From Polytrichum commune (taxonomy: Eukaryota; Streptophyta; Polytrichopsida; Polytrichales; Polytrichaceae), in assembly GCA_950295325.1 (NCBI GenBank), contig OX485804.1, positions 6,324,001 through 6,388,000 of the forward strand: a stretch of 64,000 nucleotides of DNA. The letters are read 5' to 3'. The notes under the pieces are model-generated. The model searched no databases. It was not told where the DNA came from and worked only from the letters and a program-made list of their open reading frames with translations. The position numbers were made by a program, and so were the translations under genes. Shown here piece after piece: positions 1 to 64,000 of the stretch. Each line of letters starts with the position of its first letter. Position 1 is the first letter of the stretch.

Positions 1-116
1 GACCATTATGATTGGAGGTTGCACTCAACACGTCATGCTAAGGATGCAATGGATGTTTTTCATAACATGTGCAAAGGAGGTGTCCAATTAAATGAGGTTA
101 CTTCACTCAAGCATCA

Positions 117-710
117 TGAAGGTTAAACCGTCAATAAAACATGTAATTAACTTGGAAGTCAAAAACATTTCAAAAGTCTCATTAGCACCGAAGTTGTGTT
201 TATTGTGACTTATCATTGAAAGGGGTTTTGTCATTCTAAAATGGAACTAATTTTAGTGTTTATGTTTTAGTGTGTTTAATTTAGTTAATACTTTCTACTT
301 TCAATGTGTATGAATATTTTTATCAATGTGTGAAATCTAAACCTAAACCTTGAATCCTAATGTGAAGGACAACACACATGAAGGACAAAACTGAGTCCTG
401 AAGGATAATCGCAGTGAAGGACAAGAGTGATGAAGGACAATCGCAGTGCATGACAAGACTGAGTCATGAAGGACAATTGCAGTCCTGAAGGACAATGTGT
501 ATGAATACTTGCGGAAATAGAAGACATTAACTAGATTATTATAGAATAAACATACTAAAAATAGAGGCATTAATTTTAGTTTCATTTTAGAATGACAATG
601 TCCTTTTCAATGATAAGTTTTAATAGATATTGCCTCAATGTTAATGAGGCTTTTGTAATGTTTTTGACTTCCAAGTTAATTACATGTTTTATTGTCAGTT
701 TCACCTTGAA
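117..710. repeat. Foldback (long inverted repeat) element
   Basis: About 150 bp at 117-265 reappears as its reverse complement at 565-710. Both arms share the stretches AACATGTAATTAACTTGG-like, 'AAGTCAAAAACATT', 'CTTATCATTGAAA' and 'GTCATTCTAAAATG' in the same order, with scattered mismatches. The loop of about 300 bp contains GAAGGACAA repeats. There is no coding potential and no clear target-site duplication, so the class (MITE or foldback transposon) stays open. Confidence 0.7.
361..505. repeat. GAAGGACAA short-motif repeat
   Basis: The 9-mer GAAGGACAA, usually preceded by T or A, occurs at irregular 12-25 bp spacing, alternating with 'GAGTC(C/A)T' and 'TCGCAGT'. A second short cluster with the same motifs lies at about 830-895, outside the foldback. 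It fits no known feature type. Confidence 0.6.
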
Positions 711-1299
711 AAGGAAATCCTAATCAATTACTTATTTATTCAATGGAAGTGAACATATATATTGGATTTTGGACCTTGAAGATGAAGTGCACTCAATATG
801 GGTTATATGGAGAAACGGCCTTCAATCCTACTGAAGGACAATAGGCATGAAGGACAAATTTGAGTCTTGAAGGACAATCGTAGTGAAGGACAATACCATG
901 GTATTGAAGAAATTTTGCTAAAAGACAATTGCTATTTTATTGAAGTGGCCGACATCAAGGAAGAGGTGTCGGGCAACGTTGCCCGAACCGTGTGGGTAGG
1001 GATGCGAAAAGTTTCGGGGGGCATATTCGGTGGTGGGCCCCACCAGCGTCTGTCACGCCGGACAAAGCTTGTTGGGGTCTCTTTAATGTCTGCCTCTCGG
1101 ATGCCATTCCCAAAACCTAGAAAACCCTCCACAAATAAGGCAGCTGACTTTTGGTTGAGGACTTATCGCCAAGACTATTTCAACATTTGTGCATAACTTA
1201 CTTTCACAACGCTTCCCTTACTTTCTCGGTCATGTGCGTCCTGGTAGATTTTAGCCAAAACCGGTCGAGACCCAGGTGTTCCAAATTTAACTGTTTATA

Positions 1300-1545
1300 A
1301 GGTGAATGTGCCTTATTCGGTTACTTCTCCTAGTGGGCCACCTGTATTTGTGTGGTATGCGGTTAGGTGTGGACTTAAGAGTGGATACCAAAAAGACATG
1401 TGTTTGAAAGTGATTGGACTATGTGCTCAAGTTTCTAAAATTATTCTAGAGTCAATAGTCACCACAATTGGGGGCTTAGGTGGTTGTTCTAAGGTTTTAG
1501 TTATTTTGACTTTGAAAAATCGTACCCTCAACATGAGAGATTGGT
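1300..1545. repeat. Dispersed repeat, copy 1
   Basis: The segment beginning GGTGAATGTGCCT shares many collinear words with 29170-29400 ('TGTGGTATG.GGTTAGGTGTGG', 'CCAAAAAGAC', 'GATTGGACTA.ATGCTCAA'). The order is preserved with many substitutions, so this is an old dispersed repeat of unknown class. Confidence 0.55.
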
Positions 1546-4500
1546 ATAATCCATAGATTGTTACCATAATCTCATATCGCATTCGCGTATCTAGGAAAAA
1601 TCCTAACTTTTGGAATCCAAATTGAGAATCGTGGCAAACAACAAATACTAACCATTGAACCCCTAACTTCTCAAGGAGCCCATTTCTGGTTGATAAATGA
1701 TTTCTTCCCTATATTAAGTCCGTCCAACTCATTCATCCACAATCCAAATAACTATAAACACCAAGCCAACATGGATATGTACGCATAGACACATGAGCCG
1801 TGCAATTTACAGATGATTAGAATGTGTAAAAATATGTCAAAGTGGGAAGTGGTCATGTTTTTATTGTGTTGGGAGCTCATGTGAGGGTGTTGACTCCATC
1901 AATAGTTGTCACATCAATGCAATATTTTGCATGAACAACAAAGATGTTTATTTTGATAAAATTGAAATGTTTTTTGATGTCCATGTAAAAATGGTCTTTA
2001 GGGTCACATCAATCATTCAAGTCATCATCTGGACACTTGCAAACGATACAACATGACATTTTCTTGTGCATCACTTCCTTGTTGTAATCTAAAAATTTCA
2101 AGGATTATTTGTGCCCATTTCCCCTCTCGTTATAGCTCATCTGCCATGTTTCAAGTTCCTACAGACAAAATTGATTTTAATCTCAAAACTAATCCATGTA
2201 AATTCATCAACCAACATTGAACGAAATGCACTCAGAACAACCCTTTCATAAGATTGGGAGGTGGAGGGTTAAGACACATTACCTTATGTTGATATCTTTT
2301 TGATTTCCTTTCATTAATTCAACATTTATTGCAAGAATTCCTCTAAACTGTTCCGCTATTTACCTGAACTGGTGAACTTGAACCTGCTAGTTCCCGCCCG
2401 CTGGCCCATCTGTAACTAGGGGTTGAATGTCTCCGACTTCTACCCGCAGTAAAATCCCATTTCCCTCTTCATCGCTGCACCATTTTCGATGCCGCAGGTG
2501 CACAGTGGCGGGCAGGGATTCTGCAAGGCGCAGCATACCAGGCTTTCAACCTCACGCCGACTTGAAGATACCATATTTCCACTTGCATTTTGTCGGTTTC
2601 CTTTCTTCTCTTGAGTTTCTGAGAAGGAGCAGCGCCATAGCGTGTTCCTCGCGGAGTTTCTGAGAGAGAGGGCAACGCCATGGCCAGCTGCACACACGCT
2701 CAGACAACTCTCCACCCACCATTACAGGCGCCTGCTTCTTCTCGGAGAATGTCCCTCTGCTACACGAGCGCCAAGTAGTGTCGTTCGCTTGGTTTCTCAG
2801 TGGAAGAAACTGCATGAAGGGAGTTCAGTTCGAGTGCTTGCACTAGCGGAGGTTTTATCGAAAGCTCTATCATGCGTTATTACCCTAGAACGGATGCCAA
2901 AGACGAGGTGGAGGGCGTGTGATTGGATCAGCAGCTAACGAACTTGGTAGTTGTTTGTGGGCCTGATTGCGGAGTGCTGACGACGTCTGCCGTGCCGATT
3001 CTGCAGCAGCTTTGGAGTGCAAAGGGGTGAGGATGAAGTGCAGGGTTAAACCCCTTTCCCGTCGTCTTTTGTCTCGTCTCTTTCGTGTGCACTACTTTCG
3101 TTCACTCACAGTATAACTAGATCCATGTTTCTTCTGTTTCAGGGAAAGGGAGCAACCGATACTGCTGGCCCCTCTGCATCGACGGAAAGGTGAGCCCCTG
3201 GTGAAGGTCGGGCTTTAGGAAATTGCATTCCACTTCTTCTTGTTCGTTGTGTTATTGCTCGGCATGTTGGGAAGTGCGGAGGAGTGATTGGGTGGATTGG
3301 CAATCGTGCTCGTGGTCTCCGTGTGAGTGTCCTGAGGGGATGCACTCACGTGGAGGTGATTGGTGGTATGCGCTGTGTGTGTTGGAGTCGTTAGCTACAT
3401 GAGGTCAGGTAGATGGGTCTTCCATTGTCACTTTTCCCGATCACCCCACTTCCCCGAGCCTATGAAACGCGTGATCGGTACAAGAACCTGGTTAGCAATT
3501 CCAAATCGGGGCCTCGAACGATGTCCTCACAGGTTTTGGAGCTCATGTGGGTGAGTTACTCATTGATAACCAAGGCAAGATTCTTGTGCTTTTTAATTGG
3601 TCTCGTGGGTCCCCCACTTATGTGGACTACTGTAGTGAGCCTGGAATAGAGTTATTTGTAAAGTATAGCAAAAGCTCCCATGGAATTAGTCCCAAGCTGT
3701 GAGTTTCTAAGGATCAATACAAAAGTCACCAAGTTTTCTTAATGCTTAGATTGTCATACACATAGAGTGGTGTCGGGTTATTAGAAACCGGCTTTCTAGA
3801 TTCGATGTCCTACTAGGATGGGTGGGTCCAATTGGTCTTGCATTGGTTGTTGCATGATTTAGGACAACGGGTCCCATGTGCATACCTTAGTTTAGATCCC
3901 AAGATTCTCTCAAAGTTTGGGAAGAGGAAACATGTCATCTCAAAAATTTCTCGCAACTTTGAAAATAGGCTCCGATACAGGACGACCGCATGCTCGTAAT
4001 AAGAAGTTTTCTCAACAAGGATCAAACCCAAGGTTTAGTCTCTCTTTGAGAGACTTTATGGATAAATCCAACGTCTACCATGTTTTGAGGACGTAGTCCA
4101 ATGCAAGTTCTTAAGAAACGGGTGCCATTTTAGTATCCATTGCATGCCTAAGCATACGCCACACAAGTGTAGGTGACCAATCAAGTTATAGGTAAGGTAG
4201 AAGGGTCTTCATGGGTGAGGTAACCTAATTAACCCATTTTTATGAGCGTATGAGGTCAGTAGGAGATGGTTAGCATATCTAGGTTGAGGTATGGGTTTGT
4301 AGATATTTTCCTCATAATTTTGGAGCTCATATGAATATCTTATTGGCCAATAACAAAGTCAAGGTTCCCATACTCATTGAGTAGTCATATAGGCCCCGCA
4401 ATTATGTTGACTATTGAGCTTAGAATGTTGACCATAATTTGAGCACGTAGTGTGATCTCTTTTAAACAAGTGTCTTTTTGGTTTCCATTTTAGGTGCACG

Positions 4501-4901
4501 AGCAACCATACACCACAAAAATATAGGTAACTGATTAAGTCAAGTGACAGAATTGGGCTTGTTCACTTTTGTTGTTTGAGCTCTGTCAAGGTTGTATATT
4601 GTACCTTACCGAGGGAAATGGGTCCTAAAGAGATGCCAAACATCTTTTGACGAAACAGATTGAGCCAATATGGCATTTCATAGTAGTATGGTGCAAGTTG
4701 GGTCACAGGAATGCACGGTTTTTTAATAATACCTTGGCTCTTCAGCATTCGAATTAGTACATTTGATTTAGTACACGATGGGATTGGTGTATTTGATCTG
4801 TATTTGATCTCTGACACAATGTGGATTGTGTAGCATCACGATCAATGTAGAGATTATAGTGGATGCAAGATCTTGGATCTTGGAGTCTTGCATGATATGA
4901 G

Positions 4902-4929
<28 letters not shown>
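4902..4929. repeat. (TA)14 microsatellite
   Basis: A run of uninterrupted TA dinucleotides. Confidence 0.95.
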
Positions 4930-4934
<5 letters not shown>

Positions 4935-5434
4935 GATGGACGGTGTGAACAACTTCTTGGGTTCTTTCAACTTCAAACCTTAAATTTAGTTGATGTTTGA
5001 AATAATTGCTCGAATTGGATTGGATAGCACTTGAGGTTTCATGAAGCACGTGAGAAAGTGTTGGATTAGAATGTGCTACTATGCTCAAGTGTGTGATGGA
5101 GACGCGTTGCTCAAGTTGAACACATTGTTCTTTTTATTCCTTTCAAATTCTTAGTAAGATTCATGTGGCATGTCGGTAGTAGAAATGATTAGTTAGGTTA
5201 TTGGATCTTTGAGGTGTAGATTTGGACCAAATTTGAATATTATCAGTTTCATTCCTAGAGTTTGTTGTGTTTGTATGTCATTATAGAAATATGCAAATTC
5301 AATGTCCTTATCATGGTAAATATATTTTGGTGGTGCTCAAATCTCAAGTCCCATCAACACTATATTGTAATAAACATATTGGTACTATTATTGGAATTGA
5401 CAACCAACTTGGGTAATATTTGTTTGCATGTCAG

Positions 5435-8400
5435 ATGGCAAATCCAGATGTTGTGAATGCAACGCTAGGTGCTGCATTTGGTGTCGCTTTTGGAGGCGTT
5501 TGGACCTTGCTTGCAAAGGTGATTGATGGATTGAAGTTTGTTCACCATTGCCATAAACAATGCACATCTTTAAGAGAATATTTGGAGAAGATCAAACCTA
5601 TGTTGTCACAAATATCCAATCAATGTCAATCAGAGGAAGCATTGAAAAATTGGTTGGATGCATTTCAAAAGTGTGTTGAAGATGCCAATGAGATTTTGGA
5701 AAATTGTAGAGATAACTCCAATTGGGAGCGGATCCGTGAAGTGACATATGGGGTTCGAATATCAAAGCTAAAAGATGAAATCAAGGAAAATGTGAATATA
5801 TCACCCATGGCACTTTTGACACACGAGAGTATTAGCAAATCCAACATGGGCACTAGTGTGATGATGCAAGAGGTTTCCCAAGACATTCTTGGAATGGAGG
5901 ATCTCTTCGAAAAAGTGAAATCGAAAATCATTGAAGGGGAAAATGTGAATCAAAGTGGTAGATGCGTTGCCATCCAAGGCATGGGTGGATGTGGGAAAAC
6001 CTTGGTTGCACAAATGGTGAACAACGATGAAGATATCCAAGGATTTTTTGGGAAAAACTCCATCTTTTGGATCACGGTTGGACGTGATGCATCCGTTTCC
6101 GCCCTTTACGTACGGTTGAGGGAGCATCTACATGTTCAAACAAATTGCGAAACACCTCTTGAAGACCAACGCACACATTTGATGAATGTGTTTTCAAGTC
6201 GGAGAGTTTTGTTAATATTGGATGACGTGTGGGATAATGTGCACGAGTATAGAAAGATGGTAGAATGGTTGAACATCGCAAAAGGATTGGGGAGTGTGAC
6301 ACTGGTCACTACAAGAGATTCGTCGATCGCATGCTGCGTTAATGCAAGTGTTTATCCTCTTTCATTACTTTCTGAGGAGCACAGTTGGATGTTGTTTTGT
6401 ATGCATGCATTTGGTACCAATGGGCTTCCATCAAACCAAGAATTGATGAAATTGGCTAAAGATGTGTGCAATGAATGCAAAGGCTTGCCGTTGGCTTTGA
6501 AAGTCATTGGGGCGGCAATGAAGAGTAAGGATGATATTGCAGAATGGAGATCAACATTGCAAGATCTACGGAAGTCCAGTGTTGACAAAAACGTGCAGCA
6601 ACAACTTTTCAATCGCCTCCGAATCAGCTATGACCAATTGGACAAACCCACAAAAATATGTTTCTTATATTTTGCAGCCTATCCTGAAGATTCGGAAATA
6701 CAACGAAAGGAATTATTTGATATGTGGATTACCGAAGATTTCTTTGGGGAGGACCTTGATGCGGAGGATGCTTTGGATAAAGCGCGCTCTACTTTGAATG
6801 AGCTCAGGAGGCGATCATTAGTTGATAATTGCAAGAATGATTGGGGTGAGGAGTGTGTCAAAATGCATGACATTCTACGTGATCTTGCAATGAATATGAC
6901 AAAAGAAGGTGAGGAGGTTGTAAGCGAGAACTTGTTCAAGCCTGGAATGAGAAATTTGAAGCAATTTCCAACTGCTTGGTTAGGGAAACCATTGAAGGTG
7001 AAGAGGATGTCATTACTTGGCCAAAATATCAATAAATTTCCCAACAACTTCATAGCTCCAGAGTTGGCAATATGCATGATTGGTGATTCTTCATCCCTTC
7101 CATTGTCACACTCATGCGTACAAGAATGTGTCATAGAAGAGGGCTTCTTTGAAAATATGGCCAACATTAAATACATGCGACTAAATTTAAAAGGAACTTT
7201 GAAAAAGGTACCTTCGACCATTGGGACGCTAAGGTTACTTCAACACCTCGATCTGAGTGGGTGTAAGGCGTTGAAAGAGCTTCCGGAGAGCATCGGACGA
7301 TTGGGGTCCCTTCAACACCTCAATATGAGCCGGTGTTGGGCATTGGAAGAGCTTCCAGAGAGCATCGGAGGATTGGGGTCCCTTGAACACGTCGAATTGA
7401 GTGGGTGTAAGGCGTTGGAAGAGCTTCCGGAGAGCATCGGAGGATTGGGGTCCCTTGAACACCTCGTTCTAAGCGATTGTAGCGCGTTGAAAGAGCTTCC
7501 GGAGAGCATCGGAGGATTGGGGTCCCTTCAACACCTCAATCTGAGCTATTGTATGGTGTTGAAGGAACTTCCGGACAACATCGGAGGATTGGGGTCCCTG
7601 CAACACCTCGATCTGAGCCATTGTAGAGTGTTGAAAGAGCTTCCGGAGAGCATCGGAGGATTGGGGTCCCTTCAACACCTCCATCTGAGCTATTGTATGG
7701 CGTTGAAAGAGCTTCCGGAGAGCATCGGAAGATTGGGGTCACTTCAACGGCTCTATCTGAGCCATTGTAGGGCGTTGAAAGAGCTTCCGGAGAGCATCGA
7801 AGGATTGGGGTCCCTTCAACACCTCAATATGAGCTATTGTGAGGCGTTGGAAGAGCTTCCGGAGAGCATCGGAGGATTGGGGTCCCTTCAACACCTCGAT
7901 CTGAGCTATTGTGTGGCGATGAAAGAGTTTCCGGATAGCATCAAAGGATGGAGGTCCCTTCAACACCTCGATTTGAGCTATTGTGTGGCGTTGAAAGAGC
8001 TTCCGGAGAGCATCGAAGGATTGGGGTCCTTTCAACACCTCAATCTGAGCTTTTGTATGGCGTTGAAAGAGCTTCTGGACAACATCGGAGGATTGGGGTC
8101 CCTGGAACACCTCGATCTGAGGCATTGTAGGGCGTTGAAAGAGCTTCCGGAGAGCATCGGAGGATTGGGGTCCCTTCAACACCTCAATCTGAGCTATTGT
8201 ATGGTCTTGAAAGAGCTTCCGGAGAGCATCGAAGGATTGGGGTCCCTTCAACACCTCGATCTGAGCTTTTGTGGGGCATTGAAAGACCTTCCGAAGAGCA
8301 TCGAAGGATTGGGGTCCCTTCAACACCTCGATCTAAGCTGTTGTGAGGCGTTGAAAGAGCTTCCGGAGAGCATCGGAGGATTTGGGTCCCTTCAACACCT

Positions 8401-8689
8401 CGATCTAAGCTATTGTGGGGCATTGAAAGAGCTTCCGGAGAGCATCGGAGGATTGGGGTCCCTTCAACACCTCGATCTAAGCAAGTGTGGGGCGTTGAAA
8501 GAGCTTCCAGAGAGCATCGGAGGATTGGGGTCCCTTGAACGGCTCTATCTTGATTCATGTGTGGCACTCACTCAACTTCCGGATGCCATGGGAGCATTGG
8601 GGTCCCTTGCATTGCTTGATATAAAGAATTGTCAGGCATTGAAAGAATTTCCATGCTTCACAAACAGTTCCCGACTTCAAATTTTATGA
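5435..8689 (+). CDS. RPW8-like/NB-ARC/LRR immune receptor (NLR)
   Basis: A 1,084-residue intracellular NLR in one exon; this family senses pathogen activity and triggers cell death. Residues about 1-140 resemble an RPW8-type helical N-terminus, with a hydrophobic start and a heptad stretch ending EDANEILENC. The NB-ARC follows, with P-loop GMGGCGKT near 182, kinase-2 LLILDDVW near 259, RNBS-B TTRDS near 292, GLPLAL near 350, RNBS-D CFLYFAAYPED and MHD as VKMHD near 476. Residues about 590-1075 are 20 LRRs of exactly 24 residues. I chose the ATG at 5435 because TTTGCATGTCAG just before it looks like a 3' splice site, suggesting a 5'-UTR intron; the frame is open 15 bases further up without an ATG. 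No key motif is broken. RNLs usually carry QHD rather than MHD, so assignment to the RNL clade is tentative. Confidence 0.93.
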   Translation: MANPDVVNATLGAAFGVAFGGVWTLLAKVIDGLKFVHHCHKQCTSLREYLEKIKPMLSQISNQCQSEEALKNWLDAFQKCVEDANEILENCRDNSNWERIREVTYGVRISKLKDEIKENVNISPMALLTHESISKSNMGTSVMMQEVSQDILGMEDLFEKVKSKIIEGENVNQSGRCVAIQGMGGCGKTLVAQMVNNDEDIQGFFGKNSIFWITVGRDASVSALYVRLREHLHVQTNCETPLEDQRTHLMNVFSSRRVLLILDDVWDNVHEYRKMVEWLNIAKGLGSVTLVTTRDSSIACCVNASVYPLSLLSEEHSWMLFCMHAFGTNGLPSNQELMKLAKDVCNECKGLPLALKVIGAAMKSKDDIAEWRSTLQDLRKSSVDKNVQQQLFNRLRISYDQLDKPTKICFLYFAAYPEDSEIQRKELFDMWITEDFFGEDLDAEDALDKARSTLNELRRRSLVDNCKNDWGEECVKMHDILRDLAMNMTKEGEEVVSENLFKPGMRNLKQFPTAWLGKPLKVKRMSLLGQNINKFPNNFIAPELAICMIGDSSSLPLSHSCVQECVIEEGFFENMANIKYMRLNLKGTLKKVPSTIGTLRLLQHLDLSGCKALKELPESIGRLGSLQHLNMSRCWALEELPESIGGLGSLEHVELSGCKALEELPESIGGLGSLEHLVLSDCSALKELPESIGGLGSLQHLNLSYCMVLKELPDNIGGLGSLQHLDLSHCRVLKELPESIGGLGSLQHLHLSYCMALKELPESIGRLGSLQRLYLSHCRALKELPESIEGLGSLQHLNMSYCEALEELPESIGGLGSLQHLDLSYCVAMKEFPDSIKGWRSLQHLDLSYCVALKELPESIEGLGSFQHLNLSFCMALKELLDNIGGLGSLEHLDLRHCRALKELPESIGGLGSLQHLNLSYCMVLKELPESIEGLGSLQHLDLSFCGALKDLPKSIEGLGSLQHLDLSCCEALKELPESIGGFGSLQHLDLSYCGALKELPESIGGLGSLQHLDLSKCGALKELPESIGGLGSLERLYLDSCVALTQLPDAMGALGSLALLDIKNCQALKEFPCFTNSSRLQIL
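7238..8662 (+). repeat. 20 x 72-bp tandem LRR-coding repeat
   Basis: The unit is 72 bp, encoding 24 residues built on ELPESIGGLGSLQHL. Many units differ by only a few bases, and the 'ATCGGAGGATTGGGGTCCCTTCAACACCTC' block (positions 7504-7533, for example) recurs nearly unchanged. Such uniformity points to recent duplication or gene conversion. It also leaves long antisense frames open, which I do not call genes. Confidence 0.93.
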
Positions 8690-9330
8690 TAATTTAATAT
8701 ATTCTCAAGTTTAGTTCATGCATTCAACTAGTTAATCGTCAAGAAAATGAACTTTGCATGCCACGTACGAAAGTTAACGTGAACTAAAAAAAAAATTCTT
8801 TTTGGAGGTATCAACATACATAGCATGCATAGGAGAGAGGTCTTTGTTTGTTTTAGACATTTAAATTTTTGTGAGAATAGACTGAAGGTATGTGTACAAA
8901 AAGGGGCCCTATGGTTTAGAAAAAAAATGACAATAATTGTATTAGTTTTATCCAATTCACATTTTCACCTGTTGTTGACATATATTGATAGACTTCAATG
9001 AGTACCATCTCCCGATTTGTTAGGATTTGTATTTGAATTCTAGATGCTTACACACCGGATGCTTTTGGAGCACTTGTGGGCTCCCTCCAGTTTTGCTCTT
9101 TAGATTGTGTACTAGTTATTGTGCTTTTGTACTTGTTTGTTTGATGTAATCATTCACTTACATGCTATGGATGGAAAAAATGTAGAACGATTTTCTCATT
9201 GCAAAGTGAAAGTGGATTTTATTTGATATATCCAATTCATGCTTTGTATATATTTAGGGTAGGAATTCATGACACTAAAGTGAAAAGCTTAGTATGGATG
9301 CGTGAGTCTATTTTCTACTATGCCATTGAT
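8690..9330. other. NLR 3' flank; no gene seen
   Basis: AT-rich. About 8900-8965 shares 'TTTAGAAAAAAAATGACAAT...' with the ends of the duplicated segments at about 29105-29165 and 58790-58850, so it is a piece of the same dispersed repeat. Confidence 0.4.
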
Positions 9331-9333
9331 ATT

Positions 9334-9670
9334 GTAACGTGTATTATTTATTTATTATTTATTTACTATTTACAACCTCTAGTTCAACTAAACTCCTTTA
9401 CTAGAAGACTAGAGGTGCCACCCTAGGTGCTCTAGCATTTCTAAAATTAAAGGGAGTCACTACTAGTTGAGACTATGGTCTTACCCTAGATTATCACGAC
9501 CATGAGTTAAGTGTACTTAGAGCTATTCTAAAGGCATGGAGGGAGAGCTAGTTAAGATATCTGGAACTCCTAGTTGAAGAGAGCCTCAACTCATAGTAGT
9601 ATCTAGTATATAAGCTCTAAGGTTGGGTGGAACATGCCTCTTGAATCTCATTATTGTGAGATATGTTACA
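9334..9670 (+). mobile_element. LTR remnant of an LTR retrotransposon
   Basis: The right end is defined by TTACA directly before a primer-binding site. A TATA-like GTATATAAG lies at about 9606-9614. The left end is a guess (a TG near 9334). No gag/pol frame follows; the element is lost by about 9,840, where the thaumatin pseudogene flank begins. Probably a solo or truncated copy. Confidence 0.5.
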
Positions 9671-9671
9671 T

Positions 9672-9683
9672 TGGTATCAGAGC
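9672..9683 (+). other. Primer-binding site for initiator tRNA-Met
   Basis: TGGTATCAGAGC matches the complement of the plant tRNA-iMet 3' end, the usual primer of plant Copia and many Gypsy elements. It starts one base after the LTR's terminal CA. Confidence 0.75.
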
Positions 9684-9986
9684 TCTTGAACCTCCTTCAT
9701 TTTTGGGTGTTGCTATTATTCTGCTGTGCATTTTGTTATGTTGAGATTTGGGGAAATGGGGAGCAAAATTTGGAGAATGATGTAATTTTATTATTCTGTA
9801 TTCTGAGCCGCATACGCGTACGCAAGCAAATGTGTGTCGAATATCTCATTTCCCTTGTCTCGTGAATCTATGCATGCGCCGAATCTGTGCATGATGACTC
9901 ATCTCGGAACATATCGAAAATTGAAGTCGAACGCGCAGAAACGGCTGACATCTGCAGATCGGCACGACCAGTGACCAGCAGATGAT

Positions 9987-10240
9987 TACTGGTTCGGCTG
10001 TGGAGTAGGCGTTGGGGCAAGAGCTTGCAAATTGCAAAGTCTCATAAGTGGCAACAATGCTTGGGGGGCCATTGGTGTTGTTGCAACCTTCTCCTAGAGA
10101 CTAGTGAGGGTGTTGGGCAACTGGTAGAAGCTAGTAAGGTCATTGATGGAGCAACTGATGGTGGTACAAGTGATTCCAACCGGGTTTGTATTGTTAGAGA
10201 TTGAGGTCAAACTAATCTCCATGTCAAGGTTGTATGCATT
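9987..10240 (-). pseudogene. Thaumatin-like pseudogene, exon 3
   Basis: Read on the minus strand this aligns with exon 3 of the thaumatin-like gene at 52955-53266 (NAYNL.MEIS.TSI, then FASSCPNAYS). It is broken. The acceptor AG before AATGCATAC has become AA. An in-frame TAG follows the PNTLTSL stretch, a 1-base shift follows that, and homology stops before the expected C-terminal YQVTFCP. The other exons lie beyond the CACTA element at 24663-24936 and 25486-25567. Confidence 0.82.
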
Positions 10241-10462
10241 TTGCAAAGATCCCAACTCTATAATTTAAACTATTATTGCACTTGACCACAAACACTTGCC
10301 CATTAAAATGCTTTGGAATGTGAAATTTGTATACACTAACTAGCTAAGATCCCTCCACATGTAGTGTAGGTATTCACTAGGCACCACACCAAATGACAAG
10401 AGTTAGAGCTCTTGTATTGTGCGCCCAAAGTCAACGGCCTTTCAAGTGTTCTTTGGAGCCTT

Positions 10463-11150
10463 CACTAGTAGAATTTCGTCTATCAATGACTACTAGTATA
10501 ACTCAAAAACCAGTCGTAGAGGACTACAATGACTACGAATCTTTTAGTTATTATGGACAAGTTGTAACGGACATTTAGTTGTTTAGGACATGACTAGGAT
10601 GCCACATCATCTTCATCCATATATGACATTCATGACGAGGACTGGCCATGTGGCTCCGACGTGGCGGCGATGCGGTGACTAGGATTCCATGTCATCATAT
10701 ACGTGGCAGGGTTCTGTTTGACTTGGCATCCACATCATACCCCTTTTAGTCATACGTGTACAAATGGGAATATGCCACATCACCCATGGTATGGACTATA
10801 AATGTAATTTGAACTTTATTTTTCTGCCACATGTCAGAATATGGGACGTACACGTCATTAACCTGTACTATACATAGAATGACACGTGTTAAATTTCCCA
10901 GTCATTGTTTAGTACTAACTATCAGCATATTCGGGTTTGAGCATACGCGTGGCGTTCATGCCGTTAATAGCGTTGCCACGTCATCTTTATGATTTGTCCA
11001 TGAGCCACGTCATAATGTCGCCACGTATAATCAAGCGATTTTCTCGTTTCCATGTTGACTGCATTAGAGTCATAGATTAGTCATTCATTACATAATTTCA
11101 TGTGACGTGTCTAATAAGTATTTGTTGCCTCGAAATCAGTTACCACGCTC
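10463..11150. repeat. CACTA left subterminal repeat region
   Basis: Contains many copies, in both orientations, of a CCACGTCA/TGACGTGG-like core (near 10657, 10700, 10950, 10975, 11006 and 11022) and of TGACTA. Subterminal motif arrays are the usual binding sites of CACTA accessory proteins. The role is inferred from position and family. Confidence 0.6.
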
Positions 11151-11630
11151 GGGGAAAGTATGACTATATTGGACTGTTAATAGTTATTTAATAGTCTTGT
11201 AGTTTATGAGTGCTTGAAACGTGTCCAATATGTATTATGACATGGCAATTAAACGACTCAACTCATCTCATTTGCTACTTAGAGGAGTAAGGCTTTCTGG
11301 GTCACTCTCAGTCATTAATCTGGCTTTCTAGTCATAAATCACTCGTTCCTTAAATATTTTTGGGTCATCACTGGTTCACATCCACATGTATGTTAATAAC
11401 ACGTAATTCCATACATACAATAACTGAGTGAATCAATACATACTATAAACGCCACTTGCCTCATCCAAATGCCTTATACATGTCCACTTACACATTGCAA
11501 TATACTTGCACATAGCAACATTTTTGCAGTATCATTTGCCAATGCTACCTCCTTCGCAGTATCAAGATAGGGGAGCACTAACCTACTCTGCATCCATAAC
11601 TCTATACATATGAACTATGTCCAAATAGTC

Positions 11631-14600
11631 CTAGGCCTTCAAATGCTTATGACACCATAACACGCTGCCACCTATTGCATCTTTTACAAAAAACTGATCC
11701 CCTTCCGCATGTGGATGCATGAGAGGGGCATCACCTACTTGAACATGTGTAACATCAACCTTGTAGTAAAATTCTGGAATAGGTTTGAAATGAAATTTAT
11801 CAATCTCCCATACTCCACTAATTGCTCCAGATGCCACTATCTGGTGTGGTCTCTTGAAATTCAACATTTTCACAACCTGTCCTATACTCAACTGCCCCAA
11901 CCCAACATCCACAACATCTACCAACTGTTATATATATTGAACAAAAAGGTGCATCCAAAAGCACCACCGCTCAACTACCAACATGTGTACCAACTTGGAA
12001 ATTGTGTAACATATCCACATGCCAAGTTGACAACCTATAAACAAATCACATAATAACTAAAGACTAACCTGGTGCACATTGGGCCCTTCATTCTGTGCCT
12101 TTTCCTTTGTCTTCACCGTCCTTCTTTGAAGCTCCTTCTGCACACAAACCCAAAGTGCAATAATTAGTCAATTTTATGTGAGTGGTGGTGAGGGGACATT
12201 GCACAATGTGAACCAGTAGCTCACAAATCCCCTCACCTGCCAACTTAGAATTGCATGACACATGGATGTTTGAAACTTTCATCTTCGAGCTCCGGGTTGT
12301 TCTCCCAACCGCATGTACATTTCCACAATGATCCCCAGCTCCCTGTTTGTTATCAGATAACACACTACGAAATTGGTGACCATCAAGACTACCCAATAGT
12401 TGTTCAAGAAGAGGCCACAACTGCTTTGTCAAGTAATTGTTATCATCAGCAAGGGTTGTCATGTTCTCCACATAGAATGCAGGCGGGATAATGATGTTCG
12501 CAACCGGATTGCACTCCACCAAAGCTTCCATGTGGTCAATGATCAAAGTATTCCCCTCATTCCACTCTGGCCATTGCCCCCACACTTTGGACAAGGGTTT
12601 TTTCCATTTTGACACCCCAATGTTCTCAACAACTTCTTCACATTCCTTTGCTGCCCAACAGAACAATGGTTTGTGGGTATCCAAGTTTGTAAACTTTCGC
12701 ATGATCACGGCCAGTACATCATCCATGTTTGCACTACTCTTGATGCCCCAAAATGCAACTCTGAAGTTTTTAAAGCACTTGTCTATGAACTCTAAAAGAC
12801 ATGGCCTAAACACAATCCGTCGTGTCTTTGACCTCCTAGTCATTCGGATAGAGGTGTTAGGATTAGGCTCTGACAACAGACTGCAATCTAAAAGCGTGCC
12901 ATGGACATTAAAAATCACTAATTTGGGAGGAAAGTGGGTACCAATCCTCTCGATGTCGCTGCTCACCTGGTCACTTGGATGAACCTCTTCACTGGCACTA
13001 GCACCTACTCTGGTAGGAGAATTGTGCTTTTTTTTCTTCCTTGCTTTTCTAGGAGTAAGTCTTTTCCCTGGTGAGACATTCCCACTTGTCCGCTTTCTAC
13101 CATCTGCATTCCCCAAACCTCCACTCCCACCATCCTCACTCACTGATTTTGCACCCCCCTCACCTGCACTCGCCACTACCTTGCACCCACTTCCTACATC
13201 CTTTCCACAAAAAATTCCCCCTTCCAACCCTAAACCTGCTTGGGAAGGAGTGGACTCTCCAACTGGTGCAGCCCCACCTCCTAAACTACTACCTTCAATA
13301 AGTCCACCTCCGGGACTACCATGGCCCTCTATGACACCTCCCTTACTAACATGGCTCTTGCTACCACCCTCTACACTTACACCCGCCCCCATCACACCCT
13401 CCCCAGTCACGTTAGCCACATCAATGGCATCTTCGATACTTACCACCTTGTGGCCATTCTTGCCAGGGGTGTCACCCTCACTACCTGCCCCCGAATACAA
13501 CATAGGATCTAAACTAGGCATATAAGAGTTAGTGTTTTGAGCTGTAGGGGTTGTGGGCTCAAATACCGTCCCTTGGTTACCTAGTTTGTCCATCATAATG
13601 GAGACCATAGATGTCAGGTTAGTGAGGACCAGGGTGTTTTGGTGTAGAGCCTGCTGGTTTGTCTGGGAAGTGTGCAAAACCTCGGATAGATGTTCCTTAA
13701 ATTCTGCGTGCATACTTTCTAATGCACTTATCCGTGCTGCCATCCTTCCAGAGACAGCTTGCTGTTCACATAATAAACATGGTTTTTTATTAGTATGGCA
13801 GAGAATATGCGATGTACAAACTAAAGCACAAATCAAAAATCCATAACACATGATCAGCTGGTTCTTCTCACAAATACAATTGGCTACAATGGAACTAAAA
13901 AATGATTACAATATAACTGTAATCTATCTGAACCCTCAACAGATAAATTACTGAAATATAATTTTAATACGACTACAATATAACTGGACAATGACTCTAA
14001 TAAATCTGCAATTGTATTACTACATAACTATACCATGATTACAACCTGATGTCAAATAATTATTATATACCATGGATCAGACTACATTTTTAAAAAAAAA
14101 CTTACTGATGTACAAGCTCCAGTCTGCTCGGACTCCTGATAATCCTCTGCAATCTCAGTAATCCCTGGGCTCCTTTGCCTTTTTTTCCGCTGTCAAAGCA
14201 AGGCATCTTAGTCAATTACTATAAATATGAAATAAAATAAAATAAACTGCATTTACAAGCTATGGAGTTTAGTACGGACTTACCAATTGTGCTTCTTTTC
14301 CAGCCTTTCCAGCCCTTCCAACATTCGATGTGTTCCTCACATTTTTCCTTGCTTTAGCCATCATCTGGGCCTTTTGCTCTGTCTCAGGGTTCGTCCAATA
14401 CTCACATAACCGTGCCCATTGATCAGGTTCAATAAAAACAGGGCATTCTTTTTTCCCGGACATGTACCAACCTTTCATTTTAGACCTCTCTGTTTTCATC
14501 TGTCTTTTCACAGCATTTTTGAAGCCCAAGTCTGATAGATTATGTTCCACGTACTCAAACTCATTGTCTATGGCGGACCTAAGCTTCTCTACAGAGCTAG

Positions 14601-17600
14601 GATGCTGCAACTTCCACTTTAATATGCTAACATCCAATATCCTAGGAACCAAGCTGCGGAGCGCCTCATCAAACGCATTTTTACCCTCGCACCCGGCATC
14701 TATGCCACCACCCACTTTCACTCTCAATGTGTGTGGTTTTTGCCCTCCTGATCGCCTCAATTCCACTTTAGTTTCTACCTCCTTCCTAGCAACTCTCCTT
14801 AAGGCTCTTGCTTCACTCTCTGGCCGTGCCTTACTGATGTTTTGGGTGCCCTGTGCCATAGGTGGTGGCTGAGGAATCCACGGGCCTGGGTATTGTTGTC
14901 CCATCATCCACGGCATATGTTGTCCCATCAGCCAAGGGCCTTGTTGCCCCATCACAACAGGAGGAGGATCCATGACTTGCCCCATTGCTCTAGATGGTCG
15001 TTGCATGTGTTGCTGCATCAGTCCAGGTTGCATCCATGGAGGTTGCATCCATGGCCATTGAGGCTGGGTGCACGTTGGCGTCGAGGTGTTCACTTGGTGT
15101 ACTCCAACCTAGACCCATCACACCAATATCAATTAGTAAGCTAAAATATACAAACCCAGCCTTGAGGTAATCTGCCAATTAAATGGGCAGAAAGATTACA
15201 ACTTACTTTTTTGGCAGGTGACCTGATTATTTGTCTTCCTCGAGTCTTCTTTGTTGCACTGGAGCCAGCCAAATCGTCCATGCCCTCATGGACTGACTCG
15301 TTGTCCTCATCAGTTTCTGCATTAGTACAAAATATACAGAGGATTAAGGCCACACCAGGGCACTCGCCATGGCACATCAACCACACTTAACATTGGAAAA
15401 CAAGAATATTAAATCAAAGCACTAACTCTAACTTCCCAAATTTGATTATACAAACCACCCACATTTGTGTTTAAGGTATCTCCTAGAAATTAATCCAACA
15501 AATTCCAGACCGCAAAGTAAGTGTTGATGTACCATTATGTGTCGCTAGAAGTCGTGTTGAAGAGAGAAGAAAAACATAGGGAAGCTTGTGCGTAACGAAT
15601 CAAGCATAAGTGTGTTTTCAGCCATGTCAATATTACCTGTGACTAACCTATGACTAAACTCTGAGTGACTATCCAATGACTAACTTTTGAGAAACCTATG
15701 TCTAACCCATGTCTAACCAATGACTAACCAATGACTAACCAACGACCAACCAATGGCCAACCAATTACTAACCATTGACTACCCATACCCACCTATTTGT
15801 TAGCCAGTTAACCCCTTGGTTAGGCAGTTCTTAAGTCCCAAATATTTTGTGGCAAACTCTCTTGTTGGGTATGACATGAAGCTTATTGAATTCTTAGCAG
15901 TTTGTTAAGCCCCATACAAAGCATGGCAAAAACATCCACATAAATGTCAGGTACTGTGCACATTGCCTCTCCAAGATTTCATAAACTACTTCTCTCTATC
16001 TAAACTGTTTGTCTGCACAAACTCCTAAACCCCACCCACACAGCAAAACAAATTCTACAATTTATCACAAAGCTAAAAATTATAGCCACTTTGCATGAAA
16101 CCCAAAGCAAACATCCAGACGTGTACAATGGTTAACTTCCACATATGCCTACCTCCCTAGCATTTCGCCTCCATCAGCAAGTTCTTACCTGCATTTTGAC
16201 ACCTAGACTTAACCCTAAACACATACCAAATTTCAAAAATCCCCTCACCCCTCACCCATCACCTTGCACCCAAATCCACTTACATGCATCTCAACCCTTT
16301 TTATGACCCTAAACAAGCAAGTTCACACATTAGTCATATTCCACATCGAAGGCTTTTTAGGAATTAAAAAAACCAGCAAGCATGAAGACTAATTCAATCT
16401 CGGATTACTGTACAGTGGCTAACTTCCACATATGGCTAACTAGAGGAGGAGACTGTACATTTGCACCTTGGCGATGTGTTTGTAGCCTTAGTTTTTTAAA
16501 GCAGAACCAAGAACATCACGCTTGCATCACTTCCATTTCAAGAGATAGACACATAGAAAGTAAATTTGCAAGGCCCCAATCTTCTACTACAAAGCACGTA
16601 GACCCCCCAATCAGCAACCCTGCAAAAGTGCATACACTCAAGGGGAGCATCCTAAAACCAGCAAGGACACACTTCACTCACTCCCCATTCCCACCCTTGC
16701 AAGAAACCCTCAACTTGAAAACCATAGATCCATTCCACTTCAACATCCTAAACCCACAATTACCCTACACCAACAACAGTGCATACCCTCAACCCCCCTA
16801 ACCCCAATCCAGCAACATCACTTTTGAATCTCTCCCCTCATCACCCTTATCACTTACAATGAAACCCTCAAGTTCACTCTATAGTCAAGCACACTCCAAG
16901 CACAACACTGCTACACTAAGATCCATTCGGATTCAACATCCAAACCCCACAATTACCCTAAACCAGCAAGTGTGCATACCCTCAACCCCCCTAACCCCAA
17001 GCCAACAACATCACTGGCGAATCTCTCCCACAATCACCCTAATCACTTACAATGAAACCCTCAAGTTCACTCTACAGTCAAGCACACTCCAAGCACAACA
17101 CTACAAAACTAAGATCCATTCGGATTCAACATCCAAACCCCACAATTACCCTAAACCAGCAAGTGTGCATACCCTCAACCCCCCTAACCCCAAACCAGCA
17201 AGATCACTTTTGAATCTCTCCCCTCATCACCCTTATCACTTACAATGAAACCCTGAACTTCATTCTACAAAGAGTCTATTTCAATGCATCCATAAACCCA
17301 CAATTACCCTAAAACACTTACACCATTCACTAGAACACAAGCACACCAATTGTTTGGGGTTAGATGACTTACCTGGAATGTAGTCTTCCTCTGTCTTAGT
17401 CTCAGCTGATTCCTCCTCTGCTGCCATGTCGTTGTAGGCATGCACTGGAGAGTTCTTCACCACACCTATCCTTGCGCTTCGACGACTTGGAATGGGTTTA
17501 GGGTTTGGTGCTTCAACTAGGCGTGGACGAGGGTTTCGGGCACTTTGCAGCTCGCGCCTGGCAAGGACCAAGAATTTCCAACAACCCACTTGTTAACAAT

Positions 17601-18303
17601 GCGGCCAGGACATGCACACACTATCCCTCTAAACCATGCATCTACTAGATAAGAAAGAGATAGGGGAGAAACAACGTCGAGACGAACTGGGCGCTCCCGA
17701 AAGTGATAGGGTTCGAAAAGGTCGTGGGTTTCTGGACGCTCCCGCAAAAGAAGGGGAGAGACGAAATCTCCACCGCCCAGGTAGGATCTTGGAGTAGGTG
17801 GCATGCCAACATGGCCAGCCACGTCTTCACACTTAGGTGTGTGCGTTGGCACCATCCATGGAGATGGCCCGTAAAAACGACACAACTATGTCTTAGTCGA
17901 CCCATGCAAGTCCAGGAGGTGTCAACATGAAAGCAAGTTGAGGAGGAGTCACTTGGATTTTGGCCGACACTAGGCAAGAATGGACATAGCATATTGTTGC
18001 GAGTAAACGACACAAACCTGCACTCGTTGCTCATCAACTGGGTATGACATTGGAGCTCACATATAGTTATTGGATGACTTACAATGCTCTTGCTGCCTCC
18101 TCCACTGGCCTGAACATCGCCTGTATTTCGGCGACACATTTGTCGCGCGCCATCTCATACTCTCCCTTCACTAGGCCGGTAGCAACTTCTACATTCAAGG
18201 TATGTAAGCTCTCCACATTTGTTGCAGCACTATTTAAAGCAGGTTTTATAGGCGACCGCACAGAGTCGATGCTGTAGTCACATCCCTTTTCTCTACCTGC
18301 CAT
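11631..18303 (-). CDS. CACTA ORF1: Transposase_24-type protein with an FCP1-like HAD exon
   Basis: Hand-spliced exons on the minus strand: 18303-18083, 17557-17373, 15316-15207, 15108-14284, 14189-14106, 13761-12237, 12137-12069 and 11924-11631. Nearly all have GTAAGT-type donors and compatible phases. Exon 4 has a Gln/Met/Pro-rich start and ends in an En/Spm Transposase_24-like region (HNLSDLGFKNAVKRQM...DQWARLCEYW). Exon 6 has a coiled coil (ISALESMHAEFKEHL), a Gly/Ser-rich linker, then an FCP1/NIF-like HAD domain (LVIFNVHGTLLDCS ... FWGIKSSA ... LIIDHMEAL). Its catalytic nucleophile Asp is Asn, so it is probably not an active phosphatase. Exon 8 resembles the DUF8039 end of other CACTA proteins (FVKDAIGGSVLW). 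With exon 6 the frame stops at 12088 (about 999 residues); skipping exon 6 keeps the frame through exon 8 (about 595 residues). Exon assignment is inference. Confidence 0.72.
15640..15795. repeat. ATGACTAACCA-type short tandem repeat
   Basis: About ten diverged copies of an 11-13 bp unit (ATGACTAACCA, ATGTCTAACC, ACGACCAACCA) within a CACTA ORF1 intron. The TGACTA core also occurs in the element's subterminal regions. Confidence 0.75.
16620..17290. repeat. 193-bp tandem repeat inside the CACTA element
   Basis: The block 'AACCAGCAAGTGTGCATACC' at 16961 recurs at 17154, a 193-bp period. More diverged units lie at about 16650-16810 and, in part, at about 17225-17290. Units carry 'TTACAATGAAACCCT' and 'ATCCATTCGGATTCAACATCC'. 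It lies in the ORF1 intron between exons at 17373 and 15316. Plus-strand ORFs across it are by-products of the repeat. Confidence 0.85.
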
Positions 18304-18892
18304 TTCCTCAGTACACTCAAATTCCCTAGTAAACTACAAAGGTCTCAAACCCACACAACTTCCCTTCTCTGATACCTTGGACCTCTATTGCTTGAACATC
18401 TCTCCTCATGTATCTGACATAGCATTTGGCATTCCCAGTAGATTAAAAAAAGAGTTTAAACAACTACAGCTGTGGTCATAGCACCCAATTGTCACCCATA
18501 CTTACACACCAAGGTAATGCCCTACTCCACTGCCGTATTGATATGTATGTATCAGTGCTGGCTACCATGTATGTAACCGGAGTTGGTATTGCACTGTTGT
18601 AGGTATAGGGTTAAAGATAAACCCGGCAACCCAAAACCCTAGCCCTAACCCCGTACGACTACAGAATCACTTTATTATTGTCCACGTCATGTAAACAATG
18701 ACTAAACACCAACTCTAATTAAGGTCAACAATGAGTTGTTAACAACTATAATATTACTCTAACAAATCGTTTGTCAAAGCGACAATACACCCCTAGAAAT
18801 GACTAATAAACAACTATATACTCTGCAATGATAAATGCGTACACCTTTGCCAAACAGCGCATCGTAGAAACTTTTGGAACAGTCTGTAGTCG

Positions 18893-18900
18893 TATATAAA
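18893..18900 (+). promoter_or_regulatory. Candidate TATA box for the TNP2 gene
   Basis: TATATAAA lies 135 bp before the chosen ATG, in the 730-bp spacer between the divergent ORF1 and TNP2 genes. A TTGCAG acceptor-like site just before the ATG hints at a short leader intron. Confidence 0.4.
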
Positions 18901-19034
18901 TCCATTTATACTTCAGTTAGGCAGGTAGCCATATGGGTCATAGTTAATTTGGTCAACTGCACACACTATACAGCATGCAAAACTATTTAGGTGTGTAATT
19001 GCTAATAGAAATAATCTATATGATTGCAGTTGGC

Positions 19035-22000
19035 ATGGAGGAGAGGAGACTCCCCATTAGCGATAAGAGGAGGCAACAATTGCGAGATGATAGGCTTTGG
19101 AAAAGAGAGCAACAAAGGGCTGTATTCTACAATTTGAGGAGAATTCACTGTCCATGCGGCAAGTGTAAAGGCCGTGTTCAGTGCTCATTGGAAAAAGTCA
19201 AGGACCACCTAATCCAACATGGGAGGGAACCCTTATATAGAATATGGAGAGGGCCAGGTGACAGAGACTCGTCCGATGAGGAGTGGGAACAAGAATTCAA
19301 GACACCTCATAGAACATTTGAAAATGCAAAAATGGATGCAGGATTTGAAGTGCGTTCAATGGTGGAAGATGCATTTCAAGAAATAGACGAGCAACAACAC
19401 CCATTGGAAGAAACAATACAGGAAATTGTCATGGATGCATTCAATGTAGTGGATGGCCTACAAGAGGATGCAAATGATGATTCGGATGATGAAGAACCTA
19501 TGGGGGATTTGGGCATTGAGGAAGACAATTATGATGCCCCACATGATTTAGAGGATGCAATCCAAGAATTGTATGGTGGAGCAAAGTCATCCGTATTGGC
19601 CGCCACAATTTTGATCATGACCCTTTGTACTATTCATGGGGTGAGCAACAAGTTCGCCGATCAACTATTTGCTCTTTTCCGCCTACACCTTCTTCCTGGT
19701 GAGAACCGACTACCTAAGAATTACCATGCCGCAAAGTCAATGATTAGAAAATTGGGCTTAAATTACCACACCATCCACGCATGTATAGGAGGGTGTGTGT
19801 TGTTTAGAGGGCCTTATGAAAAAGCTGTCCGTTGTCCTAAGTGCAACAAAGCATGGTACAAAGACGAGGCCACCCAAAAACGACCTTGGAAAGTACTTAG
19901 ACATTTTCCATTGATTCCTAGATTAAAATGTATGTTTCGAACACCGGCAATATCCGAGCTTATGGTATGGCATTCAAAAAATAGAAGCACAGACGGTATG
20001 GTAAGACATCCATGTGACTCCAAGGCATGGAACCATGTGCATGAAAATGTTGATCCTATATTTGGCCAAGAACCTCGAAATGTGCATATGGGACTTGTTA
20101 CAGATGGTGTGAATCCCTTCAAGCTTCAACGCTCCACATGGTCTACTTGGCCAGTGATGTTGCTTAATTACAACATCCCTCCGTGGTTGACAACCAAGAA
20201 ATTTTTTGTCATGTTAGTATTGCTTATACCCGGAAAACAGTCCGTTACTTCTCAGTTTTTTGACGTGTATTTGGCACCATTAGTAGAAGAATTGCAACAG
20301 TTATGGAAAGGGGTGTTAGCATATGATGTCATGAAAGAGGTAGGGAGTCGAACTTTCAAATTAAGAGCAATGTTATTATGGACAATACACGATTTTCCAG
20401 GGTATGGGACAGTAGCAGGCGTCGCACACCAAGGGTATGTTGCGTGCCCAGTGTGTGGACCAGATTTTAGGGGTGAACATTCTCTTGAGCTTGGGAAACA
20501 AACATATACGGATACACGAAGATGGTTTCCACATGATGACCCATGGAGATTGCCAAGAATGAAAGATCATTTTAACGGCCGCATGGAAGAACGAGGACCT
20601 CCCAAAGTTGTCACGGGATACGAGCAAGCAGAGCGGGGAGTTCAATACCAAGACTGGCTAGGAAATAGGAACAAGGATGGTAGTGATGGAGATCCCTCAA
20701 AAATTCATGGAGTGAAGAGACGAAGCATGCTACATGATTTGCCGTATTGGAAGGTAAATACTTTTACATTCTCATTTCCAAATTCGGGGACAGTATACCA
20801 TGGTAGTTATTTGATGCAGGAAAAATAGCACTTTAATGTCAAGCCTCAAATCGTAGTACATGTGCATTTGATTTTTGCCCCTTATTTTCATGGTTTAGGC
20901 TTCTAAACGTTTGTTATACTGTTTTTGAGTCAGGACCTTCTTATTCGATACACATTGGACGTTATGCATTGTGAACAAAATCTATCGAAAAACATATTGA
21001 AGACAATTACAGGGCATAAGGATACAGTGAAAGTAAGACGTGATCTTCAACGGCGGGGAATTAGGAAACACCTTTGGCTAACTAGCAATCCCAAAAAACA
21101 AGGGAAAATGTTAAAACCTATAGCGCCATATGTGTTTACTACCGAAGAGTTCGATATATTTGCTAGCACTATTGAATCTTTGAAAACACCTTCAGGCCAC
21201 ATAGCCAACATATCTCAATACATACGGAAGAAGAATTTTGAGGGACTAAAGTCACATGATTACCATGTACTTATGCAACAAATATTGCCGTTAGGATTAA
21301 GAGGTTTATTACAACCCGGCCCAAGAATGGCAGTGATGAGGATTTCCAAGGTATTTCGTAGAATATGTAACAAAGTGTGGAATCCAAGTGATTTTGAGGG
21401 ACTTCGTGTTGACGTTGCGCGGAGTATGGCACTCTTAGAGATGCATTTCCCTCCCTCTTTTTTTGATATAATGACTCACTTGGTGTATCACCTAGTGGAG
21501 GAATTGGATTTGTGTGGACCTGTATCTACAAGGTGGATGTACCCTATTGAAAGGTACATGAAAACCTTAAAGCACTATGTCCGCAATATGGCAAGACCCG
21601 AGGCTTCTATGGCGGAGGGGTATGTGAAGGATGAGTGTCTTGGTTTCATTACAGAGTACTTGCAACGGTTTGAGGTTGTCGACCGACGAGTTTGGGATGC
21701 CGATGAAGAATACGGAGATGCTGAGGAGGTTCTTGAGGGGGCGGGAGCAGGTTATGTCATGAGTCCTCCTTTGAGAGAACTTGCTCATCAATATGTTTTG
21801 ACAAACATATCTCTTTTGGAACCTTGGCATCGGTGAGTATCTACAATATAGTCACTCTGTAGTTATATGTTATAGTTATATATTAGTGGATAGTAGTTGT
21901 CTATGACTATATATTCATAACCATACAAGTAGATGCTCAATGACTGTTATATGACTAGGATATGACACCTTAATGATAAACATGTGATTCATATACTAAT

Positions 22001-22694
22001 ATAAGTATGTTGTGTCAGGCAGTGGAGGGAAGAACATGATGCAAATCCCGGCATCCCACCATTTGATGTTTGGGTTAGAAGAGCAGTGCACAACCATCCT
22101 CATGATTCCTCCAATAGTGACGACATGGACAAAATTTTGTTGTGTAGCAGGCCATCCCAAAAAGCCACACGGTATACGAGGATGCGCGCATTTGGAAACC
22201 ATTTTCGAGTGCAAGATTCACAATCCGCATTGTTGCAAACATACGATAGTGGGATTGCCTCAATATTTGAAATGCCAGCTGTTGATTCAGAATCTAAGGT
22301 GTCATTAAATTATGTGGGAGTGCTTCAAGATATATTGAAGTTGGATTATGGTCCATTGCGGACTCCAATAATTCTTTTTCGATGCGAGTGGTTGAAAAGA
22401 GAAGACAATCGTGGAAATCCAACTTATGTGCAGGATGATGCAGGGTTTATGGTGGTGAACTTTCAGCACAAACTACCCAAGATGTCGGAGCCATTTATTT
22501 TTCCAAGTCAAGCTACACAGGTTTTTTTCTCCGATGATGTTAAAAAACCAGGTTGGAAGGTAGTTTTGCGAAAGGAGGCACGGTCAAGAAGAGAAGAACA
22601 AGACACATTAGATGTTTTTATTTCGACACGTTTAGAAGTTGATGGCATGAGTCCTCCTGAGCGTGTGCCTCCCCCCCCATTACAGTCTCTCTAG
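19035..22694 (+). CDS. CACTA TNP2 transposase (Transposase_21 / DUF4218 / DUF4216)
   Basis: Three exons: 19035-20753, 20934-21832 and 22019-22694, with matching phases and about 1,097 residues. The first junction recreates the family's WKDLLIRYTLDVMHCEQN. Residues about 30-75 are a Transpos_assoc-type zinc motif (CPCGKC...HLIQHG). Transposase_21 follows with acidic positions in GLVTDGVNPF (near 352) and WTIHDFPGYGTVAG (near 448), and CPVCGPD near 470. DUF4218 (VFRRICNKVWNPSDF...PIERYMKTLKHYVRN) and a DUF4216-like end (VVNFQHKLP) complete the usual order. I see no stop or frameshift, so it could encode an active enzyme that cuts and moves the element. The start at 19035 follows an acceptor-like TTGCAG and precedes the first conserved residues. 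Confidence 0.93.
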
Positions 22695-22949
22695 TAGGGG
22701 CAATCGAATTATCAGACAAGGATAATATGTTGGCAATAGCAAAGTTTAAAGATTGACAAAAAATTAGATAGGCTGCAGTTTCTGTATTGTTTTTCTCATA
22801 TGGATGAGTATTACCCATAAACCCAAATATGGGAGCAAACTCATGTAAAGGGGACTATAATGTTCAAATGTAAGTTGTGAGCGAAAGGTCACCATAGGTG
22901 TGAGTAGGCTTAGATTTGAAACCCCTGCAAATGGACTTACAGTTTTCAA

Positions 22950-24143
22950 TAGCCGTATATGACTACACAATGAGTCAAGTCCGTCCAGACAATTACTTTA
23001 TTGCAACTACAATGACCATAAACCCTATCATTGCTTACGTGGCAGGACACACCCAATTGAAGAAGCACTCATTAATGACTAACTCTGAAATTTATGTAGG
23101 ATAGCATATTAGTATGCCACTGTTATAATGTCCAATATGCTGACGTGGCAAGTTTTAGGGTTTATTAAACACCTCCTTTCATAAAAGAAAAAGAAATCTC
23201 CTGACAGATGTTGTATGGACATTTATAAATGAGCTACCAAGAGTACAGAATCTACCAATATAAATCTTCACATCCAAATGTAAACCACTGTAGATTGTGC
23301 CACTATAGTCTCCATGAAATACAATAAGAGATACTCACTTTAAACATCTAAACCCTAAATTTGTGCCGTACTTGGTTTGTAAACCCTTAACCCTAATCAA
23401 TGATGGGAACCATAAATTAGGGAGTGTATATGTGAATTTCTAATAGCACGTTCACAACCTTAGTTTAGCATGCTGCATAAGGTACATGCGATTTGGATGT
23501 ATTTTAAATTGCATAGTAGGAAGGCCCAAACACATAATAAAAGAATTGTACAGAAGTTATCATACTAAATGATGACTTGTCGCAGTGTGTTCCAAATTAG
23601 ATGCCCCATATAAAAGAATAACAAGAAAATGTATGCTCGACGACTAATATAGGGTATAGGGAATAGGGGGTCTATGCCACATCAATTACCTTAAAACTTC
23701 AAAAGTCGTTGAGGTAGTCATACTAGTCATTTTTATGACACGTCATTACTACCGACAGTGTTGAGAAATATCCCTAAAACTTCATTTTCACGTCATTTAA
23801 TATGCACAAATGCCCCGCCATATACATTCTATTAAAGAGTCATATTGAAGACGTCATAGTGAAATGACAATAAAATAATGACTTAAACAACCCCACGTCA
23901 TCATCCTCTATCCACGTCATCCAAGAGTGGATGAAGTGGATGATATACTGTGCACAGAAAATATGGATGATGTGAGGTCTTCAATAGAGCTCATCGATGA
24001 GAATTTTAAATGACTGCAAAATGACAAACGAGTTGGACACGTCATGACTTGTAAGTTAGGTAGGTGCAGTAGTCATTTAGATAGTTGTTTAGGACAATGA
24101 GTCATTGATACCATGGTTGGAATGGACAAGGTTTCTTCTAGTG
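22950..24143. repeat. CACTA right subterminal repeat region
   Basis: Contains CACGTCAT/TGACGTGG cores (near 23036, 23144, 23740, 23790, 23893, 23916 and 24040) plus ATGACTA words, mirroring the left end. 'GTTTAGGACA' near 24090 is shared with 10580. Confidence 0.6.
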
Positions 24144-24178
24144 CTTGTCATGAATTCTTCTTAGTTTAGAATTCCCCT

Positions 24179-24424
24179 TTGATATCTCACTTTGAGCATG
24201 GCCATTCTGCACTTATTGAGTGCTTGAAGATTGGTGAAGCAACTCTCAACAATTTGAGATTTGAAAGAAGGATTGTGAAGTTTCAAACTCATGGAACCTA
24301 CAAGTTTAAGCTCCCAACTCGAGCTCTAGTGCAAAGGGACCTAGCTTTTGGTTATATCTTTGTTCAAAGTGATAGAGACAACAACATTAAAAGAGGTAGT
24401 CTGCTAGTTACAATGCGTGTATGA
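24179..24424 (+). CDS. Unrecognised 81-residue ORF in pseudogene intron
   Basis: An open frame starting 36 bp beyond the CACTA right end, inside what was intron 2 of the thaumatin-like pseudogene. I recognise no domain. The corresponding intron at 53267-53941 lacks it, so it may be a fragment of an inserted element rather than a gene. Confidence 0.2.
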   Translation: MISHFEHGHSALIECLKIGEATLNNLRFERRIVKFQTHGTYKFKLPTRALVQRDLAFGYIFVQSDRDNNIKRGSLLVTMRV

Positions 24425-24573
24425 TTTAGTGTGGCCCACACTATTCATCATCAACAAACATAAATGGTCTTGCAATCAATGGGTGACATAGGACACTTGC
24501 TATATCAGAACAAGTCATGCAAGCCACTCTAATTATCAACATGGCACATCAATTTAAATACCACACGAATTCA

Positions 24574-24605
24574 TATAGATAGATAGACAAATAGATAGAT
24601 AGATA
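24574..24605. repeat. (ATAG)n microsatellite
   Basis: About seven ATAG units with one interruption (ACAA). Confidence 0.85.
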
Positions 24606-24662
24606 ATGTAGCCACGGCAGTTAGACACATGACCATAATTTGCACATGATTGATAATCTTAC

Positions 24663-24936
24663 CACATTGCTAATGTCATAGGAATCATGGCCTTCGGCAT
24701 TGGTGGTGCTTTCAACCAAATTTGCATGTGGCTTGGCACTGTTCCCGATTGTAGTGTTTGCTCCCTAGTTGGTTGGGAATTCCTAGATGGCACCTCCAGT
24801 CCAAGTAGAGCCCACGTCAAGGGAGTACGAGCCTCCACTAGCACTCAAAGTGTAGCAACCTACGATAGTAGTGTTATTTGCCTTGCACGTATTTAAGTCC
24901 TTGGTGCACAAATCAACAATGTCAATAACAATAGTT
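24663..24936 (-). pseudogene. Thaumatin-like pseudogene, exon 2
   Basis: Homologous to 53942-54216. The minus strand still reads SASGGSYSLDVGSTWTGGAI, but TGG of the expected VIWAYP has become TAG, a second TAG follows four codons later, and the acceptor AG is lost (GTGCAG to ATGCAA). The donor GTG|GTAAGA is kept. Confidence 0.85.
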
Positions 24937-25485
24937 GCATAGATAATTCAACTAGCTTCAGTACTATCTCTCCAAAACACAACACCTTTACAAGAATGAG
25001 ATGATTAGTGCTCTCTCTATTCACATACATGCAGTGTTGACTATATAAGATATTGCTAACATATCTTGAATTCGTTGGTCACGAGCATGATGAGTATAGA
25101 CTATAACAAATGGTCCTCACAACATGGTAAGCATCACATGTGTTGTGTTGCTATGGATTGTAGCAAAGTTCTTCATGTACAGTATCTAGCACGTAATCAA
25201 CGCTGCTACAAGTACTTTTGGCCCATAGGAAGAGAGCATGAACAAACTATTTTGTGATGATTTTAGAATGGTTTGAGGAAAAAAATTGGTTGCTCAAAAC
25301 ATGTCCATTTACAAGAACGTGGACTGTGAACCCCCCGACCCAAAGACGATGTCCTTGTGCTTTTTGCCTGTACTTACCAATGTGTAGTAGTGGCAGATCG
25401 GATGGATCATCATCATTTTTAAGCTTCCGAACTAAGTTTAACACATGAAGCGCTTCAATAAATTATTATGGGTAGAAGTGCTAAC

Positions 25486-25567
25486 CAGGAACAGAGGTGA
25501 TGATCAACAACGCCAGGTGATCAAACAAACTTAGGGCACCAGCACTTCTCTCATGAAGACATGCCAT
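25486..25567 (-). pseudogene. Thaumatin-like pseudogene, exon 1 (signal peptide)
   Basis: An ATG at 25567 opens a 27-codon frame with a hydrophobic end (HLALLIITSVPG) and a donor G|GTTAGC in the same phase as the intact copy's first exon (55055-55145). Similarity to that exon is weak but position and phase agree. Confidence 0.55.
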
Positions 25568-25945
25568 TGCTTGAGCTTAGCGCCAAAGCTCAAGCTAGCG
25601 ATTACTCAACTTCAGAAGCTACTGTAACAAGTTCACAAACTTCCAGCTCAAGATGTTCTGCGGATTGATTTGAGTGGCAAGTAATTATAAGAATGAGAAG
25701 TGCATCGTTTATGATATTTAGTGCCACGTACACTATTTGCGAAGGGCCTAAACTAGATGCTTAGAGGTCTCAAAGTGTCACGTCCTCTAATTGCCAATTT
25801 GATATTATTTGTCAACATAAGTAATTATTTAAAGTGAACTTTTATTTATGTTATGATATTTAGCGTAGCACATTAAGATACTTGAGATGATAATTTTGCG
25901 TTTCGTATGTAAGGGCAAGATATTATTGAGCATACTAATGGCAAG

Positions 25946-26417
25946 CCCGGGTACGCAACTCCTGTATTATATGGTCCTAATTATAATCACTTATAATGTG
26001 TTTTAGTCCAATATTGAGTGATACAATTTGTTTCAATGCAGGAAACCCTTGTAGCCCTTCTAACAAGGAATCCAAAAATGTAATTATATATAGGAAATGA
26101 ATATATTTTGAAGCATATAATTGTATTAAAAACCTAATTATATGATTTTTTAATACATGTACCATAGGTCAAACTACCCAACTTTTTGGACTTTTTAATA
26201 AAATTTTAACATTGTGAATGAATTATAATTTTAATGGGAGGCTTAATAAATATGCAACCCAACTTTTTTTTCATCTCATTTTATTTAATTTGGTCTTCAC
26301 CCAACTTTTTGATCATTTTAATTTGATGTAATTTGATATAATTTTTACAAAAGCCGTCCTTTAAGCCGTTTTTAATACGATGCCCCCTGCGTATAATATG
26401 GGAGTTGCGTACCCGGG
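25946..26417. mobile_element. 472-bp MITE, CCCGGGTACGCAACTCC ends, 8-bp TSD
   Basis: Inverted ends CCCGGGTACGCAACTCC...GGGAGTTGCGTACCCGGG, continuing imperfectly for about 26 bp. They are flanked by ATGGCAAG at 25938-25945 and 26418-26425. The paralogous site near 55910 has no insertion. An 8-bp duplication suggests a hAT- or P-like mover, but the ends do not look like typical hAT ends. Confidence 0.88.
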
Positions 26418-26999
26418 ATGGCAAGTGTCATGTGTTTATAGTTTAGTATATAAGAGGAAGATATTCTTGAGCGTACTAAGGCCAAGTGTCATTTGTGTAC
26501 ACTTTTAGTCAACTTATAGATCATCTTGCAACACAAGCATACACCTCATAACACCTTTGAACATACTCATTCCAAGATATTAGTAAGCGCATTTGAATGC
26601 CAAGTGTCATGAGGTGACACTAATGATGAAGTTGTTGATCATTATCGTAACATAGCATATGCCTCAAAATAGGGTAAGTGACACTATTACACAAGTGACA
26701 CTAATTACCATAAATGAAATACCATAAACGGTGTAGTCGTATGCTTGTGCATGCATCAAGTGTGAAAATGAGCAACATGAAGGAAGTGTAGAGAATTTAT
26801 AGTAGCTGCAATTGACAGTTATCTGTACTACATACAATGACATGAGATGACATAATCTAAAGTTTAAATGACGTCAATACACTTGTTTAAATAGGTATAT
26901 TACAGTATTGATGTTGTCTTTACAGACACTGGCACACATCAGCCAAATTTGGGGGATGGTCAGAGGCTGGAAATTGTGCAGACACGAAGATTTTAAGTA

Positions 27000-27717
27000 A
27001 GGTAGAGGGTGCTTAAACCAACACTTTAAGCTATTGCACATACATATGGCTTTGTGGTTGATATGAAAAATATATATTCATATTAGCCTTTGGGCTATAC
27101 ATAGGTATCAAGAAAGAAAAAATATTTTTAATCTCAATTGACTTTTTGATGAATATTCAAAGTCAAAACTACTAGCTTCTTTAAACCAATTCATAGGCTT
27201 CGTGTATGGCAACCTTGCATATGATGAGGACCCCCACCTTCATTGTCTAGAACCAACACAACATACTTGGATACTAGACCCAAACTACATCAAAGCTCAA
27301 GTAGTAATTGTACACAAAGCCACACGGCTACCTTCATGATCCCTCCCGGTTCTCTTGCAAAATCATCACCTTGCATCCCCAGATCTGACCCCCTTGCATC
27401 CCGGGAAATGGCCCTTTTGTGCTTTGTGGGCCTACCTTCTTGGCGTTGTGAATAGAATGGCTAGAATAGGCATTGACAAGCCACCCTAATCCCACCTTGA
27501 ACCAACCCGAGATAGAGTGGAGCCCATTACCTACCCCACATGAAGGTCCTGGAGGCCGCTATGAGGTGGCATCACTAATGGCACCTAAAATTGTCACTCC
27601 GTGGGCCTAGACACTCTACACCGCTGGGCACGGTTCAAGGTTGTAGAGTGTTGACAATGGGAAGGCGTTTATAGGTGTTGGTTTTGGATGGGGTGTTGGT
27701 TTTAGCACCCTCTACCT
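27000..27717. mobile_element. 718-bp MITE with TA target duplication
   Basis: Ends AGGTAGAGGGTGCT...AGCACCCTCTACCT flanked by TA at 26998-26999 and 27718-27719. In copy B the site reads TTTTAAGTACATAGGG (57358-57373) without insertion. The TA duplication fits a Tc1/mariner-type non-autonomous element. The inside is GC-richer than its surroundings and has no transposase frame. Confidence 0.85.
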
Positions 27718-27796
27718 TACATAGGGATGGCAACGCTGAAAGGTGAAATTCTCATTGAATCGTCACTGTAATGTGCTTCCTTGTTCATCTTTTTAG

Positions 27797-28069
27797 ATGC
27801 CGGAATATAACTCTTACTTAGGATCTGAATGGTCTCAACCAATAAAAGACTGCCATGTGGCAAAAGCGCAAGAATATTTGATTATTGAACGTCGAAGGAG
27901 GAAGCACTCTAGGGTAGTATGTTTGTGGAAATCTGCAGAGTCTAGACATGCAACATTGACATATGTGTGCAGATGTCAGCTTACCTTGCAAAGGGTAGCC
28001 AGACTTAACAACCTGTGGCCGATGCAGACTGTCTGGAATCTCACTTTGTTTGACAACACTTTGACATAG
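27797..28069 (+). CDS. Small hypothetical ORF, copy A
   Basis: 90 residues, with a basic run IERRRRKHSRVV. The first 70 residues or so are nearly identical to the ORF at 57444-57716. The flanking non-coding DNA of the duplication is similarly conserved, so conservation alone does not show coding. I recognise no domain. Confidence 0.22.
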   Translation: MPEYNSYLGSEWSQPIKDCHVAKAQEYLIIERRRRKHSRVVCLWKSAESRHATLTYVCRCQLTLQRVARLNNLWPMQTVWNLTLFDNTLT

Positions 28070-28746
28070 AGGTTCAAATGGGATTGAGGCATCTATAACT
28101 GATAACATTTGAGGGTTTGCATTTGTTTAGGAGGAGTAATAGCCAAGGATGGTTCTTCTTGCAAAGAGCAACAAATTCTAAGGAGATTGCAATTTTTTTT
28201 TAAACAAATTCATGTATATGGAAATTGTTACAAATTTGTGAAGCGGTAGAGTTTAGGGGACACATAGTTAATTTATAGGTTAACTCATAACCGCACATCA
28301 AAATGTTAATTATTGATTGCAACAATTGTCAAAAACTCTTATGAGGGTAATCAATCACAAGTTGCCACCACCACATAAACCTTAACTCTATTTGCTTAGA
28401 AGATATAGATCTCATGCATGTTGTTATTACAAGTACCCTAGTGAGTGGTTAAATGGACCTAGTTGACTATGGATGTCTCAACCGTAGCTTGTGACCAAGT
28501 GAGTCATGGCGAACCACCTGAAAACTAGTATCACAGTCTCCTGATGTATTGTAGATATCATGCCATGTCATATTAGTTGACTATTGCAATCAAAATATTT
28601 TAGGCATAAACATTTACAATATTACAAACAAACAATTGTAGATATCATTTTTTTATTTTATGGAATGCATTAGCATGATGCTTGGGGGTGGGTGGACTCT
28701 TCATACCCCATACAAATTAAGGTGAGTATAGAAAGGGATATTTTTG

Positions 28747-28992
28747 GGCTTGGGGTTCGTGATGTCTATGTAAACTCATGCATTGTGGATGAAGGGGCTC
28801 TAGTAAAAAAAAGTCCCCTACATGGTTGAGGGCTGATGCATCCCAACTAGATTCCACTACATAAATTTGGGGTCTCTAATGTTATTTTTGGAGTTAAAAC
28901 ATCTAGAAATTAGCCATTTACTAGCTATAATGTAATTCACTACGGTTATCCTCCACAATGGAAGAGTTTACATGGACACCACGAATCCCTTG
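28747..28992. mobile_element. Inverted-repeat MITE, copy 1
   Basis: About 45-bp inverted ends: GGCTTGGGGTTCGTGATGTC... at the left, and the reverse complement of ...GACACCACGAATCCCTT at the right, both continuing through 'ATGTAAACTC' and 'CATTGTGGA'. Further copies lie at 58427-58672 (paralogous) and 30385-30655 (independent, diverged). Confidence 0.75.
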
Positions 28993-29169
28993 TGGTATCA
29001 TTGAAGGCATTAGCATACACATCATATATGAAGGAGAGAGATAATTTTAATATTTATTAATATTTTTTTGAGGACAAGATAGATGTAATAAAGGAGGCCC
29101 CAACATTTAGAGAAAAAAAATGACAATACTTGTGTTAATTTCATCCAATATAAAATTTCACCCATTACA

Positions 29170-29400
29170 AGGTAGATGTGCCTAATTTGGTTACTTCTCT
29201 CAAATTGACACCCATATTTGAGTGGTATGTGGTTAGGTGTGGCTCCAAGAATAAAATTGACCAAAAAGACTCATGTGCAAATGAGATTGGACTACATGCT
29301 CAAAATATGATAACCATTATGAGCTCAATTGAATCAACATGATTGGGGGGGATCTATATGGCTGCTTAAAGAACATGAGATTCTTCACTTTGATATTGAA
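29170..29400. repeat. Dispersed repeat, copy 2
   Basis: Diverged copy of 1300-1545, directly after the end of the segmental duplication. Confidence 0.5.
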
Positions 29401-30384
29401 TGAGAATGCTCCTATGAGCTCCTCAAAGTATGAGGAAAGTGGTTATGGCATTGATTTGGATTTGCTTACCATCTCACACTAATCAAGTGTTTCATATCCC
29501 AAGAGATTCAAGTGGGCTAGTTGGAAAATGTAAATATTTAAGACACAACTACTTTAGTCCAATCTCATCGTAACATATGTTATTATGTTGTTCAAATCCC
29601 TTGTGCGTTCTTGGTGTCTTGTTAATAAATTCCAAGCACTATGAGGAGCTTTCATAACATTATGAATTCAACTGTTATTGGCCATAATTCCTTTCTAATA
29701 ATATTAGTGACAATGCTTCACTTGAGTTTATTAGGCGGAATATAATGGTAAGAGAGAATAAGCATGATATAGTTCCAAATATCTGACTATCTGACTTATT
29801 CCCGGTTCCACCCGGCCTATAGTCATAGTTTGACAATGTTGCGTTGTCATATACTACTAATAACCACTTGAAAGAGAAAGAGATGTCCAATTAAGACTTG
29901 AGCCACCACATCATCAACATAAGGTGGCACAATACAACAACATTTCTCAATTGTGAAAACACAGTTATAGTCAGTACACTAAATATGATATCTAGTGTCT
30001 CCAATTTTGATTGTCTTGCTCAATACTAATTGTAATCCGCCGTGTAGTGTCACCAACACTTAATGTTAACCCAACATTATTTGTCATTCCTTGTAAATTT
30101 TTTGGCGGGATTATAGATTTACAATTTTGCAACTACTTGTCACTTACCAAGTGATTTTTCATCCAAATTCCAATCATCCATGACAATATTTCATCACAAG
30201 TTGCTAACAAGAGAAAAGGTAGGGCTTTTGGCGAATGGATGAACTCATCCATCATCTATGCTAATATTTGTTCACTTGTTCATAAGAAGCGTCATCCCAA
30301 ATTTTACCATAGTGACACAAAATACCCTTCGAAACTATGTGTCATATTTAGTGTAGTATTCTACTGGTACATCGGCTCTCCACT

Positions 30385-30655
30385 GCTGAATTTTGAGGGC
30401 TTGGGATTCGTGACATCTACATTAAGCTCATCCACTGTGGATGAAGGGGCCCCAGTGAAAAAAATTAAAATAAAATGTCTTACAATATTGAGAGCCGACT
30501 TATTTTAATTCGATTGCACTAAACTAATTCTGGTCTTTGACTCTATTCCCGGAGTCGATGTATCTAAAACTAGTTAATCACATGTTACATTATAATTCAC
30601 TGCATTTTCTCCTTCAGAATGGATAAGTTTTCGCAGACACCACGAATTCCTAAGC
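30385..30655. mobile_element. Inverted-repeat MITE, copy 3 (diverged)
   Basis: Ends GGCTTGGGATTCGTGACATC and, reversed, GGCTTAGGAATTCGTGGTGTC. The inner blocks GTGGATGAAGGGGC and TTATAATTCACT are shared with the copy at 28747. Confidence 0.65.
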
Positions 30656-31910
30656 CAATATTGAGGACAGTCATACCTGGTGGTGCAGTCAAAGGAACGA
30701 TTTTGAGAAATTTGAAAGCCTTGGATAAGTCATGATCGTGTTTTTGGGGAAAATTGCGACGCTTGGCATTGACAAATATGTGCAGATGGATGTGCCCAAG
30801 AACCATTTCAAAACTCACTGTTTATGAATCCCAAACATGGCCGATTGTCATGCAAATATATACGTGTACCTGACTTGGGTTTCTAGAGTCTCTTGAGGTG
30901 CCGACAGATTGACCAAGACCATACCCAATTTGGCCAATATTGGATCCAGTTTATCATGAAAGTTGTACTGTGGAAACAATGGAAACGATTGTTGAATAAG
31001 TTGGCAATTGCAATCTCAGTATTAAATTAATGTCATTTTGATTTAGGTGTTGAAGTACTGTAATGTTAGGGCATGAATTTGGGGGTATTCAGGGAGTAAA
31101 CATTGATCATGTTGAGGTCATCAATCAACACTAAAGATTCAGTGTGGGTATAGTCCTGTTCTGACCGTACTTTAGTCATTCTATAATTTGCTGTTCTCTG
31201 TACCAGCTCGTTCGTGTGTCTGTAGGATTGATCCACCGGAGAGTCACTCTGAACTCTGTAATATCATGCTTCCAGCAACCGAAGTGCATGTGATATGAAG
31301 GAGTTTTTTAGTGTGGCATGTGACATAATAGAGCAACACAAAGTTAATGTTGGAATAATGACAACGTGTTGCGTGCAAGTGTGTGGTTTGAATTTTTTGG
31401 TGGTTTTTTCAATGTCAAAATACGTGATATATGGGACGGACATGTGATAACAAGGAGTGAGATTTAAACTTAGAACATCCGTTCCCTAGGTTTTGGGATA
31501 TAAGAGAAGGAGTGACATTATTAAGGTTCATAGTAGAGAGTTTAAAGTGTATTTCAAGGATATTTGTGAGGTGTTATCATGTGGTTGTCTTTGTTTGACA
31601 ATCCTACCTTTTCTCTTTTTGTATCCAATTCTCGACAAAGCACATTCCTTGTCATATTTACATTTAGCTTTAATGACCCACAATCTCTACACTTGATAAT
31701 CTACGGAACCGACAAACGTTCTTATCGTGCAACCTTTTGAACCTTGAAGCACATGCTTTCATGATTGACAAAGTGGCGTATTCAATCAAAACCATATAAA
31801 TCCAACTAGAAGAAGATTCCAATGCATGTTACATATTTCACCTTCACCTTTTATTGTACTACTTTGGTACTACCTTTCATTTTAGTTCAAACATAGATGT
31901 GTACTATAGG

Positions 31911-31990
31911 CATCAATGCCGAGTGGTCAAGAGTAAACAACCCTCTCAACATTAGTTGAAAGACCCAAACTCCAATTTCCATCATCCTAT
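31911..31990 (+). ncRNA. Possible tRNA-derived SINE head
   Basis: ATGCCGAGTGGTCAAGAG resembles a Ser/Leu tRNA A box. About 45 bp on, GACCCAAACTCC is a poor B-box match. There is no cloverleaf and no poly-A tail that I can define. Confidence 0.22.
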
Positions 31991-32749
31991 CCCTATCACT
32001 CCATGGGAAGTACAAAGTAAGTTGCATCATGTAAATTTCTTGTGACCACGAGTTGATGTTCTTGGAACTGTGGGGATTTTGTTTCCCTATACTTGCTGTC
32101 TTGGGTGTAGTAAATACTTCACCCTAATAATTTATTGCCCATTCGTCTCGAAGTCACATGTGACCTTGATCTAGGTGTTAGGTTGGTTTGAAATAGTGAT
32201 CCTTGGGCTCTGCATAGTAATCACTGATTTCATCCTCCCAATTGGTGGCTGTTGTGGAGTTTTACCTGAACGTAGATGGGTGTCTTGTGCAATTCTCACC
32301 CTCGTTTTCTGGTTGTGGTGAGGCTAATTAATTAGAGCAACTGTGCGTTATCAATAGTAATACAGAAGTATGTTGCCGGGTCCTTTGACCAAGCCTGTTA
32401 CATTGTGGACTAAATTAGTTTGCTCACATATATATGAGACTTTGTCCATGGAAGAAGAGACTTTGTGGCGAATCGAGGGCAGCTTCAAATTTCTTACCCG
32501 AGTCCTGACAGGGATGGAGTTTCAGGTGCAATGCAAGGTTGCCACATGGCAGTCGTCCAGAAGAATGAAGACATCATGAAAGTAACCAAAGCACGTTAAA
32601 ACATGGGAAGTGAGTGCTGTGAAGACTTGTGGCAACTGCACTTTAAGAAGCGACTGAAACTTGCAACAACTAACAACGTACACAGTGCTTTTGTTGCACC
32701 ACTATTGTGTGAGTCTGCATGGGTTGACTCTTTCAAACCAGTCCAACCT

Positions 32750-32972
32750 GTGTCCGGGAAGAACTGGCGGTTAGTTACAGAGGAACCGGTTGAGTTTGAA
32801 AGATAACCTGTTGAAGTTGGAGACTTCAGGAGAAAAACCAGATCAATTAAGAGGAATCTATGGAATATACCTCAAATGAATAAAGCAAAGTCGGAAGATG
32901 TCAACATGTAACCAATTGGATTTAGAATCATTCGGATCTTGACCGACTATGCCCAAAAACTTCCTGGGCACT
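32750..32972. mobile_element. Diverged relative of the 226-bp hAT-like MITE
   Basis: Collinear with the reverse complement of 57125-57350: GGCGGTTAGTTACAGA, GGTTGAGTTTGA, GTCAACATGTAACCA, TATGCCCAAA. The ends (TGTCCGGGAAG...CTTCCTGGGCA) are inverted but no target duplication is evident. Confidence 0.6.
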
Positions 32973-34615
32973 AACTCAAACTCTCCATTGCATCTCCAGT
33001 CTCACTCTTGAGAGGCTTTCTAAGTCTGGTACTCCGCGTCATAAGGATCATGAAATGGTGTGGCATTGCATGTCAGATAATTGTTAGCCAACGGTTAAGA
33101 TAGCTCTTACAAAATATGCCAAACATTCACATTGAAATTTTCACATTTTCCCCACATCTGTAGGATACACTTATTACTTTGTATCCCAACACCTAGCGCT
33201 TGGGGGGGGGGGGGGAGGGGGTGTGGGTTTGCACCTTACAGGGTCAATGTTACAGATTTATTGGTGTCAATTTACTAATGTTAATGAAGGCAAGTATTAT
33301 AAAATTAATGTGGGTCACATTGAATTACAATCCATATTAATTAGAGAAAACAATGTATTTTTAGGAGATTAAGTTTGGTACACATGAACCAACTATATTT
33401 CGTAGTAGTTGGGAATTATGTTTTCAAGTTTCAACTTAGATCTCTTACGAAACCAACCCTTAACAACAAACATTTATAAAACTCTTCAAAAGCTAAGATC
33501 TTCTTGTGGGCACGACTTTTCTCTAATGCATATTGAACCTAGTATAATAGAATTTAGAAGTATATCATAGTTTGCTACAAAGGAATGTGATATCAAGCAA
33601 AGGTAGCTATCAACTAATGTATAGTTTTTACCACTTTCATCAATGGTACTTGATTTTGTGAATACATTGAATAATTTTTTGGCCCTATACTGAAGTGATT
33701 TTGGAAGTTGTCTATGAAATATATAATGTCAGCATTGTGGTGTATAGAACCATTAGCCATCATATGTCATATATGTATTGTGCGCCAATACCCTATAGTT
33801 GTGCTAATGGTAAATTATTTTTGTTTATCATTCAGGGGACAAGGTGACTAATCTAATAACGAAATTGATGTGGACTTACTAGATTAACTAACTAGTTGAG
33901 TAGTCTACTAGGCTAATTGGTTTGCTAGCGTGGAGCGTTTGTTTTGGTTAAATATTTATCCAGTATGGGACAAGAATAAACCCTCATTAGATTAGATGAA
34001 TGTAATATTCACATACATAGCGGATGTGAGTTTGTTACAAATAAAATGATAAATATAACCCTCATAAGTGTTTATGGGGCCTAAGCCTATATCAATGCCT
34101 AAGGGTGATGGAATGGATGTGGTTGAGTACAAGAGTATAGACCACCAATTCCTACAACATGCACATATATCAATGCCCAAGGTTGGAAAAAACCTGCAAT
34201 CCAAGATGAATACAATATTTTTAGAATCAACAATCCATGTTCAAGCAACATACTTTCTCCTTGAAGCATGAAGTTGGTTAAACCAAAATCTTGATAATTT
34301 TGTAGTCTCAACATCAAAACAATTTTTGGGCATATTTCTAGTACTGTGAAAAATGTTCTAGAGGCACTACAAGCATCATTTGAACACCACTTGTAAAAAT
34401 TTAAATAAGGTTGGGACCAAATTTGAATTGCCCAAAATCTTGATATTCATGGTCTTGGCATCAACAAAACAAATTTCCATTTTTGTGAACATATTTTGTA
34501 AACCCTTGGAAACCTTGCAACTTGCAAGTGTGATACTAAGGTCCTTTGAAACCAACCTAAAATGCAATTTTTTTGGTATTTTTAGTCTCGACACCGCCAC
34601 AACAACTTTTCATTT

Positions 34616-34643
34616 AACACTATATTCGTTAAATTGAGACTTT
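34616..34643 (+). repeat. Giant element left terminal inverted repeat
   Basis: 28 bp, exactly complementary to 52287-52314; beyond it the two ends diverge at once. Preceded by ATTT. Confidence 0.88.
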
Positions 34644-34774
34644 TTGGGCATTTTGAGACATTCATAGAAATAAGAACAAGGATAAATGGAACACATATTG
34701 GTGAAAGTTGTAAGATGCAAACACTTTGAAGCGGGTGTTTAGACCAAGAACCCCATTAATAACTCATATTTGTG

Positions 34775-35010
34775 ATGGTTTAGGGTGGGCAATCGAAACC
34801 TTAGACCAAATTGAAGGGGACATCTTAAAACATTCATATTAATGCACACAAAATATGAGAGCTTGTATGAATATGGTTTAGGTAGGGCAATCCAAACCAT
34901 AGATCTTATTGAAGGGAAAATCTTAAAACATTCATATTAATGCACACAATAAGGCACTCCAAACCTTAGACCATATTGAAGGCAAAATCATGTGACACTT
35001 ATATTATTGC
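34775..35010. repeat. Left subterminal tandem repeats of the giant element
   Basis: Three diverged units (about 96 bp, then about 73 bp apart) share 'GGTTTAGG..GGGCAATC.AAACC', 'TTGAAGG' and 'ATCTTAAAACATTCATATTAATGCACACA'. Confidence 0.75.
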
Positions 35011-35129
35011 AAAAAAAACATACAAAGTATGGCACGTAAAATGCATAGCATGCTAACACCACACATCCATTGGATAGTGCGACCCAAAATGTTCTTGCCT
35101 ATGGCCCACAACCCTACGCCTACTATGGA

Positions 35130-35937
35130 CTATCTAGCCTCGGAGACTACCTCTTTTTCTTTTGCTTCATTTTCTTTTGCTTTTTTTTCTTTTGCCTCTT
35201 TTTCTTTTGCTGCGGCTTCTTTTGCTCGCATTGCTTCAACATTCCTGAAAATCTCCGCCCCGCGACTATAGCCATTCTTGGGGTGACCGCCATCAAAAAC
35301 ACATTTTGGATTCCGTCGGCCGCCCGAATTATACGACGAAGAATTCGAATACGATGAAGTGGACTGTCTTGCATTTCTGGTCATGGAGTAGAAACGCTCC
35401 AACTCGACGGACGCACTAGCCCGCATAGGTTTACGGGTGGGAGCAACCTGCAACGCGTCAATGCAAGAACACATGTGTTAGTTTAGGGAGGAAGACCCAA
35501 ACGTGTCACACGTTCAATTTTTAAGTGCGGGATGATTGTAATGCGCGGTTAACCATGTTTTGGGGGGGGGGGGGGGGGTTCACCTTGTCACCGGGGGCGT
35601 TCCCGTCGGAGTTGGCGAGGAGGGGCAAGGCGTCCCGCAAAGGGATAGGAAGGGTGCCACTCTTCGTGGGCCGAGCGTCCATCCGCAGCCGCCGTTGAGG
35701 TGTAATACTGCCGCCGGGCCGAGAGGGGGACGTCCGGACGCATTTGCGATTTATGCCCTTGAGCGGCGACGGGGACGGAGATGGCCGGAAGATTTGCTTG
35801 GGTGGGGGGCTATCGACGACGCCGGCGTCGATAGGCTCCTTGGAGTAGTCGATGGTGGACGCGGCATCGTAGACGGTCTCGTAGAAGAAGCTCCCCAACT
35901 CTGACTCGCTGACGATGTCAATCGAGGGCTCCAAACG
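35130..35937 (-). CDS. Two-exon frame of unknown function at the element's left end
   Basis: Exons 35937-35584 (118 codons) and 35447-35130 (105 codons plus stop) are both in phase 0, with acceptors GCTCCAG and GTTGCAG and donor AAG|GTGAAC. The first part is acidic then Ser/Pro/Arg-rich (PSIDIVSESELGSFFYET). The end is a Lys/Glu-rich helix (AKEAAAKEKEAKEKKAKEN) that could be coiled-coil or nuclear. No start codon is assigned. It may be a separate gene or the 3' part of the cargo gene if a donor near 36120 was lost. I recognise no family. Confidence 0.45.
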
Positions 35938-36050
35938 CTGGAGCAAAAAAGGAAACGAAACAAAACCCAAGGGAGGAGGGTTTGATAGAGCGCGTGAAAA
36001 TCAAGATACATATGAAGCATATATTACACAAAATGAACGGGCGCGCGCGC

Positions 36051-36068
36051 ACACACACACACACACAC
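36051..36068. repeat. (AC)9 microsatellite
   Basis: Adjoins GCGCGCGCGC at 36041-36050 and is followed by ATAC repeats. Confidence 0.9.
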
Positions 36069-36102
36069 ATACATACATACACATACAAACACACGTAGTG
36101 TC

Positions 36103-39100
36103 TCAAATGAGCTTGTTAAATTTCGCGTGAGATAACAACTCTCTGTACAAATGGTCTCGTGGATCCAAGTATCTCTCGCCTATCGGATTGTTCCTAACAA
36201 AATTGTTTACGGGCAGTCCGCTTTCGCAGAGCGCCTGGAGGTATTTACCAAGGTCTAACAAAAATCGGTCCCGGACCTTCTCGACCGTCCACGTAGGGCA
36301 AACTATGAGGTTGGCCGTCGGGTTCAACATGTTCTTTGCGGCGCTGTCGTCCACCATGAGCGTGTTCTCGCGGGTGGGCCGGACGTCGTAGGGGACGCCT
36401 ATCAATGACGGACGCTGGTCCCAAAAAATGGGCTTCAAGACCTTGAGGTATTGGGGGGAAGCGGGGTTGTTTGGTTTTTTGACGACTTTGCCGTCCGGTG
36501 TGTACAATATTCTATAGGCTTCCTGTGCTAGGACCATGCAGGGGGGCTCGATGCCCTTGAAGATGAACTCCACGACGGCATTGGTGTTCTCGGCCGTCAT
36601 GGAGCTCCACACGACCACCCACCATCGCTGTTGGGCCATCTGGAGGAAGGTCCGAAGCCACGGGCGGAGGTGAACTAGCTTGCTCTTTATGAATGTGGGC
36701 GGCCCGTCGTAATTAGCATCCTCGGGCTTGCAAAAGGGCACCGTGGGGGTCCTAGGGCAATGAACGCATTGGACGAGGACCCCGTTCAGGTCTAACACCA
36801 GGAATCGTTTCTTCGGCCGCGGGGGCGCCGCCGCGCTGCCCTCTCCACTCCTTGGAGAAGAGCGTCGGGGAGCCGCTACGCTATGCTCCGAGCCCTGCGG
36901 ATACGATCGAGAGAAAACGGTGGGCGACTTATGTCATGCTATGTCCAAACGAAGCATTTAAAGAAACGAGTGTTCTCGGTGCAAACACAAAACCATTTGA
37001 TTCATTTTGGAGGGGGTGCAACAAGGGACACAAGAGAGGCAAGAGCATACAACATACATCCAAACACAGGATACAAGTATATAGGAGTAAAAAATGGTGA
37101 TTATATTGTATACAATGCTCTATGTACATCTTGATTGGGGGGGAGCCGCGTTGAACGATGCGTTCAAACTAGCCTACTTCTACATCTAGCAAAAATTAAA
37201 GAGACGGGCCGCCGTGATGAAGACTTCGTCGCAAGCCGGGGGTATGTGGACGAATGAATGGTCGGGGGGATGTGGCGAAGGGCGCGAGTGCCGGGGGGCG
37301 CGAGTGCCGGGGGGCGCGACGTGTGCGTGAGTTTAGGGTAGCTAGGGGACACGACCAAGGCAAGAAGACAAAGACCCAGGGAGTTTGGGTCGACCGACCC
37401 AAACTGAGTGGGGTCAGTGCATTACCTCGCCTTGGTCGCGCCTTGACGACGTGGATGCCGTCACCGCGTGCGCTGCCCCACCTCTGTCACCGCCGCCTCC
37501 GACGACGACTTCAGCCTCAACCTGCTCATGCAAAGGCTGACTGTCAGGCCTTTGTCCCAACCCAACCTCCGCATGCGCATCATGCATTGGTTCATCGACT
37601 GGGTTAGGAGTAGAGGTATCACCAGGCCCTTGCGGGCCTTCAACATCTAACATGGGCTCGTCCACCGGGGTCTGATCGGGGACGGGGTTTGGGTCGGCCG
37701 ACCCAAACCCTGTTGCTTGGCGAGCGTCGCTCTGGGAAGCTGCAACGTCGGCACTGTTTGGGTCGGCCGACCCAAACATGTGGGGGTCGTCCCGCTGGTG
37801 GTGTGGGGGCAAGAGGATGGGAGGCCGGAGCGGCGGGGGTCCCAACGGGCTGGAAGCTCCGGGGACGCGCCAAAGGTTGGGGTCGTCCACCTGCTGGACG
37901 GGCGCGTAAGGGCGGGCGTGAGGCTGCAGCAAATGCGCGAAGCTGAAGGACTGCTGCGTAGCCGGCCGCGGGCGGATATCCTGTGGAGGGAAGCCTGCTG
38001 GCAAGTGAGGGAATGAACTCGGGGGAGCCATCACCAATCCCTGCGCCAGCATGCCCTGGATCACTTGCGTGATCAGGTCCGCTTGGGACGGAGGTGGGGC
38101 CATCGCCCTTTGCCGCTCCTGCTCCAACAGGAGAGCCCTCAACTCCGCGACTTCGTTGCGGACCGAGGGCTCCTCGGCGGCGGCCTTCTGCAATCGGATG
38201 CGTTGCTCCTCGTCCCGGAGCATCTTCGCGTTGGCCTCCTCCACGGTGAGGACCTCGGGTTTCACCCTCACCATCCCGGCGAACGCTGTGGGGGAGGCAG
38301 GATCCGACCTCAGCCTCTTTGCGAGCTCCATGTCGTCCTCGTCCTCGGAGCTTATGGCGATCGTCTCTTCCACCGCATAGTCGCTATATAATTTCTTCCC
38401 CTTCAGCATTCGCCGCTCCCTGAAGGTGGCCGTCGCGTCCCTCGAATACATGTCCTTCGCGTCGGCCACCGTGAGGACGGGCACTAGCTTGCTTTGCGGC
38501 GTGGCAGCCCGCATGGCCTTCTTCCGCTGAGGGGCCTCGGATTCTTGAGTGAATCCTGTTGCCCCTTCCTCCACCTCTCCTTCCACTTTCTCCTCCTCCT
38601 CCTCCTCCTCCTCCTCTTCCTCCTCCGCAACCTCGCCACCTGCCTCCACGGACGGATTGCCCGGATGCAATCCGGTGAGGGGTTCTGGCATTTGAACGGG
38701 GGCCTGCATGACGAATTCGCCTGGGTTGATTCGCCTGGCCATATCCAACGGGTTCTCGCCCCCCTCGACGATCTCTTCGACGTAGGATCCGGGAATCCAG
38801 TCGAGGATGTCCATTCTCTTCGCCAGAGCCTTCTGGGTCCTGTAGAATTGAACATCGGTATCCTCCACATAGGAGTAGATGTTCAACCCAGACATCTGCA
38901 CAATCCAAATCAATAATATTAGGATCACAAATGAAGAATAAGCAAAAATAACACCCAAAACAAAACAAGAATACTTAGTTTGGGTCGAGCGACCCAAACT
39001 GTGCCTGCTCTAGTTTGGGTCGAACGACCCAAACTGTGCCTGCCCCTAGTTTGGGTCGAGCGACCCAAACCAAGCATGCCCTAGTTTGGGTCGAGCAACC

Positions 39101-42100
39101 CAAACCAAGCATGCCCATAGTTTGGGTCGCTCGACCCAAACCAGGCATATAGATCGACGAGGTTAGTTTCTTACCATTGCTGCAAAAATCGGTTTGGAGC
39201 CCCCGAAGACGTTGAAGATGAAGTCCCCCCTCTTCGTGAGGGTCCTCATCATCCGCAGGTAAAAATCCATCCGCAGCTCATCCGCGGGGTAGTTGGCGTA
39301 CTTCGCCTCGTCGTACAAGCTCCTGCTGGTGCCCAACCCTTCTGGGACTTGGAAAAGCTTTTCCATCCGGGCTATAGGATGGTTTGGCACCTTCAGCAGC
39401 TCAGCTTTGTACACGAAGTACAAGCACAGCACACAGACTATCTTCGTCTTCTTGTCTTTCAATGAGCTGTACGCCCCCTCCGCCGGTGCAGCAACGTAAT
39501 GAGATTTTGAGACGGCGTACTCTGGTTGCAATTTACGCACGATCTCGTACACCTGCTCCGCCCTCCTGTCCTCGACAATCCACAACCAGACGTCGACCTC
39601 CCTGAATTTGGGGCTGGCGTAGTCCACAAACTTGGTGAAGAACGGCTCGTAAAACGGGGTGCTCATTGTCCCCTCGAATGAGGCTCCAGGAATGTTCCTG
39701 AAGTCTATCATTCCGAAGGGGAAGCGGTCCCCAGCTGCAGTCCTGATCGCCATCCTGGACTCAGAGCCCGGCCAACCTTGGATCTTTAGAGGTTCGAGGG
39801 AGACCAAGTTGAAGTGAGCTTCGCCCTCGAACCTGACGATCTTCTTCTCCTTTATAAAGTTGGAGAAGGCACGCGCGGAGTGTTCGGGAAGCGCCCGGTT
39901 CCTCCCCCCCTTCACGAACTTGGACCTGAGGAAGTCGTCTCCCGCCTCCCTCATGAGTGCCGCCATGGACGCACTGGTGAACTTGTACTCGGCTTTGAAT
40001 GCCCTCCAGTGCGCCTCGTCAACCTCTCCGTCCACGATGAGCTTCTTCTCGGGCACCAGCTTGTGCAGATCTTGGACAATGGTCGTCTTCTTCTTCCTGT
40101 TCTCCGTCCATTCCTTCAAGGTGTAGCATGAAGGGACGAAGATCTTTGGCTTCGTGAAGACGATCTTTGGGTGAACCCAGCATCTCTTCGCCGTCGGCTC
40201 CACGTGGAGGATGTGGGACGCCGCCTTTCCCACCTCTGTCTCTGAGAGACCTTGAAGAGCTCTAAAGAACTCCCTCACTAGTGGCTTCATTTGCTTGAAG
40301 CGCGCAGTCTGGTTATACAGAATACCGGTGTCGGGATCGATGAGGTCTCCCGTCTCGTGTTTTTCGAAGACAGTCTTCCATTTTGTCCACACGGAGTCAG
40401 ACGCTGTGATCAAGTAGATTTCTCCTCTTAGCTCGTTATATTTTTTTTGCTTGTGGCTAGCATTGTCAATAGAGGAGAATTTATTGATCATCTGGTATTT
40501 GAAGTCCTGAACATGAAGTCAAGAACATATGTTAGAGAACACATCATGAAAAAAATGGAACAGCAGTTTAAGACATGCCAATAGTTTGGGTCGATCGACC
40601 CAAACTTTAAATCTGATGAAGACTATAAGACATGCCAATAGTTTGGGTCGATCGACCCAAACTTTAAATCTGATGAAGACTATAAAACATGCCAATAGTT
40701 TGGGTCGATCGACCCAAACTTTAAATCTGATGAAGACTATAAGACATGCCAATAGTTTGGGTCGATCGACCCAAACTTTAAATCTGATGAAGACTATAAG
40801 ACATGCCAATAGTTTGGGTCGATCGACCCAAACTTTAAATCTGATGAAGACTATAAAACATGCCAATAGTTTGGGTCGATCGACCCAAACTTTAAATCTG
40901 ATGAATCCAAGAGTTTGGGTCGATCGACCCAAACTACAAAACTTGGGAAGAAAATAAAACAATACAAGAGTTTGGGTCGATCGACCCAAACTTACTCACC
41001 TCCCATTTTGGGTTCTTGTCTTTTGCATTCTCCCTTTCCTTGGGCGGCCTGCCGTAGAACTCCCACACATCCCTCGAGGCCATTATATTCCTAATCCAGG
41101 ATGCCTGATACGCCCTCTTTTTATTCCCCATGTTGAAAAACCTGGAGATGTCACTGAGGACGGTCTCGTTGTCCGACCAAACCACCAGTGCCTTCCATAC
41201 CTTCAGCTTCTCCTTCTGGTTGTTGGGGTCGTCCCATTCAGTCATCAGCTGGATTTTTTTGGAGGCCTCTACACTGTGCTGGCCGTCAATCAGCCAGAAA
41301 TCTCCTTTAGAAATCGCCGGCCACATATCAGCCGTAGGCATTCTTTTTAGCCCCTGGGGCATCACGACAATTGTCTGCCTGTCGTCCTTGAACTGCCCTC
41401 CCAAGATTTGAGCGACCATCCAGTCGACATAGGCATCCTCCTTGGCTCGGACACACTTTTCAGGTGGCGCAAGGTGGCATTGTGCAATGTTCACCTCGAA
41501 CTTGAAGTCCCTGCCCATGAAGAAGCAATGGAGGCATTTCGTCTCAAAATTGTCGTTGATTTTTTGAATTTCCCCAGCATCAACCTCTTGGCCAGGCTTG
41601 GGCATCTGCAACTCTGGCGAAACTGGCTCGGTGGTCATGACTGATGACTCTCTTGCCCTTTTCGACGGGGTCGTCTGCCGGCTTCCGGACGGGGTCGTCA
41701 GCCGGCTTCCTGAAGGAGTTGGCGTCTCGCTGTCAGCCGGAGTCGAGGTAGTGCTCGGTCTTCTAGAATCTGCCGGAACCGCCAGCGGAATCCTCACAGA
41801 TTGGGGTCTGGAGGAACCTGCTCCTTCTTCTGTCTTGGCCTTCCGCCTGACAGGTTGTTGCGTTTTTGGTTTGCTTTGCAACGCTTTATTCAAAACCGTG
41901 ATCGCTTGTTTCAGTTTTGTGAACCTGCTAGCGACCTTGGTGTTCGATACAGTGCCATCTATGAAGATGGTCTCCGGTTTTATTATCTCCGGGTCAACGC
42001 ACGTCTCCTTGGCATATAGGGGGTCGAAAGCCTCGGAGAATTGGTGCATGAACATATGCACGTTCTGCACTGCGGAGTTCTCTAGAATAACGTCAACGTG

Positions 42101-42349
42101 CTCCCCGAGAGCTTGGACGGAAGCAACCTCCCATCCCGTCAGCGTTGCCCAGGTGTGTTGCTCGTGGGTCCCCACTTTCACCACGAACAAGAGCTTGTAC
42201 TGGGAGGCTTTCACAACCTGAACGGACCACGCAAAAACAATCCCATCCTTTGGGACGTATGAGTCGTCCTGTGGAGTTTCGTACTCCTCCCAAAGGTAGT
42301 CTGGGGCGAGCATGAACCACCTCTCTCCAGGTCTCTTTTTAGTGGCCAT
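36103..42349 (-). CDS. Cargo gene: DGQH-motif protein fused to an FCP1-like HAD phosphatase domain
   Basis: Four exons on the minus strand, all phase 0: 42349-41000 (450 codons), 40506-39175 (444), 38895-37426 (490) and 36894-36103 (263 plus stop), about 1,647 residues. Each has a good donor (GAG|GTGAGTAAG, ATG|GTAAGAA, GAG|GTAATG) and acceptor. Exon 1 has a Ser/Thr/Pro-rich linker, then FWLIDGQHSVEASKKIQ near 350, reminiscent of the DGQHR motif of ParB/sulfiredoxin-like folds. Exon 2 (WKTVFEKHETGDLID...) is unrecognised. Exon 3 has a Glu run, NLS-like KKK/KR patches and a Pro-rich end holding two palindrome-encoded FGSADPN peptides. Exon 4 is FCP1/NIF-like: LVLDLNGVLV near 1415 (nucleophile Asp kept, second Asp replaced by Asn as in plant DLNGVL proteins), VVWSSMTAENTN, and MVDDSAAKN near 1564. 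Its introns and leader carry most palindromes. Whether all exons form one mRNA is inference. Confidence 0.6.
37383..37777. repeat. Three palindromes around and within cargo exon 3
   Basis: Copies at 37383-37404 (centre AC, in intron 3), 37687-37708 and 37756-37777 (centre GC, perfect palindromes). The last two lie in frame in exon 3 and read FGSADPN. Confidence 0.95.
38585..38635. repeat. CCT/CTC codon repeat (poly-Glu)
   Basis: A trinucleotide run encoding about 12 Glu on the minus strand in cargo exon 3. Confidence 0.9.
38978..39141. repeat. Five palindromes in cargo intron 2
   Basis: Starts at 38978, 39013, 39049, 39084 and 39120, a period near 35-36 bp. Centres are AG, AA, AG, AG (one arm mismatch) and CT. 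Spacers share GCCTGCCC/AAGCATGCCC-like words. Confidence 0.95.
40584..40991. repeat. Eight palindromes in cargo intron 1 (57-bp tandem array)
   Basis: Starts at 40584, 40641, 40698, 40755, 40812 and 40869 (exact 57-bp period), then 40913 and 40970. All have centre AT, making TTTGGGTCGATCGACCCAAA a perfect 20-bp palindrome. Spacers 'TTTAAATCTGATGAAGACTATAA(G/A)ACATGCCAATA' are nearly identical. Confidence 0.97.
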
Positions 42350-42375
42350 CTGTAAGTCCAGAAACAAAATTGTTA

Positions 42376-43018
42376 GTTTAGGTCGATCGACCCAAAGTTT
42401 TTCAACTTGGATTGAACATCAGTGCGAATTGAAGGGTGCTCTACTGGCCATCATGAAGAGGTTTGGGTCGACCGACCCAAACCCAAGCCTCGAATAGCCT
42501 AATCTTATAAGAATTATTGGTAGAGTTCGGGTCTTAAGAATATGAATATATTGAATATTGTGTAGTGGTCAAATTATCCAACATGAGAGCAATTTTCGGT
42601 GACCTTCTAGAGCCGCGCTGGACGTATGTGGACATGCCAGCAAATATCAGACGATTTCAAATTATAGCCATTTGAATATAATTTCTTGTTGATGGTGGGA
42701 AGGATGTTTATCTTGGGATATTGGATTTGTAGGTTGCAGAGTTTGGGTCGAGCGACCCAAACCAGCTGCAGAGTTTGGGTCGCTCGACCCAAACCAGCTG
42801 CATAGTTTCGGTCGAGCGACCCAAACCAGCTGCATAGTTTGGGTTGAGCGACCCAAACCAGCTGCAGAGTTTGGGTCGAGCGACCCAAACCGCCTGCAGG
42901 TTTTGGGTCGTTCGAACCCAACCAGCTGCAGAGTTTGGGTCGAGCGACCCAAACCGCCTGCAGGTTTTGGGTCGTTCGAACCCAACCAGCTGCAGAGTTT
43001 GGGTCGGTCGACCCAAAC
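42376..43018. repeat. Eleven palindromes upstream of the cargo gene
   Basis: Single copies lie at 42376 (degenerate) and 42461 (centre AC). Nine more at 42741, 42773, 42805, 42837, 42869, 42900, 42933, 42963 and 42997 repeat every 31-36 bp with spacer CAGCTGCA(G/T)A. Centres are AG or CT (that is, the same motif read on either strand), the last GT. Two are degenerate (TTCGAACCCAA). They lie in the inferred 5' leader/intron of the cargo gene. Confidence 0.95.
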
Positions 43019-43339
43019 TAGCTGCCCAGTTAATTCTTTATGGGTTTGGGGTTTTATATAGAGGTTTCGGGCGTCTACCGAAACCGTAGTGTTTCCATAT
43101 TCACCCATAATGTTTTACGCTGCATATACAATGCTTATACATTGTATATGCATGAAGACCCTAAAGGCTAAGAAGCAGGTTATGTTGAATGAGATAAGTT
43201 ACCTTGATGCAAGCTCTACCAATCTGATGTTGTTTTGCGAATAGGTTTTGCGAATCTGATTCTTAGAATCTGATTACACCTGAACACTCAGATATCACTA
43301 ACACTCACTAGAATTCCACTCACTAGATTTCACAAACAA

Positions 43340-43860
43340 CTCACACACACTTCAAAACAACAAAAGCACTCTGAAATCACTACAACGGCGCACTTTAAAA
43401 CAAAAACACACTCCTAACCAACAAACACACTCTGAAATCACTCAATGCTCGTATTTTTAAACAAAACAACACTCCTAAACAACAAACACACTATGAAATC
43501 ACTCAATGCGGATACTTTTACACAAAAACACTACCCTACTACAATCACTCCTAAACCCTTACAAGAAGAAGAGAGAATGAGAGACGGCGAGAAGAATGAG
43601 AGAAGAGAGAAGGAGAGTATGAGAGAATGAGAGAATGAGTGTAAGTCGAAAGGCGCCGCTTGCAGTCCTAACCAACAAACACACTCTGAAATCACTCAAT
43701 GCTTGTATTTTTAAACAAAACAACACTCCTAATCAACATACACACCCTGAAATCACTCAATGCGCATATTTCTACACAAAAACACTTCCCCAACCCCTAA
43801 ACACACTCTACAATCACTCCTAAACCCTTACAAGAAAAAAAGAGAATGAGAGAAGAGGGT
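43340..43860. repeat. Direct repeat, about 253-bp period
   Basis: 'CACTCTGAAATCACTCAATGC' at about 43428 recurs at about 43681, with following 'GTATTTTTAAACAAAACAACACTCCTAA' and later 'AATCACTCCTAAACCCTTACAAGAA'. A more diverged unit precedes at about 43345. It lies upstream of the cargo gene and may hold its promoter. Confidence 0.8.
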
Positions 43861-44039
43861 TACAAGAATCAGAGAGGTGGAAAGGAATGAGAGAGAGAAT
43901 GTGGGAAGCGGCGTTAGGCGGAGGCGCCGCTTCACGACAAGGTGAGAAATGAGGGAGAGAAAGGAGGGAGCTTGGCGCGGAGGGAGTTAAATAGACAAAG
44001 CGAAGGGTCGCCATGGGACCCAATCTGGGCCATGGGAGC

Positions 44040-44222
44040 GCCCCGAGCCCATCTACGGCTCACAAGCCTCGCGGGCAGCCACCCTGCCATGTGTCAACAC
44101 CTTATTGGTGATGGTGGCTACCCGAGGCTTCTGGGGTGCACACTTGGCGCCTAGCGGCCACCCGGCCTCCTGCCCGCCAAAGCCCGGCCCCGGCCTTCTA
44201 AGCCGCTATCTATAGCGGCTTA
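44040..44222. repeat. GC-rich hairpins
   Basis: AAGCCTCGCGGGCAGCCACC (about 44064) pairs imperfectly with GGTGGCTACCCGAGGCTT (about 44112). TAAGCCGCTAT-CT-ATAGCGGCTTA at 44199-44222 is a perfect 11-bp-arm hairpin. The patch is much richer in GC than its surroundings. Function unknown. Confidence 0.7.
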
Positions 44223-44745
44223 GCCCAAAAATCGAAAAGCAACATAGCCTAAGGTATTGCACATAATTAACACCATCACCAACTCTGATTTTAATGGTGT
44301 TCAATTCAATGGTCCCGCGTTGGAATTGCTTACATCATAGAATGAATCCATTATTTGTTTTAGTATTTGAATAATGTAGTCATATGGAGTAAGATGAGAG
44401 CGATACAAAGTCTAAGAGGAGTATTTCATAAGTATATTGCAATTCTCAATGCAATTGCACGGTGCAACAATTAAAATATGGTGACAATTTACATGGTCAA
44501 GGGTTTAGTGCTCTCTATTGTAATTTCTATAACCCAAGTTCGTAGAAGATAAGGCTCTAGCATACAATGGATATTACCCACCCAAGTAGCATTAAATTCA
44601 ACATTTATATCAGTACATAGAAGTTGACATTTGAAGTACATGGGAGATACACAAAGATTACAAATTTATCTACTGCAACCCCATGGAGTTCAACATCATA
44701 TGAAGCCATTTAAGCATTAAGCTTGATGTTCGATGATCCCTCCAA

Positions 44746-44778
44746 CCTAAACCCTAAACCCTAAACCCTAAACCCTAC
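44746..44778. repeat. Interstitial telomere-like (CCCTAAA)n
   Basis: About four units of the plant telomere repeat; a shorter opposite-strand TTTAGGG pair is at about 46430-46445. Confidence 0.9.
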
Positions 44779-45537
44779 ACACCGCAAGCCTTAAATGAAT
44801 GGCACATAAGGTTAAATGACAGGGCCTTAGTGCTTGTAGTTTCCAATACAAATGTATATTGTCTTGACAACATCCTAATCATATGTGCTCACGATCATGT
44901 CAACCAATATTAAGTTATAACAATGTCTGTCTAAAAAAAAGAGTATAATAACTTGATTATAGTATATATGATCTTCATACTAGATTTCAAATGGACTTCA
45001 TGATAGTTTCAAACATCCTTGAAAGAGTGAACTAAAAAGTCCTATTCGTGATGGAATTCCCATTAATGCCTTTCACATAGGTTATCCATTGCCACACTTG
45101 TATGTTGGACAATGGATCAACGTTGTGTGCACACATTACAAACGTCACATGTTCTTTTAAAGCTTTTCTCATTTTATTGTTGCAAATTGAAAGTTGGCCA
45201 ATTTATTCAAATTTTTCATGAGATCAATTCCTTGTTTTCAATGTATAAGTCCTCATGTGAAAGTCTTCATAATGACATAAACTGTAATTATTGTATTTGG
45301 TGGCTTTGGCTATATGAAGTTTCATAATGTTCCCACATATATTGTCAAGATATTATTTGAAATAAACCATAATATTTGAGTCCAAGTAGAGTAATATCCT
45401 GGAAGTACATAATTTAATTTGTATGCAATGCATCAATGTGAAGTTGTGGAGGATGGGTTCTCAAAATCACTTATCAAATATCATTTTCTTCCCAATGGTG
45501 CATGTCATAGGCACATAAAATGAGACAGTCTACCCCC

Positions 45538-46155
45538 ATCAACAATAATTTTAATTTTTTTGACAAATATTGTTATAGGATATTGGAAGATATATTGGAG
45601 ATCTTTCTTTATCATTTTTTTTTCATATCCTTACTAACACTATATTCAAACATGTAACTTCAACATATTACCATAGATAATATTGAGTGTTTGAGTTTAC
45701 ATTTGATGTTACTTACTTTCATAGTGGTATTAGTATTGAGTAGATGCGTTCGTATTTATTGTATCAAACTCTAAATATGTTATTTATTGTAGGGACACTA
45801 CAACACTACATTTTTTGTCAAACATTTTTTTAAACAAATAAAGTTAACTACATTTTTTTGACAGGTCAAATCACAAATAACTTAAGTTACAAAACCCAAC
45901 TACACAAAATATGATATCTAGTGTTTGATACCCTATATACAAGCGCATGCACTAAATATCAATAACCATATGAAAGTCAGTGACATAAAATGTAAACTCT
46001 CACAATAAGTATCATCTATGGTAATATGTAGAATTTACATGTTTGCAATTAGTGTTAGGAAGGATGTGAAAAGAAAAAATTTACGTGAAAGTAGAAGGTA
46101 AGCGACACATTTATGTGTAACAATAATTGTCAAAGATTTAAAAATTAATGTTGAG
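45538..46155. repeat. Long foldback, arms of about 300 bp
   Basis: 45538-45838 is the diverged reverse complement of about 45850-46155. Both read, in order, 'TTGACAA.TATTGTTA', 'CATATCCTTACTAACACTA'/'CACATCCTTCCTAACACTA', 'CAAACATGTAA', 'ACATATTACCATAGAT'. The centre is near 45843. About 100 bp of related sequence flanks it in direct orientation ('CATTGCCACACTTG' at 45089 and 46395). Confidence 0.75.
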
Positions 46156-46867
46156 CATAGTAGAGTGGTAACAACACTAAATATAATGAAACACACACCC
46201 CATATTTTGTGTAGTTATTTCATCACGGAATTAGCAATGTCATTTGATGGTTGGCGCCACGAAGAGCCACGAAGGCCACACATTAGTAAACTTGAAGTGA
46301 ACTTCAAGATGGATTCAAATATCATTAATAGATTGAACTAAAACGCCACATTGGTAGTTAGTATCCCTTTAACAACGTCCACATACGTTCCTCATTGCCA
46401 CACTTGCATGCGAGATAATAGAGCAATGTTCTAGGGTTTAGGGTTTATGGGAGACAAATAAATAATTTTATTCATCACGACAATGGCCTCAAGCCTTGGA
46501 AACCCTTTCATAATTGCAGCCTCCAAATGGCCCAAACCCCACCTAAATAGGTTTACACTTGAAAGCATTGAATGGAGTTAAAATATTGGTTAAAATATAC
46601 CGTCATGACACTTGAAAAAATTAATGTGGCCGCCACCCTTCCTCCCAACGGCGTATGTCATATCCACAAAAGACAAAAAAAAGAAGATTAAATATCATAG
46701 ACTAAGTCATATGACGGCTGGGGTATCAGAGGGGCATTGATAGATGCGCATTTTCCACTATAAACAAAAAACGGGGAATTATGTTAGGAGGTTTTGAAAT
46801 AATCAAAATATGAGAACAAGGCGGGAAAGGCATCCAATGAGGAAGTCCGAGAAACGGAGGTGGATAG

Positions 46868-46873
46868 TATAAA
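46868..46873 (+). promoter_or_regulatory. Candidate TATA box of the transposase-like gene
   Basis: GTATAAAGGGACGC, followed 30-40 bp on by CTTTTTTGCTCTTCTCCC, a plausible start region. If used, the 79-bp palindrome array would lie in the leader or first intron, because an acceptor-like GTGTGTAG sits just before the ATG at 48719. Confidence 0.4.
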
Positions 46874-47137
46874 GGGACGCACCCCCCAAAATTCAGTCCT
46901 TTTTTGCTCTTCTCCCACTTTTGAATTCGTGGAGAGAACTCTTAGTCGGAGCTATACTTCAAGGTTCGTGCATGCTTCCGTTCATTAGCACTTATCCACA
47001 GCATGCAAGTTCATGAGCACCTATCCACAGCATGGAAGCCCACCGTGAACTTTGCAATGAGCTCAAAATCAACACATTTCGGATTATCCGCCGCATTATC
47101 CGCCGGATTTTGAGGGTTTTAGGGTGACTCTTATCAG

Positions 47138-48505
47138 GTTTGGGTCGGTCGACCCAAACCCCTCCGCTAGTGTGGGCGGGTTTCAGCCTGACCCTGATCA
47201 TCTGAGGAGTCCATCTTGCCCCTCAAGGTTTGGGTCGGTCGACCCAAACCTTTACTCTCATGAGGCAGTTACTAGGGTGGACACGGAGTCCATCCTGCCC
47301 CTCAATGTTTGGGTCGGTCGACCCAAACCCACCCTCACATGGGGCAAGTACTAGGGTGCGCATGGAGCCCATGCTGCCCCTCAATGTTTGGGTCGGTCGA
47401 CCCAAACCTATCCCCTCGTGAGGCAGGATCTAGAGTGGACAAGGAGCCCATCCTGGCCCTCAAGGTTTGGGTCGGTCGACCCAAACCTATCCCCTCGTGA
47501 GGCAGGGTCTAGAGTGGACAAGGAGCCCATCCTGGCCCTCAAGGTTTGGGTCGGTCGACCCAAACCTATACCCTCATGAGGCAGGTACTAGGGTGGACAC
47601 GGAGTCCATCTTGCCCCTCAAGGTTTGGGTCGGTCGACCCAAACCCACCCTCACATGGGGCAGGTACTAGGGTGCACACTGAGCCCATCCTGCCCCTCAA
47701 TGTTTGGGTCGGTCGACCCAAACCTATACTCTCATGAGGCAGGTACTAGGATGGACACGGAGTCCATCCTGCCCCTCAAGGTTTGGGTCGGTCGACCCAA
47801 ACCTATACCCTCATGAGGCAGGTACTAGGGTGGACACGGAGTCCATCCTACCCCTGAAGGTTTGGGTCGGTCGACCCAAACCCACCTTCACATGAGGCAG
47901 GTACTAGGGTGCACACGGAGCCCATCCTGTCCCTGAAGGTTTGGGTCAGTCGACCCAAACCCACCTTCACATGAGGCAGGTACTAGGGTGCACACGGAGC
48001 CCATCCTGCCCCTGAAGGTTTGGGTCGGTCGACCCAAACCCACCTTCACATGAGGCAGGTACTAGGGTGCACACGGAGCCCATCCTGCCCCTGAAGGTTT
48101 GGGTCGGTCGACCCAAACCCACCTTCACATGAGGCAGGTACTAGGGTGCACACGGAGCCCATCCTGCCCCTGAAGGTTTGGGTCGGTCGACCCAAACCCA
48201 CCCCCACGTGAGGCAGGTACTAGGGTGGACTTTGAGCCCTTCCTGCCCTATAAGGTTTGGGTCGGTCGATCCAAACCTTATCCCACAGTGGGCATGTACT
48301 AGGTTTGACCCATCCCAGTGCCCTTACATAATTTGGGACGGTCTACCCAATCCATCCCCGCTGTGTGGGTGCTCTCTGTGATGAGCCTGAACCCATCTTG
48401 CGAAAACGTTTGGGTCGCTCGACCCAATTTATCCCCACTGTTTGGATGGAATCTGGATGACCATGATCCCATCGTGCCACAAGGTTTGGGTAGGTCGACC
48501 CAACC
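47138..48505. repeat. 79-bp tandem array of palindromes upstream of the transposase
   Basis: A palindrome at 47138, then 14 at exact 79-bp steps from 47228 to 48255, then three decayed ones (about 48331, 48408 and 48484). All regular copies have centre GT. Spacers carry '(C/A)CTCATGAGGCAGGTACTAGGGTG.ACACGGAG' and 'CCCATCCTGCCCCTCAA'. The serial ORFs reading MGRSTQT...FGSVDPN are by-products. Position next to the transposase suggests a binding platform or regulatory leader, but this is inference. Confidence 0.95.
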
Positions 48506-48718
48506 CCAGACCCACCGTGTGGATGGGCTCTAAATGATAGTGTGTCCACTGGCCAACCCAAACCTTTACAGAGCCAATGGCATAGCAGTCATACGAACAT
48601 GTATGAACACTGAGTATTTGCAATATTTTTTATATAAGATGGTTTTTGTATTATTCGATTGGAACCTACAATTTTTGTGGTTTCTTGATAAGGTTCAATG
48701 TTCATGTGTGTAGGCAGA

Positions 48719-51700
48719 ATGAATGGGTTTAGTGAAAGAGGGGATTGGTCATCTGAAGATATGGCCACTTCGCCATCTGCATCTGAGGATGAGATAGACA
48801 TTGTCGGGGAGGATACTTTGGCTGACAGTGCAGATGAAGATCATTTGGATATACCTTCGCCTTCCGTACCGCAATGTCCCATTGCTGAATGTACGGGACT
48901 CTCAAGGGCTTCATGGGTGAATTTGGAGGTGGTACTTCTTAATGACAGTGGAGTTGCTGTGGCAGAGGGGATTTGTCGCAACACCCATCCACAAGATTGC
49001 ATTGATGAAAACCCGCTTGGCACCGAGGACGTTGGGGTTGTCATATTGGAGTCGTTCGTTCATTCCGAGGTGGATCCCACTCATAGGTTCTCCCTCCGGA
49101 GGTGGCCATTGAGGAATGTCACGATTGATGGAGTTAGTTTGTATGAACATGAGCAACGACACTTGCAAATCGAAAAAGAGCAGCAATCAAACATGCGGCC
49201 ACGCAAGGGTCAAAGAAAGTACGATACATTGGCACGTCCTGCTCCGTCTGCAACTGATTGTAAACGTCAAAGGTTGCTCGGGGAGGAGTCCATTAGAGAA
49301 GTTGCCACAAAGGATTGTTGTGTGCATCGTTGTTGCCAATTGTTTCCCCGGGATAAATTGAAGGCCATCCGCGAAGAAATGTGGCTTGGTGATTTCCGTC
49401 TAAGATCCACCAAAAAACTTGATGTGCATAGGGCGATACATGTGAATGGGGCGGGTCGCAAGGTCATCACCATTGAGAGCATAGACGTGTGTTGCAAGGC
49501 ATGGTACACCATTCATGGTGTGTCGAAAGCGGACTTTTATAGACAAGCTGCTTATGCCAAGGAAGGCCGCTGGTCCCGTCACCATGGGAACGTGGGTTTA
49601 AAGAAACCTAGGGAAACAACAAGGCAAGCAACGGCCACTCTAGCAACCATCATTGTCCCGCTTGCCGATGCAATGCCGCACAAAACACGCACACTCACAA
49701 CTGGTGAAAAGGTTGTGGAGAAAGTTCTTCCCACAGGCACAAAATGGAAAGACATATTGTTGGATGTAAATGCAGTTGGCGAGAAGATTGGGTTGGAGCC
49801 AATTTCATCGTCAAAATTGAGTGCAATCAAGAAAGCAAACTTCAGCGAATACATTACAAAAAGACGAGGGGACAAATTTGCAAGGTGCTCTAATTGCGAG
49901 AAGTTGAAGCGCCTTCGGGATGCACACACGATGGGTACCGAGTCGTTTGCGGTGCATCAATTGAACTATTTCAAGCACGTAAACATGCAAGAGGCACACC
50001 GTAATGATTACTACACAAATAGAGCTTTGTCCATCTCCAGGCCCTTGGAAGTTCTTACGGTCATCCATGACAAAATGGACCATGCCAAGACAGCCTCCCT
50101 ATGTTTTGCAAAACGAATCAAGGCCACGGATGGATTTTTTAAGTTGCATGTATCGGTTACAGGTGATCTTCGAAACAATGTTATGACATACCCTAAATAT
50201 TGTTGTATTTTATTCCGTGATGTACTTGAGAACATTGATTCATTCAAAACGATTTAGACATACATAGGTACTAATGACTTTGGGTTGGCATTGTAGGAAT
50301 GATTGCACATGGACACGGTGATGTCAAGTTTGCCCATTATGCTCTTGATTTGTATCCAGCAAATTCAAACCACACGATAGGGTCATTTGCAAGGCTTTTG
50401 CGTGATTTAGAGAAACCGCCAGCCTATTCTTCAGGATTGTTATTTGAAAACACGGGTTCAACACCTTTATATGAAGCAGTGATGGATGGAAAAGATGTAT
50501 GCTTGCATTCGTTGCCCGAACCACCCAGTGAACCGGTGATAGCCAAGAAGTTGCCCCCCACTTTGCGTGTCCAATTGGACAATTGTGCCAAGGACAATAA
50601 AAGTAGATATGTATTTGCATATTGGTCGTTGTTGGTTGCGAAAGGCATTTTCAAGGAGGTTTTTGTGTCCTTCCTATTGGTAGGCCACACGCACGACGAT
50701 ATTGATGCATCATTTGGACGGTGGAGCATGAAGTTGCGGGAGGAGGATTTTCCTACAATCCCGTTATTGATGAAGTCGTACATGGATTTGGAGAACGTTC
50801 CCGTCATCCCCCATATGATTGAGGAGGTGCCAGACTTCAAGGCATTTATAGAACCTTATATTCGAAGTGGAGCTCATCGATTGATTGGCCATACGAAGGC
50901 ACAACAATTCCGGTTCTACATGCGTGACGATGGTGTCCCGGCCATGCAATACAAGTTGTTGTGCACGACACAAGACTAGAGCCCGCCAGAGGGTCTCCTT
51001 GTGTGGTGCGTGGATGCGGATGGGAAGACCATGTTACCGGATGGAGAGCCTAGGCCTTGCAAGCCAATAGCCATGAAGAATTTGGAGGATATTTTGAAAG
51101 GTATATCAGGCTTCATTCAATATTGGGAGAGTTTGAAGATAGCGGATGTTGGCGGATCATGTTGGCATCGTTATGGGAGTTGGATACATTATTGGACACG
51201 TGTTCGTGCGGCCTTGGCAGATCTCCACCAAGATAGCCCTCATACTTTGAGGCACGGATTTTGGCCACAAACTCGTATCGATGTACAAGCTTCGGAGGCT
51301 AGTCTTTTGAGTAATGGAGAGGTTCGCGAGGAGTTTGATATGGACGACCATTACGTTGGGCCTGCTAGTAGTCGTCCGCCACCATCTTTCCGCATTGCAG
51401 TGGATTGTCATGAAGGTTATATGCTCATTTTGCGTCCTGGAGATGAGACATATGCAAAGCCAGTGTGGGTGGCAAGAGCTTTGTCCAATCAAAATTTTGT
51501 ATCTTCCAGCCCTCATTTTCGACAAATACAAGTGGAGTACTACCGACCGACAGCACGGAATGAAGATGTTGTTCGGCATTATACAGGCTGGGATACAAAC
51601 CAACACTTTCGGTGGAAGGTGGATTCTGAGCACGGTCCATCTTGGGTAGATACAGATTCCATATTCATAGCATGGAAACCACGGAAAAATCATAGTGGAT

Positions 51701-51783
51701 CAGTGTCCATCCCTCAAAAGTACATAACTTTTGCAAAAGACAACCTTGCTCGGATCGGAGAAGAAGCAACCCACGTTGAATGA
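48719..51783 (+). CDS. DUF7869-like putative DDE transposase, one internal stop
   Basis: Two exons: 48719-50162 and 50297-51783. Splicing at ACAG|GTGATC and TTGTAG|GA rebuilds KLHVSVTGMIAHGHGDVKFA. It is 976 codons long with an in-frame TAG at 50977-50979 (codon about 709), after which the same frame stays open for 268 codons. Acidic N-terminus; a Cys-containing middle (CCVHRCC, CSNCEKLK); then the RNase H-like-looking triad candidates DKMDHAK (near 452), VQLDNCAKDNK (near 573) and VGHTHDDIDASFGRWS (near 612). The C-terminal region (PVWVARALS...IQVEYYRP...TDSIFIAWKP) looks like a small beta-barrel (SH3/BAH-like), tentatively. DUF7869 proteins are widespread and poorly characterised; the transposase role is inferred from motif pattern and location at the end of a TIR-bounded element. 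The stop may mark a dead copy. ATG 48719 follows an acceptor-like GTGTGTAG. Confidence 0.75.
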
Positions 51784-52286
51784 GAAGTTGGTAGGATTGT
51801 GTTAGCATGATTATAGTGTAAACTGTGATTCGACGAATATATATTACTCATATGTGTGCTCCTCAAACTTGGGGCAAAGTTTGGGTAGAACTTGCGAATG
51901 CTATATTGTTTGGGGTTGGATGAATATCCATTTACTATATTTCAATACAATTGTGAAGTTCATTTTTTTATTAAGTTTGGGACTAAATTTTCCATTGAAG
52001 AAAAATGCATTTATTGCATGCACTTTGTATGTTGCAATGTCTATATTTTATTGACCATGCTATTAATAGAAATCATTTTATATGTTTTTTGGGTGAAACT
52101 AGTTTGGAGTGCTCTACCCAAAGTGTTTTTGTTGATGAAGTTGGTGTTGAGTGCTCTACCATATGTGCTTATGTCCACACATAATAGATTTGGGATATTA
52201 GAACATATAATATATTTGAGATTGTTCGCAATATAGTTTCGGAACACGGAATGTTGTTTGATCCATATATTAATTTGAGACTAGAG

Positions 52287-52314
52287 AAAGTCTCAATTTA
52301 ACGAATATAGTGTT
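52287..52314 (-). repeat. Giant element right terminal inverted repeat
   Basis: Exact reverse complement of 34616-34643, about 500 bp after the transposase stop codon; followed by ATTT. Confidence 0.88.
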
Positions 52315-52954
52315 ATTTCTTGGCAACTTCCAAAAACCTGGGGAGGAGTTGGGCTCACTTGGAGACCACTTGAAAAAACTTGAAATCTAGTTTTAACAAA
52401 CTTGTTTTGTAGACTTGTAGTCTTGGGACCGAGACAACAAAATCCCATTTTTCAAACACCTTTTGGAAACCTTGGAACGCGTTGTCGGTGTCATTTGTAG
52501 ACCACTTGAAGCAAATAAACTTATGTAACTTTAACCAACTTCACCAACTTCACAATGCCCAAAATCTTGACATTGAAATTTGAAACATCTGTAGCTACAT
52601 GAGAAACCAAAGATTAAGCCATGTAAAAAAATATGCAAATAAAATTGAAATTTGTAGCCAACAAATTAAAAGATCATCTCATATATAAACTATATTTTAA
52701 TAAGCTTATCAAGTATGGTAACTCAACTTAGTTTAATGTTCAGTACTCAAACCCTCCTTGCGGTTGTGTGGTGGCACTTTGGACACCTCAAAGAAGTTGC
52801 CCATGCATCTCTCTATTTTGGATCCCTATAGTCTTGAACTTCTTTAGACAATAAAACAAACTGTTCCATTTGAAACAAAACCAACAACGAAACACTTGCA
52901 ACAACCCAATGATAAGAGAAGTCACAACATATATTTATCTAGCCTTTGCTTGAT

Positions 52955-55145
52955 TCAAGGGCAGAATGTGACTTGGTAATTGCTGGTCGTGGGGCACCCA
53001 TACACATGGTTGGCGTTGTCGGTGGAGTAAGAATACGCGTCGGGGCACGCAGAGGCAAATTTCTCGGTGCCGGAAGTTGCAACAGTTCCTGTGCCGTCAG
53101 TGTTGTAGCAACCGTCTCCCGGGGCACCGGTGAGCGTGTTGGGTGACGTGCAGAAGGAGTTGAGGTCGCTGATGGAGCAGGTGGGGTTAGTGCATGTGGT
53201 TCCGCTTGGGTTCACACCGCCGGCAATCGATGTCACACTGATCTCCATGCCGAGGTTGTATGCATTCTGTAGAATTTGCGCAATTGAAACTTCCAAATGA
53301 TTAGCTTTTCCACGGGAGGGTCACATAATCTGCACTAAACCATCCAAGTTACCAGAACATGCATGTTTCTAGCCTAGTGTGTATATATGTGTATCCAGCA
53401 CAGATTACTTCGTAGTTCACTTAGGTATATCTTCAAGTTGTGATGAATTGTATATGTATAACCAATTGACTGTTCACCCATCTACAAGCCCGGCTGATTC
53501 TACAAGCGATGACGAGGTTGTTTGCATTCTGCAGTGTTCGTGGAAAGTCTATTTGGTTGGCCTTCCTGGGGACGACACAATTAGAACTCAATCATAGTTA
53601 GGATTACACAGAATTTGGAACTCACACATCCAGCCCAGATGGACATATGATGAATATCTCTCACGATCGTGAATTGTCCAAAGCCTACAATAGAGAAGAG
53701 AATGGGCAACAAGCTCCAGTAACATCAACCGCAACCCGGTGTTATGATGGGAATGCTCTCGGCGTGGATAGATAATGCATTTCCATCATTTCCACGTGTA
53801 TCGGCCTCCTGGGAGGATGTGACTCGAGTACAATTAATGAGGAATAAAGAGATCTCTCAATCAAAACAGCAGAAAGAAACCATCACTCATGCCGGTTGTT
53901 CGACACGTCAACATTATAATATACATGTTTGGACATCTTACCACGTTGCTGATGTCATAGGAATCCTCGTTACCAGAGTTGATGGTGAACTCCGCGAGAT
54001 TTGCCTGAGGCTTGGCATTGTTCCCGGTTGTGGTTCCAGATCCCTCTTTGGCTGGGTACGCCCAGATTACACCTGCGGTCCAAGTAGAGCCCACATCAAG
54101 GGAATACGAGCCTCCGTTGGCACTCAGATTGTCGAAGCACGCCAATGCGCTATTGTTATCCGTCTTGCACGCATTCAAGTTCTCGGAGCACGAATTCACA
54201 ATGTTGATCGTAGCAGCTGCACAATATTATACACAAGGCAAGCGATATCTTGAATTAATAGGTACCTTAAGGCTAGTGTTAATCAATTTATCAATTGTGC
54301 AACATCTTCACGTCTACCATGCCAGTGACTCATGTGAAGGATGATCATCAAGACTTGTTCGATATATGCTTCTGATATCGAGGATTTCCATTGGATCATA
54401 TATGATGCAAAAACTACCATTAACTTTTGACATCAAATCATGGGACACTCTCTGCTATAAAAGAATATATGGAGGCCACTCTACATAACAGAACACATCA
54501 ATTTTAACGCCACAATAAGTCAATTAGACAATGTCATACACGTGTAAGTCAAAACCAATACAACATCGCAGTCTAATTAATCTCAAATGACTCAAATCCA
54601 GTGTTAGACCCATAACCATTTGGTGCATAAGGTGGAAATCTGGTATTGGGGAAGACGACGCCTTCTACTTAGCATGACCCTCTCCTTCCCTCAATCTAAT
54701 TTGTGGACCTGCATGATCGAAGTGTCTAGAGAAGAGGGCTCCAAAATGGGTATGTACAGTAATCCCTCTCGACCCTTCCGGACCTCGAAGATTAATTAGT
54801 CGATAACCATTTGACACACGAAATGGCGTTCCGGCACTGGGAAATAGGATTAACTTCCCCATAATGCAACCTCGCCCTCCCCCATATATCTTCAACCTCG
54901 ATCATCGATCTCCAAAGTTAGAGGGCCTAGATCTGGTTGTGGTCCAGACATTATCCAAAGGGGAGGACGCCAAAGCAGTTATGTCCATTAACCCCGCTCA
55001 AGCCTCCCCTAACGTGTAACCAAGGGCTTCCAAAATTGGGTAGAAGTAACAAACCATGAATAGAGGCAGCCATCACCAACGCCATAACAGCACCCGCTTG
55101 CAAGCGCAGGAGGGCAGCGGCTCTCTCAGAACGTGCCATCGCCAT
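52955..55145 (-). CDS. Thaumatin-like protein (PR-5 family), secreted
   Basis: Three exons on the minus strand: 55145-55055, 54216-53942 and 53266-52955, 225 residues. The first junction (CATG|GTTTGT to GTGCAG|CT) yields a signal peptide, ...VMALVMAASIHA, followed by ATINIVNSC. The second (GTG|GTAAGA to CTACAG|AAT) gives YDISNVNAYNLGMEI. The thaumatin signature elements SYSLDVGSTWTAGVIWAYP, LAEFTIN, ACPDAYSYSTDNAN and NYQVTFCP are present, with ten cysteines after the signal peptide. The family's acidic-cleft central segment looks shortened or altered compared with typical PR-5 proteins, so beta-glucan binding or antifungal action is uncertain. Start at 55145 (MAMARSERAAAL); MARSER at 55139 is an alternative. 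A paralogue is dead at 9987-25567. Confidence 0.85.
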
Positions 55146-55282
55146 CTTCAAGCTTTGAAAGAGCACTAGATTGAACCGAGTGATTTGCAAACTCCTCTTG
55201 ATATCAGAGTCGCGTGGTAAACTTATGAATGCACAAATGATCTACTTGAAATGGTTGTGCAGAACGTACAGGATGTGAGGAC

Positions 55283-55290
55283 TATTTATA
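55283..55290 (-). promoter_or_regulatory. TATA box of the thaumatin-like gene
   Basis: AGTATAAATAG on the minus strand, about 138 bp before the ATG at 55145. Confidence 0.6.
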
Positions 55291-56227
55291 CTTCTAGCAG
55301 CTGCAAGGCCCCAACTTAGAGATAACGTCACCAAACTTGTGAATCACCAAAGTTACTTCTCAAGAGTAAGCTACCGTAGTAGTCTACTGGTACAGCAGCA
55401 GCTATACACAACCCGTGGCTGAATCTCGAGAACAATTCTACTGTATTCAACTATTCTCTACCAGATCAGACAAAAGAATGACTGGGATGTAGACAAACTT
55501 AGAAGCTTTGGAGAGAAGTCAAAATCTCTTTGGGAAATTTGCAGACACATGTCGCCAAGCTCAAGCTAGCGATTACTCAACTTCAGAAGCTACTGTAACA
55601 AGTTCACAAGATTCCAGCTCAAGATGTTCTGCGGATTGATTCTAGTGGCAAGTAATTATAGGGATGAGAGGTACACCGTGTATGATATTTAGTGTCACGT
55701 ACTATATTTGCGAAGGGCCTAAACTAGATGCTTAGAGGTCTCAAAGTGTCATGTCCTTTAATTGCCAATTTGATATTATTTGTCAACATAAGTAATTTTT
55801 TGAAGTGAATTTTTTTATTTATGTTATGATATTTAGCGTAGCACATTAAGATACTTAAGATGATGATTTTGTGTTTAGTATGTAAGGGCAAGATATTATT
55901 GAGCATAGTAATGGGAAGTGTCATGTGTTTACAATTTAGTATTCAAGAGGAAGATATTTTTTAGTGTACTAATGCCAAGTGTCTTTGTGTACACTTTTAA
56001 TCAACTTGTAGACCACCTTGTAACACACACATACACCTCATAACATCATTGAACATTCTCATCCCAAGATATTAGTAAGCACATTTGAATGCCAAGTGTC
56101 ATGAGGTGACACTAATGGTGAAGTTGTTGATCATTATCATAACCTAGCATATGCCTCAAAATAAGGTAAGTGACACTGTTACACAAGTGACACTAAATAC
56201 CATAAACGATATCCCATAGATGGTGTA

Positions 56228-56869
56228 CAGTAATCTCCCGCTTAAGTACGCACTTTAAACTTGAGCCGTTGGTGCGCACTTAGTTGGTAGGTGCGTACTT
56301 TACTTATATTTCTTTTTAAACCCTCTGATTCGATGAATTACAACGGGTAACAAATGAAACTTGAGGCAACCCGCTTGACCGAAGCCCAACGATGTGAAAT
56401 CATTACAAAGTTGAGCAAACCAAACGCGCCAAGCAAGTAGGCACTTGGACATGAGTACGTAGTCACTGAAAGCACCATCTGGAAAGTTAGGGACAATCAA
56501 GAGAACATACTACAACGAAATCCAACCTATCGAGACATTTGTTGAATCTGAAAGTGCTACCGACTTCAAAGGCTTTGAAGCTGTACACAACAATGTCCTC
56601 GACATTGACAATCAATTCCTTTGCTCTAATGTTCAAATGAAAGCTAAACAAATGTATGATGAACTGCGACGATCATTTGAGACGGTTCAGTGAAACATTA
56701 ACAAACTAACATTGAATTTCAACTATAAAAAATTCATGCATTCATGGCAAATAACTATGCGTGACATGTTCAAACAAAAAATGTATGAACCCTATTTTTT
56801 GTCAACAAAATTGCACACTTAACTAGGATGCGTACTTAAACGGGTGCGTACTTAAGTGGGAGATTACTG
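56228..56869. mobile_element. 642-bp pogo/Tc1-mariner-like non-autonomous element
   Basis: Ends CAGTAATCTCCCGCTTAAGT and, reversed, CAGTAATCTCCCACTTAAGT, flanked by TA at 56226-56227 and 56870-56871. In copy A the site reads GGTGTAGTCGTATG (26731 on) without insertion. CAGTA ends with a TA duplication fit pogo/Emigrant-type elements. The inside (ORF 56300-56500 minus and stretches near 56640-56700) may be transposase debris but is not recognisable. Confidence 0.9.
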
Positions 56870-57124
56870 TAGTCGTATGCTTGTGCATGTAGCAAGTGTG
56901 AAAATGAGCAACATGAATATTTATAGTAGCTGCAATTGACAGTTGTCTGTACTACGTACAGTGAGTCAGTGACATGAGATGACATCCTCAAAAGTTAAAC
57001 TGACGTCAATACACTTATTTAAATAGGTATATTACAGTATGTTATGTTGTCTTTACAGACACTGGCACACATCAGCCAAATTTGGGGGATCGTCAGAGGC
57101 TGGAAATTGTGCAGACACGAAGAT

Positions 57125-57350
57125 CAGTGATCGGGGAGATCTTTGGGCATAATCTGCTGAGATCCTAATGTTTGCAAGTCCAACTGGTTACATGTTGACA
57201 GCCGCCGGTTTTCTTTTATTAAATTAGGGTACATTCTATAAATTCCTCTAAAATGATCGGTAATTTTCCTGCAGTCTTGAACTTAAACCGGTTATTTCTC
57301 AAACTCAACTGAATCATCTGTAACTAACTGCCGGCTCTCCTCGATCATTG
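57125..57350. mobile_element. 226-bp hAT-like MITE
   Basis: Ends CAGTGATCGGGGAGA and, reversed, CAATGATCGAGGAGA, flanked by ACGAAGAT at 57117-57124 and 57351-57358. Copy A has a single ACGAAGAT at this point (about 26984-26991). Eight-base duplication and CA(G/A) ends fit hAT. A diverged relative is at 32750-32972. Confidence 0.88.
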
Positions 57351-57443
57351 ACGAAGATTTTAAGTACATAGGGATGGCAACGCTGAAAGGTGAAATTCTC
57401 ATTGAATCATCACTGTAATGTGCTTCCTTGTTCATCTTTTTAG

Positions 57444-57716
57444 ATGCTGGAATATAACTTCTACTTAGGATCTGAATGGTCTCAAGCAATAAAAGACTGC
57501 CATGTGGCAAAAGCGCAAGAATATTTGATTATTGAACGTCGAAGGAGGAAGCACTCTAGGGTAGTATGTTTATGGAAATCTGCAGAGTCTAGACATGCAA
57601 CATTGACATATGTGTGCAGATGTCAGCTTACCTTGCAAAGAGTAGCCAGACTTAACTTAACAACCTGTGGCCGATGCAGACTGTCTGGAATCTCACTTTG
57701 TTTGACAACACTTTGA
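57444..57716 (+). CDS. Small hypothetical ORF, copy B
   Basis: Paralogue of 27797-28069; a 5-base net insertion (extra CTTAA) near 57655 changes the last 20 residues. This frame change argues against selection on the protein. Confidence 0.18.
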   Translation: MLEYNFYLGSEWSQAIKDCHVAKAQEYLIIERRRRKHSRVVCLWKSAESRHATLTYVCRCQLTLQRVARLNLTTCGRCRLSGISLCLTTL

Positions 57717-58426
57717 CATAGAGGTTCAAAAGGGGTTGAGGCATCTATAACTGATAACATAAGAGGGTTTGCATTTGTTTAGGAGGAGTAATAGTCAAGG
57801 ATGGTTCTTCTTGCAAAGAGCAACAAATTCTAAGGAGATTGCAAATTTTATTTATTTTTAAATTCATGTATATGGAAATTGTTACAAATTTTTGAAGCGG
57901 TAAAGTCTAGGGGAACACACAGTTAATTTATAGGTTAACCCATAACCGCTCATCAAAATGTTAATTATTGATTACAACAATTGTCAAAAACTCTTATGAG
58001 GGTAATCAATCACAAGCTGCTGCCACCACCACATAAACCTTAACTCTATTTGCTTAGAAGATATAGATCTCATCCATGTTGGTATTACAAATACCCTAGT
58101 GAGTGGTTAAATGGACCTAGTTGACTATGGATGGCTCAACCGTAGCTTGTGACCAAGTGAGTCATGGCAAACCACCTGAAAACTAGTATCATAGTCGCCA
58201 TATGTATTGTAGATGTCATGCCATGTCATATTAGTTGACTATTGCAATCAAAATATTTTAGGCATAAAAATTTATAATATCACAAACAAACAATTGTAGA
58301 TATCATTCTATTTTTTTATATGGAATGCATTAGCATGATGCTTGTGGGTGGGTGGGTGGGGGGGGGGGGTGCGTTGGACTCTTCATACCCCATACAAATT
58401 AATGTGAGTATAGAAAGGGATATTTT

Positions 58427-58672
58427 TGGGCTTGGGGTTCGTGACGTCCATGTAAACTCATGCATTGTGGATGAAGGGGCTCTAGTAAAAAAAGTCCCCA
58501 ACATGGTTGAGGGCTAATTCATTCCAACTAGATTCCACTATATAAATTTGGGGTCTCTAATGTTATTTCCGGAGTTAAAACATCTAGAAATTAGCCATTT
58601 ACCAGCTATAATGTAATTCACTACGGTTATCCTCCACAATGGAAGAGTTTACATAGACGTCACGAATCCCTT
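58427..58672. mobile_element. Inverted-repeat MITE, copy 2
   Basis: Paralogous to 28747-28992, present in both duplicated segments and so older than the duplication. Confidence 0.75.
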
Positions 58673-59289
58673 GCGGTATCATTGAAGGCATTAGCATACA
58701 TAGTATATATAAAGGAGAGAGATTATTTTTTAATTCTTTTTAATTCTTTTGAGGACAAGATAAATGTAATAAAGGAGGCCCCAAAATTTAGAGAAAAAAA
58801 TGACAATACATGTGTTAATTTCATCCAATATAAAATTTCACCCATTACTATCATTTGATTTTCATTCGCCTTGGAATATTGATTACAATATAAAGGATAT
58901 ATCTTACAAAATGATGTGATGGCGATGAAAGAAAACGAATTGATAGATGTGCTCAAAGTTTTTCTGTCTACAACTTTCTATTGTATGAACTTAAATGCTT
59001 CAAACAAGGTCTATAATTTATAAATTGTTATGCATCTTTGATTCGAGCGGAAACCTCCTGTGGGGATAAAATGACAGTGTAACGTATGTGGGTGTTCTTT
59101 GGTTAATTTTCATGTCCTCCGGACTTTACTTAATCATGTTTAGATTCAAATAACAATACTTTTGTTGCATTAGCTAATTTAGGATGAAACGTCATCAAAA
59201 ATTGGGTTGAAAATTGGACCTTCCATGACTTATTAGTTATGTTTATCGGATGTGCATGTTTGTTGATTTCTTAACTAAATATAAGAAGC

Positions 59290-61268
59290 CCTCCCAATAG
59301 TGTTCACTATTGAATGTGAGAAGGGTAGAGATCCGGATCCCGACAAGATCACGGTGATTGATGAGTTGCCTACTCCCACGAATGCGAAGGGTATAGCCAA
59401 ATTGTTAGGACATGTGGGGTGGTATAGGGAGTTGATTCCTAATTTTTCTAAGATAGCAGTTCCCATAACTTTGTTGCTTAAGAAGGATTGTAGGTTTGAG
59501 TGGACAGAGGCTTGCCAAAGGGCATTCGAGGAATTGAGAGATAAATTGAGCATCTATCCGGTGTTGGTGCCACCGGATTGGGGAAAAATCTTTCCATGTT
59601 TTTTGTGATGCTAGCTCAGTAGCTGTAGGAAGTGCATTATGTCAGGCGGCGGGAAAGAAGGAAAATGATCAACCTGTAGCGTATGCGAGTCGATAATTGA
59701 CACCGGCCGAAAGAAATTATTCTACCACAGAGAGGGAATGTTTGGCCATGATCTTGTCGGTCAAGAAATTTCGCCATTATCTTATGTGTAATTCAGTAGT
59801 TGTCTTTGTCGATCACATGACGATCAAGTTCTTAGTCAATAAGGCGGAGCTGAGTGGTAGGTTAGCTAGATGGGTGCTACTTTTGGAAGAGTTCGACTAT
59901 ACGGTTGAATATAAACCGGGACGTATGCACCTCCATGCCGATCATTTGTCAAGATTGTCTGAGGAGGCGGGCGACAGTTTGAGGGACGACAACATTTTCT
60001 TAGTCACGGCCACGACGGATTGGTACTCGGGCATCGTGGAGTTTCTCACGATTCAACAATTGACTGGAGATAGGACAAAGGAGGAGAGGAGAAAGATTAG
60101 AGTGAATAGTCGACATTACACAGTCATAGGACATAGACTATTTAGGAGGGGAATGGATGGGATCTTACGATGATGTGTGTCGGAGGTCGAGGTCCCCTCA
60201 ATATTATCATTTTGCTATAATAGTGCATGTGGTGGGCATTTCTCCAGATTGCTTACGGAACAAAAAATGCTTAGAGCATGTTACTTTTGGCCAGACTTGT
60301 TCAAGGATGCTAAAAAATATGTTAGAAAGTGTGATGCTTGTCAAAGGTATGCGAGGAATGACCTCCGCATAAAAATGCTTCTTCACATATCCTTACCTTT
60401 AGTTCCCTTTGAGAAATAGGGAATTGATTATGTTGGTGAGGTTCACCCCCATTCCTCTAAAGATATGGCTTACATTGTAGTTGTCACCGAGTACTTGACT
60501 AAGTGGGCGGAAGCAAAGACAGTGAAGACGAATACGGCCGCCCATGCCACCACATTCATGTATGAGAACATTATCTCAAGATTCAGGTGTCCTAAGATTC
60601 TGGTCAGCGATCGAGGCATCCACTTCTTGAATGAGATGTTTTAAGACTTGAGAGCTAGATTTAAGATTGACCATAGGAAAACAACACCCTATCATCCGCA
60701 AACCAATGGTCAAACGAAGCGTATTAACGGGACCTTGGTAAGCATTCTTCGCAAGACAATATTAGATTCAAAGAGGGATTGGGACATCAAATTAACAACG
60801 ACATTATGGGCATATCGCACGACCTTCAAAATGACGACACAGACAACATCATTCTCCTTGGTGTATGGGATAGAGGCTACACTACCTATTGAATTTGAGG
60901 TCGAGTCTTTACAAGTTGCGGTGCAGTCACGTCTCACAGATAGCCAGTCGTTAAAGAATCGATTGACAACCTTAGAGGAGCTGGATGAACGAAGAAGGAG
61001 GGCGGCTCAACATATCGAGGTCATTCAACGCCGAAGGAAAATCACCTTCGACAAACGACACAAGAAGAGAGCACTGAGACCAAGTATGATGGTGATGATT
61101 CAGGACGCTAGGAAGCTTGACTTCCCGGGTAAGTTCGATGTATGTTGGATGGGACCTTACTTTGTTCGAAAGGTGTTCTCCAACAATTCCATGCAATTGG
61201 AGACGTTAAACGGCGAGAGCTTCCCGATGCGTACGGCTGGTAGTCGATGCAAGGAATACATGGCATGA
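59290..61268 (+). pseudogene. Ty3/gypsy pol fragment (RT end, RNase H, integrase), dead
   Basis: Begins abruptly in the last part of reverse transcriptase (TPTNAKGIAKLLGHVGWYRE). RNase H follows (ERNYSTTERECLAMILSVKKFRHYL), then the integrase zinc region (CDACQRYARND), core (GIDYVGEV, VSDRG) and C-terminus (DKRHKKRALRP). A frameshift lies near 59587, and in-frame stops are at about 59694, 60171, 60417 and 60642. The third catalytic acidic residue of integrase is Lys (NGQTKR). Gag, protease and most of RT are missing upstream. The frames look recently intact between the breaks. Confidence 0.92.
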
Positions 61269-63879
61269 GGTGACACTTACCCTCGAGCAAAAGATTCGGG
61301 ATCCATCCCCCGATGGTCGCCAATTATGTGAGCCCAAAGCTATGTGCCCACATGGGTTTAAGCTCAGGGATCATTAAAAAGTGGACCTTGAATGGTTAGT
61401 ACGATATTAAAAACATAAACAGTGGGGGGCTTAGAGTCTTAGTTAGTATTAGGCTTTAAATTTGAAACGGTTGTTTTATCCGTAATAAGTAGCTAGAGTG
61501 AGTAGGAGTTGGTTAGTAAGTTAATAAGGCTTGGGTTAAACTTGAAAAAAATAGGTTTATATTGGCTGGAAAAAAATACGAGGGTGCTCGTTTAAGGGTA
61601 GGAGCCACTGTCGAACCTAGAATTATCCGGGAGCCGAGACCAGTAGGCAGTTAGCCTCTGCGGCTCTTCCCCTGCTCTCTCTCTCGTTTTGGTTTTTATT
61701 CGGAGAATGTGTGTGCCGGGGGCGGGGAGCTGAGCTCCTGTGGTGGAGGACATGTAATGTTGGGAAGGACAGGGTTGCGGCGTTGCTGGGCAGCCAATGG
61801 CAGGAGTCGTTATTGCTGAGTCAAGTTCGACACATTGGAAGATACAAACTCAGGTGAAGGGTGGGAGGCCAGGAATCTTGAGGCTGACCAGAGAAAGTTG
61901 ATGGATCATGAAGGGCTGGAGATGGAGATTATAGATCCCGACTGTTTGAAGGTGGGAGATGGTTTGGGGAATTAAGGGCTGCGGTATATGAGGCGTGAAG
62001 GGAAGTTAAAAAGGGCAGCAGCAAGGGACAGAGGAAGGGTTCGATCCGTTCATGAAGCAAGTGGCTAGGAAGGGAGAACCTCAAAATTCCTACTCACATT
62101 CTGAAATTATTGACTGAGAATCAAGGTATGGCTGTCTGAAGATTGAAGGGTGCGGTTCAGTGACCAATGTGGGTAGTAAACGATCTAATTGCATGTCGTA
62201 GCACGGTGGTGACGTATTCATTAAATTAACCTGATAAACGCGTAAAACGTCACAGCCGCGCTAAGTTCATTCCCACGAAGAACCTGCGGTCGTTCACAGC
62301 ACAGAGGGAGGAAATCTTTCACTAACACACACACAAAAAACACCAGAAACTAAGATAACACAAATCGGATTAAGAAATCCGGGATATTACGGAAAGTATG
62401 GCACGGATATTTCCGCCTTTCCGGTAGTGGACCGAGGTAGGGAACACAACACAAAATATGGACAAGCTTCCACCTTAGAGTAGTAACCACAATAGACTCA
62501 GCGTCCCGAATCCATAGTATAACAACTATATACACCCCATTCTAAGATTCCTTATTACGGGTCATGACTTCCGTGATAAGGTTTCCGCGATAGAGGTAGT
62601 GGATCTGACCTGTATTTCCACTATCCGCTAGATTTTTGACCGTGTTCCAAGGACAATAATTCTAGTGTTTTAGGCTAGAATGCTCAGAGAGACTTGGTAG
62701 TTGTTCATCAGGATTTCACCCTTTGGGTTGATTTCTTAGGGTTATCTCCCTATCTCCACTTCCTCCTTCTAACTACTACTCCCTTATACTAGTGTTAGGA
62801 TAAGGGCAGCCCTCCCTCGAGAAGGTGTCCCACTCAAGTATCCGACGCGTGCCACCCCCTTTGACAAGGGGAAAGATGGAGGAAGTTTTGGGTCTACAAA
62901 ACCAGCTTGACCCGGTTTCCGTGATGGCACAGTTTCCACTATACCACACGCGGAAACCGAATCCTCCCTCGAGAAAGGTGGAAACACAACATCTTTGCTC
63001 CTATCCTCACAATGGGTAGCTTGTGTTGTTCCACAAGTCACACAGGATAGGACCTAAGGTCTGTTGGTTTCCGTGACGGCGGGGCTAACATAGGGATGGG
63101 GCTACCACGCCTACCATCCGCGGTGGGAACCAAGCGCCAGTTGCGGCAGGTGCATCAGTGTTCTAGACCAGTCCATTACTGCTGATCGGTGTGATCTACC
63201 TCCAGGTCACGGCAAGCGGAAGGCGTAAACCAGAACTCTCCCCCTACTATTGGACATGTTTATCCACTGCTGTTCATTGTCGGTTCCTAGTTGGACGGAG
63301 TAAGTGGGAAAGAACCTACCGTGTGTGTGGAACTTCCCTTGTCCAACAACCCCACGGTGGGGTTCTTTCCCCTTGCTTGGCCAATCCTTTCCTCATTTCC
63401 GCGCTTAAGATTCCTCCGCCCATCACCTGCTCACACATGGGCGTTTTAACCACACGCACCTCGGGGTGTTACCGTCCCCCTGTCCTATCACGGAAGACTA
63501 ACCTAACCAACTTACACAATAATAGGAAATGGCGGAAAACTCGGAAACCTCAAGTAGGGGAAGGAGGGACCACTTGCATTACACATGGACTTAAGACTTA
63601 ACTCAAACCGAAGGTGGAGTAAAGCATAAGGTCTGAATTGAACAAAAAAACGCTTGCATTGCAAAATGATGAGAGAAACACCGAAGTGTTCTCCCTTTAA
63701 AACCAAACTAACACCCACATGCCATGGTTCCCGTGCTGGAAATCGCGGGCCATGTGGCAGTCCTGACAATCCACCTCATGGGGAGGTCAAAACCCAAACA
63801 AAGAAAATGACGAGACGGACAACCCGGGGCCACCTAACTACTTGCCCAAAACAATCCAAAATGGAATCCTAACTAAAAT
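61269..63879. other. Probable gypsy 3' LTR and adjoining sequence
   Basis: No gene. An LTR could begin at TGTGAGCCC (about 61327), but I cannot find its partner or its end. 62350-63600 is rich in TTTCCG/CGGAAA words (for example TTTCCGTGATGGCACAG, CCACACGCGGAAACC), suggesting internal repeats. Confidence 0.4.
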
Positions 63880-64000
63880 CTACTCCTTATCCTTCCGCTT
63901 CTTCAACTTGGCTTCCTTCTTATTTTTCTTCCGCCTTTCGCTGCGGTCCGTTGCCAAAAATGAAGCACGTGGTGGCGCCACTTGCACCTCGTGAGTATTC
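63880..64000 (-). CDS. Partial ORF with Lys/Arg-rich C-terminus
   Basis: The minus-strand frame enters at the window edge (THEVQVAPPRASFLATD) and ends at the stop 63882-63880 after a basic tail (RRKKNKKEAKLKKRKDKE). It could be the end of a retroelement gag or of a host protein; too little is visible to name it. Confidence 0.35.
   Translation of the reverse strand, partial: NTHEVQVAPPRASFLATDRSERRKKNKKEAKLKKRKDKE

What the first reader, a model, noticed from the sequence alone, without database searches (positions are those of the whole stretch)
34616..52314. A 17.7-kb TIR-bounded transposon with cargo genes and its own palindrome family
Seen: a perfect 28-bp inverted repeat at 34616-34643 and 52287-52314 with ATTT on both flanks, a DUF7869-like putative DDE enzyme near the right end, a large multi-exon cargo gene on the other strand, and a repeat family confined between the ends. 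Inferred: this is one mobile unit of a superfamily not commonly described in plants. The combination of giant size, phosphatase-domain cargo and interspersed palindromes matches no class I know.
Basis: partly seen in the sequence, partly recalled or inferred. Interest (0 to 1): 0.93.

Follow-up and report, generated by a model that had tools for sequence, protein, structure and literature searches.

The report
Giant moss transposon with methyltransferase-fold gene
The stretch is one copy of an abundant 14-18 kb jumping gene in a moss-like plant genome, which besides its likely transposase carries a second, strongly preserved protein with a DNA-methyltransferase shape and arrays of a 22-letter palindrome in front of and inside its genes, perhaps a way to keep itself from being silenced.

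Summary
34616-52314 is a transposon with a perfect 28-bp TIR. The genome holds 1029 plus 1031 such ends (up to 3 mismatches; reversed control 0). Of 34 end pairs tested, 33 have perfect 4-bp target-site duplications, of 28 different sequences. Eleven of 11 copies read in full carry the same two genes, some broken.

The palindrome GTTTGGGTCGNNCGACCCAAAC occurs 15-36 times per copy. 269 of 290 exact sites lie in introns or upstream of the two genes, none near the ends. The arrays sit at the same places but have different unit lengths, as in VANDAL/VANC anti-silencing systems (PMC5735166).

Best reading: a giant autonomous, probably Sola-superfamily element whose second protein recognises its own palindromes to control or de-silence the element. 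The transposon is shown; Sola membership and the palindrome mechanism are inferred. Folding DUF7869 and scanning the genome for the proteins were blocked by busy machines.

The parts
34612..34615 (.). target-site duplication, left (ATTT)
34616..34643 (+). 28-bp terminal inverted repeat, left
   Evidence: same 28 bp at both ends of all 11 full copies (copies were chosen by exact ends)
35130..35447 (-). conserved coding-like stretch (M6), transcript unresolved
   Evidence: conservation; dN/dS not informative here (1.04, 4 pairs only)
35578..35940 (-). conserved coding-like exon (M5) with codon periodicity; same or separate transcript unresolved
   Evidence: dN/dS 0.19
36103..36927 (-). M gene exon 4: NIF (FCP/SCP-like) phosphatase domain, nucleophile motif reads DLNGV
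   Evidence: PF03031 E 2e-14; exon limits; motif in 11 of 11
37383..37404 (.). palindrome in intron 3, just after the donor site
37426..38895 (-). M gene exon 3 (end of methyltransferase-like part, acidic and low-complexity stretch); holds 2 exonic palindromes 37687-37708 and 37756-37777
38978..39141 (.). palindrome array in intron 2
39175..40506 (-). M gene exon 2: beta-class DNA amino-methyltransferase fold
40584..40991 (.). palindrome array in intron 1 (57-bp unit in this copy)
41000..42349 (-). M gene exon 1 with start codon; DGQH motif (ParB/sulfiredoxin-like by motif only)
42376..43018 (.). palindrome array upstream of M (32-bp unit)
47138..48505 (.). palindrome array upstream of the DUF7869 gene (79-bp unit)
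48719..50162 (+). DUF7869 (putative DDE-type transposase) gene, exon 1
50297..51783 (+). DUF7869 gene, exon 2; premature stop at 50977-50979 in this copy only (1 of 11 copies read)
   Evidence: PF25273 E 1.8e-43
52287..52314 (-). 28-bp terminal inverted repeat, right
52315..52318 (.). target-site duplication, right (ATTT)

Best explanation
A giant autonomous cut-and-paste DNA transposon, probably of the Sola superfamily, with two element genes read away from each other from a shared central region. The + strand gene (DUF7869) is the likely transposase that joins the 28-bp ends into a 4-bp, mostly AT-rich target. The - strand gene (M) is a 1658-aa protein whose amino-methyltransferase-like part recognises the element's own 22-bp palindromes. 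These stand in arrays upstream of both genes and inside M introns. By binding there, M (with its NIF-phosphatase domain, an RNA polymerase II CTD-phosphatase-like fold) keeps or switches the element's promoters on against host silencing, as VANC proteins do for VANDAL elements. Shown: mobility unit, gene set, selection on M, fold of M exon 2 (predicted model), array placement and turnover. Inferred: that M binds the palindromes, that the effect is anti-silencing, and that the transposase is of Sola type.
For: Transposon: 28-bp ends at both sides of 11 of 11 copies read (chosen by exact ends) and 4-bp duplications in 33 of 34 pairs; 1029/1031 ends in the genome. Two-gene set in 11 of 11. M under purifying selection: exon medians dN/dS 0.06, 0.08, 0.18, 0.18 (of 36 pairs 10, 26, 32, 33 usable, saturated or too-similar pairs dropped). 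M exon 2 folds as a beta-class DNA amino-methyltransferase; all 50 rows shown are named as DNA or RNA methyltransferases or their complexes. Palindromes: 290 exact in 11 copies, of which 269 lie in introns 1-3 or upstream of M and DUF7869, 21 in M exon 3, and 0 in M exons 1, 2, 4, the left end, or from the DUF7869 start to the right end. Arrays at the same sites have different unit lengths in different copies (for example 79, 78, 63-65, 38/73 bp upstream of DUF7869), so the palindrome is kept while the unit around it changes. This matches VANC motifs in introns and upstream regions that spread by tandem repeats (PMC5735166 passages). Modules recombine. The two copies on the longest M branch (E3, E9) have no AC or AT palindrome centre (0 of 73 sites, up to 4 mismatches), while E2, E4, E6 have 89 of 114.
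Against: No binding, expression or methylation data. No known DNA-binding domain was found in M by sequence. Both methyltransferase signature motifs are altered in the 44 aligned exon-2 sequences (D272, R274, P277 in 44 of 44 where DPPY is expected; N436, G439, G440, K442 in 44 of 44 at motif I, motif assignment mine), so M may be inactive or may have another role. The centre-dinucleotide pattern rests on two and three related copies and could be mere ancestry; the other six copies are mixed. 23 of the first 100 palindromes in the genome lie away from listed exact ends. The DUF7869 fold was not obtained.
Confidence: 0.45

Rival explanations
1. M binds the palindromes as an autorepressor or transposition regulator (copy-number control), not as an anti-silencer.
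For: Arrays are next to both promoters and in M introns, which is equally what a repressor of both genes would need.
Against: Strong upkeep of M through deep divergence together with about a thousand ends on each strand suits a factor that helps spread; but this is not decisive.
Confidence: 0.2
2. M is an active DNA N6A or N4C methyltransferase that marks the palindromes (each holds two CpG and adenines in TCGNNCGA), protecting or flagging the element.
Against: The DPPY-type motif IV and motif I residues are replaced by others that are themselves invariant in 44 of 44.
Confidence: 0.12
3. The palindromes are transposase-binding sites, as subterminal repeats are in En/Spm.
For: Regularly spaced, many per copy; weak diverged relatives of the motif (up to 4 mismatches) occur at 160-370 bp from the left end in 9 of 11 copies.
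Against: 0 of 290 exact sites in the left end-to-M exon 4 region or from the DUF7869 start to the right end; a 4780-bp derivative with 4-bp duplication has none at all, though it may have lost them after insertion.
Confidence: 0.08
4. The palindromes are intronic/promoter enhancers read by a host factor, with M unrelated to them.
For: No direct link of M to the motif is shown; some arrays lie outside this family.
Against: 77 of the first 100 sites listed fall in only three elements of this family; partial co-variation of centre and M clade.
Confidence: 0.15
5. The element is a CACTA (En/Spm) transposon whose ends happen to begin with AA.
For: AACACTA...TAGTGTT contains CACTA two bases in.
Against: Duplications are 4 bp and abut the AA, not the CACTA (33 of 34 pairs); no Transposase_21 or other En/Spm domain in the long frames scanned, whereas a real one lies at 19002-20825.
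Confidence: 0.02

Closest known systems
Sola DNA transposons (seen in moss Physcomitrella; PMC10741241 passage)
   Same: 4-bp target duplications, TIRs, present in moss, size can exceed 15 kb, a transposase with (here putative) acidic triad
   Different: no Sola sequence was at hand to show homology; a second gene and palindrome arrays are not mentioned in the passage read
VANDAL21/VANC anti-silencing system of Arabidopsis (PMC5735166 passages; PMC10398659 abstract)
   Same: short motif arrayed by tandem duplication in introns and upstream regions of element genes, mainly noncoding, with rapid turnover of array units; second element protein beside the transposase
   Different: not a MULE by duplication length or by the domains found; motif is a 22-bp palindrome, not a 9-bp directional one; binding untested
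Beta-class DNA amino-methyltransferases (M.BceJIV, CcrM, RsrI; rotifer N4CMT)
   Different: signature motifs altered; fused to NIF domain; encoded in a plant DNA transposon
ParB-like domain plus adenine methyltransferase proteins of Wolbachia prophage (PMC3089641 passage)
   Same: DGQH motif ahead of an amino-methyltransferase fold in one protein
   Different: here the ParB likeness is a motif only; eukaryotic element
Transposon-borne DNA-modifying enzymes: TET/JBP in fungal DNA transposons (PMC12730594 abstract), C5 methyltransferases in retrotransposons of dinoflagellates and charophytes (PMC5890265, search listing only)
   Same: mobile elements carrying an enzyme of DNA methylation biology
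   Different: another enzyme class, another element class; here with target-like motif arrays in the element

Membership tests
Sola superfamily | 4-bp target-site duplication | tested here: met
   33 of 34 pairs
Sola superfamily | terminal inverted repeats | tested here: met
   28 bp exact
Sola superfamily | transposase homologous to Sola DDD transposase | not testable with these tools
   no Repbase/Dfam; source papers not held; DUF7869 fold job never accepted
Sola superfamily | acidic catalytic residues in the enzyme | tested here: inconclusive
   HDKMDH: D418 in 36 of 38 rows with letters; D and N of D-N-x-x-x-[D/E]-N-K-N in 34 of 34 rows with letters; third acid (HDD) seen by eye but not counted; no structure
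CACTA/EnSpm | element ends at CACTA with short (2-3 bp, recalled) duplication | tested here: not met
   4-bp duplications abut AACACTA
CACTA/EnSpm | Transposase_21-type transposase | tested here: not met
   Pfam scan of ten long frames of the element
MULE/VANDAL | about 9-bp duplication (recalled) and MULE transposase | tested here: not met
   4 bp; no MULE domain in the ten frames scanned
VANC-like anti-silencing system | family-specific motif arrayed in noncoding regions of the element by tandem repeats | tested here: met
   269 of 290 sites noncoding, unit length differs between copies; family-specificity only partial
VANC-like anti-silencing system | element protein binds the motif and removes silencing | not testable with these tools
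   needs experiments
beta-class DNA amino-methyltransferase | fold | tested here: met
beta-class DNA amino-methyltransferase | [D/S/N]PP[Y/W/F] motif IV and FxGxG motif I (recalled) | tested here: not met
   D272, R274, P277 and N436, G439, G440, K442 in 44 of 44; position 441 S or T in 41 of 44; assignment by eye
NIF/FCP-SCP phosphatase | Pfam domain above cut-off | tested here: met
   54 bits against 21.8
NIF/FCP-SCP phosphatase | DxDx(T/V) active-site motif (recalled) | tested here: not met
   DLNGV in 11 of 11 copies

The most novel reading that the evidence does not exclude
A plant DNA transposon has turned a bacterial-type ParB/amino-methyltransferase protein, fused to an RNA polymerase II CTD-phosphatase-like domain, into a self-recognition factor that reads its own 22-bp palindrome arrays and counters silencing. 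This would be an anti-silencing system evolved independently of VANDAL/VANC, with the central dinucleotide as the changing specificity code.
Probability: 0.3. Interest if true: 0.88.

Novelty: new variant of a known kind. Interest (0 to 1): 0.72.

Why it matters
If M reads the palindromes, plants have at least two unrelated transposon systems that mark themselves with motif arrays to escape silencing. The idea that such systems recur becomes testable in mosses, where gene targeting works well (recalled). It would also put an amino-methyltransferase fold of bacterial type at the centre of a plant element's regulation. Even without the mechanism, the family is an abundant, giant autonomous element with a precisely defined end, gene set and duplication, whose likely transposase Pfam knows only as a domain of unknown function.

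Tried and rejected
CACTA reading of the ends: rejected by the 4-bp duplications. TA (Tc1-like) reading of this copy's flanks (TA also fits here): rejected because the other copies share only the 4-bp scheme. M as passenger cargo: rejected by presence in 11 of 11 copies and by dN/dS. The neighbouring CACTA element having its own motif arrays: no 10-mer (of three or more letters) occurs 6 or more times in 9000-24500. M exon 2 by sequence: no convincing solved-structure, Pfam or NCBIfam relative; only the fold showed it. DUF7869 against solved structures by sequence: nothing at E below 0.3. M exon 1 as ParB-like: motif only, no ParB family hit. Papers: DUF7869, 0 papers; no paper on a NIF gene in moss transposons among the 12 titles listed of 607; no plant DNA transposon with an adenine or N4 methyltransferase among the 10 listed of 63. 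These are statements about those searches only. dN/dS used 9 of 11 copies; M6 left out as uninformative. Copy E7 lacks part of M exons 2-3 and was left out of those two trees. Nested pair L015/L016 has no matching duplication.
Full report
Observation. The window lies in a 407.8-Mb assembly of 64 contigs. The named protein relatives among those listed are from the mosses Physcomitrium patens and Ceratodon purpureus, so the host is taken to be a moss; the species is not known to me.

It is a transposon. The 28-bp end occurs 1029 times on one strand and 1031 on the other with up to 3 mismatches, against 0 for the reversed control. On contig C1, 90 exact ends form 34 adjacent +/- pairs under 50 kb apart; 21 of these span 14-19 kb, against 0.11 expected from random placement. 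I read ten copies in full (E1-E10, the first ten pairs of 14-19 kb on C1) besides this one (W). All 11 end in the same 28 bp (they were chosen by exact ends) and have perfect 4-bp duplications: ATTT, AAGT, ATAA, GTAA, TATA, ATCT, TTTT, GAAG, TCAT, CTAT, TTAG. A further 20 of 20 pairs (14 of 15.7-18.5 kb, one of 4.8 kb and five of 26.6-42.9 kb, presumably with nested insertions) and 2 of 3 other long pairs agree: 33 of 34. The 33 duplications have 28 different sequences, AT-rich without a fixed pattern. The genome has 9231 exact palindromes; at about 26 per full copy (290 in 11) that equals about 350 full-length equivalents, so many of the ends belong to shortened or old copies (my arithmetic).

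Gene set. All 11 full copies carry both genes, though some are broken (scattered stops; E7 lacks part of M exons 2-3; E1 has an insertion in DUF7869). This copy has its own in-frame stop in the DUF7869 gene; the other ten are open at that point. The DUF7869 gene has one intron (exons 48719-50162 and 50297-51783), and its full-length relatives are about 940 aa. The M gene has four exons, all joined in phase 0 with GT-AG introns: 42349-41000, 40506-39175, 38895-37426, 36927-36103, giving 1658 aa (a prediction, no transcript seen). Two more conserved coding-like stretches (35578-35940, 35130-35447) lie beyond its stop; whether they are a third gene is open.

Selection. Median dN/dS between 9 copies is 0.06, 0.08, 0.18 and 0.18 for M exons 1-4, and 0.27, 0.10 and 0.18 for three DUF7869 pieces (of 36 pairs 10, 26, 32, 33 and 32, 26, 25 were usable, the rest saturated or too similar). 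Median synonymous distances are 0.83, 1.52 and 0.92 in M exons 1-3 but 0.25-0.46 in DUF7869 and 0.25 in M exon 4, so the middle of the element is more diverged than its ends. Segments disagree in their relationships: E5 is closer to W than to E4 in M (85-97% against 76-85%) but closer to E4 in DUF7869 (96-98% against 86-91%), while E3/E9 are close to W in DUF7869 (92-96%) yet on the longest branch in M exons 1-3 (74-76%). Copies therefore appear to exchange modules.

The palindromes. GTTTGGGTCGNNCGACCCAAAC occurs 15-36 times per full copy. Of 290 exact sites, 43 lie in intron 1, 37 in intron 2, 11 in intron 3, 57 within 1.2 kb upstream of M, 121 within 2 kb upstream of DUF7869, and 21 (two fixed sites) in M exon 3. 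There are none in M exons 1, 2, 4, the middle, the left end or from the DUF7869 start to the right end. The repeat unit around the palindrome differs between copies at the same place (79, 78, 63-65/56, 38/73 bp upstream of DUF7869; 57, 45-49, 40 bp in intron 1), so arrays are renewed while the palindrome stays. VANC motifs of VANDAL21 behave alike: noncoding, in VANC and VANB introns and upstream of VANA, built by tandem duplication (PMC5735166, passages; PMC10398659, abstract). The two middle bases vary, chiefly AC, AG, AT and AA on collapsed strands. E3 and E9, with their own M branch, have none of 73 sites (up to 4 mismatches) with AC or AT; E2, E4, E6 have 89 of 114 with AC or AT and 3 with AG; the other six copies are mixed. 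This is suggestive of matching between M and motif but rests on few independent lineages.

Against tidy confinement: 77 of the first 100 palindromes listed on C1 fall in three elements with an exact end (two with both ends, one with one listed end), 23 in two regions without a listed exact end (matched by hand). The stretches fetched there (L091, L092) hold arrays, no match to the M or DUF7869 proteins, and share neighbouring sequence with each other. They may be a second element using the same motif, as PMC5735166 reports for AT9TSD1 and VANC6, or remains. Four further sites outside an end (locus L026) belong to another copy of this family into which that copy is inserted.

Classification. 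The 4-bp duplication, TIR, moss host and size fit Sola (PMC10741241, passages); CACTA and MULE do not fit by duplication length and domains. The primary Sola paper was not held and no Sola protein could be compared, so I file it as probable, not shown.

Mechanism. Shown: an abundant two-gene TIR element with clean duplications; a strongly preserved second protein with a predicted DNA-methyltransferase fold; palindromes kept at regulatory places. Inferred: recent activity, and that the second protein reads the palindromes and acts on transcription or silencing of the element.

Noticed in passing
window 12091-22691: A CACTA/EnSpm element (Transposase_21 at 19002-20825, DUF4218, DUF4216 on +) also has a NIF-domain gene on the opposite strand (12091-13905, E 9.1e-10), 23% identical to exon 4 of M over 151 aligned positions: the NIF fold sits beside two different transposon kinds.
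   Followed up: partly
window 5417-8689: NB-ARC leucine-rich-repeat gene whose LRR part is a regular 72-bp tandem repeat at DNA level.
   Followed up: no
window 24620-29168 and 53898-58848: Direct repeat pieces, 73-93% identical, about 29.6 kb apart, on either side of the element; an RNase H-type fragment of a retroelement lies at 59700-60170.
   Followed up: partly
L058 (G000:C1:42393157-42397936): A 4780-bp deletion derivative with intact ends and 4-bp duplication, without M exons 1-3 and without any exact palindrome.
   Followed up: partly
L091, L092: Palindrome arrays with no match to this element's proteins nearby, sharing flanking sequence with each other.
   Followed up: partly
copy E1 (L032-L033): An insertion of about 1.5 kb in the DUF7869 gene is also present in L091 at 97-100% identity: another recent mobile element.
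   Followed up: no
window 34775-35016 and copies: The left subterminal region holds weak, diverged relatives of the palindrome (up to 4 mismatches) in a roughly 98-bp repeat.
   Followed up: no
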